48,436 nt of DNA from a virus. The stretch covers positions 1 to 48,436 of the IMG/VR virus record IMGVR_UViG_3300022200_000073; one strand, given 5' to 3'. The position numbers were made by a program, and so were the translations under genes. Under the pieces are notes generated by a model. It was not told the DNA's origin and searched no databases. It worked only from the letters and a program-made list of their open reading frames with translations. The number at the start of each line of letters is the position of its first letter. The first letter of the stretch is position 1. This document shows, one piece after another, positions 1-48,436 of this stretch.

Positions 1-3000
1 ATGCCTGAAACTAAGTATACTCCTTCTGAAACAGTTGGTACAGCCGTTGAATACTTGGGGGATACAGACTCCTATGGTTTTGACTCTAAGGATATAGCTG
101 GTTTTATACAAGAGTCCCAAAAGGATTACAAGAACCCTGACAAGATTGCAGCCTTGGCTTCCGTAGATCCTTTAGTAAAGGAGACAAAGCTTGCTGAGTT
201 GATGCAAGATTATATGTCAGATAAATTACCTAGATTAAAGGCTAAGAGACTAGTAGCAATAGAAACTGGGGATAAGGCCATGCTTGAGGAGTACAACGAA
301 AAGATAACAGGTCTACAAAAAAACTTTCGAGAGTACGCCAAGGAGCAACTACCATTGTATACTGAAAACCGTGAGGAGAAATTAAACGATCTCTATAAAA
401 GGTACCAAGATTACAATGAAAATAGCCCTATAGGTATGATTATAGATGATACCTTAGACACAACCGAGGAGTTTTTGGGTGGTATGGTTGAAGGATTATA
501 TGGATCATCTTCAAACACTTTAATAGGTTTATCTGATCTTTTTGGTGCAGACCAATTTGCAGAGGAGGAGAGAATGAGGGAACAACTTAATTCTTTTGAT
601 TGGCAAGATTTACACTACGCAGAAGCTAGGGGTAGAGCTTATGAGTACAAAGGTAAGGAGTACATCATAACCGACACAGGTATGATCATAGACCACACTA
701 ACAAAAAGAACATAACAGCCATAGCTGAGAAACTAGGTATCACAGAAGAGGATATAGAGTCCGGTAAGGGGTTAGGTGTTAAAAGTTCTAGTAGTGGTGT
801 AGGCTATATGAAAGCTGGTGCTAACACTATAGGGGATTTAGCATTTCAAATCGCTAGTACCAAGGGTATTGGAGGAGCAGTTGGGGCTACCACAAAAAGG
901 GGTTTAATGCTTACCTCAGCTGGTGTTCAATCCGGAATGATTGCATCCTCTGTTTACAATGAAACATACGAACAACTATCTGCAGCAGGTATTGAGGAGG
1001 AAACAGCTAAGGCTGAGTCAGCTAAGATTGCTTTTGGTGTGGCAGCTGTTACATTACCAACTCACTTCATATCCCCAAACATTAGTCCTATTGGCTTTAG
1101 TAAAACTGGTATTGATAGAGGGTTTGTTAAAGGTGTGGCAGATAGCTATGCAAAAGGGGGTACAAAGTTAGTAAAAAAATACTTAAATCCGTTCCTCAAA
1201 GAGGGAGGGGGTGAGGTTGTGGAAGAACTTGTTGAGGGTACTACCCAGAAAGCTCTTAATGTTAACGCAAATGAAAACCTCGGTATAAAAATATTAGAGG
1301 AGGATATGAGTGTATCCGAATTTAAGGAAACAGTTATACTCTCTTTTCTTGTGGGTGGTTTAGGATCTGTTTCAGGGAGTCCTAGTGGAAAAACTGGTAG
1401 GTTGAGTTCTTTTAAGGCTCTCTCTAAAGATATGGATAAGTCTATATCTTTAATAAGGGGTATGGAGTCTGAAGGGGTTTTCACTAAAGACACTGCAAAT
1501 AAAGTAGTTAGGGATTTGAACTTGTTTAATAAGTACTCTAACCAAGTGCCTGTTGACACTAAAGTTGGTAAGGTAGAACCACTATTTGATCTTTTAGATA
1601 AGAGGGATAACTTAGAGGTAGGGTTAAAGAACAAAAATAAAGCTTTTCACAAGGGTATAAAGGAGCAGATTGATGCAGTTGATTCAGATATAGCAGCTCT
1701 ACTAAATTCTCCTGTTGAGACTAAGCTTAAATCTGAAGAGGCTAAACCAAAGGTATCCATAACGCCAGAGACTTCATCCAACTACGCTAACATGACCGAA
1801 GAGGGAGATAACTTTGTCTTCTTTCATAACGGTAGTGATGGTTACACAGAGGTTAAGCCTACTACAGGAGAGTCAACAGTTACTTCAAAAGAAGAAGCTG
1901 CTGCCTTATCTAAGGTTGGTGGAATGGCTATGTATTATACAGACCCAAACCAATCTGAGAAACAAAAGGCAAGTACCTCAAAGTATGCTGTTAAGGTACC
2001 TAAAGATAAAGTTTATGACTTCAATACTGACCCAGACAACTTAATAGAGGAGGCAGAGAGAAGACATAAAGAAGAACACCCTGACAAAGCTTTTGATAAG
2101 AATACACAAGTTGCTTATGTAACTAAGATAGCAGGTGAAAGGGGGTATGATATGGTTGTGTCTGAATGGGCAGGTGGAAAGACTAGGGCACAAACAACAC
2201 AAGCACTTAAGCCTACAGACGTGCAAACATTAGAGGGAAACAAAGTTAAGCAACCTTTTAGTGGAGAGTATAAAGGAAATAAAGAAAGGGGGTTTGATTC
2301 CGTAGTGCCTAGGACTAAGCAGCAGGCTCTTCAGGGAGTTTATGATGCTATAAATAAAGCAAGAAACGCTGAGAATAACTATGATGAGCTTTATCGTTTA
2401 AGAGACAAACAGGGGGACTACTCGCAAAAAGAAATCTCTAGTATGATTGAGGGTTCAGACTTAAGTCAAGAACTTAAAGATCAATACCAAGAGGCTATGG
2501 ATTATCAGCCAAAGGGTAGATCTTCTAGGGTTGTTCAGAAGTCTAAAACTAATAAAGTTGAAAGTGCACCTAAAGGGGTATATATAAACGTAGGGCTAAT
2601 AGAGGGTACAACGGATAAGGAATATGACCAGTCTATAATTAAAAAATCACTTCCAAAGGATGTAAAGGTGTTAGAGTCTGGTATTGTTGATGGGTCTGAA
2701 AAGACTATCTCCATAAAGTTGTCTAGACCACTTACTGATTTAGAGATGAAAAACCTTTTAGCTGCTACAAAACAAGATGCTATACCACAGATATCTGATG
2801 GGGATGGTGTAATGTTTGGCTCGGATGAGTGGGGTGGATTTGACCCTAATTATTTTATGATGCCTAATAATACTAAATTAATAAGCAATGAGTCGAACGA
2901 CAAGAAAACAAAAGAAACCACAACCGGAGGAGATAACAAAGGCAAAGCAAGTGGAAGCAGCAATAGAGATGCTAAAGTACCTGAAGGAGACAAGGCAGAT

Positions 3001-6000
3001 TCAACTAGCCTCGCAGATAGGGTAAGAGAGAAGTTTAAAACTAACACAACCATTAGAGACTCTATGAGGGGTCTAAACTCTAATGCACCAAAAGAATTAT
3101 TTGACTTAGCTTGGGATGCAGCTGTTGAAGCTGTAGCTCTAAGTATTGAGGCAGGTGTGAGTATATCTGAGAGTATAAGAGTAGGTATTAAAAAACTTAA
3201 GGGATCTGAATGGTACCAAAGTTTATCTAAGGAAGGCCAGAGAGAGGCTGAGATGAGCTTTATTGATGAAGTCAATGAAGTAGAAAGCGACACACCAGAA
3301 AGGGCTTATGAGAGGCTTAAAAGTGAAATGGAATCCTCTAGGAACCAATCTAAGAAGTCAGATGTACCAATACTCAAAAAAATAAGTCAAGCAATAGGGT
3401 CTATTACAACAGAGCTTATAGATAGGCAACACAAAGTTAAAACAGCTTTAGAAAAAGCTGGTATGGGTAAAGTTGTAGACTACATCGTTACAAAGGCTGG
3501 AGCCTCCTCACTTGCTAAAAATAGGAGTGAAAAGGCATATCAGAACACTCTTGCAGGGTTAACAAACTTTGAAGTTAACAAACTAGAGGAAATTATAATA
3601 GCTAGGAGGATCATAGCTATTGACAAGAATAGAGCTGAAAGAGGTCAAAAACCTATAAAGCACCAAGGTAACCAAACTGGTAAGAGTTCAGCTATGGCAC
3701 TAGAAGGGGCTAGGCTGGAACTTGGTGATAAGACTTTTAATAAGTTATCTAAGAGGGCTGATAATTATTTTCAAGAATACAAAGAGATACTTGAGGAAAT
3801 GAAGTCAGAGGGTCTTATTTCCGAGGATACCTACGAGCTGTTTAAAGGGGTTGACTACCAACCTAGAGAGTTTATTGACTTTATGGAGGACATGGATGGC
3901 GAGTTTCTTATAGAGGAACTACACGCTATAGAGAATCTACCCCTATCTAAGAAGCAAATGACCTCCTTTAAAGAGGGTTTTGATGGAAACCAGCTTACAG
4001 ATGCTTGGTATATTTTACAAAAGAGTATATTATCTAGGACAAAAGCTGTTTTCATAAATAGATTAAACACAGCCTTCCACTCAGAATTTGTAAAAACAGC
4101 TGCAGAGGTGGATGCTTTAATAGAGAAAGGAAACCTAACAAAGAGGGAGCAAAAGAAAGTAGATAACTTTGAAAATGTAAGGAAACAAGTTAAATTAGAT
4201 AGTGTTGTAGGCTTTACGGATGCAGGTAACCCTAAGTATAAGATGGATAATGTAAATACTAAGGGTTATACAGCCATGTATTTTTACAAAGATGGTGTAA
4301 AGCAAAGGATTTGGGTTAAAGAAGACTTAGCAACCCATATAAATGATTCACATATGAAGCATTTATCAGCACCAGCCAAGGAAAATTTTGCGTTAATATC
4401 TGGTAAAGCAATTGTCCAGACCTTTGCTACAGGTAACAACCCCTTCTTTTTTATAACTAATACACCAAGGGATTTCTGGTTCACAGTAACTTTTTCTAAG
4501 GAGTATGGTAATGAGATTATTACTAATTCTGTAAAGCTGGCTATAGGTGCAGCCAAGGGATTAAGGAGTGTTTTTATTAATGGGGAGGATTACGTTAAAT
4601 ACCTAGAATATGGTGGTGGAATGGATTGGCTACAACTACAAGGTAAATACTCTGGTAAAGGTATTGCTAAAGCAATGGTAGACACAGTGATGAACCAAAA
4701 AACCCAAGATGCTATCACTAGAAATAAGGTTAAGGTATTTATGGATAAGTTCAACCTAGCTAGTGAGGTAGGTATAAGAATAGCGGTATTCAATAAGAGT
4801 ATAAAGAATCAATTAAAGGAGCTAGGTGAGAAGGACATCGAAACCTTACCAAAACAGGAGAGGGATTGGATATACACTCAAGCTGCCAGATCTGCTAGGG
4901 AGCTAACAGATTTTAATCAAGGGGGTAGAGCTACAAAAGCTGCAGACTCCTTTGTACCTTACCTAAATGCTGGTACTCAAGGTATAAGAGCTGCGGTTGA
5001 ATCTTTTGGTAGAGACCCAATAGGTGTGGGTTCTAGGATGGTACAAGTTATGGCATACACAGCAGGTGGTATGTTGGCATTAGGGATAAACCTAATAGGA
5101 ATGTTAAGGGATGATGAGGAGGAGGACGAAGAAATAAAGGGTAAGACTAATATCGAAATATACCTTAAGACAATTGAGGGAGTTAGTCAGTATGACTTGA
5201 CCAATTATTTTATAATCCCTACGGGTAAAAAGAATAAGGATGGTAACTGGGGATACTATAGGGTAGCCAAGGCTCATTCTTTAACCCCACTACTTAATAT
5301 TGCTGAACACTATATGAGAAAAGCTCTAGCTGAGTCTAGCGGAGCTGAATACAGAGGTGATGCAAGTAAGATATTCTTTGGGGCAGTTGAGAAAAACTTA
5401 ATCCCAATTGAGCTAAGCCCTACAGGGTTCTTAACAAGAATCCCTGCAGTTAACGCTATGGCAGCAATGAATGGTGATGATCTTTATACTGGTAACCCAC
5501 TATCATGGGATAAAGGGGAGATACCAGCTGAGTTAGAGGGTATTATTGATGATAGGGTTGAACCGTTTTATAAAAAATTAGGTGAGGGTGTAGGTAAGTC
5601 TCCACTAAGACTTAAAAAAGCTGTGGAATCATATGTCACAACACCTAACACGAACCCTTATATAGCAAGTTCTTATGCGATTGGTAACATGGTAACCTCT
5701 AATAAAGGTGTAAGTGAGACGTTTAAAGAAGCACGTTTGGACATGAAGAAAGCTTTGACAAGTAGGATGTTTAAGCACACGTCTGAATACAATGTAACAG
5801 CAAAACTTTTAGAGGGGGTCTCAAAGGATGTAGTGTCAGCTTATAGAGAGCACATAATACTTGAGGATAAGGTTAAAACTTTGATAGGGGAAATAAAAAA
5901 GAAGGATCTTGATAAGGCTCAAGGTGTGGACTCCATAAAGAAGTTAGCCGATGAATATCCTGAACATAGCCTGAACATCGTTAAGTGGGTCAACAGTGAG

Positions 6001-6216
6001 GTTAAGAAGAAAACCTTAAAGCCTTTAGTGGCAAGTCTTAAGTATGAAAGAAACAAACAAGTTAGAGCTATCATACTTGCTGAAAAGTATGGTGATCTTT
6101 TCATAGACAGGAAAAACCTAAGTGAAGAGGAGAGAAAGATACTAGCAGAGTTTGTTACAGAGAAGGCAGTGGACTCTGAGACGTATAACTACTACAGGGA
6201 GCTTTACAAAAATTAG
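1..6216 (+). CDS. Very large virion-associated or polyvalent protein
   Basis: 2071 residues. ATG at base 1, so the true start could lie upstream of the window. Seen: a charged N-terminal third; a Gly/Ala-rich hydrophobic stretch around residues 265-355; near 600-745 a segment with FVFFHNGSDG and MAMYYTDP that resembles ADP-ribosyltransferase-like domains of phage polyvalent proteins; a low-complexity Lys/Ser/Gly linker near 960-1000; and a long C-terminal helical part (about 1450-1850) with NPFFFITNTPRDFW, ELTDFNQGG and one hydrophobic segment near 1690. That C-terminal part resembles the LPD38-type domain of giant phage proteins. Such proteins are usually injected with the DNA or sit inside the capsid. 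Only the LPD-like part is a reasonably firm recognition; the transferase domain is inference, because I cannot place its catalytic residues. Followed by a strong terminator. Confidence 0.75.
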   Translation: MPETKYTPSETVGTAVEYLGDTDSYGFDSKDIAGFIQESQKDYKNPDKIAALASVDPLVKETKLAELMQDYMSDKLPRLKAKRLVAIETGDKAMLEEYNEKITGLQKNFREYAKEQLPLYTENREEKLNDLYKRYQDYNENSPIGMIIDDTLDTTEEFLGGMVEGLYGSSSNTLIGLSDLFGADQFAEEERMREQLNSFDWQDLHYAEARGRAYEYKGKEYIITDTGMIIDHTNKKNITAIAEKLGITEEDIESGKGLGVKSSSSGVGYMKAGANTIGDLAFQIASTKGIGGAVGATTKRGLMLTSAGVQSGMIASSVYNETYEQLSAAGIEEETAKAESAKIAFGVAAVTLPTHFISPNISPIGFSKTGIDRGFVKGVADSYAKGGTKLVKKYLNPFLKEGGGEVVEELVEGTTQKALNVNANENLGIKILEEDMSVSEFKETVILSFLVGGLGSVSGSPSGKTGRLSSFKALSKDMDKSISLIRGMESEGVFTKDTANKVVRDLNLFNKYSNQVPVDTKVGKVEPLFDLLDKRDNLEVGLKNKNKAFHKGIKEQIDAVDSDIAALLNSPVETKLKSEEAKPKVSITPETSSNYANMTEEGDNFVFFHNGSDGYTEVKPTTGESTVTSKEEAAALSKVGGMAMYYTDPNQSEKQKASTSKYAVKVPKDKVYDFNTDPDNLIEEAERRHKEEHPDKAFDKNTQVAYVTKIAGERGYDMVVSEWAGGKTRAQTTQALKPTDVQTLEGNKVKQPFSGEYKGNKERGFDSVVPRTKQQALQGVYDAINKARNAENNYDELYRLRDKQGDYSQKEISSMIEGSDLSQELKDQYQEAMDYQPKGRSSRVVQKSKTNKVESAPKGVYINVGLIEGTTDKEYDQSIIKKSLPKDVKVLESGIVDGSEKTISIKLSRPLTDLEMKNLLAATKQDAIPQISDGDGVMFGSDEWGGFDPNYFMMPNNTKLISNESNDKKTKETTTGGDNKGKASGSSNRDAKVPEGDKADSTSLADRVREKFKTNTTIRDSMRGLNSNAPKELFDLAWDAAVEAVALSIEAGVSISESIRVGIKKLKGSEWYQSLSKEGQREAEMSFIDEVNEVESDTPERAYERLKSEMESSRNQSKKSDVPILKKISQAIGSITTELIDRQHKVKTALEKAGMGKVVDYIVTKAGASSLAKNRSEKAYQNTLAGLTNFEVNKLEEIIIARRIIAIDKNRAERGQKPIKHQGNQTGKSSAMALEGARLELGDKTFNKLSKRADNYFQEYKEILEEMKSEGLISEDTYELFKGVDYQPREFIDFMEDMDGEFLIEELHAIENLPLSKKQMTSFKEGFDGNQLTDAWYILQKSILSRTKAVFINRLNTAFHSEFVKTAAEVDALIEKGNLTKREQKKVDNFENVRKQVKLDSVVGFTDAGNPKYKMDNVNTKGYTAMYFYKDGVKQRIWVKEDLATHINDSHMKHLSAPAKENFALISGKAIVQTFATGNNPFFFITNTPRDFWFTVTFSKEYGNEIITNSVKLAIGAAKGLRSVFINGEDYVKYLEYGGGMDWLQLQGKYSGKGIAKAMVDTVMNQKTQDAITRNKVKVFMDKFNLASEVGIRIAVFNKSIKNQLKELGEKDIETLPKQERDWIYTQAARSARELTDFNQGGRATKAADSFVPYLNAGTQGIRAAVESFGRDPIGVGSRMVQVMAYTAGGMLALGINLIGMLRDDEEEDEEIKGKTNIEIYLKTIEGVSQYDLTNYFIIPTGKKNKDGNWGYYRVAKAHSLTPLLNIAEHYMRKALAESSGAEYRGDASKIFFGAVEKNLIPIELSPTGFLTRIPAVNAMAAMNGDDLYTGNPLSWDKGEIPAELEGIIDDRVEPFYKKLGEGVGKSPLRLKKAVESYVTTPNTNPYIASSYAIGNMVTSNKGVSETFKEARLDMKKALTSRMFKHTSEYNVTAKLLEGVSKDVVSAYREHIILEDKVKTLIGEIKKKDLDKAQGVDSIKKLADEYPEHSLNIVKWVNSEVKKKTLKPLVASLKYERNKQVRAIILAEKYGDLFIDRKNLSEEERKILAEFVTEKAVDSETYNYYRELYKN

Positions 6217-6233
6217 TAAAAAGAAGGAAAAAG

Positions 6234-6267
6234 AAAACCCGATAAGATTAATCTCCTATCGGGTTTT
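6234..6267. terminator. Bidirectional terminator between convergent genes
   Basis: A perfect 11-bp inverted repeat (AAAACCCGATA and TATCGGGTTTT) around a 12-base loop, with A-runs on one side and T-runs on the other. It lies 18 bases after the stop of the giant plus-strand gene and before the end of the minus-strand operon, so it can end transcription from both sides. Confidence 0.9.
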
Positions 6268-6309
6268 GTTTTCTGTGTTCCAAAAAGCATGATTAAGTCT
6301 ATCTAACCA

Positions 6310-6462
6310 TTATTCCTCCTTTAGAATATCGTGTATTCCATCAACCTTATCCGCAACATTTCCAATCGTTTTCACGTTGTTTCTGTATACGAATACTGTA
6401 CTAATAGCTGTTGCTACTGCCGTTACTAATATTGCTGTGATGAGTGTAGTTATTGAAACCAT
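6310..6462 (-). CDS. Small single-span membrane protein
   Basis: 50 residues. It begins MVSITTLITAILVTAVATAI, an N-terminal membrane span, followed by a short charged tail ending in KEE. Distal gene of the long minus-strand operon, with a TATATTTG -7 box about 30 bases upstream. The layout (one N-terminal span, short hydrophilic tail) resembles small phage lysis or membrane proteins, but nothing identifies a function. Confidence 0.6.
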   Translation of the reverse strand: MVSITTLITAILVTAVATAISTVFVYRNNVKTIGNVADKVDGIHDILKEE

Positions 6463-6491
6463 CTTGTTTTGTTTGTTTTATTATTGAGTTG

Positions 6492-6499
6492 CAAATATA
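6492..6499 (-). promoter_or_regulatory. Putative -7 promoter box
   Basis: TATATTTG on the minus strand matches the Bacteroidota TAnnTTTG -7 box and lies just upstream of the 50-residue membrane protein gene. No convincing -33 box is present at 19-21 bases. Confidence 0.45.
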
Positions 6500-6523
6500 A
6501 GGTAAATTATTGATACCTTAAGA

Positions 6524-6757
6524 TTAGGTTTTTATCCTTACCTCATAGACAACTTTCCAGTCGTCCCCATTCTTTTTAACTATCTCTCTCAGCCTCCTCT
6601 TTGCAACATCTTGGTTACCATAATACTCAACCCTAGTTTTGCCAACCTCTATTAAATCTGACCAAATATTAAAGTCTGACCAGAATATAAAAGGAATACT
6701 AAAAGACCTATACTGGATTTTATGTAACCCCCACATCTCAACTATTCTATACTTCAT
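6524..6757 (-). CDS. Hypothetical protein, 77 residues
   Basis: Not recognised. Begins MKYRIVEMWGLHKIQ, is rich in aromatic residues and ends in a basic, beta-like stretch (WKVVYEVRIKT). It starts 3 bases after the stop of the polynucleotide kinase gene, so it is translated from the same transcript. Confidence 0.6.
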   Translation of the reverse strand: MKYRIVEMWGLHKIQYRSFSIPFIFWSDFNIWSDLIEVGKTRVEYYGNQDVAKRRLREIVKKNGDDWKVVYEVRIKT

Positions 6758-6760
6758 AAC

Positions 6761-7666
6761 TTAAAAATTTCCATATTCAACATTAAAGACCTTTAATCCT
6801 AAAGACCTTGCTCGTCTAACAACCTGCAATCTGTCATCAAACATACCTACAATATGGTAGTCCTTGGCAATCTCTCTCCACATCTCCTCCTTAATAAGCC
6901 AGTCTGGTTTCATATTACCCTCTTCACGGATAAAAATTTCATCGTAATCCATATTGTTTTTATCCAACCACTTTTTAGTTTCGTAGAGGGCTATACCGTC
7001 ACGGCCAGTACAAATAATAACTTTAGCTCCAGAAGACTTAAGCATATTCATAACCTTGGCAGTTGGACTATCAACTGTATCCTTACCAACTAACTTCCAA
7101 TCGTAGGCTGACCTTTTAACTTTGTGAGCCAAGGTACCATCAATGTCAAATATAATCACATCCTCTTTAAGGGGGTTATTCAACAATGTTACCGGAGTAA
7201 AGTCTATAGGATTCTCAACCAAGTTGTGATACAGGTTCACATACTGTGTGTTCTGCTTCCTTAAAACTTCCCCACCAACACGCCTCTTACGAACCCTATC
7301 TCTGATCTCTGCCTCCTTTAACATAATAGGGATCATCTTATAAGTCGTTGATACATTCCAGAACTTAAACCTCTCAATATAGGATCTCTTTAAGTGTGTT
7401 GCATCCACTATTATATCCTTACCCAAGTTCAAAGCATCGTGTATCAGCGTGTCCTCAAAACGAGTTACTTGCTTCTCTAAAGAGTAGATGTCATCCCTCT
7501 CATAATACTTGTGCACAGTGTCCTCAGTAAAGCCAAAGAATTGTTCTCTGATCTTATCCCTATTCACTATTATGACATTTTCAGGATCTTTTAACCACTC
7601 CTCATGAGCCCAAGTGGATTTCCCACTACCGGAAACCCCTACTAAAATTGTTATTCTATTTTTCAT
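6761..7666 (-). CDS. pseT: Polynucleotide 5'-kinase / 3'-phosphatase (T4 PseT type)
   Basis: 301 residues, the length of T4 Pnkp. N-terminal kinase: P-loop GVSGSGKSTW near residue 9 and VNRDKIREQ, matching the T4 VNRDD motif. C-terminal HAD phosphatase: FDIDGTLAHK near residue 174, ICTGRDG, and a DDRLQVV motif near the end. The enzyme repairs RNA ends left by anticodon nucleases, phosphorylating the 5'-OH and removing the 3' or cyclic phosphate so that a ligase can join them. The RNA ligase gene lies two genes upstream in the same operon, with only a 44-residue gene between, so the two very probably act together in RNA repair against host defence. Start overlaps the previous stop (TAATG). Confidence 0.95.
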   Translation of the reverse strand: MKNRITILVGVSGSGKSTWAHEEWLKDPENVIIVNRDKIREQFFGFTEDTVHKYYERDDIYSLEKQVTRFEDTLIHDALNLGKDIIVDATHLKRSYIERFKFWNVSTTYKMIPIMLKEAEIRDRVRKRRVGGEVLRKQNTQYVNLYHNLVENPIDFTPVTLLNNPLKEDVIIFDIDGTLAHKVKRSAYDWKLVGKDTVDSPTAKVMNMLKSSGAKVIICTGRDGIALYETKKWLDKNNMDYDEIFIREEGNMKPDWLIKEEMWREIAKDYHIVGMFDDRLQVVRRARSLGLKVFNVEYGNF

Positions 7667-7800
7667 TACTCTGATATTAAGTGTTCTTCTATACTTTCGA
7701 TAGAAGACTCTATTTTAGTTACTACTTCATTCTTACTTAAATCTCCGTACTCAAGACCTGCAATTATTTCCTTAAGGTCTCCTATTATTGCTTCTTTCAT
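7666..7800 (-). CDS. Small acidic protein between RNA ligase and kinase
   Basis: 44 residues (MKEAIIGDLKEII... EEHLISE), strongly acidic and predicted helical. Its start codon overlaps the RNA ligase stop (TAATG) and its stop overlaps the kinase start in the same way, so all three are translationally coupled. Function unknown; the position suggests a role in, or regulation of, RNA repair. Confidence 0.75.
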   Translation of the reverse strand: MKEAIIGDLKEIIAGLEYGDLSKNEVVTKIESSIESIEEHLISE

Positions 7801-9161
7801 TAGTTCTCAGATTCTATATCAGCCTCTCCACTGTCCAACTCCTTAGACTCCCACTCAAGGAATCTAAAGCTTTTCAGTTTATAAGACTCACAGTTAAACA
7901 ATGACTCTTTTCTTACAACAATACCTTCTTCTGGTACTGGGTTGTGACACATAAAGCAGTCTTTTTCGTTGTAAGATTTTTCAAGCTCCTCAACAAACAT
8001 ATTACTAAATTCATCTTCTAATTCCCAGAGCCTATCATCGGCATATTCAGGGCACAACCAATCTACAGCTTTACCATAATAAAACAAGTGGGGTATAGTA
8101 AGCCTTCTTCTATCACAAAACTCTGCGATCTCTGGGTAGGACAACTCAGTCACTAGACCATCTGGGTTTGTTTGAGTGATACGGTATACCTCTAGTTTGT
8201 GTTGAGGTGTTTCTTTTTGGTGCTCCTCTAAAAAATCAAAGTCACCATCTGGTTCACACCCATAATCATAACCCTTCTGAATAGCCCCACCATTGTGGTC
8301 ATATCCCAACATCTCTCCGTACAGGGTATAGCCCTTTGGTATTGATTCACCAACCTCATCCTTAATCTTCTCCCAAAGGTCATATCCGAAGAAGTGATCC
8401 TTCTGCTTAGGGTCATCCATATCAGCGTTCTTTACCACTCGTCTCGAACCGTAGACCAAGTCATATTCCATCTCCTGTACTTGGAAACCTAACCATCTCA
8501 TAGCTCTTTCAAACCTTGGTAGGTTTCTCTTGACCAATACGTTACCAACCCACCATGACGTACCATGAGTTTTGTAGGTTATAGAGATCGTGTCCTCAGG
8601 GTTAATTTTGTGAGCATTCTTACGTAAGTTCTCTGTATCAACGTGTAGGTGAACTTGACCCTCAACAAGACGGGAAACCTTTGGCTTCCTACCCTGCTTA
8701 GATACAGCACCAGCTTTCTTAGGTGCTTGGTACTTTTCTACTAGGAGTTTGCCGTTGATTGTGTCGAACTCTGTTCCCACTTTTACCTCAAAACCATAGT
8801 CATAACCTACCCAAAAAGCTACTTGCATTATAGGAACAATATACCCCATTGATTTTTCACCACGAAGTTTCATAGCCTTGACACGACAATTATCCTCGAA
8901 GAATCCTGCCTTCTCCTTATCGCTGTTCAACTCCTTATCCCTAAAAGAGTTGGTAGCCGATAAGAAGTCTGCACTAATTTTAGACTCAACCGGAAAGAAT
9001 ACATAGACATCCCCATCTTTAGCATCTAATCCAGTAATGACTGTTTGAAAGTCAATGTCCACAGTCTGCAACCTATTAGCGTTACTGTGTTTCTTAAGCC
9101 CTTTTAAAGCCACCACTTTTGCTAGGTAGTTTGGGTTGGCATTTTTACTTGTTGCTAGCAT
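7800..9161 (-). CDS. RNA ligase, DRB0094 (Rnl5)-like
   Basis: 453 residues. The N-terminal part (LAKVVALKGLKKHSNANRLQ) resembles the OB-fold domain that precedes the ligase core in the DRB0094 family. Nucleotidyltransferase motifs in order: motif I KTHGTS (the Lys is the AMP attachment site), motif III TLYGEMLG, motif IV EEGIVVRKE, motif V YKLKSFRFLEW. It joins RNA 3'-OH and 5'-phosphate ends through an adenylylated enzyme. Coupled by overlapping codons to a 44-residue gene and then the end-healing kinase, which makes this an RNA repair cassette. Which Rnl subfamily it belongs to is from memory. Confidence 0.88.
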   Translation of the reverse strand: MLATSKNANPNYLAKVVALKGLKKHSNANRLQTVDIDFQTVITGLDAKDGDVYVFFPVESKISADFLSATNSFRDKELNSDKEKAGFFEDNCRVKAMKLRGEKSMGYIVPIMQVAFWVGYDYGFEVKVGTEFDTINGKLLVEKYQAPKKAGAVSKQGRKPKVSRLVEGQVHLHVDTENLRKNAHKINPEDTISITYKTHGTSWWVGNVLVKRNLPRFERAMRWLGFQVQEMEYDLVYGSRRVVKNADMDDPKQKDHFFGYDLWEKIKDEVGESIPKGYTLYGEMLGYDHNGGAIQKGYDYGCEPDGDFDFLEEHQKETPQHKLEVYRITQTNPDGLVTELSYPEIAEFCDRRRLTIPHLFYYGKAVDWLCPEYADDRLWELEDEFSNMFVEELEKSYNEKDCFMCHNPVPEEGIVVRKESLFNCESYKLKSFRFLEWESKELDSGEADIESEN

Positions 9162-9162
9162 T

Positions 9163-9402
9163 TTATTTTATTTTAGGTAGCAAAACTAAGTAAAATAATT
9201 CACACTCGCAAGTAAAAAAGAGAAAAAGTTTCTCTAGATTAGCCCTTAAAAAACCAATATCTTCTTCGGTATTATTTACATACAAAACAGAGTGGTCTCC
9301 ATCTTCTAGGTTGACAGAGCCTTGCTGTAAGTAACCTAAAGATGCTAGGTGTTGTAGGTTATTTTTGTTTTTATCTACGTAAAACTTTTTTGGTGGTCTC
9401 AT
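9163..9402 (-). CDS. Hypothetical protein, 79 residues
   Basis: Not recognised. Begins MRPPKKFYVDKNKNNLQHLA; the C-terminal third is hydrophobic (LEKLFLFFTCECELFYLVLL). Its stop precedes the RNA ligase start by one base, consistent with coupling. Confidence 0.6.
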   Translation of the reverse strand: MRPPKKFYVDKNKNNLQHLASLGYLQQGSVNLEDGDHSVLYVNNTEEDIGFLRANLEKLFLFFTCECELFYLVLLPKIK

Positions 9403-9404
9403 AA

Positions 9405-9569
9405 CTAATCTATTAACTTTTTATAGTGATTGATAAGCTTCTCCATCTTAGATGTATAGTAATCCTCAAATTCCTCGAACCCCTCTGAATCTTGTTGGAA
9501 AATTTTGTAGAATGTCCCCCTCAGTCTTTCTGAAGGGGTCTTTAATTTTGGTTTAACTGTTCTACTCAT
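9405..9569 (-). CDS. Hypothetical protein, 54 residues
   Basis: Starts MSRTVKPKLKTPSERLRGT and ends in an amphipathic helix rich in Lys and acidic residues. It fills the gap between its neighbours with 2 and 10 bases to spare, in the operon direction. No family recognised. Confidence 0.65.
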   Translation of the reverse strand: MSRTVKPKLKTPSERLRGTFYKIFQQDSEGFEEFEDYYTSKMEKLINHYKKLID

Positions 9570-9579
9570 AATTTTTAAT

Positions 9580-10296
9580 TTAAGTTACTAATTTTATCCC
9601 CCCTTTTAATTTAAGGTAAGCTATATAGCATCTAGAAATTTCCTCAGCTGTAGACTGTACATAAGACTTAACTTCCTCAACTCTCTCTAGGGATAACTGC
9701 CTATCAATGATAGCTACCTCTTTAGTCAAGTTTAAAGCCTCACCCTTAAAAGCATTACCAGATCTACCAATCAAAACAACCTTAGCTGTATCCGGTAGTC
9801 TACCATACTTCTGTAGGAGCTCTGCAGCATAGATATCAAGCTGCTTGTATTCATCAGACTCATATTCATCGTGTCTTTTAGAAATATCCCCAGTCTTATA
9901 ATCTCCTATATGCTTTACATACATAAATGGTTCTTCTCCCTCTGAGTTACCTATTTCGGGAAGAGTGTTTGTATCAATGAATCCAAGTACATAAAATCCA
10001 TCCATCTCTAACTTAATCTCCCTCTCAAACTCGTCATAGTGTGGTAAAGACTTTAAGAAAGCAGCCTCAGACTCATTCCAAGCACTAAAGTCGTTATTCT
10101 CATATGACTCACCCACTTTATGACCAAAGTCACCGTAGATCTGTAGGGCAGCATTATCATCTGGCTCCTTCATGAAGTACTTGCGAATGTAATCCCTCTT
10201 ACTCCTCTCCCACTTAGAAAGCTGAGAGTAGGAGATATAGTATCTCCCATCCTCATCTTTTCTAGGTAGAACCAATTGCTCTACTTTTTTACTCAT
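9580..10296 (-). CDS. PD-(D/E)XK nuclease, RecB/Cas4-like
   Basis: 238 residues. Seen: ISYSQLSKWERSKRDYIRKY near the start, the usual opening of RecB-type nuclease domains; GHKVGESYEN; then LGFIDTN and HIGDYKTG, which supply the core Asp and Asp-x-Lys residues; and YKQLDIYA, the motif after the core. A DNA exonuclease or recombination nuclease working with the phage replication proteins is likely. Its start overlaps the exonuclease gene upstream by 8 bases. Confidence 0.8.
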   Translation of the reverse strand: MSKKVEQLVLPRKDEDGRYYISYSQLSKWERSKRDYIRKYFMKEPDDNAALQIYGDFGHKVGESYENNDFSAWNESEAAFLKSLPHYDEFEREIKLEMDGFYVLGFIDTNTLPEIGNSEGEEPFMYVKHIGDYKTGDISKRHDEYESDEYKQLDIYAAELLQKYGRLPDTAKVVLIGRSGNAFKGEALNLTKEVAIIDRQLSLERVEEVKSYVQSTAEEISRCYIAYLKLKGGIKLVT

Positions 10297-11200
10297 CTAT
10301 TTCTTTTTTAAGTGTTCTTACATGAGCCTTAGTAAAGTAAGTCTTCTTACCTTTAGCTGTTGAAGGTATTGTTTCTAGAACAATATAAGCTGCTTCCCTC
10401 TCTGCTTCATCCATAGTGAGTAATACAGCCTTAAGCTCAGCCTTCTCATCTTTACCGTATTTAGCCCCACCCATAAGGTTAGCTATAAGTGGTTGATCAG
10501 CTAGATCACCCTCAGATAATGATAGTGGTTCCTCTAACCTCATACACTTGAAGATATTGATTGTTGTAACAACATCCTTTCTACAGTACTTAGAGATCCT
10601 AGCTAGACCCCCTTCTTCTGTCCAGTAAACTTTACCAACGTCTGCACCACTTATGTCATCCTTTGGTGATGGTAGACCGAAGGCAGTTGCTATGTTAATT
10701 AAGGATGCTCTAGCAAAACTAGTCCCTTGCCACTCCTTAGCAAGATCTACCTCATCCACCTCCCACGGTTTAAGACCAGAGGAATCAACTTTGCTACTCG
10801 GTAAGATTTTGTTTATAAGCATCCTCTTGAATACAAATGGTGAATCAAAGCCCACGTTTACAAAACCTATCAGCTTATCTGTAGCGTTCCTCTCCAACAT
10901 TTTATTAAATCTATCTAGTAAATTTGACTCCTCTTCATCATCAAATGTGGCTAACACAATCGCCCCTTTAACAATCTTACCGACTACTATACTAACCACT
11001 TTAGAAAACTCAGGGTATAGTCCTGCCTCATCTTTAAAGCTGGCTAGTATCTCTTCTTGTATCATGTCTCCCTTCTTATTCACCTTGTATTCCCAGCTGT
11101 CATATAGTGGTGAGTCAGGTATTAACTCTGGTACTACTGTAGCTGTCTCTATATCATAAAAGAGTAGCTTCTCTTCGTTTAATGCTTTTAATGTCCTCAT
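10289..11200 (-). CDS. DEDDy 3'-5' exonuclease, RNase H-like fold
   Basis: 303 residues. Exo motif I is FYDIETA (residues 14-20), motif II lies in FVNVGFDSPFVFKRM, motif III is YCRKDVVT. The Tyr four residues before the last Asp indicates the DEDDy subgroup, as in polymerase proofreading domains. No polymerase domain follows, so this is a free-standing exonuclease. Overlaps the PD-(D/E)XK nuclease gene by 8 bases, so the two are probably made together. Confidence 0.82.
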   Translation of the reverse strand: MRTLKALNEEKLLFYDIETATVVPELIPDSPLYDSWEYKVNKKGDMIQEEILASFKDEAGLYPEFSKVVSIVVGKIVKGAIVLATFDDEEESNLLDRFNKMLERNATDKLIGFVNVGFDSPFVFKRMLINKILPSSKVDSSGLKPWEVDEVDLAKEWQGTSFARASLINIATAFGLPSPKDDISGADVGKVYWTEEGGLARISKYCRKDVVTTINIFKCMRLEEPLSLSEGDLADQPLIANLMGGAKYGKDEKAELKAVLLTMDEAEREAAYIVLETIPSTAKGKKTYFTKAHVRTLKKEIDE

Positions 11201-11203
11201 AAT

Positions 11204-11377
11204 TTATTCTATTGTTAATTGTTTGTAATAATTCTTCTCCTTCAGATAGGTCTTAACCTCATCTGGATAACTGTCCTCCTCAATTGACTGAGGTACAGAT
11301 ACTGTCTTTGTGATGTGATCCACCACAAAAATATATCCATCTTTCCTAAAGTATAACCTTGGCTCCTTAGACGGCAT
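11204..11377 (-). CDS. Hypothetical protein, 57 residues
   Basis: ATG start at 11377 (MPSKEPRLYFRKDGYIF), overlapping the end of the metallophosphoesterase gene by 11 bases. A GTG seven codons further upstream is possible but less likely. Not recognised. Confidence 0.6.
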   Translation of the reverse strand: MPSKEPRLYFRKDGYIFVVDHITKTVSVPQSIEEDSYPDEVKTYLKEKNYYKQLTIE

Positions 11378-12605
11378 AATAAAAGACGTTAGGGACACCT
11401 GATCCGTTATCCTCTGTTATCATAAAACCACCTTGGGATGTATAACCTAAAGCTTCACTATAGAAATTACCCGTGAAGAATGAAGGGCAGATAATCCTCC
11501 TATGATCTACAGAGTCGTCCCTAATAGTCTTAAACTTATCTCTAGCCCTGATAGGTAAACTATCAAATATAGAGTGTAGGTGACCCTCACAAATCAAGTT
11601 AAAGGTACCTTGCTCTCCGTAGTCCCAACATATTTGCTGAGTTGTCTTCTTGGAGATACCGTGGTGACCGTGGGTTAGGATGTGGGTTATGTTATTTACC
11701 TTGTGGGTTATAACCAATGGGTTAAACTCTACGTTGTAGCCCATAAGTTCTAAGCCCCAACCTATTAAGTTTGCTGCATCCCCTTGAACGTCTTCCTTGT
11801 TGTCAGAGGTTACTCTATCATGGTTACCAGCTACTAACTTAATGTCAGCAAGGTTCTCAATAAGATCTAGGAAATCCTTGTGTAGTATTTGAACTGTAAG
11901 CTTTACAGCCTCTGCACCAACCATTGCTTTGTCAAGTCCCTTCCAAGTATTCTTGTGAGATAACCCCGTGAAGGATTCTATCAAATCCCCTAGAATGTGG
12001 ACGTGAACTGTAGCGTAGTTTCTCCTATTGACTTCAAAGGCAGCTTTCCTAAGCTTCTGTGCTAGTATATCAATAGAGAAATCTTTGGTTCTTATCAAGC
12101 TATCAATGTAAGCACCTAAGTGTAAATCGGCAATCTTGACTATCCCTATACCACTCTTACCATGTAGTTGACTCACGCTACGATTCGATAGCTTTTTAGC
12201 TGGAATTTGTAATCCCTCCAATATAATACGCTTTAACTCCTTCTCTGTAACCACAGGCTCTACAATAGACTCATAAAAGGCTATGTTGTAATAAGGGACT
12301 CCTGTGTGTGTAACAAGCTTCCAACTCCTAATCTCACTTCTCTTAAGGTCGTGATAATCACAGAACTGATCTATATCCATTAACTTTCCGTCTGATGATA
12401 AAGCATCTAGTCCTCTAGGTTTAGATACTTTGTCGTTTGGATACTGTGGTGTACTGGTCTCAGTAGGCTCCACATCAATATCTTGAAGTGACTCTAGGTA
12501 TAGCCTGAAAGATTCGGCATCGGGGAAACCAGCTTTTTCAGCCATACTTAACCTCTTATTCTTATTAGACTTTTTGAATGTTTTTAATTTGCTTTTAGCT
12601 TGCAT
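11367..12605 (-). CDS. Calcineurin-like metallophosphoesterase
   Basis: 412 residues. A basic N-terminal tail and a short helical DNA-binding-like region (DIDQFCDYHDLKRSEI) precede a complete metallophosphoesterase core: KIADLHLGA (DxH), ILGDLIES (GD), VAGNHDR (GNHD), THGHHG and ICEGHLHS (GHxH). These bind two metal ions and hydrolyse phosphodiesters. Its place in the replication operon suggests a nuclease, possibly an SbcD-like role, but the substrate cannot be read from the sequence. Confidence 0.85.
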   Translation of the reverse strand: MQAKSKLKTFKKSNKNKRLSMAEKAGFPDAESFRLYLESLQDIDVEPTETSTPQYPNDKVSKPRGLDALSSDGKLMDIDQFCDYHDLKRSEIRSWKLVTHTGVPYYNIAFYESIVEPVVTEKELKRIILEGLQIPAKKLSNRSVSQLHGKSGIGIVKIADLHLGAYIDSLIRTKDFSIDILAQKLRKAAFEVNRRNYATVHVHILGDLIESFTGLSHKNTWKGLDKAMVGAEAVKLTVQILHKDFLDLIENLADIKLVAGNHDRVTSDNKEDVQGDAANLIGWGLELMGYNVEFNPLVITHKVNNITHILTHGHHGISKKTTQQICWDYGEQGTFNLICEGHLHSIFDSLPIRARDKFKTIRDDSVDHRRIICPSFFTGNFYSEALGYTSQGGFMITEDNGSGVPNVFYYAV

Positions 12606-12759
12606 TTGAATCCTTTATAATTAAACTTAATTCTTCGATCATACTACTGGCTATTTTATTAACCTCTTCCATAGTACCATCCATCCTTGCTTCATAAAGC
12701 TCTGCTACGTTGTTGTGCATTTTTTCTGAGCTACTGAAAATTTCATTACTTGTTGCCAT
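12595..12759 (-). CDS. Small helical protein, 54 residues
   Basis: MATSNEIFSSSEKMHNNVAE..., ending SLIIKDSNAS; predicted all-helical and acidic. Start overlaps the endonuclease end by 14 bases, and its end overlaps the metallophosphoesterase start by 11 bases. Function unknown. Confidence 0.65.
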   Translation of the reverse strand: MATSNEIFSSSEKMHNNVAELYEARMDGTMEEVNKIASSMIEELSLIIKDSNAS

Positions 12760-13216
12760 ATCCTTTTTCTTTTAAAATATTAATTACTTGTGTACAATCC
12801 TCTTTGTTTGTTGGTTTAAAAATTAAGGGTTTTGGGGTCATTTCTTTAGACCTCTCCTTAAATAACTTCCATCGAATAGAAAAACTCTCGTTTGCCCTAC
12901 CCTTCACTTCTATAAACCAAGCCTCATCTTTACCGATGAAGTCTGGTGTGTAGCTAACCTTGGTGACCTTCCTTCGGTCAATCATTTGCTTGCTTCTCTT
13001 GGTAGCCCTCTCCCAACATTCCTCTTCTAACTCAAAGGGGTCAAATGTTTGGTAACTTCTTCCCTCGTATTCAAATTTGATACCCTCCTTCTTGAGCATC
13101 TTGTACATGACAGACTCCAATGTTGAGGCAAACTGAATCCCATCCACAGTTACCTTCTTAGCTTGGACTATCTTACGACCCACTCTGGGTTTCTTATTCT
13201 TCACTTCTATCGCCAT
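12746..13216 (-). CDS. PD-(D/E)XK endonuclease, DUF1064 / endonuclease I-like
   Basis: 156 residues. Seen: FASTLESVMYKMLKKEGIKF supplies the first acidic residue; SYTPDFIGKDEAWFIEVKGR is a clear PD-x(n)-ExK active site; SIRWKLFKERS follows. Phage proteins of this size and pattern act as Holliday-junction or branched-DNA endonucleases, as T7 endonuclease I does, next to the DNA polymerase. The exact substrate is inferred from context. Confidence 0.82.
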   Translation of the reverse strand: MAIEVKNKKPRVGRKIVQAKKVTVDGIQFASTLESVMYKMLKKEGIKFEYEGRSYQTFDPFELEEECWERATKRSKQMIDRRKVTKVSYTPDFIGKDEAWFIEVKGRANESFSIRWKLFKERSKEMTPKPLIFKPTNKEDCTQVINILKEKGYGNK

Positions 13217-13589
13217 ATTTATCCTTTAAGAATTGTTTCATTATTAGTACATAATCGAGTAGGTCATCCCCCTCTTTAGAGAATGCCTTTATTGCGGACT
13301 CTATATAATCTCTGCCCTCGGAGATTGATAACCAATCCATAAAGTCATCATAGTTCATATCCTTAACAATCTCCCTAGGGTTTATTGTATCTGTATATTC
13401 CTTTTTGATGTCTTTAACAACGTCTATCTCTTTAGCTTCAGCTATTACAGTAACCCAAGGCATATTGTCCTCTTCGTATGACCTAATAGCTTCCTCCAAG
13501 TTACTTGCACTTACATAACCCACAAAGTAATTAGTGTCTAGGCCTGTCCTAGGAGATTTTGCGTAAACCATTGCTGTGTATATATTCAT
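13194..13589 (-). CDS. Hypothetical protein, 131 residues
   Basis: Not recognised. The first 55 residues (MNIYTAMVYAKSP... VTVIAEAKE) look like an alpha/beta fold; the remainder is acidic and helical. Overlaps the endonuclease start by 23 bases. Confidence 0.65.
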   Translation of the reverse strand: MNIYTAMVYAKSPRTGLDTNYFVGYVSASNLEEAIRSYEEDNMPWVTVIAEAKEIDVVKDIKKEYTDTINPREIVKDMNYDDFMDWLSISEGRDYIESAIKAFSKEGDDLLDYVLIMKQFLKDKYGDRSEE

Positions 13590-13592
13590 ATT

Positions 13593-13769
13593 TTAAAGTT
13601 TTAGTGTTTCTTTAAGATCTGCCCTTACACTTGGGTCTCTCAAACCCTCAAGACATTGCTCTAACCAATCAGTCCCGTATTTCTCTGTCATAGAATCCTC
13701 TATCCATTTTTTACCACATATAGTCTTGTGATCAAAGAGGAAACTCCAAATTGCTTTTAGTGTTTTCAT
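13593..13769 (-). CDS. Hypothetical protein, 58 residues
   Basis: MKTLKAIWSFLFDHKTICG... ending LKETLKL. It fills the gap between the DNA polymerase and the 131-residue gene, 3 bases before the latter. Predicted helical with two cysteines. Unknown function. Confidence 0.65.
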   Translation of the reverse strand: MKTLKAIWSFLFDHKTICGKKWIEDSMTEKYGTDWLEQCLEGLRDPSVRADLKETLKL

Positions 13770-13793
13770 TTTGTTTGTGTTAAAGTTAATATC

Positions 13794-16058
13794 TTAATGT
13801 ATTTCTGCATAATTGTTACCAAACTGCACGTCTATGTCCAGTTCTCTATTCAAACCTAATCCCTCATTAGTGCTTTGTATAGCACTTTTTAAGAACTTTT
13901 CACAACCCTCTCTGTGACCCTTAGGTAAGCATATAATTATTTCATCATGCATTTGACCAGTGAGTTGTGGTCTCTTATCCCTAAAAGTTTTTATCCAAGT
14001 GTCAAAAGCAAATACCCCTGTCCCTTGGTTTAAGGTTGAAAAAATATCCTTGGGGTATCTCAATGAATACCACAACCTACTAACAGGGTTCCATAACCAA
14101 AGCTCCTCAGCTTTACTTGCTAGATCATACTTCTTACGTCTGGTAGATTTACTATCCTCATCTTGTGGTAGCAAGTCTCTACCTTTATACAGTTTGTAGG
14201 TTAACTGACCATTACCTAACTTGTAGAAGAACTTAACCATCTGATCTGCTGATACAGCCTTGATTGACCAGTTTACTTTCCAGTAAGCTTTATGGAGATC
14301 AAAACCTGCTTCCTCTGGTATATCTGCAGCATCTGCTATTGCCTTTCCACCAGCCCCATAAGTTGCCGAGTAGTTTGTAGTCTTACCCTTCTGTCTCTCA
14401 AAGTTTAACTCCTCAAACCTACCGGACTGCTCAGGTGTTTTATCCTCATCAGTCTTCTTATACCACTTATAAAAGTCTGCATCCTCCTCGGTCATAAATC
14501 CAGCTTGAACTGCAATAGCCAAGTGTGGATCATAACTCTTATCCATCATAGTCTCTACATACTCTGGGTCATAGGGGTAGATATAATGGTCACGGGTTCT
14601 GTTTTCTAGTGCACTCATATCTGAGCCACATAGTTCATAACCCTCCGGAGCTATCAAAACCCCCCTAACCAGTTCTCCATAGGGTTTATCCACTGAGGGG
14701 AGGTTAACAACCGTTCTGTGCTTGAACCTCAAGGTGTTAGTAAACCCTTGTATCTGGGCTTGGATATAACCATCTGCATCCACATTACTCATGTATCCAT
14801 TAAGGATAGCAATCCTATGCGTTAATACAGTTAGACCCTCCATGACCTCTAACCTAGGTTCAACCTTTAAAAGCTTCTTAACAGAAGGACATAATTCCTT
14901 ACCATCCTTACCATCAACTCTAACTTGCGGTATACTATCAATATAATCCTTACCATCCTCATCTTTCTTTTTAACCTTCTTAAAACTCTCTGGAATCCAA
15001 CCAAGGCTAGACAACCAATCCTTCATTTGAGAAGAGCTTTTTGGGTTACCCTTCTCTACACTAGCCACCACTTCTACATCATCTGGGTGAGACTCTTTTA
15101 ACCCTAAAGATTGAACCGCCTCTAGCCAAGCAATTGCTCTAGATGAAAGCTCATTAGATGGTATATGTACGACTGAGACTTGATTAGGGTTTAAACCTTG
15201 AGCATCACAAGCTGTTTTAAACTTGAGTCCACTTGCTGAGAGCTTACCATTTGCTTTAATGTAAGTCTTAGGTTTCTTCAGGTTATTACCCTTGAGGTAC
15301 ATACTGTCGGGTTTTTTAACAGCCTTCATCTTAACTGACTCTGGCATTATGTTACTCAACTCCTCAACCTTATCTGCCTCTTCTGTTTCCAGTTTATCAA
15401 GAGCCAGTAAGCACCTAGGTACATCCAACTTCCACCTACTCCTTTCAGCTTCTACAGCACAATCCATTTTAAACATCAGGTAATTAATAAGTCTTTGAAC
15501 TCCCTCTTCGTCCTCGTAGATCCTCATTAGATCCTTCATCTCCTTGTCATAGAGCTTACAGTTTATCTTAACGTCCTCACTACAACGGTGTAACATCTTA
15601 TCTTGAAACTGTTTAAAGGTTTCATTAGGTAGTGGAGACTTCCACTCACCCTCAGTGATCTTTGGTTTTGGTATACCGAAGTAAACACCCCAGTCATCCA
15701 AACCATGTCTCTGTTGCTTACCTACACCATTAGGGTATAAATACCAAGACAATGCCAGAGTGTCTATAACCTTACAAGATACTCTGTGAGGTGTTAACTT
15801 ACCAGAGTCTATATCTCTTCTGTGTAGTAGGCTATCCTCGTAACCATCGTATAATATCCTCTCAACTACAGGAATATCCCAGAGTGAAATATTGTGTCCA
15901 ATAATAACGTCAGCGTTATCAAAGAACTTCCTCATCTGATCGTAATCGGTAGTTGACTTATGTTTCCACTCTCCTTGAGAGTAGATAGCAGCCACCAAGC
16001 AATGTATCTTGGTGGGATCTAAGTCATCTGCTTCCACATCAAATACGCATATTCGCAT
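13794..16058 (-). CDS. Family A DNA polymerase, T7-like
   Basis: 754 residues. The N-terminal proofreading exonuclease has FDVEADDLD (exo I), VIIGHNISLWDIP (exo II) and CSEDVKINCKLY (exo III). The polymerase core has NTLRFKHRTVVNLPS, motif A LCGSDMSALENR, motif B GKTTNYSATYGAGGK and motif C QMHDEIIICLP, where HDE holds the catalytic Asp. All catalytic residues are present. It lacks a 5' nuclease domain, as in T7, whose polymerase is about 700 residues. Replicates the phage genome with the PrimPol-helicase and SSB of the same operon. Begins 2 bases after the groEL stop, so the two share a transcript. Confidence 0.95.
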   Translation of the reverse strand: MRICVFDVEADDLDPTKIHCLVAAIYSQGEWKHKSTTDYDQMRKFFDNADVIIGHNISLWDIPVVERILYDGYEDSLLHRRDIDSGKLTPHRVSCKVIDTLALSWYLYPNGVGKQQRHGLDDWGVYFGIPKPKITEGEWKSPLPNETFKQFQDKMLHRCSEDVKINCKLYDKEMKDLMRIYEDEEGVQRLINYLMFKMDCAVEAERSRWKLDVPRCLLALDKLETEEADKVEELSNIMPESVKMKAVKKPDSMYLKGNNLKKPKTYIKANGKLSASGLKFKTACDAQGLNPNQVSVVHIPSNELSSRAIAWLEAVQSLGLKESHPDDVEVVASVEKGNPKSSSQMKDWLSSLGWIPESFKKVKKKDEDGKDYIDSIPQVRVDGKDGKELCPSVKKLLKVEPRLEVMEGLTVLTHRIAILNGYMSNVDADGYIQAQIQGFTNTLRFKHRTVVNLPSVDKPYGELVRGVLIAPEGYELCGSDMSALENRTRDHYIYPYDPEYVETMMDKSYDPHLAIAVQAGFMTEEDADFYKWYKKTDEDKTPEQSGRFEELNFERQKGKTTNYSATYGAGGKAIADAADIPEEAGFDLHKAYWKVNWSIKAVSADQMVKFFYKLGNGQLTYKLYKGRDLLPQDEDSKSTRRKKYDLASKAEELWLWNPVSRLWYSLRYPKDIFSTLNQGTGVFAFDTWIKTFRDKRPQLTGQMHDEIIICLPKGHREGCEKFLKSAIQSTNEGLGLNRELDIDVQFGNNYAEIH

Positions 16059-16059
16059 A

Positions 16060-17685
<1,626 letters not shown>

Positions 17686-17702
17686 TTATTTTAATTGATT
17701 TG

Positions 17703-17734
17703 CAAATGTAAATAGAAAAAGGGACTCTCGCAAG
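17703..17734 (-). promoter_or_regulatory. Promoter of groEL
   Basis: Minus strand CTTG (17731-17734), 20-base spacer, TACATTTG (17703-17710): a good Bacteroidota promoter. Transcription would begin near 17696, about 17 bases before the groEL ATG. The -33 box lies inside the loop of the preceding terminator. Confidence 0.75.
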
Positions 17735-17741
17735 TCCCTTT
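17718..17741 (-). terminator. Terminator after nrdAB
   Basis: AAGGGACT and AGTCCCTT form an 8-bp stem around a 6-base loop, followed on the minus strand by a T-run. It ends the ribonucleotide reductase transcript before groEL. Confidence 0.85.
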
Positions 17742-17775
17742 AGGTTTATTTTTAATTATTTTTTAATTTTAATTG

Positions 17776-19440
17776 CTACCCCTCACAACTAGAGCAAGTT
17801 AATAAATTCTTTTTAAACTCCCTAGCAGCGTTTACATTGTGCTGGTAGTATAAAGACTTAACACCAAGCTTTGCAGCTGTCAAGTAAAGACTATTTATAT
17901 CCTTGGTAGGAGTATTGGGGTGTATCATCAGGTTCAATGATTGAGACTGACAGATAAACCTCTGCCTTTGTGCAGCCTGCTGAACAATAGACAACTGACT
18001 AATCTCTAGATAAGTTTTGAAAACATCTTTCTGATCATCTGTTAAGAAGTCTAAGTGCTGAACAGATCCATCTTTATCTAATATAGACTTCCATACAGTA
18101 TCTGTATCCTTACCTAAACCTTTTAGTATCTCCTTTAAAAAGGGGTTCTTATAAGTTGTCTTACTCTTTGCTAAATCCTTAACAAAGTAATTAGACAATA
18201 TAGGTTCAATACCTTGAGATACCTCTCCTAGTATAAAGGAGGAGGACTTTGTGGGTGCGATAGCTATCAAGGTGGTATTTCTCCTTCCGTATCCTTCTAA
18301 TACATCTGGCTCTCCTAACTCCTGTCCCATTATCCTAGATGCTGTGTAAGCTTTATTCCTTATTATAGAAAAAGACTCTGCATTAATCATCATTGCATCA
18401 TAGGAATCAAAAGGTAGGGACTTAGATTGTAGTAAGGAGTGCCAACCTAGAACACCTAGACCTAAAGCACGGTGCCTTTTTGCAAATCTGTGTGCTCTTT
18501 CCATAAAGGGTAACCCCTCAGTTTTAACTATAAACTCCTCCATAACAGCATCTAAGAAGTAGGTAAGAATTTCAACAGCATCTGTATCTCTCCACTCATA
18601 GTAGTGAAGCATATTCATAGAGGATAGGCAACAGACAAAGGACTCTTCCTCACTTGAAGGCAGCATGATTTCAGAACATAAATTACTGGCGTGTATTGTC
18701 AAGCCCTTATCCTTGTAAACATCCACAGTATTCTCATTTACGTTATCCTTAAACATGATATATGGAGAGCCTATTTCAGACCTACACTGTATTACCTTAG
18801 CCCAGATTTTTCTTTTAGTATGGTCTCCTTCCTCCATTTCCCTCAACCAATCATTTCCAACACATAGTCCGTACATCATTAGTTGTATAGGGTTACCTTC
18901 CATCTGTATTTGTAACCACTCCTCTATGTCATCATGCTCAATATCAATATACCCAGCGAATTGACCTCTTCTTGTAGAACCTTGACTTATCACATCTATA
19001 ACTGTGTCGAATACCTTAAGGAAAGGGAAACTACCATTGCTTAATCCATTATTAGATATGCTACTACCTCTTGGTCTTATCTTACCAAAGTAACCAGAGG
19101 TTCCACCTCCATACTTTGACATCATCCCTACCTCTGCTGAGGTATAAAGAATAGACTTTGTCTCATCCGATATGTAGGAACCAAAGCAAGAGATGGGTAA
19201 GCCTCTATCTAAACCAAAGTTAGACCAAACTGGGGATGCTAGGGAGTAATAACCCTTAGACATATAATCTAAAAACTTCCCCTCAAAATTATCTACAAAG
19301 GGTAAGTGTTTGGATGCTGCCTTGGCTATATCCTTTATCCTATCTTCTGGTGATTGATCATTTACTAAGTAACCTCTACTTAAAAATTGTCTGCTTTTAT
19401 CTGTTAGCCAAGCATAAGGCTGTTGTTTTTGTTCTCTCAT
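17776..19440 (-). CDS. nrdA: Ribonucleotide reductase class I, large subunit
   Basis: 554 residues, shorter than bacterial NrdA because the N-terminal ATP-cone is absent; this is common in phages and implies no dATP inhibition. Active-site features: the GLPISCFGSY cysteine, NLCSEIMLP (the Asn, Cys, Glu triad), the second redox cysteine in SFVCCLSSMN, and LYYQHNV with the tyrosine pair that passes the radical. The C-terminus LLTCSSCEG carries the CxxC that takes electrons from a thiol carrier. It reduces ribonucleotides to deoxyribonucleotides. Its start codon is one base from the nrdB stop. Confidence 0.95.
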   Translation of the reverse strand: MREQKQQPYAWLTDKSRQFLSRGYLVNDQSPEDRIKDIAKAASKHLPFVDNFEGKFLDYMSKGYYSLASPVWSNFGLDRGLPISCFGSYISDETKSILYTSAEVGMMSKYGGGTSGYFGKIRPRGSSISNNGLSNGSFPFLKVFDTVIDVISQGSTRRGQFAGYIDIEHDDIEEWLQIQMEGNPIQLMMYGLCVGNDWLREMEEGDHTKRKIWAKVIQCRSEIGSPYIMFKDNVNENTVDVYKDKGLTIHASNLCSEIMLPSSEEESFVCCLSSMNMLHYYEWRDTDAVEILTYFLDAVMEEFIVKTEGLPFMERAHRFAKRHRALGLGVLGWHSLLQSKSLPFDSYDAMMINAESFSIIRNKAYTASRIMGQELGEPDVLEGYGRRNTTLIAIAPTKSSSFILGEVSQGIEPILSNYFVKDLAKSKTTYKNPFLKEILKGLGKDTDTVWKSILDKDGSVQHLDFLTDDQKDVFKTYLEISQLSIVQQAAQRQRFICQSQSLNLMIHPNTPTKDINSLYLTAAKLGVKSLYYQHNVNAAREFKKNLLTCSSCEG

Positions 19441-20417
19441 TAAAATAAATCGTTCTCTGTTATACTCTTCGCTTTCTTTGTGTAGTTGGTGGATCTCTTG
19501 TTGAAGAAATCCCCCTCTGTTGTACTATTTAACTCCTCATTAAACCATTGGGTTTCTAGTAACATTGACTCATCTACCTCAAATAGTGGATCTATCTCAA
19601 GGCTTTCCATAGAGTTGTTGAATCGGTCTCGAATAAAATTCTTTACTACATCTTTAGACATAAACTCTAGGTCACCCTCTTCAAAGATCCAATCTAGAAT
19701 CTTAGTTTCAGCTCTCTCTGCTTTAGCACAAGCCCTCTTGATTTCCTCTTTAAACTCCTCATCAAACCAATCGGGGTTCTCTTGCTTTATTATGTTTACT
19801 ATAGCTAAACCAAACTTTCCGTGGCTGTCCTCCTCTTGAAATGTAGCTGAGACAATGTTAGATATTCCTTTGAACATATTCTTGTGCCTATTAAAGGATA
19901 TCATAATAAGGAACTGACTGAATAATGAAACGTGCTCTATAAAAACTGAGAACAGTAGTACAGACAGGGCGTACTTCTTATTATCCCTACTCTTAGACCC
20001 TACAAGGTATTTATCCAAGTAGTTTATCCTGTCAATAATAGCAGGGATTTCATTTATAGAGTTAAAGTCATCGTTTAGACCCAGTATTTCTAATAGATGA
20101 CTATATGCATCAGCGTGTCTCACTTCACTCTCGGCAAAAGTCATCCCTACAGCACCAATCTCCGGTTTAGGCATCCTATCGTGGATCTTACCCCAGAAGG
20201 ACTTAAAGGATACCTCTATCTGAGATATCGCAAGCATTGTCTTTCGTATTACAGATTTCTCAATATCAGTTGTGTTAATTTTAAAGTCTTGGACATCCGA
20301 TGTCAGGTTATACTCTGTGTGTATCCAATAAGAATGACGAATTGCATCCTTGTACTCTAGTAGTTCTGGATACTCATAAGGTTTTAGGTTTACTCTTTTC
20401 TCAAATATGTCTGGCAT
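19440..20417 (-). CDS. nrdB: Ribonucleotide reductase class Ia, small subunit
   Basis: 325 residues. Metal-ligand motifs: ESEVRHADAY, which has Glu, His at +3 and the radical Tyr at +7 as in E. coli Glu115-His118-Tyr122; FIEHVSLFSQF; and QEEDSHGKF with the distal Glu and His. The radical tyrosine makes this class Ia. The C-terminal tail ending NDLF would bind the large subunit. The leader contains a hairpin that looks like a terminator. Confidence 0.95.
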   Translation of the reverse strand: MPDIFEKRVNLKPYEYPELLEYKDAIRHSYWIHTEYNLTSDVQDFKINTTDIEKSVIRKTMLAISQIEVSFKSFWGKIHDRMPKPEIGAVGMTFAESEVRHADAYSHLLEILGLNDDFNSINEIPAIIDRINYLDKYLVGSKSRDNKKYALSVLLFSVFIEHVSLFSQFLIMISFNRHKNMFKGISNIVSATFQEEDSHGKFGLAIVNIIKQENPDWFDEEFKEEIKRACAKAERAETKILDWIFEEGDLEFMSKDVVKNFIRDRFNNSMESLEIDPLFEVDESMLLETQWFNEELNSTTEGDFFNKRSTNYTKKAKSITENDLF

Positions 20418-20439
20418 TTTAAGGTTTTTGGGTTAAAAA

Positions 20440-20458
20440 AGGCTCTATAGAAGAGCCT
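20440..20458 (-). terminator. Terminator-like hairpin in front of nrdB
   Basis: AGGCTCT and AGAGCCT form a 7-bp stem with a 5-base loop, followed on the minus strand by six T. It lies after the dNMP kinase gene and before nrdB, but downstream of the putative nrdB promoter, so it could end the upstream transcript or act as an attenuator. Confidence 0.75.
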
Positions 20459-20483
20459 CTTAAGGTTAATAATTATGGGGTTG

Positions 20484-20491
20484 CAAAGATA
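20484..20491 (-). promoter_or_regulatory. Putative nrdBA promoter -7 box
   Basis: TATCTTTG on the minus strand, matching TAnnTTTG, just before the nrdB leader hairpin. The -33 region is weak (TTAAG at about 19 bases). Confidence 0.55.
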
Positions 20492-21127
20492 CTAAATTAT
20501 TCCTCTTCTGCTTAATACCTCCTCAACTTTTTTAATTAAGTTTTCTAAACTACCATCGTTAACAATAGTTTCGTCAAAGGCTAAACTATCTAGGGCAGTT
20601 TCGGAGGTATGATTACCAGAAAGGTGGTCAGTTTCTGGTCGCTTAACAACTATTGTTATTCCCCCTCTATCTTTTATAGCTTTAAGTTCATTGGGGAAAC
20701 GAGTATCTGTAATAATCCAATTACTTGGGTTATATTCACTCATCTTTGGGCTTCTGTAATCAGCAAACAGGGCATTGCACCACACATTTTTATGTAGCCC
20801 ATCACGCATTGCTTCTGTCCCCAGCTTCTGAAGAAACCCCCTTACAGTCATTAATGTACTAAATTCAATATCAGCAAATGGGGTTATTAAATTAAGGGGT
20901 ACGTTTTGTACTGTTCCCCATTCAGTATCTAAAAGATTTTTCTTAAACTCTTGGTCTTCAAAGTTTTCTACAGGTATCCCTGTTAATATAGAGGCAATCG
21001 TCTTTAATTTACCTGCAAACTTTTTATTTTCAAAGGGAGTTTTTCCATTTGTAGTAAGCAGTGTATTTATGATTTCAGCAGTAGTATCTTTACCTGAACT
21101 AATTCGTCCCGAAATTGAAATTATCAT
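20492..21127 (-). CDS. Deoxynucleoside monophosphate kinase, T4 gp1-like
   Basis: Start set at the ATG at 21127, which overlaps the previous stop (ATGA), giving 211 residues beginning MIISISGRISSGKDT; a longer form is possible but would overlap the membrane protein gene. The P-loop GRISSGKDT is at the N-terminus. LMTVRGFLQKLGTEAMRDGLHKN and WIITDTRFPNE are typical of the phage dNMP kinase family. It phosphorylates dNMPs released from host DNA or made by the phage, feeding dNTP synthesis alongside the reductase. Confidence 0.85.
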   Translation of the reverse strand: MIISISGRISSGKDTTAEIINTLLTTNGKTPFENKKFAGKLKTIASILTGIPVENFEDQEFKKNLLDTEWGTVQNVPLNLITPFADIEFSTLMTVRGFLQKLGTEAMRDGLHKNVWCNALFADYRSPKMSEYNPSNWIITDTRFPNELKAIKDRGGITIVVKRPETDHLSGNHTSETALDSLAFDETIVNDGSLENLIKKVEEVLSRRGII

Positions 21128-21399
21128 AGTGAATATATTAATGAACCAATTAATACCCCTACACAACTACCGGTGGCAGCTCCTGAGGCATAAAAGATTC
21201 GGTTAGACATATCTCCAAATGCAACTTTTCTTACATTGAAAGACCAAATAAAGGATATTAAAAACCCTATTATTATAATACCCCCTAGCAATATGGGGGA
21301 CTTTGTAACAGCGTAAATAGCTATTTGATAGGTATTCAAACAGACTAAGACTATTTGAATCAAACCTGTTGTAAATAACTCTAAGTTTAGTTTACTCAT
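21124..21399 (-). CDS. Membrane protein, about three spans
   Basis: 91 residues with hydrophobic segments near 10-30, 36-53 and 70-90 (ending VGVLIGSLIYSL). Overlaps the dNMP kinase start. Unknown role; it lies inside the replication operon, so membrane anchoring or superinfection control are guesses only. Confidence 0.65.
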   Translation of the reverse strand: MSKLNLELFTTGLIQIVLVCLNTYQIAIYAVTKSPILLGGIIIIGFLISFIWSFNVRKVAFGDMSNRIFYASGAATGSCVGVLIGSLIYSL

Positions 21400-21434
21400 A
21401 AGTACATAAATTTTTTACATTAAAGTTGTTATAA

Positions 21435-23309
21435 TTAAAATGCTTCTTCTGGACTTTTAACAGGGAGTCCATTAACCCCATTTTTCATTTGTGCCCTAAC
21501 CCCCAGCTTAGCTTGTATTGCTTTTTGCATTGGGTTGTCTCCGTTGGTGTCAAAGTACCCAGTAAATCCACTACGAGTTTCATAAATCAATTGAGTATAA
21601 TCCCCCTCTGTGTGAGGCTTACCTCCGGTACTCTTATCCTTTATTTTTTGGACAGACACTTGCATTGTACTCCTAACTGCATCATCTTCATGGCTTATAA
21701 GCCTATGAGCCGAAACGAAGTCATCACATCTGTTGGCCTTACTGTTACCACCAGAGGCATCATACTTTGTAGGCATTTTTATGAAGCCATGTTCATCCTT
21801 AGCTGTTCTAGTAAAACCAGTGTAAGGGTGATCTACAACCATGACACTACAGTAATTCTGACAAAAGACCCTTATCTTTGACAGAACCTCTGTATCATCA
21901 GAAAAATTACCTGAACCTGCATAGAAAGAAAAGGGGTCTATGAGTAAGAAATCTATACCATGTTTCTGATATAATTTTCTACCTTGAAGTAGAATCTCAT
22001 CTATAGTACTGTGGTTTTCGTTCTTCATAATAAAAAAGGACTTCCTATTCTTCTGAAGCAAAGCTTGATAAGCAATAGGCTCCTCTTTAAAAGAATCAAC
22101 TCTTCTACCCCCCTCGGCCTCTAGTAAATTACGCCTCGTAACGGTCACTGACGACTCTGGTGAAGATATACCCCACTTATACCCATGAAGTATGTTAGAT
22201 GCCACCATTATGCTTGACAAAAAGGTTGACTTACCAATGTTATCTAAACCAAGTAAGAAAACAAAGCTGTTCTTTTTTAGTCTTAGAAATTCATCTAAAT
22301 CCCTCCACCCTAGGGATAGACCTAAGGGTATCTCCCCCTTACGAGCTTGTTCTAAGTAATCATCCTCCTCATCACTCCCAGATACAAAGGATAGCTCATC
22401 CTCATATTCATCCTCTTCACCACTATCATCAGTTCCGTAACCTTCCTCATGTAAAATAGCGTAGGCCTTCTTGTAGTTTCCCTCACACTCTAGTTCTGCA
22501 AATAGGTGATGATTATTATAACCTCTCCTCTCCTCAAACATATCTTGAGCTGTAGAAAAACTCTGAAAGAACATACCATCCCTATTGTACCCACCATGTA
22601 AGTCCCCTGACTCACTGTTGGGTCTGGTTAGATTATACCAATCACCATTATCGGAATGAAACGTCCAACCACTCTTTTCTAGGAGGTCTATACCTATGTT
22701 AGAATCCTCATTGTAAGACCTAAACTTCTTGAAACCCTCAAAATCCTCGGCACTAAACTTCTTCTTAACATCCCTCTTTAGTAGGTCATCCTTTTGTTTA
22801 GCTACAATAAATAACAACCTCCTCTCGTCCTCCGTTATTAGGGGTATCTCGGAAAAAGTTTTAGTGCTTATAAGCTTGTAACCCTTTGAAGGAGCACACT
22901 TTATGTAACCTCCAATACCCCTTGTCTCAATAGTAGCTGCACCCTTAGCGTTCCTAGCTAACTTCTGATTGCTTTCTATCTTATCACAGCGGTATAGGTA
23001 GTGCCTACCCCCAGAGGGAGTTGATTGTATGACCAGTTTTTTAAACAACTCTTCAGGTATCATCCTATCATACTCCTTCATAAAGGTTATAGGATCTTCA
23101 GCGTTCTTTAAATCAAAGTCTAGGGCTTCGAGGTTAAGGGAGGCATACCCAGTAGATATACCAACCTCTTGAAAGTCATACTTATCAATGTCACCTTTAG
23201 GAAAGACTTCTTGGTGAGCCTTCCTCATAGGAACCTTGGTGCCCTTCTCAACCGGAACTGGGTTTAAGGATAGCTCAATTAACTTCTCTATTACTGCTTT
23301 TTTAATCAT
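21435..23309 (-). CDS. Primase-polymerase / replicative helicase fusion
   Basis: 624 residues. The N-terminal PrimPol (archaeo-eukaryotic primase) domain has LEALDFDLK with the metal-binding acids, TPSGGRHYLY and IETRGIGGYIKCAPS. A linker rich in Asp and Glu at about 285-310 leads to a RecA-like helicase domain: Walker A GLDNIGKST, Walker B DFLLIDPFSF, and MVVDHPYTG. It makes primers and unwinds the fork for the T7-like polymerase; a combined primase-helicase is the T7 gp4 plan built from a different primase fold. Its start overlaps the replication initiator gene by 4 bases. Confidence 0.9.
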   Translation of the reverse strand: MIKKAVIEKLIELSLNPVPVEKGTKVPMRKAHQEVFPKGDIDKYDFQEVGISTGYASLNLEALDFDLKNAEDPITFMKEYDRMIPEELFKKLVIQSTPSGGRHYLYRCDKIESNQKLARNAKGAATIETRGIGGYIKCAPSKGYKLISTKTFSEIPLITEDERRLLFIVAKQKDDLLKRDVKKKFSAEDFEGFKKFRSYNEDSNIGIDLLEKSGWTFHSDNGDWYNLTRPNSESGDLHGGYNRDGMFFQSFSTAQDMFEERRGYNNHHLFAELECEGNYKKAYAILHEEGYGTDDSGEEDEYEDELSFVSGSDEEDDYLEQARKGEIPLGLSLGWRDLDEFLRLKKNSFVFLLGLDNIGKSTFLSSIMVASNILHGYKWGISSPESSVTVTRRNLLEAEGGRRVDSFKEEPIAYQALLQKNRKSFFIMKNENHSTIDEILLQGRKLYQKHGIDFLLIDPFSFYAGSGNFSDDTEVLSKIRVFCQNYCSVMVVDHPYTGFTRTAKDEHGFIKMPTKYDASGGNSKANRCDDFVSAHRLISHEDDAVRSTMQVSVQKIKDKSTGGKPHTEGDYTQLIYETRSGFTGYFDTNGDNPMQKAIQAKLGVRAQMKNGVNGLPVKSPEEAF

Positions 23310-24052
23310 CCTGATTGCTTTTCATATTCCTTTTTTAGGTTAATATCAACTGCTAGGTTCTTGGAGTAAGGCTTACCATTCCTCCATCCCTCTGGATATA
23401 CTGCCTTACCACCCATTTTAACACTAAAGTACTCATAACCCTTAGGTGCACCATCTACAGCTTTAACTTTATTTTCTTCTTTACACCAAACTCTTGAAAC
23501 CTTTGACTTCCAACTCTTTACTTGAGTTCCCCTACCATCTACCCAGTACGGCTTACCGTGTTCCTGAGACTTAAGGTCATAGTAAGAAACAAACTCCTCC
23601 CCATTTATGTTATATCCTATGGACATAGCGTAATCAGAAACTTCTTCTGGTGTTGGTTTCTTAAATTCTACCACCTTAGCACCAGCTTTTATACCTATGC
23701 TTTCTAGAAATGTAGAGACTTCATCTGGTAAAAAATCCAGATCATTTTGTATCTTCTTAATACTTGATTGTGATTTTGGTAAAGCACTAAAGTGATCTGG
23801 CATTATATAATAGACTAAACTATTTGCCTTCATAATATGACAGTAGCCCTTACTCCTTAATTCTTGAGAGAAAGTCCTGAGCTGACCAATAGAAATACTT
23901 AGCTCAAGACATATCACATCTAAGTTAGGGCAAAAAACCCCAACCGTGTTAAGGTTAGGGTTGGTGACTAAATAAAGGTAAAGTAGTTTAGACTCTGTGG
24001 TCAGTTCTTGGAACTTACGGTTACCCCAGAGCTTTCCTACCTTAACAGACAT
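23306..24052 (-). CDS. Replication initiator / helicase-loader-like protein
   Basis: 248 residues. The N-terminal half looks like a winged-helix domain (LTTESKLLYLYLVTNP ... IGQLRTFSQELRSKGY). The middle has EEFVSYYDLKSQEHGKPYW and VKSWKSKVSRVWCKE, a pattern seen in phage replication initiators of the O / DnaD type. Encoded between SSB and the PrimPol-helicase with overlapping codons, which fits origin recognition or helicase loading. Family placement is by pattern, not search. Confidence 0.7.
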   Translation of the reverse strand: MSVKVGKLWGNRKFQELTTESKLLYLYLVTNPNLNTVGVFCPNLDVICLELSISIGQLRTFSQELRSKGYCHIMKANSLVYYIMPDHFSALPKSQSSIKKIQNDLDFLPDEVSTFLESIGIKAGAKVVEFKKPTPEEVSDYAMSIGYNINGEEFVSYYDLKSQEHGKPYWVDGRGTQVKSWKSKVSRVWCKEENKVKAVDGAPKGYEYFSVKMGGKAVYPEGWRNGKPYSKNLAVDINLKKEYEKQSG

Positions 24053-24846
24053 TAGAATGGAAGGTCGTCGTCCTCTTCATCTAATGCCTCAGAACCAGAA
24101 ACTACTGCAGGAACTTCCTCAGCATCCTTTACAGGAATATCTTTAGCAAACTCTTCTCCAAAGAACTCCTGAAGCTTTGCATCAAAAGATATTGCCTCTT
24201 CTATTTGCTCTTCTGAGATATCAATTACCTCAAAGTTTGGTAGATAATACATAACTGGCTTGTCTGCCATTGGGTCTGCTTTTAGCTTAGCCAATAGACT
24301 TTTGTACTCAGTATCTGTTACCTCAACATTCTTACCCTTAACCCTCTTCATCAGTTGTCCTCTTGATACAGTGACTAGTTTGTCGTAGATACCTTCGTTA
24401 GGGTGATCCTCTAGTAATTCGATCCACGGGGTTAGTGAACCACCATTAAACTCAAACTTTACTAGCTCTGAACCATTACCTAAGTCAGTTACTGCAAACA
24501 CGTTAATAGTATACTTGGCACCAAACCTTGCTGCCTCTGCCTTGATGTCCTTCCACACACCTCGAATAACTTCACCGTATTGACCATTAACCTTAGTCTT
24601 TACAATGAACTCCTTCTCACCAGTTTCCATTGGTTCTAACATATTAGAGCTAATGCCACTAGCCTCCCCCTCATTAAAACCAGACACAGATGCCTTGATG
24701 TCAACGATTGCAAAGTCTACAGAATCCAGCTGAACCTTCTTCTCTTCACTCTTGTCATAATACTCTAAAACACCTTTGCCTCCTTTGAAACTGATGTACT
24801 TACTTACTGGGCTACTTGAGCCACTTTTCTTTTGAGTTCTACTCAT
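24052..24846 (-). CDS. ssb: Single-stranded DNA-binding protein
   Basis: 264 residues with the ATG at 24846 (MSRTQKKSG). The body is beta-rich, compatible with an OB fold, and the C-terminus is acidic and ends EEDDDLPF, the classic SSB tip that recruits replication partners. It sits in the replication operon directly upstream of the initiator gene. The core is diverged, so the call rests mainly on the tail and context. Confidence 0.75.
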   Translation of the reverse strand: MSRTQKKSGSSSPVSKYISFKGGKGVLEYYDKSEEKKVQLDSVDFAIVDIKASVSGFNEGEASGISSNMLEPMETGEKEFIVKTKVNGQYGEVIRGVWKDIKAEAARFGAKYTINVFAVTDLGNGSELVKFEFNGGSLTPWIELLEDHPNEGIYDKLVTVSRGQLMKRVKGKNVEVTDTEYKSLLAKLKADPMADKPVMYYLPNFEVIDISEEQIEEAISFDAKLQEFFGEEFAKDIPVKDAEEVPAVVSGSEALDEEDDDLPF

Positions 24847-24854
24847 CACTTAAT

Positions 24855-25304
24855 TTAATTTAGATTATACTTCTTTTCAAACTGTTCCACCCTAAACTTG
24901 TAAAGCCAAAGATCATTGACTACAATACCAATGTTTATATTTAGATTTTTAATCCTCTTGGTGTTTTTTACTTCCGCTTTACCTTGAGTGAGCTCTCTGG
25001 TAAATCTATTCCTCTTAGAATACATCTTCTCCACGGTCTTTATAGACTTGTCCACCATACTCTGGTTGTAATTCCAAGATAGTATGTCGCAACCCCTTTT
25101 AAAACCGTGAGTCTCGATTTGCTTTAATTTTTTACCCCCTAACTCTTCGTAATCATCTTTGTATCTTGTTTCCTCTAAAGTAAAGCTACCGCTTTCTAAG
25201 GATGTAATTTTTATACCCTTGTAGATTACAAATGACTTAAGTGGTAAAACGTATTCTCTACCCACTAACGTGGCACTCTTGTACCAATCTTTTCTTATAT
25301 CCAT
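24855..25304 (-). CDS. Hypothetical protein, first gene of the replication operon
   Basis: 149 residues, basic, no recognised motif. It begins MDIRKDWYKSATLVGREYVL and is the promoter-proximal gene before ssb. A role in early replication control is possible but not shown. Confidence 0.65.
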   Translation of the reverse strand: MDIRKDWYKSATLVGREYVLPLKSFVIYKGIKITSLESGSFTLEETRYKDDYEELGGKKLKQIETHGFKRGCDILSWNYNQSMVDKSIKTVEKMYSKRNRFTRELTQGKAEVKNTKRIKNLNINIGIVVNDLWLYKFRVEQFEKKYNLN

Positions 25305-25337
25305 CCATTGAACTTGTTAAATCAACTTATTACACTG

Positions 25338-25369
25338 CAAAGATACAAGGAAAAATTGACAAAAACAAG
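25338..25369 (-). promoter_or_regulatory. Promoter of the replication operon
   Basis: Minus strand CTTG (25366-25369), 20-base spacer, TATCTTTG (25338-25345). This matches the Bacteroidota promoter layout well and starts about 30 bases before the first gene of the ssb-initiator-primase cluster. Confidence 0.8.
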
Positions 25370-25402
25370 TTTTCTAACTCCTTATGGCACTGACTATTAC
25401 AC

Positions 25403-25786
25403 CTATATTTCTTTTCTGTACTCCCTTTCCTTTTTATATATCGGAAGGAAAAGGTTATCCGGCCTATGAGTCTCCTCATAGACTATTATTGCATCTAGCC
25501 AATCTTTATCAATATCTTTTAATGGTACGTGGGTTAATATTTCATCTCCCTCCTTTCCTCTACCACCCCTAGTTACAAAAGATCTAATCAATTCAAAGGG
25601 AGACTCATCAGTAATTGTTATTGGTATTCCATTGGCATACCTTACATAATCTGTACCCCCCTCTATAAAACTGTACTGACCTGAGTGCTCTCCTGATCCT
25701 TTATGAGATTTGAAGTCGTGTCTGTATTCTGATTTTAGTATGGTTCCATCAGGGCATACTAAAAGGTTTACTAATATTTGTGGCAT
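25403..25786 (-). CDS. Conserved phage protein of unknown function
   Basis: 127 residues. MPQILVNLLVCPDGTIL and YRHDFKSHKGSGE, followed by FIEGGTDYVRY, match a pattern I recall from many phages (HDF-x-H ... DGG-x-DY). The function of that family is not known to me. It has its own promoter. Confidence 0.7.
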   Translation of the reverse strand: MPQILVNLLVCPDGTILKSEYRHDFKSHKGSGEHSGQYSFIEGGTDYVRYANGIPITITDESPFELIRSFVTRGGRGKEGDEILTHVPLKDIDKDWLDAIIVYEETHRPDNLFLPIYKKEREYRKEI

Positions 25787-25803
25787 AATTTTTTAATTGA
25801 TTG

Positions 25804-25835
25804 CAAATGTATAACTAATTATCTTAATTTACAAC
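25804..25835 (-). promoter_or_regulatory. Promoter before the 127-residue gene
   Basis: TACATTTG -7 box (25804-25811) with GTTG (25832-25835) 20 bases upstream on the minus strand; the ATG follows 18 bases after the box. Confidence 0.65.
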
Positions 25836-26003
25836 AACTCGTTGTCCGTAAAGGTTTATTTTGTAATTATTGCACATTTTTTTTAAGTGATAGTGATATT
25901 CTTTCCCACCCCCATATAAATAATATTTTAGCTCGCACATTATTTTGTGATACCACCAACCAATAGGTTTTCTAAATTTTGTTTTTACTTTGCTCCAAGA
26001 CAT
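25824..26003 (-). CDS. Small basic protein, 59 residues
   Basis: MSWSKVKTKFRKPIGWWYHK..., rich in Tyr, Trp, Lys and His, ending GQRVVVN. Flanked by the attC-like array on one side and the replication operon on the other. The stop overlaps the -33 region of the next promoter. Unknown function; could be the last cassette of the array. Confidence 0.55.
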   Translation of the reverse strand: MSWSKVKTKFRKPIGWWYHKIMCELKYYLYGGGKEYHYHLKKMCNNYKINLYGQRVVVN

Positions 26004-26073
26004 CTTATTAATTTTTAATTGTTAGAAGAGAGGTAATTTTCTATTACTAATTTAGTTTATTATTTGTTAGTTA

Positions 26074-26126
26074 ACTACAACTTTGCATAAGGCACATTAA
26101 AACGATGCCTTATACCTTTGTTAGCA
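26074..26126 (-). repeat. attC-like palindrome A
   Basis: Short imperfect palindrome with TACAAC at one end and GTTAGCA at the other. The inner arms ATAAGGCA (26087-26094) and TGCCTTAT (26106-26113) pair perfectly around an 11-base loop. The stop codon of the 77-residue gene lies inside the arm, as is common in integron cassettes. The same core recurs at 29150-29198. Confidence 0.65.
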
Positions 26127-26343
26127 AACATAACCCAATAAAAAAACCTACTACTAAACCAATACAAACACCAAGAGAAACTAATCCCTTCTTGTTTAGC
26201 TTTTGGTCGCCTGTGTAGTAATGTCTTATTGCTTTTGGTATATCGCTATTCCAATGATGTATTGCGTTACTTGCTTCTTCATAGTGTTCTAATGCACTAT
26301 TCATTAAATCTTCTTTTGGTGTTTGATACGCTTGATGTTCCAT
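26110..26343 (-). CDS. Cassette gene: C-terminal membrane-anchored protein
   Basis: 77 residues: a hydrophilic helical head (MEHQAYQTPKEDLM...) and a C-terminal membrane span (GVCIGLVVGFFIGLCLL). It sits between two attC-like palindromes, beginning about 14 bases after one and ending inside the other, the standard geometry of a gene cassette. No function recognised. Confidence 0.65.
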   Translation of the reverse strand: MEHQAYQTPKEDLMNSALEHYEEASNAIHHWNSDIPKAIRHYYTGDQKLNKKGLVSLGVCIGLVVGFFIGLCLLTKV

Positions 26344-26355
26344 AATAAGTTACGT

Positions 26356-26482
26356 TTGCTAACAATGTGTATAAGCAATAGCCTGTCAGCCTTTTAACTA
26401 TTGCTTGGTTATTAATTTAAAGTTCTGTTCATTTATCAAAGGTTAGTGTAGGCTACTGCTCATACACTCAGCGTTGTGTGTA
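26356..26482 (-). repeat. attC-like palindrome B
   Basis: The left end GCTAAC (26358-26363) and right end GTTGTGTG (about 26473-26480) are inverted. The inner arms, TGTATAAGCAATAGCC on the left and the complement of TGTATGAGCAGTAGCC on the right, pair at all but two positions. The right arm has two extra bases, as integron attC arms do. A variable centre of about 65 bases lies between. Confidence 0.7.
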
Positions 26483-26489
26483 ATTAAAA

Positions 26490-26573
26490 TTATTTCTTTT
26501 TGTTTGGTATTTTCCAGTATATTAACATTAACCACATTACTATTAACCATAAAGGAATTGCTATTGATTCCAT
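26490..26573 (-). CDS. Micro-cassette: 27-residue membrane peptide
   Basis: The reading frame encodes MESIAIPLWLIVMWLMLIYW followed by a short KIPNKKK tail: a single membrane span with a basic end. It is the only frame between two attC-like palindromes, with the ATG 11 bases after one (end of C) and the stop 8 bases before the next. Short but positioned exactly like its neighbours' genes. Confidence 0.5.
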   Translation of the reverse strand: MESIAIPLWLIVMWLMLIYWKIPNKKK

Positions 26574-26583
26574 AATTTTAAAA

Positions 26584-26683
26584 GTGCCTAACAATGGCTA
26601 AAGTTAATTGCCTTGTAAGGTCTTGTTATATTTTAATGGTTAGTATTAAAGGCAACTAACCTTAGCCTATTCAGTTATGCACA
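26584..26683 (-). repeat. attC-like palindrome C
   Basis: Ends GCCTAAC (26586-26592) and GTTATGC (26674-26680), close to the attC core consensus RYYYAAC / GTTRRRY. The 17-base arms, 26596-26612 and 26651-26667, pair at 15 positions; the two exceptions are A-C on this strand and G-T on the other. Confidence 0.72.
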
Positions 26684-26686
26684 ATA

Positions 26687-27241
26687 CTACGACTGTGATT
26701 CTAATTTAGACAATTCGTCTTTCATCTGTTTTATCTTACGTTGCTTCAAATCCCCTTTGTTTTCTTCGTAATACCTTTTTATAATGGAGTCGTAAGCATT
26801 ATAAATTTCCCCAGCATTATCTAAACTAAAGTAAAGGCTTTTGTTTGCCGAGTCAATGTATTTTGGTTTATATGTTTTTAACTCTAAAAAGAACTTTTGA
26901 AAAAATTCAGTAGGGTAATCACCGCCAAAAATATAAGCACCAGTTGGATAGGTTAGGTAAAGAAGAGTTTCATTTTTTGGCTGTCTGCCATCATCAGACC
27001 AAGATATACTTCTGCGTTCCCCATTAAAAAATCCTATATGTACATTTTCTTTTAGCTTTTGCCAGTTTGTACTGTTGATAGTTTTAGGGTCTAATTCAAA
27101 ACCGTATTTTTCTACTAATTCTACGCCAAATAAATGTTGTTTTGCTTGTCTTTCTAAGCTATCTACATCAAACACTATTTCAGATTTATACTTATTAAGT
27201 GCTTTCAATATTTCTTTGTATGCTTTTTCTGTTGTATTCAT
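26687..27241 (-). CDS. Cassette gene: hypothetical protein, 184 residues
   Basis: Mixed alpha/beta composition with no membrane span and no recognised motif. It begins MNTTEKAYKEILKALNKYKS and ends KDELSKLESQS. Its stop is 4 bases from attC-like C and its start about 34 bases from attC-like D. It looks like a bacterial accessory cassette protein rather than a phage core gene. Confidence 0.7.
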   Translation of the reverse strand: MNTTEKAYKEILKALNKYKSEIVFDVDSLERQAKQHLFGVELVEKYGFELDPKTINSTNWQKLKENVHIGFFNGERRSISWSDDGRQPKNETLLYLTYPTGAYIFGGDYPTEFFQKFFLELKTYKPKYIDSANKSLYFSLDNAGEIYNAYDSIIKRYYEENKGDLKQRKIKQMKDELSKLESQS

Positions 27242-27274
27242 TTTATTTATGTTTTAAGTTTAATAATCCGTACT

Positions 27275-27374
27275 GTGGGTAACAACGTGTATAGTTAATA
27301 AACCCACCAAGGTTTGTACTAAATTTCAAAGTCTGTGCAAGGGTTTACTAACCATACACAAACTGTTGTGTGTA
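27275..27374 (-). repeat. attC-like palindrome D
   Basis: Ends GGGTAAC (27277-27283) and GTTGTGTG (27365-27372). The arms, TGTATAGTTAATAAACCC and the complement of TGTATGGTTAGTAAACCC, pair except at two positions five bases apart, the same pattern as sites B and C though the sequences differ. Confidence 0.72.
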
Positions 27375-27382
27375 ATTAAAAA

Positions 27383-27520
27383 AGCACACAACAATAAATA
27401 TAAGTAATGGGGCGGGCTGCAAATGAACTTGGATACCTCCCAAGAGCGTTACTTGTTCGTCAACTTTCACGGATTGCGTGTAACATTCCCCATTACCCAT
27501 ATTCAAACCGTTGTGCGTAA
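27383..27520 (-). repeat. attC-like palindrome E
   Basis: Ends CACACAAC (27385-27392) and GTTGTGCG (27510-27517). The arms ATATAAGTAATGGGG and the complement of ATATGGGTAATGGGG pair. It sits head-to-tail with site D with about ten bases between and no gene. The AGTAATGGGG-type arm is one I recall as a repeated element in marine Bacteroidota genomes. Confidence 0.7.
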
Positions 27521-27522
27521 TA

Positions 27523-27831
27523 CTAATCCTCATTTTTAAAAGAATCTTTTACACCACATATTTTACATTGGTCATATAGGCAAGGGTCAAACCCCATGTA
27601 TCCCACATAAGTACACGCAACGCCTTTTGTCTTTGGTGTGCTCCTGTAATACTTACAAGTTTTAATCCAATAACCATCAATAGGCTCTTTTGTGTTGCGT
27701 TCTTCATCGTACTCATAACAATACATTCCTTCAGGTATGCAATCCGTACTACGCACAATACCAAATAAACGCAATAATTTTGCGTGCCTTGTTTCAAGCC
27801 AATACCATAATAATCTAATTTTTGTTCTCAT
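27523..27831 (-). CDS. Cassette gene: cysteine-rich protein, 102 residues
   Basis: A basic N-terminal helix (MRTKIRLLWYWLETRHAKLL) is followed by seven cysteines, the last four in a closely spaced set ending CKIC, which suggests a metal- or disulfide-stabilised fold. The stop TAG lies about 6 bases from the core of attC-like E. First gene of the array after a probable promoter. Confidence 0.68.
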   Translation of the reverse strand: MRTKIRLLWYWLETRHAKLLRLFGIVRSTDCIPEGMYCYEYDEERNTKEPIDGYWIKTCKYYRSTPKTKGVACTYVGYMGFDPCLYDQCKICGVKDSFKNED

Positions 27832-27843
27832 ATCTATCTTTGT

Positions 27844-27890
27844 GTAAAGTCAGGGATACCTTTTTCCTGATGTCGGGAATATGGTTATGT
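27844..27890. repeat. 47-bp repeat, copy 1
   Basis: GTAAAGTCAGGGATACC... to ATGGTTATGT, nearly identical to 29196-29242 (one visible difference). It contains a TCAGG / CCTGA hairpin and two related TCAGGGATA / TCGGGAATA blocks. It marks the promoter-side edge of the cassette block. Confidence 0.75.
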
Positions 27891-27935
27891 GTAATTAATA
27901 AATACAATATAATCAATATTTTATAGAGCTTTTTC

Positions 27936-28020
27936 GTAACAAATATATACCTATAATTGTTACAAGAATAAAACAAATTAGTAGGGTTTTTTGTCACAAA
28001 TATTGACTATAATTGTTACA
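27936..28020 (-). promoter_or_regulatory. Promoter/operator region of the cassette array
   Basis: Two tandem inverted repeats, GTAACAA ... TTGTTAC and GTCACAA ... TTGTTAC, each spanning about 28 bases. The first overlaps a TATATTTG -7 box on the minus strand (27940-27947) that faces the cassette genes. This looks like an operator pair; the -33 box is weak. Confidence 0.5.
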
Positions 28021-28107
28021 AAATTACTCTTATATTCTTTAGGGTATAATGTTGCTTAATGTGAACATTTTACAGTCTTTTGGTGGTAATAAGAGACACA
28101 ACCACTA

Positions 28108-28134
28108 TCATCTTTTTCCAAATACGTTTTTCAT
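28108..28134 (-). pseudogene. Fragment of a YD-repeat gene start
   Basis: Encodes MKNVFGKR and a stop: the conserved first seven residues of the YD-repeat family with the rest missing. Begins at the stop of the intact copy at 28134-28559. Confidence 0.55.
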
Positions 28135-28559
28135 TATTTTTTTATTTTAAATTCTTCGCCTACTATCTTAGTTAGTTCTTCCATAGTGTATTCGGGGATA
28201 TCGAAGCCTCTGGATTCTCCTTCTGAATTTTTAAAGGTTAATTCTTTATCCTTATCATCCCTAGTATATTCATACCAATAACCATTAGAGTTTTTAAAGG
28301 TTAATTCATTACCCTTATCATCGTAGGTTTTTTCATCCCAATAACCATTAGAGAGTTTAACGGTTAATTCATTACCGCTATTATCATAGGTATACTCAGA
28401 CCAATAACCGTTAGAACTTTTAAAGGTTAATTCATTACCTTTATCATCATAGGTTCTTTCACACCAAAAACCGTCAGAATGTGTACGAAATTCATAAACC
28501 AAAACTCCATTTTTATTGTAAAGTTTTAAATCCTCTTCTTTTCCAAATATGTTTTTCAT
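28134..28559 (-). CDS. YD-repeat (RHS-like) small protein, copy 1
   Basis: 141 residues. After MKNIFGKEEDLKLYNKNG it has four repeats of about 20 residues with the pattern YDDKGNELTFKNSNGYW, then a tail IPEYTMEELTKIVGEEFKIKK. The repeats resemble YD/RHS beta-hairpin repeats but are far too few for an RHS shell and no toxin domain follows. Three paralogues lie at 30862-31923. Possible use: a small beta-solenoid binding protein. Confidence 0.75.
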   Translation of the reverse strand: MKNIFGKEEDLKLYNKNGVLVYEFRTHSDGFWCERTYDDKGNELTFKSSNGYWSEYTYDNSGNELTVKLSNGYWDEKTYDDKGNELTFKNSNGYWYEYTRDDKDKELTFKNSEGESRGFDIPEYTMEELTKIVGEEFKIKK

Positions 28560-28571
28560 TTCTTAATTTAA

Positions 28572-28718
28572 TTAATTATTTGTAACACCACCTACAGTTA
28601 ACTTATTTAGTAGGTTCATGTCTGTATCTTGTTGCTTTTCAATCTTTTCCTTCATATTATTGTCCAGTTTTTCACTTAATAAACTGGACACCGTGTAACC
28701 GTAATTGCTCGTCGGCAT
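28572..28718 (-). CDS. Small protein, 48 residues, overlapping gene
   Basis: MPTSNYGYTVSSLLSEKLDN... ending VGGVTNN. AGGA lies just upstream of the ATG. Its first 47 bases overlap the end of the 55-residue gene in another frame. Unknown function. Confidence 0.5.
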   Translation of the reverse strand: MPTSNYGYTVSSLLSEKLDNNMKEKIEKQQDTDMNLLNKLTVGGVTNN

Positions 28719-28839
28719 ATTCCTGCATAATCCTTCCCTCCTCTTCTCTATTTACTAACGCAAGGGATTCCTTCATCTTTGGTCTTGTTGCGTTATCTAT
28801 TGTTTTCTGTCTGAAAAACTCTTTTGCTTCTTTGCTCAT
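28672..28839 (-). CDS. Small protein, 55 residues
   Basis: MSKEAKEFFRQKTIDNATRP..., a hydrophilic helical protein ending GVQFIK. The pair with the overlapping 48-residue gene looks like a compact phage gene pair. Not recognised. Confidence 0.6.
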   Translation of the reverse strand: MSKEAKEFFRQKTIDNATRPKMKESLALVNREEEGRIMQEYADEQLRLHGVQFIK

Positions 28840-28861
28840 ATCGTTTATTGTTTGTTTATGT

Positions 28862-28880
28862 TAACTACAACTTTGATTTG
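28862..28880. repeat. Half attC-like site
   Basis: TTAACTACAACTTTG matches the outer half of attC-like A, but the partner arm is missing. It lies just after the stop of the 66-residue gene, where a full site would be expected. Confidence 0.4.
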
Positions 28881-28886
28881 TATCTA

Positions 28887-29087
28887 CTATGCCAATTCAT
28901 AAGCCTTAAATTCTTTATGAGTTCTAAATGTTAATTTATATTCTTTATTCAAATAATTATTAAATAAATTAACTTGTATTTTACCAGCTTTTAAAATTGT
29001 ATGGTTGTATTTTTTACCATCTACATCTGTAAAAATAACGGTAGTCTTTCCGTTTTTTAATGCCGTTCTAAAATCTTGATTTGTCAT
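28887..29087 (-). CDS. Cassette-type gene: hypothetical protein, 66 residues
   Basis: MTNQDFRTALKNGKTTVIFT..., predicted small beta-rich fold, basic. It lies between attC-like G (upstream) and a half site (downstream), so it is probably also a cassette. No function recognised. Confidence 0.6.
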   Translation of the reverse strand: MTNQDFRTALKNGKTTVIFTDVDGKKYNHTILKAGKIQVNLFNNYLNKEYKLTFRTHKEFKAYELA

Positions 29088-29147
29088 TTCGTTTTAGTTT
29101 AATTTGTAAACTCAAAGGTTTACTTTTGATTTAATTTGTAAACTCAT

Positions 29148-29200
29148 TAGTTAACTTTGTATAAGGCACATTAAAACGATGCCTTATACCTTTGTTGTAA
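29148..29200 (-). repeat. attC-like palindrome G
   Basis: Same core as site A: ATAAGGCA, an 11-base loop and TGCCTTAT, with flanks GTTAACT and TTACAAC. Its loop is identical to that of site A, so the two are recent copies. Directly joined to the second copy of the 47-bp repeat. Confidence 0.65.
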
Positions 29201-29242
29201 AGTCAGGGATACCTTTTTCCTGAGGTCGGGAATATGGTTATG
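29196..29242. repeat. 47-bp repeat, copy 2
   Basis: Nearly identical to 27844-27890, abutting attC-like G. The two copies bracket 28.0-29.1 kb and could recombine to delete it. Confidence 0.75.
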
Positions 29243-29273
29243 TATTTCTCGACCATCTTATAACCGTAAAACG

Positions 29274-29693
29274 TTAGCTGCATAAGAGACTTTTGTATTT
29301 TTTGTACCTCTTATAATACTTTAAGGTAGCCTTAATCTTGTAACCACGATATACACCACCATTCCACATCCTTACAATTTCACCTTCGGTTGGGGCTTTG
29401 TTATAAATCTGTTCATACCTTTTAATCCCAGCTTTAATAGCTAGATTAAATATTTCCTCTGCACATACAACGTTAAACGCATCTTCATGGGTGTAGTCTG
29501 TCTCATAAATTCGGTTGACATCATCTACTGCAATCTCATGTATCTGTAATACTCCATAGGCCTTACCATTATCCCCGATTAAATTAGGTTGATTATTTGT
29601 CTCTACGTGCTTTAGCACAAAGCGTATATCATTTAACTCATAAGAGGTAAAAGGGGATAATAACAAAGTTAAGAAAAGTGTTGTTGTAATCAT
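29274..29693 (-). CDS. Secreted lysozyme/transglycosylase-like protein
   Basis: 139 residues. It begins with a hydrophobic signal-like segment (MITTTLFLTLLLSPFTS). The mature part has HVETNNQPNLIGDNGKAYG followed by VLQIHE, the Glu ... Gly-x-x-Gln-Ile pattern of SLT/goose-type lysozymes, and a late RMWNGGVYRGY motif that fits the same fold. It would cut peptidoglycan in the periplasm. It is far from the lysis genes at 42-44 kb and among early genes, so it might modify the wall early or be a cassette gain. Confidence 0.7.
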   Translation of the reverse strand: MITTTLFLTLLLSPFTSYELNDIRFVLKHVETNNQPNLIGDNGKAYGVLQIHEIAVDDVNRIYETDYTHEDAFNVVCAEEIFNLAIKAGIKRYEQIYNKAPTEGEIVRMWNGGVYRGYKIKATLKYYKRYKKYKSLLCS

Positions 29694-29745
29694 ATTATAT
29701 TTTTTAAGGTTTTTTAATTATGATATTGATAATTGACCATACCTG

Positions 29746-29997
29746 CTACTCTAGTTTTATGTAAGCTCTCCCAGCATCATAGGATATTGAAGAACCCCTA
29801 GAGTAAGAAGTGGTTTCGTCACCTTTTAAGTTCTGGTAGGCATTGCTTAATGCTTTAATTGCTTCCTTTTTGGTATGAAACTCAAGAAGTAAGCTATTAA
29901 ACTGAAGCTTTTTAATGGTGCAATTATAGGCTTGAATGAACGTCCTTAATTTTGATACACTCATATAATGTCCTGCAATTATTATTTTTGTTTTCAT
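29746..29997 (-). CDS. Hypothetical protein, 83 residues
   Basis: MKTKIIIAGHYMSVSKLRTF..., alpha/beta with a repeated-strand feel (LLLEFHTKKEAIKALSNAY). Not recognised. Confidence 0.6.
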   Translation of the reverse strand: MKTKIIIAGHYMSVSKLRTFIQAYNCTIKKLQFNSLLLEFHTKKEAIKALSNAYQNLKGDETTSYSRGSSISYDAGRAYIKLE

Positions 29998-30009
29998 CTA
30001 GAATATTTT

Positions 30010-30183
30010 TTAAGTTGTTTGAGGGTTATCATTTTCTACTGTGTGTACAGAATCAATGCTATACCCTTTGTTTATCATGTAACCGTGCCAGTTGTCGAAG
30101 TGCCTCTCGTCTTTGAAGGTTTTAACAGTTGCGGTCTTCGCTCCGTTTTGTTGCTTATAACCGATTGCTTTAGTTACTGACAT
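30010..30183 (-). CDS. Small protein, 57 residues
   Basis: MSVTKAIGYKQQNGAKTATV..., ending VENDNPQTT. Overlaps the end of the zinc-ribbon gene by 14 bases. The pattern KTFKDERHFDNWHGYMINKGY resembles short phage proteins, but no function is known to me. Confidence 0.6.
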   Translation of the reverse strand: MSVTKAIGYKQQNGAKTATVKTFKDERHFDNWHGYMINKGYSIDSVHTVENDNPQTT

Positions 30184-30823
30184 CATAGTGAGATTTAAGT
30201 AGTTTTGCTACGTCATATTCAAATAATCTCTCTATGTTTGCTTTTATAAACTTAGAGATCTTGTTGAAGGAGTAACCTAATTGATCATTAAGACCTGTTA
30301 AGTTTTGTACCCCTATACCATTACCCCACTCCCATTCAGATGAAGGGGATAACTTGCTGTCATTCCTAAACTTATCCTCATTAGTAAACATCCCTTGACT
30401 GTATAACAAGCCGACTCTACTTTTAAAGTCTCGTGATACACCATCGTTAATTGCGTAGTCTACTTCTAGTAATTGACAACCATAACCAAGGCAACAAAAA
30501 CCTAATGACGGGCTACCTAGTTGTTCTCTACCTTGCTTATACCTAGTCTTGCTTAAGCCATCAATCCACTTGATAGCATTGGCTGCTTTATAGCTTGAGT
30601 CATTATTAAAATCCCACTCAAGGTGAAAGGGTGTTTTACAATCTGTGCAATTCATAACCACAACTTCATTACCCATCTCGGAGTACCCTAAGAAGTTAGT
30701 CTGCTCAAAGGTTTGTAGGTGATGCCTCTGTTGATCAATAGGTTGCTCCTCCCAGTTTTTACAATTGGGGCATGAGACTGATAAATTTCCCCCAAATACT
30801 TCTGTTGTTGTCTTTTTCATCAT
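30170..30823 (-). CDS. Hypothetical protein with zinc-ribbon-like cysteines
   Basis: 217 residues. Two CxxC pairs (SCPNCKN near residue 18 and NCTDCKT near 59) are likely to bind zinc. The C-terminal part has NLTGLNDQLGYSFNKISKF. Start at 30823 overlaps the ancestral end of the YD-repeat gene upstream. No function recognised. Confidence 0.65.
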   Translation of the reverse strand: MMKKTTTEVFGGNLSVSCPNCKNWEEQPIDQQRHHLQTFEQTNFLGYSEMGNEVVVMNCTDCKTPFHLEWDFNNDSSYKAANAIKWIDGLSKTRYKQGREQLGSPSLGFCCLGYGCQLLEVDYAINDGVSRDFKSRVGLLYSQGMFTNEDKFRNDSKLSPSSEWEWGNGIGVQNLTGLNDQLGYSFNKISKFIKANIERLFEYDVAKLLKSHYDVSN

Positions 30824-30861
30824 TTCTTTATTTTAAATTCTTCCCCTACTATCTTAGTTAG

Positions 30862-31182
30862 TTATTTAATTGTGTACTTGGGTATGTTGTAAGTTCTGCT
30901 TACTCCTTTAGAACTTTTATGGGTTAGTTCATTACCCTTATCATCGTATGTACACTCAGACCAATTACCTTCAGAGGATTTAAAAGTTAATCTATTGCAG
31001 TTATCGTCATAGGTGCTTTCACGCCAATCACCATCAGAATGTTTAAAAGTTAATTCATTACCATTATCATCATAGGTGCTTTCATACCAATCACCATTAG
31101 AACTTTTATAAAATTTATATACTAAATCACCTTTCTTATTATAGAGTTTTAAATCCTCTTGTTTACCTTGTAAGTTTTTCAT
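30862..31182 (-). CDS. YD-repeat protein, copy 2, shortened by an in-frame stop
   Basis: 106 residues with three YDD-x-GNELT repeats. It ends IPKYTIK where relatives read IPEYTMEELTKIV. Reading through the TAA gives LTKIVGEEFKIKK down to about 30822, exactly the family tail, so a nonsense change removed 13 residues. It overlaps the next copy by 4 bases. Confidence 0.75.
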   Translation of the reverse strand: MKNLQGKQEDLKLYNKKGDLVYKFYKSSNGDWYESTYDDNGNELTFKHSDGDWRESTYDDNCNRLTFKSSEGNWSECTYDDKGNELTHKSSKGVSRTYNIPKYTIK

Positions 31183-31541
31183 AATTTCTTTATCTTAAAG
31201 TTACCTAGTTTTGCTACTAGTTCTTCCATTGTGTATTCTGGGATACCAAAACCTCTTGATACTCCGTTAGAATCTTTAAAAGTTAATTCCTTCCCTTTAT
31301 CGTCACGAGTGTATTCACCAAAATAACCATCAGAATTTTCATAGGTTAATTTATTCCCTTGATCGTCGTATGTGTATTCATACCGATACCCACTAGAATT
31401 TTTGTAGGTTAATTCATTTTCCCTATCGTCGTAGGTGCTTTCACAGCAATAACCATCAGAATTCCTATAAAAATTATATACCAAAACCCCTTTCTTATTG
31501 TAAAATTCTAAATTCTTCTTTTTTCCTAATATGTTTTTCAT
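31179..31541 (-). CDS. YD-repeat protein, copy 3
   Basis: 120 residues: MKNILGKKKNLEFYNKKG head, three repeats of about 20 residues (YDDQGNKLTYENSDGYF type), tail IPEYTMEELVAKLGNFKIKKL. Same architecture as copies 1 and 4, diverged at scattered positions. Confidence 0.75.
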   Translation of the reverse strand: MKNILGKKKNLEFYNKKGVLVYNFYRNSDGYCCESTYDDRENELTYKNSSGYRYEYTYDDQGNKLTYENSDGYFGEYTRDDKGKELTFKDSNGVSRGFGIPEYTMEELVAKLGNFKIKKL

Positions 31542-31563
31542 AATGTTTAATTTTAAATGTTAG

Positions 31564-31923
31564 TTAATTTTTAATTTTAAAGTTGCCTAGTTTTTCGGTT
31601 AACTCTTGCATTGTATATTCTGGGATACCAAAACCTCTTGATACTCCGTTAGAATTTTTATAGGTTAATTGATTCCCTTTATCATCATAGGTTCTTTCAA
31701 TCCAATTACCATAAGAGTTTTTAAAGGTTAATTCATTACCCTTATCATCATAGGTACTTTCACCCCAATAGCCATTAGACCTTTTATAGGTTACTCTATT
31801 ACCCTTACCATCGTAAGTTCTTTCACACCAACAACCGTCAGGATCTTTATAAAACTCATACACTAAATCTCCTTTTTCATTGTAAAGTTTTAACTCTTTT
31901 TGTTTTGCAAATACGTTTTTCAT
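31564..31923 (-). CDS. YD-repeat protein, copy 4
   Basis: 119 residues: MKNVFAKQKELKLYNEKG head, three YDDKGNELTFKNSYGNW-type repeats, tail TEKLGNFKIKN. First of the tandem set; the stop of a 14-codon remnant overlaps its start. Confidence 0.75.
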   Translation of the reverse strand: MKNVFAKQKELKLYNEKGDLVYEFYKDPDGCWCERTYDGKGNRVTYKRSNGYWGESTYDDKGNELTFKNSYGNWIERTYDDKGNQLTYKNSNGVSRGFGIPEYTMQELTEKLGNFKIKN

Positions 31924-31967
31924 TATTTCTTGATTTTAAAGTTACCTAATTTTGCTAATGTTTTCAT
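31923..31967 (-). pseudogene. Mini-remnant of a YD-repeat gene
   Basis: Encodes MKTLAKLGNFKIKK and a stop: the family's start joined directly to its last ten residues, with all repeats gone. Best explained by recombination inside a former fifth copy. Confidence 0.6.
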
Positions 31968-31982
31968 GATGTTTGTTTTTAT

Positions 31983-32150
31983 CTACTTGCAAGGTGTTAT
32001 GTCGTTACCGAGTAGCAAATTATTGATTTTATATTTTTGATCGCTTTCTTCTATTTTTTTCATTTGATTATTCATAAAATCAAAAAAGTAATCTAAATTT
32101 TTGTCTTTGTCGTTTTCTTCTGGTGGCAAATTCATACTTAAAAAATCCAT
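31983..32150 (-). CDS. Small protein, 55 residues
   Basis: MDFLSMNLPPEENDKDKNLD..., acidic and helical, ending GNDITPCK. Not recognised. Confidence 0.55.
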   Translation of the reverse strand: MDFLSMNLPPEENDKDKNLDYFFDFMNNQMKKIEESDQKYKINNLLLGNDITPCK

Positions 32151-32171
32151 AGTATCTAATTTAAGTTAGCT

Positions 32172-32405
32172 TTATTTTATTTCAACTCTATTTTGTGTTT
32201 CAATCCAAACTTTTGCCCCACAACTCAGTGGCTTATCTTTAGAGTAGACTACTCTAGCTACCTCTAAACCACCTTGATCGTATATGATAGCCTCATGAGC
32301 ATATTGATTGCTCTTGTAGGTCTTAACAGTCAATACTGGGTTGTTATGGTCGCTTTTAGAGTTTGACTTTATGACGTGTTGGTTGACGTGTATGATTGTT
32401 TTCAT
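32172..32405 (-). CDS. Hypothetical protein, 77 residues
   Basis: MKTIIHVNQHVIKSNSKSDH..., mostly beta; the stretch NPVLTVKTYKSNQYAHEAII then V-x-Y resembles short phage proteins of unknown function. Confidence 0.6.
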   Translation of the reverse strand: MKTIIHVNQHVIKSNSKSDHNNPVLTVKTYKSNQYAHEAIIYDQGGLEVARVVYSKDKPLSCGAKVWIETQNRVEIK

Positions 32406-32414
32406 GATAGTGAT

Positions 32415-32627
32415 TCAATGTGTTGGTGCTATTAGATTTCTAGGGTTTGTGGTGTGTTTTTGTCCGTATTGATTTGTGATCTCAACAAGATCAAAGCTAC
32501 CTATTACTTTAGTGATCTTGAACTTTTCATCTGGTTCTATACCGCATTCCCTTTTAAATTGATCTGTGATCTTGATAGTTGTATTACAACTCTCGTAAGT
32601 CATTATATCGTATCGTGTCATAATCAT
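32415..32627 (-). CDS. Hypothetical protein, 70 residues
   Basis: MIMTRYDIMTYESCNTTIKI..., with a KITKVIGSFDLVEITNQYG core that looks like a small beta barrel. Start overlaps the 86-residue gene by 4 bases (ATGA-type coupling). Confidence 0.6.
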   Translation of the reverse strand: MIMTRYDIMTYESCNTTIKITDQFKRECGIEPDEKFKITKVIGSFDLVEITNQYGQKHTTNPRNLIAPTH

Positions 32628-32884
32628 AAATTATAATAATTAACCTCAAATGTTCCTCTTATCTCTCTGCCGTAGGCGGTATCAAAACCGTAAGATTGGC
32701 TCATAGGTATTGTATCTGCCCTTTCTATCATGTAGTGAAATAAGTCTTTTTTATTCAAGTCAAATTGACTTGCAGTGTTATTGATTGTAGCTATAAATTT
32801 AGCTAGATCATGTCGCATTTCGCTACCACACTCTTTATTTATGTAGTCAAGAATGTACTTTTTGGAAATTGTGTTGTAAGCCAT
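32624..32884 (-). CDS. Hypothetical protein, 86 residues
   Basis: MAYNTISKKYILDYINKECG..., helical with a Gly/Tyr-rich end. No motif recognised. Confidence 0.6.
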   Translation of the reverse strand: MAYNTISKKYILDYINKECGSEMRHDLAKFIATINNTASQFDLNKKDLFHYMIERADTIPMSQSYGFDTAYGREIRGTFEVNYYNL

Positions 32885-32911
32885 AGCCGTGTTTTTAGTG
32901 TTAGTTGTTAA

Positions 32912-33211
32912 CTATCTGTACTCTACAGATAGTTTATTAGGGTTTTCTAGTATGTAGCGTATCTGTTTTTCAACCTCCCTCCATTTACTGGCAGAGCCTA
33001 GTAAATGATTTAGTGTAATTATATTAGTATCTACGCCATCAATGGATAATCCTACAAAGTATAAATCCTTAGGTAGATCGTCCCCTTCACCGCTCCAGAG
33101 GGCTATTTCTATAGCGTAGAGTTCACCTATATAGTGTCTAAGGGGTAGCTTGTTAGTTAGCATATCCTTAAATATTTTAAGTACCCTTTGTTTTAGTTCT
33201 ATTCTTTTCAT
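32912..33211 (-). CDS. Hypothetical protein, 99 residues
   Basis: MKRIELKQRVLKIFKDMLTN..., alpha/beta with a central LYFVGLSIDGVDT. Not recognised. Confidence 0.6.
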   Translation of the reverse strand: MKRIELKQRVLKIFKDMLTNKLPLRHYIGELYAIEIALWSGEGDDLPKDLYFVGLSIDGVDTNIITLNHLLGSASKWREVEKQIRYILENPNKLSVEYR

Positions 33212-33222
33212 GATTGTATTAT

Positions 33223-33840
33223 TTAAAATGGTAAGTTAAACTCTTGATTATTTTTATCCTTCATCATTCTCCATGTAACCCAAGTTACCGCTTGCATTTG
33301 TAGTGGTCGTACATCTCGCATCTCAGCTGCCACTCTATAGGCATTTTGAAAGAAGGAATATTGTTTATGAGTCATAGAGAAATTATCCGTCATAATTTGT
33401 CCCACTGCTATTGATATAGCGTGTCTATCTATAGTGACAGCTTGACTTGTTTTGGGGTTGTATATATTTAAAAAGAATGAAGTGATCTTAAGCCCATTTA
33501 AGATACCTACTATTGTATCTATTTGTCCATCTGATTTAGATATCGCATAAGCTTTGCCAGCCATTGTTTTAGTATGCTTTACTTTGTCCCCTTTTAAAAA
33601 GCTGATAGCGATTTTTTTATTTTCCTCCCATGATTTTAGGGGGGAAAGTGCTGCGATTATACCGCATACAGAGGCGTGACAATTTTCTGTACCCCCTAGA
33701 TATTTATTTGCTAAATCCCACGCAAAGTCATTTGCCTCTTGATACCAATCTGACTTATCATTTGATTGATCGTATACTTCTAGTATATTATTTACAACTC
33801 TCTTTGTGTAGTAAGTTTTACTTTTAAATGCTTGTTTCAT
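33223..33840 (-). CDS. Conserved phage protein of unknown function (TIDRHA family)
   Basis: 205 residues. DWYQEANDFAWDLAN, CGIIAALSPLKSWEENK, KITSFFLNIYNP and VTIDRHAISIAVG form a pattern I recall from many phages. The helical layout recalls helix-hairpin-helix base-excision proteins, but no catalytic claim can be made. Confidence 0.7.
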   Translation of the reverse strand: MKQAFKSKTYYTKRVVNNILEVYDQSNDKSDWYQEANDFAWDLANKYLGGTENCHASVCGIIAALSPLKSWEENKKIAISFLKGDKVKHTKTMAGKAYAISKSDGQIDTIVGILNGLKITSFFLNIYNPKTSQAVTIDRHAISIAVGQIMTDNFSMTHKQYSFFQNAYRVAAEMRDVRPLQMQAVTWVTWRMMKDKNNQEFNLPF

Positions 33841-33851
33841 GATTGTATGTT

Positions 33852-34118
33852 TTAACTTCTTTTAACTAATTCATTATAGCTGCACCCCTCTGAGTCTATA
33901 TAAACGTCCTTTTTTATAACATAATTTTCTTTAAGGTCTTTTATAGTGTCCTCATAGATAGAGTTGAACTCTATTTCGCTCATCTCATCTTTGAAGGGTT
34001 TAATATATTTATCATAGCTCCGACTATTTTTAGCCTCTTCGCCATAAGCGAAGCAGCTTTCGATCATACTTATAAGACTTTCTTTTTCATCCATACTTTC
34101 CATAATATCCATTTTCAT
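33852..34118 (-). CDS. Hypothetical protein, 88 residues
   Basis: Acidic, helical (MKMDIMESMDEKESLISMIE...). First gene after a hairpin terminator, so it may have its own weak promoter; an ATG two codons in is also possible. Not recognised. Confidence 0.6.
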   Translation of the reverse strand: MKMDIMESMDEKESLISMIESCFAYGEEAKNSRSYDKYIKPFKDEMSEIEFNSIYEDTIKDLKENYVIKKDVYIDSEGCSYNELVKRS

Positions 34119-34132
34119 TTGTTTAAATTAGT

Positions 34133-34166
34133 AAACCCTATCAATATTCTCTAGGTGATAGGGTTT
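34133..34166. terminator. Hairpin terminator
   Basis: AAACCCTATC (34133-34142) and GATAGGGTTT (34157-34166) form a perfect 10-bp stem with a 14-base loop, A-rich before and T-rich after on the plus strand. It separates small-gene groups. Confidence 0.75.
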
Positions 34167-34229
34167 GTTTATTGGTTTTTGGATCTCAGCTAATTTCATC
34201 AAGTTTAACCATAACTCTAGCTTGTGGGT

Positions 34230-34307
34230 TTAACTATTTATTGCTTGAGATGCAGCTTTACCAGCAACTTCTAATACTCTTACGACTTTTTTTACTAGAC
34301 CTTTCAT
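34230..34307 (-). CDS. Basic amphipathic peptide, 25 residues
   Basis: MKGLVKKVVRVLEVAGKAAS then QAINS. One amphipathic helix rich in Lys, Val and Ala. It fits the spacing of the surrounding small genes, but its shortness keeps confidence low. Confidence 0.4.
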   Translation of the reverse strand: MKGLVKKVVRVLEVAGKAASQAINS

Positions 34308-34315
34308 TAGTTCCT

Positions 34316-34486
34316 TTATTTAATATTTAATACTTTGTTTAACTCTACAGCATTGCTTAATAGTAAGCTACTAGGGGTAACAGTCCATATTTCGGGTTGC
34401 CCCACGTTATCATATGTAACATACTTTAGGACACAATCTTTTATATCTCTAAGTGCTTGAACTCTACCAGATTTTTGACGTGCCAT
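34316..34486 (-). CDS. Small protein, 56 residues
   Basis: MARQKSGRVQALRDIKDCVL..., followed by a beta-like middle. Two bases before the next gene's stop. Not recognised. Confidence 0.55.
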   Translation of the reverse strand: MARQKSGRVQALRDIKDCVLKYVTYDNVGQPEIWTVTPSSLLLSNAVELNKVLNIK

Positions 34487-34488
34487 AA

Positions 34489-34692
34489 TTATATAATTTG
34501 ATTGTTACCATGTAGGTGAAAGCCCTCATCAATTAAATACTCTGTACGAACTTGACAGACTACCTTGAATCCAGCTATTATCTCATATGGCTGGCCATTG
34601 TCTGATACTTGTGTTTTGCTAGGGGCAAATATTAAGTACCTACTATCTAAACTTCTTTTTTGTGCCTCTGAAAGGCTTATAAATGATCTCAT
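34489..34692 (-). CDS. Hypothetical protein, 67 residues
   Basis: MRSFISLSEAQKRSLDSRYL..., with FKVVCQVRTEYLIDEGFHLH. Not recognised. Confidence 0.55.
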   Translation of the reverse strand: MRSFISLSEAQKRSLDSRYLIFAPSKTQVSDNGQPYEIIAGFKVVCQVRTEYLIDEGFHLHGNNQII

Positions 34693-34704
34693 AATTGTGT
34701 TTTT

Positions 34705-34830
34705 TTATTTTTGTAGAATGTGGCTTAAGTGCATTAAGTATGCCGTGAGGATAAAAAATAGTAGTGTTAGGACTATATATGTAACCAAAAGTCCTATTCC
34801 CTTAATTTTCTCTTTTAATAATGTCTTCAT
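34705..34830 (-). CDS. Small membrane peptide, 41 residues
   Basis: A basic start (MKTLLKEKIKG), then one span (GLLVTYIVLTLLFFILTAYL), then MHLSHILQK. Positioned between neighbours with 12-30 bases free. Confidence 0.5.
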   Translation of the reverse strand: MKTLLKEKIKGIGLLVTYIVLTLLFFILTAYLMHLSHILQK

Positions 34831-34859
34831 AGTGTTCAATTTAAAGTGTTAGGGGTGCA

Positions 34860-35084
34860 TTAACTCATAAGAATTATCCCCTCATTTTCATCAGTTATAT
34901 AATACCAATTTTGGTCTGAATATTCTTCATTGTTTATACCACTTACAAGTAATCTTAATAGTGATTCAAAATCATCAGATTCTGTATAATCAATTGCACA
35001 ATTTTTTACTTCATCATACCCAGCTAGACCTTTATCAAAATCTTCTTCATTTGAATCAACGACATACATACAATATTTTCTCAT
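34860..35084 (-). CDS. Acidic hypothetical protein, 74 residues
   Basis: MRKYCMYVVDSNEEDFDKGL..., very acidic, predicted alpha/beta. Small acidic early phage proteins often block host DNA-binding enzymes; here that is only a guess. Confidence 0.55.
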   Translation of the reverse strand: MRKYCMYVVDSNEEDFDKGLAGYDEVKNCAIDYTESDDFESLLRLLVSGINNEEYSDQNWYYITDENEGIILMS

Positions 35085-35114
35085 CTTAATTTAATTTAAA
35101 GTGTTAGTTAGTTT

Positions 35115-35354
35115 TTAAAATTGAAGAGTTAATTTATTAAAAGAAACGATACGAATATAGTCCCCAGATTCTGTATTTTTATCATAAGTTAAAACCGATA
35201 CAGTAATATTTCCGTAATTAGTAGGCTTACAAAAAGCATTAATAAAATTAGTGATTTTTGATTCATCTACTTTTACAAGTTTAAAACTTGTAACGTCATT
35301 AAAGCGATTTATTAAGATACTGGTTAAAAAGTCGATAGTTTTTTGATTTTTCAT
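35115..35354 (-). CDS. Hypothetical protein, 79 residues
   Basis: MKNQKTIDFLTSILINRFND..., mixed alpha/beta. Not recognised. The leader before its ATG (AATTAAACAT-like) is the same short AT-rich context used by several genes here. Confidence 0.55.
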   Translation of the reverse strand: MKNQKTIDFLTSILINRFNDVTSFKLVKVDESKITNFINAFCKPTNYGNITVSVLTYDKNTESGDYIRIVSFNKLTLQF

Positions 35355-35365
35355 GATGTTTAATT

Positions 35366-35470
35366 TTAAATGTTAGTTACCATTATATGCAGTAGGTAAG
35401 GTATAATTATAGGGGAAAATGCTAGTATGATGCCACCTATTGAGATTAACACTTGTTTTCTTGTGTTCAT
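35366..35470 (-). CDS. Small membrane peptide, 34 residues
   Basis: MNTRKQVLISIGGIILAFSP then IIIPYLLHIMVTNI: one or two hydrophobic spans. The frame is open 39 codons further upstream, but that part covers a hairpin and reads unlike a protein; the chosen ATG has the local AT-rich start context. Promoter-proximal gene of the early cluster. Confidence 0.5.
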   Translation of the reverse strand: MNTRKQVLISIGGIILAFSPIIIPYLLHIMVTNI

Positions 35471-35486
35471 AATGTTTAATTTAAGT

Positions 35487-35531
35487 GCCAGTGGTTGCAA
35501 TTGCTGCATACACCTATAGTGTGCCACTGGC
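35487..35531 (-). promoter_or_regulatory. Leader hairpin
   Basis: GCCAGTGG (35487-35494) and CCACTGGC (35524-35531), an 8-bp stem around 29 bases, directly before the first small gene. Could be an RNA processing or stability element. Confidence 0.5.
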
Positions 35532-35589
35532 TTACGAATCAATGCGTTACTGTTATTCACGCTATCGTAGAAGATTTTTGTATTCAAAC

Positions 35590-36296
35590 GGTTTCTAATA
35601 CAGTCTAATCTAATAAACCCACCCCGTGCTAATTCATTTTGTTAACCCTAATGTTTATCATTGGTTTTGAACAGTGCTATGAATTAATTACACCGCCCCT
35701 AGCTGTTTCAACTAGACTAATACCTATCTAGGTAGGTATCGTAATTGCTTTTATTTTTTATTGTGGTTAAAATTGCTGGAAAAGACCACTTAGCTCCAAG
35801 CACAAGGCAAGGCATGCTTTATAACTTTGTTAAACAAATTAACTGGCCTATTTAGCCAGATATTATAGTTGATATTTTGTAGGTTCACGGTACACCTTCA
35901 CACTACTATAAAGTAGGACTAACATTTCAAGTTTACAAGGCTTGACTGGTTAGTGCGGATTTTGTCCTCACACAGCGAGTTGATCAACCAACCCAGTATC
36001 TAGTTATCGTTTGGCTATGAGATTAGACCTCATAGGTGGGGAATGCTCCCACATACTTACACTTACGTCCCGTCTTTGGCTCAAGGATAGCCCTACATTT
36101 ATACTAAGTAGGTAGGCCTATGGAATGGGAATTAAGCGACTGTTTAAATACGTACTTATCGACTAAGCACACTACTTCAACTTTCACGGTTTAACCCCGT
36201 TAAAATCCATAGAATTTCTTTTTTATAGTAGTTCTCAATTTCATGTCTATATGTGTAGACAATCCCAATCTTTTAACTACTGTTACTTTCGTAACG
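35590..36296 (-). ncRNA. Candidate large structured RNA (minus strand)
   Basis: About 700 bases with no gene in either strand, directly downstream of four minus-strand promoters. Many local stems are visible: TACCTA/TAGGTA at 35722, CTGGC/GCCAG at 35840, GTGGG/CCCAC at 36037, GGCT/AGCC at 36078, ACGG/CCGT at 36186, TGTCTA/TAGACA at 36244, GTTAC/GTAAC at 36282. This density suggests an ornate phage RNA or a long structured leader. No known family was recognised and no fold was computed. Confidence 0.4.
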
Positions 36297-36302
36297 ATGA
36301 TG

Positions 36303-36334
36303 TAAAGGTATGTAAATACTTTTACACTCACAAG
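36303..36334 (-). promoter_or_regulatory. Regulated promoter with internal operator
   Basis: CTTG (36331-36334), 20-base spacer, TACCTTTA (36303-36310). The spacer holds GTAAA-AGTA-TTTAC, an inverted repeat shared with the recombinase-side promoter at 38277-38308. A 25-base AT-rich block upstream of -33 is repeated at the next promoter. Confidence 0.65.
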
Positions 36335-36392
36335 CTTTTTAACACTTTATTTTTATATCGACTGTTGAGCAGCTTGCTTGCTATCGATGGTA

Positions 36393-36424
36393 CAAATCTA
36401 CAACGTCTTTTCTAATCTCACAAG
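36393..36424 (-). promoter_or_regulatory. Promoter, tandem with the one at 36303
   Basis: CTTG (36421-36424), 20-base spacer, TAGATTTG (36393-36400). It shares the upstream block AAAGTGTTAAAAAGCTTGTG with the next promoter but lacks the operator, so it may be the unregulated member of the pair. Confidence 0.75.
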
Positions 36425-36629
36425 CTTTTTAACACTTTATTTACCTCCTTTGTTTTATGTAGGTTGCAACTGTTAGGTTTGCTCTTATAAGATAGGCCTG
36501 AGGTTGAAACGTTGAAACGGCTTAATACTTACAGGATAATTCAACTGTTTATTGTAGTAAGCAACATTTGAGATCAATGTTAACTATTATGTGAAATTTT
36601 AAAGAACGAATTACTGATGTAGTACGGTG

Positions 36630-36662
36630 CAAATATAAGGCCATTAAATAATGCAAACCTAA
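36630..36662 (-). promoter_or_regulatory. Minus-strand promoter with conserved leader
   Basis: ATTAGG, 20-base spacer, TATATTTG (36630-36637), followed by CACCGTACT and, about 20 bases on, TTCTTTAAAATT. Box, start and leader are repeated at 36960. TTCTTTAAAA resembles rRNA boxA antitermination sites. Confidence 0.6.
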
Positions 36663-36663
36663 T

Positions 36664-37279
36664 TTTTTGCGGTTTATTTTTGAAATACTTTCATTTTCCA
36701 TATATAAAGTACTACTGTAGGTTAGTTAGTAAGTATACGCCTACTCTACAAGCTACATATAAACTTTATAAGTTTTGAGATATTTCAGTTTGTTATTGAA
36801 ATACTTTTAATAAGAGACTACTTGCCAATAACTAACGTTAGGATGATATTTCAGCCTAGTCATAATGCTAAGGCACGGCCTAAAAGTTTATTAGATCACT
36901 TTTATATGGTGTATTTCAATAATTTTAAAGAACAAAGTGCTTAACAACTAAGTACGGTGCAAATATAAGGCGGTTTAAATGCTATATCCTAATTTATTTT
37001 GAGGTTTTTTTACATTAATTTCATTTTTGTAGGGTTTATAGGGGTTTCAAGCTGGTAAATTTATTTGTCTCTGGTCGGTGAAATCTTTAAAACATAAAGC
37101 ATTTAACATATATAGGCATACAGTCCTTAAATGATCAGCCCAACCTATCGTTTCCTTTCTGTGCAACAATTAAGGCCACACACCGATAACGCTTGTTAAA
37201 TGAGTATTTAACAGAGGTTAGTAGAGGCCGTACAACCCGCATAGGCTCTACAAAAAAGCTGAAAAACTGGTGGTAAAAT
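36664..37279. other. Non-coding stretch with TGAAATA repeats
   Basis: No gene seen. It holds five or so copies of TATTTCA / TGAAATA between 36678 and 36920, including one inverted pair (36782-36803), the second conserved-leader promoter, and AT-rich DNA. A replication origin or regulator-binding region would fit; nothing proves it. Confidence 0.4.
36960..36992 (-). promoter_or_regulatory. Second copy of the conserved-leader promoter
   Basis: ATTAGG, 20-base spacer, TATATTTG (36960-36967), then CACCGTACT and GTTCTTTAAAATTATTG. Same layout as the copy at 36630, about 330 bases upstream. Confidence 0.6.
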
Positions 37280-37325
37280 GGAAACGCACGCACGTGTACG
37301 CACGCTGGAATCCCGTTTCCTTTTT
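37280..37325 (+). terminator. Terminator-like hairpin
   Basis: GGAAACG (37280-37286) and CGTTTCC (37314-37320) pair, with CGTGTACG inside the loop, followed by five T. It would stop plus-strand transcription inside the non-coding hub. Confidence 0.6.
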
Positions 37326-37443
37326 GAACATTGACCCTCGCAATATTATATAGACCCTAATGACTCGAGGAGACTAAAAATTTTTATAAAAAAATTTGGC
37401 AGCCCTCACCAACTCTACCTTTCGGCCTTGATTAACCAAATAA

Positions 37444-37475
37444 CCCCTAAGCCCCCTTAAACCCCTTAAAACCCC
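37444..37475 (-). other. G-quadruplex candidate
   Basis: On the minus strand there are four runs of four or five G separated by 4-6 bases (C-runs at 37444-47, 37452-56, 37462-65, 37472-75, and a fifth at 37488-91). No gene in this stretch. Confidence 0.6.
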
Positions 37476-37652
37476 TTCATAGTCAAACCCCTAAAAATCT
37501 CCCTCTACCAGACCCTTACATCCGGCAGCAGGCTTGATTTAACCCCATAAAACCAAGTTTCAAAATATCATGCTTATTTTAACCAGAGACAAACCTATGA
37601 TAAGACCATTTGATATTGGTTTGATCAAATACTAAAAGGTTGGTAGCCACTT

Positions 37653-37696
37653 TATAGGGGTTCCGGAGGGGTTAAACCCCTATAACTATAGTTTTT
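37653..37696 (+). terminator. Terminator ahead of the plus-strand promoter
   Basis: TATAGGGGTT (37653-37662) and AACCCCTATA (37675-37684) make a perfect 10-bp stem, followed by ACTATAGTTTTT. It isolates the promoter at 37799 from read-through. Confidence 0.8.
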
Positions 37697-37798
37697 ACTT
37701 ATGGTATAGTAATGTATTATAGAGGATATCTATCAATATGGTTAATGACTAACCCAATAACAATAGATTTTCTTTATAGTTACTATAGATAATATCTA

Positions 37799-37830
37799 TT
37801 TGATATATTCAGATATTTGTTTTATATTTG
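37799..37830 (+). promoter_or_regulatory. Strong plus-strand promoter
   Basis: TTTG (37799-37802), 20-base spacer, TATATTTG (37823-37830): an exact match to the Bacteroidota -33/-7 consensus. The next ~490 bases hold no gene. Confidence 0.8.
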
Positions 37831-37836
37831 CAACCA

Positions 37837-38200
37837 AATAAATGAAGTGGTGTTTTCTAACGGTTCGACCACTCTTTGCTAAGTTAGCAAATAAAAATCT
37901 CAAACGTCAAGGATATATTGGTTAAGGTTGAAGTTCGGAGTAGGCCAGATTAACAAATATAGAACAGTCAAACGTTAGCGTTCCTAAAGAGAGCAATGTC
38001 CACACCTGACAACTCTTGCCTAAATGCACATTATTGATCAGATAGGGAACATTGAGAGTCGTGCCTCAAAGTCTAATAGTAGCTAAAAGGATTAACGAAC
38101 AAAAAGTTAATCATCATATTGTAACAATATAGTATAAGGTATCGCCCCCTTCTTAAAGGGTATCCTTCTTAAAACTATAATGTGCATTAAAGGAAATGGT
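37837..38200 (+). ncRNA. Candidate structured non-coding RNA (plus strand)
   Basis: It starts just after the consensus promoter and contains no gene. Stems seen: GTGGT/ACCAC at 37847, TTTGC/GCAAA at 37877, GATTAAC/GTTAATC at 38089, ATATTG/CAATAT at 38117, CCCTT/AAGGG at 38148, and a long-range 12-bp closing stem AATGCACATTAT (38023-38034) with ATAATGTGCATT (38177-38188). The nesting of several hairpins inside one long-range stem is the strongest sign of a real RNA. The 3' end is uncertain. Confidence 0.5.
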
Positions 38201-38276
38201 GTACCCAATCTCCACTGAACCTATAACCTTATAAATCAACAACTTAAATATTTTTATAAAAGTTTTTTATTTTTTA

Positions 38277-38308
38277 CTTGTGTATGTAAAAGTATTTACG
38301 TAGATTTG
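38277..38308 (+). promoter_or_regulatory. Recombinase promoter with operator
   Basis: CTTG (38277-38280), 20-base spacer, TAGATTTG (38301-38308). The spacer carries TGTAAAAGTATTTAC, identical over 15 bases to the spacer of the minus-strand promoter at 36303, so one regulator probably controls both. Confidence 0.75.
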
Positions 38309-38329
38309 CACAAGCAAAAACAAAAGGGA

Positions 38330-38467
38330 ATGAAAATATTTAGAGAGGTAGTACTTATATGGTGGTGGATAGTAGATCCTTACAGGCATTCAATATATTA
38401 CTACTACATGGAAATAGGGTTAAAAGAAAAATACGCATTTGAAAAAGCATACAATTATGGAAGGTAA
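38330..38467 (+). CDS. Small Trp/Tyr-rich protein, 45 residues
   Basis: MKIFREVVLIWWWIVDPYRH..., then four Tyr in a row and a basic end. First gene after the operator-bearing promoter; GGGA lies before the ATG; its last 11 bases overlap the recombinase start. Possibly membrane-associated. Not recognised. Confidence 0.6.
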   Translation: MKIFREVVLIWWWIVDPYRHSIYYYYMEIGLKEKYAFEKAYNYGR

Positions 38468-39173
38468 AAATTTTGTTGGGTACTATAGAGTATCTACTAA
38501 GGATCAAGGTAAGTCTGGTTTAGGCCTAGACTCTCAGAAGAGGAGTGTAATCGAGTACATAAACTCCACTGGTCAGTTAGTAGGTGAATTTAGGGATATA
38601 GAGTCCGGTACCTCTAATGATAGAAAGGGTATAAAGGCTGCTATCGAAGCTTGTAAGCTACACAATGCAACCTTAGTGGTTAAGGAAATGTCTAGGATAT
38701 CTCGTGGTGGGTTTAAGATAATGGTTGAATTAGACGAAGCTGGTATTAACTTTATAGAGTCTACAGCTCCAAATGATCCAGCAATGGTTAAGGGTATCAA
38801 GTTTGTACTTGCTAAGGATGAGAGGGAAAAGATATCTACTAGGACTAAGAATGCCTTAAATGAGATTAAAGAAAAGGTTTTAGCTGGAGAGGTTTACATA
38901 TCAAAGGCTGGTAAGGTTGTAGAGGCTCTAGGAAGCCCTCAGAACTTAAATCAGTTGGCTAGGGACAGAAGTATTGCCTCCAGAAAAAGAAAGGCTTACA
39001 ACAACCCTGAGAACAAAAGGGCTGGAGCATTTATTATAGCCCTTAAACAAGTTGGTAAGACAAACAAGTACATTACAGAGCAGTTGAATAAGTCTGGATT
39101 CAAGACTAGTAAGGATAACAACTTTAGCGAGATGCAGGTTAGTAGATTATATAAAAGGTATATTAACTCATAA
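38457..39173 (+). CDS. Serine recombinase (resolvase/invertase family)
   Basis: 238 residues from the ATG at 38457 (MEGKNFVGYYRVSTKDQ); a TTG six codons earlier is less likely. The N-terminal catalytic domain has YYRVSTKDQ with the nucleophilic Ser, LGLDSQ, and KEMSRISRG. The C-terminal region ends in a helix-turn-helix-like segment (ITEQLNKSGFKTSKDNNFSE). It is shorter than large serine integrases and close to resolvase or invertase size. It could invert or resolve phage DNA; no target site was identified. Confidence 0.85.
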   Translation: MEGKNFVGYYRVSTKDQGKSGLGLDSQKRSVIEYINSTGQLVGEFRDIESGTSNDRKGIKAAIEACKLHNATLVVKEMSRISRGGFKIMVELDEAGINFIESTAPNDPAMVKGIKFVLAKDEREKISTRTKNALNEIKEKVLAGEVYISKAGKVVEALGSPQNLNQLARDRSIASRKRKAYNNPENKRAGAFIIALKQVGKTNKYITEQLNKSGFKTSKDNNFSEMQVSRLYKRYINS

Positions 39174-39183
39174 TTATAACACA

Positions 39184-39357
39184 ATGGAAACAACAACAAG
39201 AAGAGTAATAGGATTACTCACAAATGGTACTACAAAGAAAGATCTATCTGAAGATTTGGGTATATCAAGACCTACTTTAGATAGTCGAATACAGGAAAGA
39301 ACTAAATGGAAGACCCTTGAGGTTAGATATATTAGTAAGTTGTATAGTCTTTTATAG
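39184..39357 (+). CDS. Small helix-turn-helix protein, 57 residues
   Basis: METTTRRVIGLLTNGTTKKD then LSEDLGISRPTLDSRI reads as a helix-turn-helix. Ten bases after the recombinase stop, so probably co-transcribed. It may bind the repeated GTAAA-N4-TTTAC operator, which is inference from position only. Confidence 0.65.
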   Translation: METTTRRVIGLLTNGTTKKDLSEDLGISRPTLDSRIQERTKWKTLEVRYISKLYSLL

Positions 39358-39376
39358 GATAGAGACAATAATTCAT

Positions 39377-39384
39377 TATATTTG
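39377..39384 (+). promoter_or_regulatory. Putative -7 promoter box
   Basis: TATATTTG 18 bases before the ATG at 39402. Upstream -33 is weak (TATAGG at about 18 bases). Confidence 0.5.
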
Positions 39385-39401
39385 TAATATAAATAATTGA
39401 T

Positions 39402-39641
39402 ATGATTAAGGAATCAAGAAGGGTAGTCTTCAACTTACATGAGTTCATTGAGGATCTAGAAGATTGCATAAGAACAGAGCACAGACAAATTGAAATACAT
39501 GATGTTGTACAAGATTATAAGGGCTTCATTAGTAGACAAAGTCCGGATATGATGATTAAAGTTAAGTCTTACGTAGATAAGCATCCTATAGTAGTACAAG
39601 ATAAGCGTGTAAAGTCCTTTATAACAGCGTGTTACAAATAA
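39402..39641 (+). CDS. Hypothetical protein, 79 residues
   Basis: MIKESRRVVFNLHEFIEDLE..., helical, charged, with one HDVVQDYKGFI stretch. Not recognised. Confidence 0.6.
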   Translation: MIKESRRVVFNLHEFIEDLEDCIRTEHRQIEIHDVVQDYKGFISRQSPDMMIKVKSYVDKHPIVVQDKRVKSFITACYK

Positions 39642-39642
39642 A

Positions 39643-39674
39643 TTAGGTTTATTTATAAAAATGTATTATCTTTG
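39643..39674 (+). promoter_or_regulatory. Promoter of the 106-residue gene
   Basis: TTAGG, 19-base spacer, TATCTTTG (39667-39674), then an A-rich leader with a run of ten A. Confidence 0.65.
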
Positions 39675-39707
39675 CAACTTAAACGTAAATAAAAAAAAAA
39701 CAAAATT

Positions 39708-40028
39708 ATGCCAATTAGAGGAAAAGCAATAACAGAAAGTAGAGTAGTAAGTGTAATCTTTGGTACCGTTGATGGTGGTGGTGTTCTAACAGCAGATGCA
39801 ATGCCAATTGATGCCTTTAAAGCAGCTATGGGTAAAGTAGAATTAGTTGAAGCAGCTTATGCTAAGAATCCAGCAGCAGTTTCTGATTTAACAGCGGTGT
39901 CTACCTTTATTACAGGTGCATTACCTTTTCAAGGATACGCTTTTAACGTTACAACCGTAATGGCTACTGGTGTTTACACATTTGATTTCGTAGAGGTTAG
40001 ACCAAACGCAACTAACGATATCTCTTAA
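39708..40028 (+). CDS. Abundantly expressed hypothetical protein, 106 residues
   Basis: MPIRGKAITESRVVSVIFGT..., alanine-rich, beta-type, with no charge clusters. It has a private promoter and terminator, which suggests high expression and perhaps a virion or decoration protein. Family not recognised. Confidence 0.65.
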   Translation: MPIRGKAITESRVVSVIFGTVDGGGVLTADAMPIDAFKAAMGKVELVEAAYAKNPAAVSDLTAVSTFITGALPFQGYAFNVTTVMATGVYTFDFVEVRPNATNDIS

Positions 40029-40074
40029 TTAACAACAGAGCGAAAAGTATTAATTTTTAGCTTATTACAAAAAC

Positions 40075-40108
40075 AAAAATCCCTTATCGTAAATGATAGG
40101 GGATTTTT
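40075..40108 (+). terminator. Terminator after the 106-residue gene
   Basis: CCCTTATC (40081-40088) pairs with GATAGGGG (40095-40102), including one G-T pair, flanked by A- and T-runs ending ATTTTTT. Confidence 0.8.
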
Positions 40109-40136
40109 TATATACTATTATTAATAAAAAATGTTG

Positions 40137-40144
40137 TATCTTTG
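40137..40144 (+). promoter_or_regulatory. Putative promoter of the winged-helix gene
   Basis: TATCTTTG 30 bases before the ATG at 40174; no clear -33 box. It supports the ATG at 40174 over the earlier in-frame ATG, which lies inside the terminator. Confidence 0.6.
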
Positions 40145-40173
40145 AACCCTATAGTAAAATAAAATATATAATA

Positions 40174-40797
40174 ATGGCAAAGATAGGAACAAAGAGGTGG
40201 CACCTTGACCAGATTGACAGAATAGAGGAAATGAAATCTAAGGCAGGTAAGAAGGGTGCTGCAGCTAGAATTAAGAATAACTACAACTACAAGAAGGGGA
40301 CTGAGCATAATTTGATTACACCAAAGAAGCAACCAACTACTAGGTACAACACAAAGGTTGACTATGACTTTTTGAAGTATGTTAGAGTTGTGTTTAAGTG
40401 GGCTACAGAAAATCATGAGTTAACTAGACCTCAAATAGAAACCTTATTGTATCTTTACAGCTTAGGGGCTTTCTCACAAAGACAGTTTATTGACTTTCAC
40501 AAAATTGTGGCAATGTACCCAATGAAGAGTATGAAGAAGTATGTTGAAGAGGGTTGGATTTCACTTTGGAGGCCAGCTATACCTAAAGAGAAGATACATA
40601 GGTTGTACTCCTTAACGCAAAAGGGTAAGAAGCTGTGTAATGATATGCACAAGTTTTCTATGGGGCTTGAGCCTATACCAGTTAAGGAAACAGCTAACAA
40701 ATTGGCTCTAAAGGATTCAGGTAAAAGAATCAATACCTACTATATGGATATGATTAAGAAGATGAATAAAGATAAAAATAAAGAAGCCCCAGAGTAG
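40174..40797 (+). CDS. Winged-helix regulator-like protein
   Basis: 207 residues (MAKIGTKRWHLDQIDRIEEM...). A basic N-terminal region is followed by ELTRPQIETLLYLYSLGAFS then RQFIDF, and HRLYSLTQKGKKL, which together look like a MarR-type winged helix with its wing and last helix. Probably a phage transcription or packaging-associated DNA-binding protein. The stop codon sits inside the terminator loop. Confidence 0.65.
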   Translation: MAKIGTKRWHLDQIDRIEEMKSKAGKKGAAARIKNNYNYKKGTEHNLITPKKQPTTRYNTKVDYDFLKYVRVVFKWATENHELTRPQIETLLYLYSLGAFSQRQFIDFHKIVAMYPMKSMKKYVEEGWISLWRPAIPKEKIHRLYSLTQKGKKLCNDMHKFSMGLEPIPVKETANKLALKDSGKRINTYYMDMIKKMNKDKNKEAPE

Positions 40798-40803
40798 GGG
40801 CTT
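40784..40803. terminator. Bidirectional terminator
   Basis: AAGCCCC (40784-40790) and GGGGCTT (40797-40803), loop of six, T-rich after. Shared by the convergent genes on either side. Confidence 0.85.
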
Positions 40804-40819
40804 TTATCTTTCTTACTTT

Positions 40820-41068
40820 TTATCTATTCCCTTCTCCCTTTCTACCCCTATTAACAGAAGTCTTAACAAACCTATTAGTGGCATGATCATAATCTAGGCC
40901 ATGAGTTGATTTACCCGATTTTTTCCTAGCTCTAACCTTAGCGTTAGCCTCAGCTCTCTTTTTCTTCTGCTCCGGACGAGCGTTTATTTTCTTATCTGTA
41001 GCAGCTTTTTTCTTTCTAGCTGCAGGATTATTAGCATAATACTTTGCACTCTTAGATTTAGCTGCCAT
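40820..41068 (-). CDS. Lys/Arg/Ala-rich conserved phage protein, 82 residues
   Basis: Start at 41068 (MAAKSKSAKYYANNPAARKK...) with AGGAG five bases before it; a start at 41104 would overlap the promoter. It ends DHATNRFVKTSVNRGRKGEG. I recall close patterns in crAss-like and other marine phages. Very basic, so DNA- or capsid-binding is likely. The only minus-strand gene in the late region. Confidence 0.75.
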   Translation of the reverse strand: MAAKSKSAKYYANNPAARKKKAATDKKINARPEQKKKRAEANAKVRARKKSGKSTHGLDYDHATNRFVKTSVNRGRKGEGNR

Positions 41069-41093
41069 AAAATTACTCCTTTTATTAATGATG

Positions 41094-41109
41094 TATATTT
41101 GCAAATGTA
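41094..41109. promoter_or_regulatory. Palindromic back-to-back promoters
   Basis: TATATTTG on the plus strand (41094-41101) abuts TACATTTG on the minus strand (41102-41109), forming the palindrome-like TATATTTGCAAATGTA. It serves the tail gene on one side and the basic protein on the other. Confidence 0.65.
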
Positions 41110-41121
41110 CAAAAATTAACC

Positions 41122-42114
41122 ATGTTAGTAAAAGAAAGCTTAATAAACCCAGATAAATTTTTTAACCTTAACGGGTTAGAATATGAAAAGGACGAGTATG
41201 TACTGGTTTACAACAACCTGCTTTCTGATACCTCAGGAAACCTAATAAAGGACGGAGTTAACGTAGGCCTAAAGTCTAAGTTTTCTAGCGGTTCAGTATT
41301 AGTATACCCTATACCATTTAGTCTATATACTAACGGAATTACCTTCTTTACGGATCTTGATACACTTATACTTTACCTCTCAGATTTAATAATCTCAAAT
41401 ATAGGGAGCTTAGGTGGAGTTGTTATAAAACAAAAAAAGGACACCTTTGCTGAACTCCAAGATGGTCTTGTAGCAGGTGAGTTATCTTATGTAGAAACAG
41501 CTACCGGAACTAAGTGGAACCCACTAAGCGGTTACAAACCAGCAGGATGGTACGTGTGGAATGGGACAATATGGGTATCTGATAGGAATGCCATAGCCAC
41601 TCAACTTGAAGCTAATATCTTAAGCCTAAGTCAAAAAACAGATAAAGAGTTTATGGGGTGGGTTCAGTTCTTTGACACTCAATACACAGAACTGAACCCC
41701 TTTAATCTAGTATTAGATGTTAGTAAGAAATTAACAAATAACGCTGGATCAGTGTTAGATATAGTGGGGCTGTTTGGGGCTAATGACTTATGGGATCCCC
41801 TAACGAACAAGTTTAAAAATGACAACTCGGGGGACAAATTCTTAACAAGAATAAGTTTTATTATAGAAACTTTAACTAATGATAAAAACCTAACCCTAGA
41901 ACTTAAAATTGAGGGTACTCAAAATGTTGTATGGTCTAGGACTATTCGTCTAGCTAAAGGATCTGGTGTAGCCACAGTAGTTACAGAAAATTTAGATTAT
42001 TATACCCTAGATAATTTTTTATCTAATGGGGGAAGCCTTTATTTGACCTGTAGTGGTGATGCAATAGTATATGATATAGATTTTATAATAGAGAGGGCTT
42101 TTAGAAACAATTAG
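41122..42114 (+). CDS. Structural / tail-associated protein
   Basis: 330 residues. An N-terminal part without motifs, then KKDTFAELQDGLVAGELSYV and GWYVWNGTIWVSDRNAIATQ, a segment common in phage tail and fibre proteins, then a beta-rich C-terminal domain (about 215-330) that may be a jelly-roll. Starts the block leading to lysis and fibre genes. Confidence 0.65.
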   Translation: MLVKESLINPDKFFNLNGLEYEKDEYVLVYNNLLSDTSGNLIKDGVNVGLKSKFSSGSVLVYPIPFSLYTNGITFFTDLDTLILYLSDLIISNIGSLGGVVIKQKKDTFAELQDGLVAGELSYVETATGTKWNPLSGYKPAGWYVWNGTIWVSDRNAIATQLEANILSLSQKTDKEFMGWVQFFDTQYTELNPFNLVLDVSKKLTNNAGSVLDIVGLFGANDLWDPLTNKFKNDNSGDKFLTRISFIIETLTNDKNLTLELKIEGTQNVVWSRTIRLAKGSGVATVVTENLDYYTLDNFLSNGGSLYLTCSGDAIVYDIDFIIERAFRNN

Positions 42115-42159
42115 GGTTATGTATAAAGTCAATAATAGCTTTTTTAGTTAAAAAAAAAT

Positions 42160-42267
42160 ATGAAAAAGAAACAAGAGGGTATTAGAATTTTTAGCTTGGT
42201 ATTATTAACAATATTTGAAGTTTTCTTCGTGCCTTATGTATGGATAAAAAACTTGTGTTATGATTAA
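42160..42267 (+). CDS. Small membrane peptide, 35 residues
   Basis: MKKKQEGIRIFSLVLLTIFE then VFFVPYVWIKNLCYD: basic start and one span. Overlaps the cupin start by 8 bases. A holin-like or other lysis role is possible from position. Confidence 0.5.
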   Translation: MKKKQEGIRIFSLVLLTIFEVFFVPYVWIKNLCYD

Positions 42268-42679
42268 TTTTTTAAAGCGGAAGAAGACGGAAGTCTTAAC
42301 AGCCATAGAAAAACTAAAGGACGAGAGGATACTCCTAGTAACCTTTGATGAGCTGAGTAAAACACCTTTTAATAAGTGTGAAGATATCTACCCAGAAAGA
42401 CCTAATTCAGTGACTTGCACGAGGGTAAAAAATAAACACCCTCAGAGGGTGTCATTTAGGGTAACAATGAAGGCTGGTGAGGAATGGCACAACCACTATC
42501 ACGATTGTGAGGAAACCCTTATTGTTTCAGAGGGCTCCATCTATGACAGTTTAAATAAAAAAGAAGTCTCTCATATGGAAACAATGAAAATAAACCCTTA
42601 CCAAAGGCATATAATTAAAGCGTTAGAGGATTGTGTCTTTTACGTAGGATTTGTAAAAAAACCAAATAAATGGAAGTAG
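42260..42679 (+). CDS. Small cupin-domain protein
   Basis: 139 residues. VTMKAGEEWHNHYHDCEETL carries the cupin HxH ... E metal-binding pattern, followed by VSEGSIYDSL and a late PYQRHIIKA. Metal-binding single cupin; similar small cupins occur near lysis and tail genes of Bacteroidota phages. Substrate unknown. Confidence 0.75.
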   Translation: MINFLKRKKTEVLTAIEKLKDERILLVTFDELSKTPFNKCEDIYPERPNSVTCTRVKNKHPQRVSFRVTMKAGEEWHNHYHDCEETLIVSEGSIYDSLNKKEVSHMETMKINPYQRHIIKALEDCVFYVGFVKKPNKWK

Positions 42680-43029
42680 CATTAACATGGATGGTAGCTA
42701 ATTGGACAACAATAGTTATACCCACTATTGTAGGTCTTGTTGGTTATTTAACCGCAAGAAAAAAGAATAAATTAGATCTAGACTCGAAGGAAACAGGTGT
42801 AGCAGGTGAAAAGTGGAAGTTAGCCATAACAATGTTAGACGACAGTACAAAGAGGTTTAAGGATACAATAGATATGATGGAGGAGGACAATGCCTCTTTA
42901 AGGAGACAAAACTTAGAACTTAAGGACTTAGTTTCAACCCTTACGGATAAAGTGGATAGGTTGACTAGGGAGTTAAAGAAATTAGAGAGGTTAGTAAAAA
43001 TGAGGAGTGATGATGCAACTAATCAATAA
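42670..43029 (+). CDS. Membrane-anchored coiled-coil protein (lysis module)
   Basis: 119 residues: one N-terminal span (WTTIVIPTIVGLVGYLTA) followed by a long coiled coil of about 75 residues (RRQNLELKDLVSTLTDKVDR). It lies directly before the endolysin and overlaps it, so holin or inner-membrane spanin are the best guesses. Confidence 0.65.
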   Translation: MEVALTWMVANWTTIVIPTIVGLVGYLTARKKNKLDLDSKETGVAGEKWKLAITMLDDSTKRFKDTIDMMEEDNASLRRQNLELKDLVSTLTDKVDRLTRELKKLERLVKMRSDDATNQ

Positions 43030-43558
43030 ACTTAAAGATCACCCCAATGCAGACTCCATAACGGTAGATAGGATAGCCCAAGTGCATCCTTTTTTAAGAG
43101 AGGCAGTCTATTGCATTTATCTAGAGATATGCGATAAGGTGTCTTCTAAATACGTCAGGGTTAGGTTTAGTGATATCCTCAGAACACTTAAGCAACAGAA
43201 TGAATTGTATAAGCAAGGCCGTAATGGAGATAAAAGGCCTATTGTAACTTGGGTTACAGGGGGTTATTCCTTTCACAATTATGGTCTAGCAATAGATATT
43301 GTACTTATTAGGGATAATGATAAAAATGGTACCTTTGAAAAAGCCAGTTGGGACACTATATTTGATGGAGACCTTGATGGAATAGCTGACTGGACTGAGG
43401 TAGCCGAGATATTTAAAAAATATGAATGGCAATGGGGTTTGATAAACAGTAAAGGAAAGAGGTACGATCTCCCACACTTCCAAAGAAGTTTTGGGTACAA
43501 GACAACACAACTTAAGAGATTACCAAAAGATAGTGAGGGATATCCCATATTACCATGA
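43013..43558 (+). CDS. Endolysin, M15 peptidase
   Basis: 181 residues from ATG 43013, chosen because GGAG lies five bases before it; an ATG one codon earlier is possible. VRFSDILRT, SFHNYGLAIDI (HxxxxxxD zinc ligands) and DLPHFQ (the last ligand His) are the M15 D-Ala-D-Ala carboxypeptidase / L-Ala-D-Glu peptidase signature. It cuts the stem peptide of peptidoglycan at lysis. Confidence 0.9.
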   Translation: MQLINKLKDHPNADSITVDRIAQVHPFLREAVYCIYLEICDKVSSKYVRVRFSDILRTLKQQNELYKQGRNGDKRPIVTWVTGGYSFHNYGLAIDIVLIRDNDKNGTFEKASWDTIFDGDLDGIADWTEVAEIFKKYEWQWGLINSKGKRYDLPHFQRSFGYKTTQLKRLPKDSEGYPILP

Positions 43559-44169
43559 ACATAAACACAAACAAAACTGACATACTACTGGGATTGCTCA
43601 TAGCTATACTACTATGGCAAATTTTAATGTCAAGTAAACAGGAGGATAGACCACAGACTATAACTATAGAAATACCTGAAAGAAAGGGAGTTATAAGGGA
43701 TACTGTAGAGACCTTTGAAAGGCACACAGTATATCTACCATCTAAGGATCAAACAATAGATGTAGATTCTGAGTGGAAGAAAAAATATGAGGAGGCGTTT
43801 GACTCACTAGAAAAGCAGCAAATTTTTTTAGAGTCAATTAAAATAAACGAATATGAAAAGGTGCTTGTTGATAACGACACGATACAAATTAGGGGCTTTG
43901 CTACAACAAGGGGAAGCTTACTTGATTATAGCGTGGATTGGACAATTAAACCCAACACTGTACCCGTTGATATAGAACCTGAAGTAAGAAGGCCTAGGCT
44001 ACAAGCAGAGTACGGTGCTGGAATATATATAACACCAAATCAGATATATACTCCAATAGAGTTAGGGCTTAGGGAGGGTAAGTATGGTATTGGGGTAAGA
44101 GCACAATATGATGCCCTAACAAACACAATAGGGTTAACACTAAACAAAACATTTACACTTATAAAGTAA
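43555..44169 (+). CDS. Spanin candidate: membrane anchor plus beta domain
   Basis: 204 residues. An N-terminal span (DILLGLLIAILLWQILM), a periplasmic helix around residues 65-100 (EWKKKYEEAFDSLEKQQIFL), and a C-terminal beta domain (about 140-204) with alternating hydrophobic strands and a final Phe-rich strand, like an outer-membrane hairpin. ATGA overlap with the endolysin. A one-protein spanin linking both membranes would fit. Confidence 0.65.
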   Translation: MNINTNKTDILLGLLIAILLWQILMSSKQEDRPQTITIEIPERKGVIRDTVETFERHTVYLPSKDQTIDVDSEWKKKYEEAFDSLEKQQIFLESIKINEYEKVLVDNDTIQIRGFATTRGSLLDYSVDWTIKPNTVPVDIEPEVRRPRLQAEYGAGIYITPNQIYTPIELGLREGKYGIGVRAQYDALTNTIGLTLNKTFTLIK

Positions 44170-44172
44170 GAC

Positions 44173-45207
44173 ATGGGAAGAATTAATGATACAAGTAAGT
44201 ACCCTCTAGATAATACAGTAACCCTAGATGACTATTTTATCGGTTCAGATATCGATGACAACAATAAGACTAAGACTTACTCTATTAGAGGTTTAGTAAA
44301 CTTGGTGTCAAGTCAAGGGGCAACCAGTACATCTCAATTAGTAAATGATGGAGAGAATGGGGCTGACCCTTTTATAACAGCTAATGATGTACCTGCTGCA
44401 GTAACTAGTACATCTCAACTAGTCAATGACGGAGAGAATGGGATTGACCCTTTTATAACAGCTAATGAAGTTACAACCAGTACATCTCAACTAATCAATA
44501 ACGGAGAGAATGGGACTGACCCTTTTATAACAGCTAATGATGTACCTGCTGGAACATCTTTAGCTGTACAAGACGGAGTGGTTATCGATATAACAGGTCT
44601 TACCGTAGATGGTAAACAGGTAAAACAGATACAAAAGTTAGTAACACCTGCAGATTTAGTTAATAATAAATATAGGGTTTTAAATATGTTTCCCCAAGGG
44701 GCAAATCAGTTTGGTGTTAATCCAGTGGTAGTAGATCACTTTAAGGTAAATGTTTCTCCTACAGAAGTATCCAGAATAGCCTTCAGGGTTTTTATAGAAA
44801 CAGGTAATATACGACTAGAAGTAAACAACCCTATTGGGTTAAGCCAAGTTATATTTAACTATACATTAGAAAGTGGAGCAACGGGGGGACTTTCCTTAAA
44901 CACAGGAGGTATTGCTACTCTAGGTGCAGGACTTACAGGGGAGGATGTGATTATATCAAATTTTACATACAGGGACTCAATAACTAATCAAGTGATAAAC
45001 CCCTCTATAGCAAATGTAACCATAGTTGTAGATAATATACCCACTAATGCTGTAGACACTAACTTTACGTCTATTTATGACCTACCAATAGGTTATTCCT
45101 TAACTGGCTCTGACATAGATGCCTACATAAACGTTTACGGGGAGATAGTACACTTCACTGAACTATTTCAAAATTATATAATAACAATTCAGTTTACAGA
45201 ACTATAA
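44173..45207 (+). CDS. Tail fibre 1
   Basis: 344 residues. The N-terminal anchor MGRINDTSKYPLDNTVTLDD is shared with fibre 2. Then three tandem repeats of about 24-27 residues (TSTSQLVNDGENGADPFITA type), and a beta-rich C-terminal part without recognised domain. The anchor probably docks on the tail and the repeats form a shaft. Confidence 0.75.
   Translation: MGRINDTSKYPLDNTVTLDDYFIGSDIDDNNKTKTYSIRGLVNLVSSQGATSTSQLVNDGENGADPFITANDVPAAVTSTSQLVNDGENGIDPFITANEVTTSTSQLINNGENGTDPFITANDVPAGTSLAVQDGVVIDITGLTVDGKQVKQIQKLVTPADLVNNKYRVLNMFPQGANQFGVNPVVVDHFKVNVSPTEVSRIAFRVFIETGNIRLEVNNPIGLSQVIFNYTLESGATGGLSLNTGGIATLGAGLTGEDVIISNFTYRDSITNQVINPSIANVTIVVDNIPTNAVDTNFTSIYDLPIGYSLTGSDIDAYINVYGEIVHFTELFQNYIITIQFTEL
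44326..44550 (+). repeat. Three tandem repeats of 72-81 bp
   Basis: Each begins AGTACATCTCAA and ends near ACAGCTAATGA; copies start near 44328, 44409 and 44481. Units keep the reading frame, so copy number can change without breaking the fibre. Confidence 0.8.
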
Positions 45208-45254
45208 TAGGCCTGATAATAAACTACAAAAAATACTTATAACAAGAAAACAAA

Positions 45255-48170
45255 ATGGGAAGAATTAATAATAGAGTTAAGTACCCTATAGACAACATAG
45301 TTACTTTAGATGATTCAGTTATAGGATCAGATTTTGACCAAAATGGTAAGACTAAGAATTACTCTGTACGGGGTATTATAAGTCTTGCTTTGAGTGAAGG
45401 TAACACAAATATAAGTAATGGTGTGTTATCCGGTAGTGTTTATTGGCTACAAGGTCTAGAGTTTGCATCTACAAAAATAGACTACACGTTTAATAATACA
45501 CTCCTTCAATCTGAGAGCCAATCACCTATTGTGCTTAGTCCAGCAGACTTAACTAACGATAGGGTAGATGTGTTTGCCATAGACGCACAAACTAATAAAG
45601 TTGTTGTGGTGGAGGGTATACCTTCTGCAAACCCACAAGAGCCAACAGTTGACTTTATCTACCAGATAAGGTTATCGTCTGTAACCATACCTGCTAATGC
45701 ATCAGCACCTTTAAATTTAGAGACGGTTCAAATCTACGATGAAAACCTAGGTCAACCATCTGAGTGGGATTCTACCTTTGTACAAAATTCAGGGACTATA
45801 AATGTTAATTATCCAGTAGACCCTTCAAAGGGAACTAAGGGAATATTTTTTGACAACATACCAACAGATAATTTAAACAGTATAACATTTACAAATTCAG
45901 ATATAGTTACCCCTTCAAACATAAACTTTGATTTTAAAACTATTAACTTCCAAGGTATTTTGTATATGTCTCTTCTTGACAATTTGGGGGAGCAAGTTTC
46001 AGCTCCTATAACGATATTAAATAACTCGTTTGGGATAGACTTTTTATCAGGGACTTATAACACAGTGTCTATACCAATAACTTCTTTTGGGACTATATCT
46101 GGGGATATCTATGGATTAAGAATAACAGCTTTACCCTTTAAGGAAGGCTATTCTTTCTTAATAGATAACATTTTATTTCAAAAAGGTATTAACACCCCAA
46201 ATCAAGCTAATGACACCTTCTTAGGTTTAACAGATACCTTTAATGATTACTTTAATAGGGGTTTTGAGATACTTAGGGTAAACAAATCTGCTACAGGTAT
46301 AGAATCTGTAAGGTTACAGGATATACTACCTAATGTTGCTCTATCTGGGGAATATGGTGACCTATTAAACACACCACAAAATACATCAAATTTTACTAAT
46401 GATGGTTCTGACGGAGTTAATCCGTTTATTACAAGCAATGATGTAGATGAATCTAAATGGGAAGTGACTGATGGAACAATAAATAATGTGGGTATTGGTA
46501 ATTTAGTAGTACCAACCGAAGTAGAATGGAATGCCGAACGTCTAAGTTGGGGAACCAACGATGCAGCAGGAGCCTTTGCCTCACCTCTTAAATTAACCAT
46601 GTCGGGCTACCGTGACGGTGGCTTTGGTTTGCTCTTCGGTGCTGGTACCGTCGGCTACTATTGGAGCAGTACGGTTATCAGCTCCAATTCGAGAAACCTC
46701 GAATTCACGAGCCCCAGTGCTAGAACGAGCACAGGCAACCGAGTCTTCGGAAACGCTGTCCGTTTAATATTAAATGGAAGTTTTACACAACAAAATTTTA
46801 ATGATAGTTATTTAGGGCAGATAGTAGTTATTGAAGGTTTAACTTACGGTTATGTATATAATTCCATAACTAGTAGAATTTGGTTGGATAAAAACTTGGG
46901 GGCTACACAAGTAGCAACTAGCAGCACCGATGCAAGCTCTTACGGTGATTTATACCAATGGGGTAGAGGAACAGATGGTCATCAGATAAGAACCTCTGGC
47001 ACAACGACTACATTAAGCACTACAGATGTGCCGGGAAATGGCAACTTTATCTTAGACCCAAATCCACCTTATGACTGGCGTAGCCCTCAAAACGATAACC
47101 TTTGGCAACCAGTACAAAAACTAATAGGTAAAGGGGGTTTAAAAGCGTTTTACGGGGATTTACTTAACTTACCAGACTTAAATTCATTGGCTTATTTAAA
47201 AAGTGGTGATAATACCAGTGAGTTAACTAATAATGGTTCCGACGGAGTTAATCCGTTTATTACTTTAAATGATGTTCCAGAAAGAGGGGAACTTGAAAGA
47301 ATAATAGAGGGAACAAATACGGGTTATGCTTTACTTAATGATGATAGGTTGTACAAAGGGGATATTGGAAATAATGCTATTGACTTAACAAAGGCTATTA
47401 ATGGTAATACAAATGGAGCTACTGGTGATTACAGTATATCCACAGGTTTCAATACTACAGCAAGCGGATTCACCTCTTATTCACAAGGTGGCTATACAAT
47501 AGCATCAGGTAATTACTCTAATGCACAAGGCCTTTATACAACAGCATCAGGTGCCTATTCCCATTCACAAGGTATAAATACTTTTGCAAAAAGTGAAGGA
47601 GAACACGCAGGTGGGAAATATACTACAGATTATACCCCCTCAAATGATAGCACAGATAGACTTGTAAACTATGGTAACGGTACCAACGCATTAAACCTTT
47701 CAGATGCTTGGACACTGTATAAAAACGGGGCACATAAGTTTTTCACAGCAACCTTAGCAAGCATTACAAATGCTGTTAAAGGTTTTGTAATGTTAGATCA
47801 AAATGCAAGACTTAATGTACATAATGGTACACAATGGAATGCTTTAGCTTATGTAGATGAAATACCCAGCCTTGAAATAACACAAGTAGCTATTGAAGCT
47901 GACACTACTTTAGATGAATCAACTTATAGGAACGAAATATTTTTTACTCCCCTAGCACCAATTAGTATAGGTATAGACCATACAACACTACTTGATAAAC
48001 ATGAAACCTTTTTTATAAATGAGAGTAATTTTATTGTAACATTTGTACCTAGTTTAAGTGCTTCTACTAATGTTATAGCGGAAGGTGGTTTAATACTAGG
48101 GGGAAGGAGAACAGCTTATTTATCTAGAAAAGGAAATGAAAATAAAATTTATCTAAATATATCTAACTAA
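45255..48170 (+). CDS. Tail fibre 2 with a DGR-type C-type-lectin segment
   Basis: 971 residues. Same anchor as fibre 1 (MGRINNRVKYPIDNIVTLDD). NDGSDGVNPFIT repeats near residues 380 and 660. A C-type-lectin / FGE-like segment at 419-507: VPTEVEWNAERLSW, ASPLKLTMSGYR, GYYWSSTV and NAVRL. Then at 541-617 a second piece, IWLDKNLGATQVATSSTDAS, DLYQWGRGTDG and YDWRSPQNDNLWQ. In the DGR target proteins I recall, that second piece comes before the first. At 728-795 are YadA-head-like repeats (TASGAYSHSQG). It is probably the receptor-binding protein. Confidence 0.8.
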   Translation: MGRINNRVKYPIDNIVTLDDSVIGSDFDQNGKTKNYSVRGIISLALSEGNTNISNGVLSGSVYWLQGLEFASTKIDYTFNNTLLQSESQSPIVLSPADLTNDRVDVFAIDAQTNKVVVVEGIPSANPQEPTVDFIYQIRLSSVTIPANASAPLNLETVQIYDENLGQPSEWDSTFVQNSGTINVNYPVDPSKGTKGIFFDNIPTDNLNSITFTNSDIVTPSNINFDFKTINFQGILYMSLLDNLGEQVSAPITILNNSFGIDFLSGTYNTVSIPITSFGTISGDIYGLRITALPFKEGYSFLIDNILFQKGINTPNQANDTFLGLTDTFNDYFNRGFEILRVNKSATGIESVRLQDILPNVALSGEYGDLLNTPQNTSNFTNDGSDGVNPFITSNDVDESKWEVTDGTINNVGIGNLVVPTEVEWNAERLSWGTNDAAGAFASPLKLTMSGYRDGGFGLLFGAGTVGYYWSSTVISSNSRNLEFTSPSARTSTGNRVFGNAVRLILNGSFTQQNFNDSYLGQIVVIEGLTYGYVYNSITSRIWLDKNLGATQVATSSTDASSYGDLYQWGRGTDGHQIRTSGTTTTLSTTDVPGNGNFILDPNPPYDWRSPQNDNLWQPVQKLIGKGGLKAFYGDLLNLPDLNSLAYLKSGDNTSELTNNGSDGVNPFITLNDVPERGELERIIEGTNTGYALLNDDRLYKGDIGNNAIDLTKAINGNTNGATGDYSISTGFNTTASGFTSYSQGGYTIASGNYSNAQGLYTTASGAYSHSQGINTFAKSEGEHAGGKYTTDYTPSNDSTDRLVNYGNGTNALNLSDAWTLYKNGAHKFFTATLASITNAVKGFVMLDQNARLNVHNGTQWNALAYVDEIPSLEITQVAIEADTTLDESTYRNEIFFTPLAPISIGIDHTTLLDKHETFFINESNFIVTFVPSLSASTNVIAEGGLILGGRRTAYLSRKGNENKIYLNISN
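46600..46765 (+). other. Putative DGR variable region
   Basis: GC-rich island in an AT-rich gene. Codons are mostly NNC or NNT at surface positions (GGC TAC CGT GAC GGT GGC ...), the trace left by adenine-directed mutagenesis of AAC/AAT codons. Conserved landmarks are TATTGGAGCAGTACGG and the closing GCTGTCCGT. No matching template repeat or reverse transcriptase is present in the window. Confidence 0.65.
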
Positions 48171-48436
48171 TGTTTTTAAGAAGAGCTTATAAATACGGTA
48201 TTATTAATGAAGAGCCTATAAATCTAGCAATTAATTTTAAAATTAGAGTGTTAGCTGACGGAGGTATTTTTGAATCGGGGGAATGTTTAACTAGAACCCT
48301 ACAAGAAATGGATGTGTTAATAACTGACCCGATAGCAATTTTAGCGAATAGCTTTAACAATAGAGTAATAGAGGATAGCGGGAAATTTGAAAGTAAACAA
48401 TGCCTTTTTGAAACACTACAAGAAATAGATATATTA
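48170..48436 (+). CDS. Partial structural protein with internal repeat
   Basis: 89 residues to the window edge. It starts on the last base of fibre 2 (TAATG). Two units VLADGGIFESGECLTRTLQE and VIEDSGKFESKQCLFETLQE are related, a Cys-containing repeat I recall from proteins of Bacteroidota phages and prophages. The gene continues beyond the window. Confidence 0.65.
   Translation, partial: MFLRRAYKYGIINEEPINLAINFKIRVLADGGIFESGECLTRTLQEMDVLITDPIAILANSFNNRVIEDSGKFESKQCLFETLQEIDIL

Follow-up and report, generated by a model that had tools for sequence, protein, structure and literature searches.

The middle of a tail-fibre-like gene in IMGVR_UViG_3300022200_000073, the record of a marine-type bacteriophage, very probably holds a variable region (VR) of the DGR type, judging from its base composition and its alignment with bacterial relatives, and this VR belongs to a C-type-lectin-like domain that is circularly permuted by alignment, with the VR half first and the N-half second. 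The window analysed is the whole record, 48,436 nt, and the following features carry the argument.

1-6216, plus strand: large virion protein, identified by tblastn, which puts the phage near Maribacter phage Panino and Cellulophaga phi46:3
45255-48170, plus strand: tail-fibre-like gene, an open frame of 971 amino acids with the VR in its middle; residues 677-884 match flavophage tail fibre and tail spike proteins
46392-46444, plus strand: fibre repeat TNDGSDGVNPFITSNDV of repeat family D5, ahead of the inserted domain
46512-46601, plus strand: constant part of the C-half of the lectin-like domain (PTEVEWNAERLSW..ASPLKL), homologous to bacterial relatives, with 77% DNA identity and 74% synonymous-codon identity to a gene of Mesohalobacter halotolerans (L023)
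46602-46763, plus strand: probable DGR-type VR, fibre codons 450-503, recognized by a GC and NNC maximum, by codon alignment with two bacterial template repeats (TRs) and by its differences from L023
46764-46859, plus strand: linker from the VR half to the N-half, the new junction of the permuted domain, conserved in a fibre of another phage (L085)
46860-47108, plus strand: N-half of the domain (IWLDKNLGATQVATSSTD..YGDLYQWGRGTDGH..DWRSPQNDNLWQ), following the VR half, recognized by swapped alignment blocks against L023
47223-47275, plus strand: fibre repeat TNNGSDGVNPFITLNDV of repeat family D5, past the inserted domain

A variable region signature in the tail fibre gene

The tail-fibre-like gene lies downstream of an endolysin gene (43007-43558) and a paralogous fibre gene (44173-45207), and the copies of the D5 repeat on either side of the lectin-like domain are 87% identical. 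Farther along the fibre, downstream of the domain, there is a weak Pfam match to YadA-head-like repeats (47420-47630).

The original prediction had described a GC-rich island at 46600-46765 with NNC/NNT-biased codons and YWSS and VRL landmarks. The GC content of the VR core is 0.556 compared with 0.364 for the record; of all 48,274 windows of 162 nt, just 5 have that value or more, each located at the VR. The island is wider than had been proposed, extending into the upstream C-half (46512-46601, GC 0.49) and the N-half (46860-47108, GC 0.44). Both landmarks are present, YYWSS at 46656-46670 and VRL at 46758-46766. The codon bias holds for NNC codons, which make up 48% of the VR, more than in any other of 10,232 windows of 54 codons (mean 14.7%). 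It does not hold as an argument from third-base C or T in general: 76% of VR codons end in C or T compared with 55-56% across the rest of the gene, but this is unspecific because such codons are equally frequent among the addressable and the other codons of the VR (p=0.75). The NNC bias is widespread in the VR domain, including genomes in which no reverse transcriptase (RT) was found, and NNC density was rejected as an RT marker, as it failed to tell bacterial genomes with an RT from those lacking one (p=0.49).

Bacterial DGRs vary the corresponding part of the domain

In three bacterial DGRs (L017, L113 and L110) the TR and VR map to the very portion of this domain that the fibre VR occupies. 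The first of these, from Balneolaceae bacterium ANBcel3 (L017), encodes an RT with IGNLTSQ and YVDD motifs together with an avd-like ORF. The differences between TR and VR fall at TR adenines in 24 of 26 cases in L017, 21 of 21 in L113 and 33 of 35 in L110. The fibre VR was aligned codon by codon with the TRs of L017 and L113, which serve as proxies, its own TR not being in the record; by these proxies a TR residue is kept in the fibre at 6 of 20 AAC/AAT codons versus 25 of 34 other codons (p=0.004). The prediction of a DGR-type VR in the tail fibre is now well supported because of these homologous TR/VR pairs and the pattern of differences from L023 described below.

The VR domain appears, from its relatives and a structural model of one of them, to be C-type-lectin-like and kin to DUF1566 and Fib_succ_major. 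The Fib_succ_major profile (PF09603) and NCBIfam left the domain unmatched in its native order and when reordered to the canonical one, and Pfam and NCBIfam profile searches of the fibre and of the domain yielded nothing useful, also with the halves in canonical order. The kinship rests on direct homology and on a fold search. When genome contigs were searched with the halves in canonical order, at least 405 bacterial relatives of the domain came up, mostly from Bacteroidota, and the best 80 of these at least 405 are 46-62% identical. The peptides for this genome scan were chosen from an alignment whose second row was a consensus sequence; each hit was verified in a tblastn search whose query was made of the window's residues in canonical order. 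Searches of viral_contigs with an exact 24-mer and with single proteins retrieved nothing. The model of L017, a relative with canonical order, has a pLDDT of 95.9, and its top PDB matches are the C-terminal domain of Lcl (probability 0.95, E 0.04) and the fimbrial protein 4eps, followed by C-type lectins with weak E-values; the model of the permuted domain itself has a pLDDT of only 47.6. DUF1566 and Fib_succ_major proteins have been described as DGR targets, with a comparison to 4eps (PMC4159848).

It could be argued that no DGR is involved, and that the fibre displays the ordinary diversity of lectin loops in a gene acquired from a bacterium of higher GC content. Horizontal acquisition alone would give a GC island, and the NNC bias is common in the domain, also in genomes in which no RT was found. 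We consider this the least likely of the explanations weighed here, since GC3 is far lower in the constant portions of the domain (0.33-0.36, compared with 0.61 in the VR), the amino acid divergence and synonymous conservation both peak in the VR, and in the three bacterial TR/VR pairs these positions are TR adenines.

Circular permutation of the lectin-like domain

Against L023 the fibre domain aligns as two swapped blocks, in which window residues 137-223 correspond to residues 27-113 and window residues 1-89 to residues 106-193. Among the relatives, 128 pairs of neighbouring halves run in the order N-C and three in the order C-N (L026, L084 and L085). L026 was rejected as a case of swapped order, as it looks like a tandem domain pair, and L084 and L085 are one sequence across the domain. 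L085 (IMGVR_UViG_3300028413_000010) is a fibre with collagen-like repeats from another phage, and its alignment with the window is colinear throughout, a single block that spans 261 columns at 45% identity, junctions included; the linker reads VDGTFTLAEFQ..VLDAISYGFVYN in the window and LNGSFTQQNFN..VIEGLTYGYVYN in L085. An assembly error is an unlikely source of the permutation because a second phage shares both the order and the junctions. The VR half of L085 lacks the DGR imprint (NNC 0.16), and therefore permuted domains exist without DGR action.

Because the permutation puts the VR half first, the VR lies in the middle of the protein (codons 450-503 of 971) and not at its C terminus. VRs are reported to be nearly always C-terminal, because retrohoming requires cis DNA elements downstream (PMC8144416). 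The 3' end common to the bacterial VRs (VRCxKD) is missing from the fibre, and the permuted junction stands in its place. A strong hairpin like the one past the L017 VR is absent downstream of the fibre VR. A 12-bp AT palindrome (TTTAATATTAAA) at 46763-46774 begins on the last base of the VR; the whole record has just 8 palindromes of this length, and the expected number within 60 nt is about 0.01, although this one was spotted post hoc and is a lead only.

The nearest DNA relative is a bacterial chromosomal gene

Among 396 Flavobacteriales genomes and 27 genomes of the genus of Mesohalobacter halotolerans, the closest DNA relative of the VR is a chromosomal gene of M. halotolerans (L023), 82% identical over 123 nt. 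There are 15 differences in 33 addressable nucleotides and 10 in 69 others (p=0.001, an optimistic value because L023 was chosen as the best hit), which leaves 10 of the 25 differences outside the addressable nucleotides. Amino acid identity to L023 is lowest in the VR, at 52% compared with 68% in the other parts of the domain. Among the residues shared with L023, identical codons account for 81% in the VR (21/26), 74% in the constant C-half and 42% in the N-half (23/55), and the comparison of VR with N-half (p=0.002) is optimistic for the same reason. In synonymous identity of the VR, L023 ranks first of 59 relatives, the median being 50%; the 74% of the constant C-half compares with a median of 43%, and the 42% of the N-half is itself the median. 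M. halotolerans also has a DGR of its own (L111 9208-12066), with an RT, an avd-like ORF and a DUF1566-like target.

A VR that is lowest in amino acid identity and highest in synonymous identity fits the pattern of adenine-directed rewriting. The high value of the constant C-half would also fit if the phage had recently captured the entire C-half from a bacterium, a scenario that the original prediction, borne out as to the VR itself, had not considered, just as it had missed the permutation. In that case the lectin half, already written by a DGR, would have been recombined from a bacterial gene, the A-to-N changes would be bacterial, and the VR would be static in the phage. It would explain why the nearest DNA relative is chromosomal, why high synonymous identity reaches the constant C-half (74%) and stops before the N-half (42%), and why VRCxKD is missing; a permuted homolog without the NNC imprint exists in L085, and the record has neither RT nor TR. 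We nevertheless hold capture to be possible but doubtful. The bacterial composition has been kept in an AT-rich gene, and therefore the capture must have been recent, and the permuted junctions are common to L085 and hence older, so that only part of the domain could have been replaced.

RT and template in the record, in related phages and in potential hosts

In line with the original prediction, RVT_1 has no match in the 48,436-nt record, and an ungapped, adenine-tolerant scan of both strands revealed no TR or near-copy of the VR, the best score being 121/171, equal to background, with 171/171 for the VR against itself. An RT-like motif on the minus strand at about 30.4 kb was rejected, having no RVT_1 support. 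The missing RT and TR say little, because the record is a fragment in which no homologs of terminase, portal or capsid were found and which ends 266 nt past the VR gene; a site elsewhere in the phage or in a host, as had been suggested, is compatible with this outcome. The large virion protein is 43.5% identical to its Maribacter phage Panino counterpart over half of its length and 30% identical to that of Cellulophaga phi46:3 (Pachyviridae), both by tblastn, and the genomes of these phages are 77 kb and 73 kb compared with 48,436 nt for the record. We estimate that about 20-25 kb are missing between 48436 and 1, starting 266 nt past the fibre gene, a placement read from the gene order of Panino.

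The rest of the record has some features of its own. On the minus strand, the phage encodes a polynucleotide kinase, an RNA ligase, GroEL and both ribonucleotide reductase subunits (6761-20417) and, at 28134-31923, clustered paralogous small proteins of YDDKGNELTFKNSNGYW-like repeats, the copies of which have at most 76% DNA identity. Two 98%-identical repeat pairs in or beside short genes are possibly regulatory, one of 48 nt (27843-27890 and 29196-29243) and one of 44 nt with the inverted repeat AAGGCA..TGCCTT inside (26079-26122 and 29153-29196).

Of 23 viral records that have the large virion protein in common, 2 contain RVT_1. RVT_1 was found neither in the complete Panino and phi46:3 genomes nor in three polymerase relatives, nor in eight viral contigs carrying the VR domain. 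Both RT-bearing phages are related to phi46:3 by the large virion protein and have a full DGR.

L153, 7815-9857: complete DGR with three VRs
L154, 2004-9138: complete DGR with three VRs

In each the RT has IGNYLSQ and YADD motifs, the TR lies right before the RT, and one VR is kilobases away from the RT. The VR differences fall at TR adenines in 18/18, 15/15 and 18/18 cases in one phage and in 18/18, 18/18 and 15/15 cases in the other. The targets are small proteins of another kind that share a W..YPWF/FNWF..RLC pattern. The RT of these phages sits among non-structural genes, and the replication region of the record has no RT.

The reading that we prefer, and prefer only tentatively, is that a phage-encoded DGR in the missing part writes the fibre VR. 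It is favoured by the incompleteness of the record and by the full DGRs of two phages with the same large virion protein. Against it stand the other 21 of the 23 records sharing that protein, and Panino and phi46:3, all without RVT_1, as well as the different kind of target in L153 and L154 and the position of their RT among non-structural genes. The mid-gene position of the VR, the lack of a strong downstream hairpin and the replaced 3' end speak against present activity.

Alternatively, the fibre gene might be written in trans during infection, with the template copied into it by a DGR that belongs to the host or to a different phage resident there. Bacterial DGRs that write the same domain exist, the nearest VR sequence is flavobacterial, and RT-remote VRs are known in phages of Bacteroidota (PMC8143477; PMC12629997). 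Even so, action in trans seems unlikely. There was no matching TR in viral_contigs, where a degenerate TR pattern retrieved only poly-A stretches, and none was found by DNA search of the 396 order and 27 genus genomes. The Mesohalobacter RT locus shows no TR for the fibre VR, its own TR looking built for a DUF1566-type gene, and the VR 3' end needed by a bacterial cDNA is replaced by the permuted junction.

Discussion

The demonstrated steps, on which a mechanism can be proposed, are the VR signature, its homology to bacterial TR/VR pairs, the permuted domain order and the lack of an RT and a TR in the fragment. The bases of the VR would be set by copying from an adenine-rich template, in which AAC and AAT codons would give rise to random NNC and NNT codons in the fibre and the remaining bases would be copied faithfully. 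The VR would form the ligand-binding half of the C-type-lectin-like domain in the middle of the fibre and presumably vary receptor binding. We infer an RT and a template that act on the fibre gene, and both may be phage-encoded within the missing 20-25 kb, itself an estimate.

That an internal VR in a permuted fibre lectin is acted on by a DGR, whether that DGR is a phage cassette whose cis elements are coding or a host system working in trans, is a proposal we regard with some doubt. A DGR-type VR placed mid-protein through a permuted lectin would make the C-terminal rule testable. Action on the internal fibre VR by either route, if true, would break that rule, and action in trans would amount to a host DGR rewriting the fibre of its own parasite. 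The phage VR is so closely akin to a gene on a bacterial chromosome as to suggest that bacteria and their phages exchange hypervariable binding modules in ready-made form.

Several known systems resemble the fibre in part. The DGRs of L017, L113 and L110 vary the same part of the domain with adenine-specific differences, but they act on cellular genes, with RT and TR present, and in L017 the order is canonical and the VR C-terminal. L085 has the same permuted domain and junctions in a phage fibre, whereas its VR half lacks the DGR imprint and its fibre context is different. In Bordetella phage BPP-1, unlike the fibre, the VR of Mtd is C-terminal and the RT and TR are adjacent. Mtd is, like the fibre, a DGR-varied receptor-binding tail protein with a C-type-lectin fold (PMC10743442). 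The tentaclins have a DGR-varied phage lectin domain that is likewise not C-terminal; in contrast to the fibre, the lectin is N-terminal and followed by Ig-like domains, and the excerpt consulted describes no permutation (PMC10743442). The Bacuni phages of Bacteroides uniformis have VRs in DUF1566/Fib_succ_major proteins, one of them RT-remote, yet their DGR is complete and phage-encoded, the VR comprises the last 35 residues, and the excerpt consulted reports no permutation (PMC8143477).
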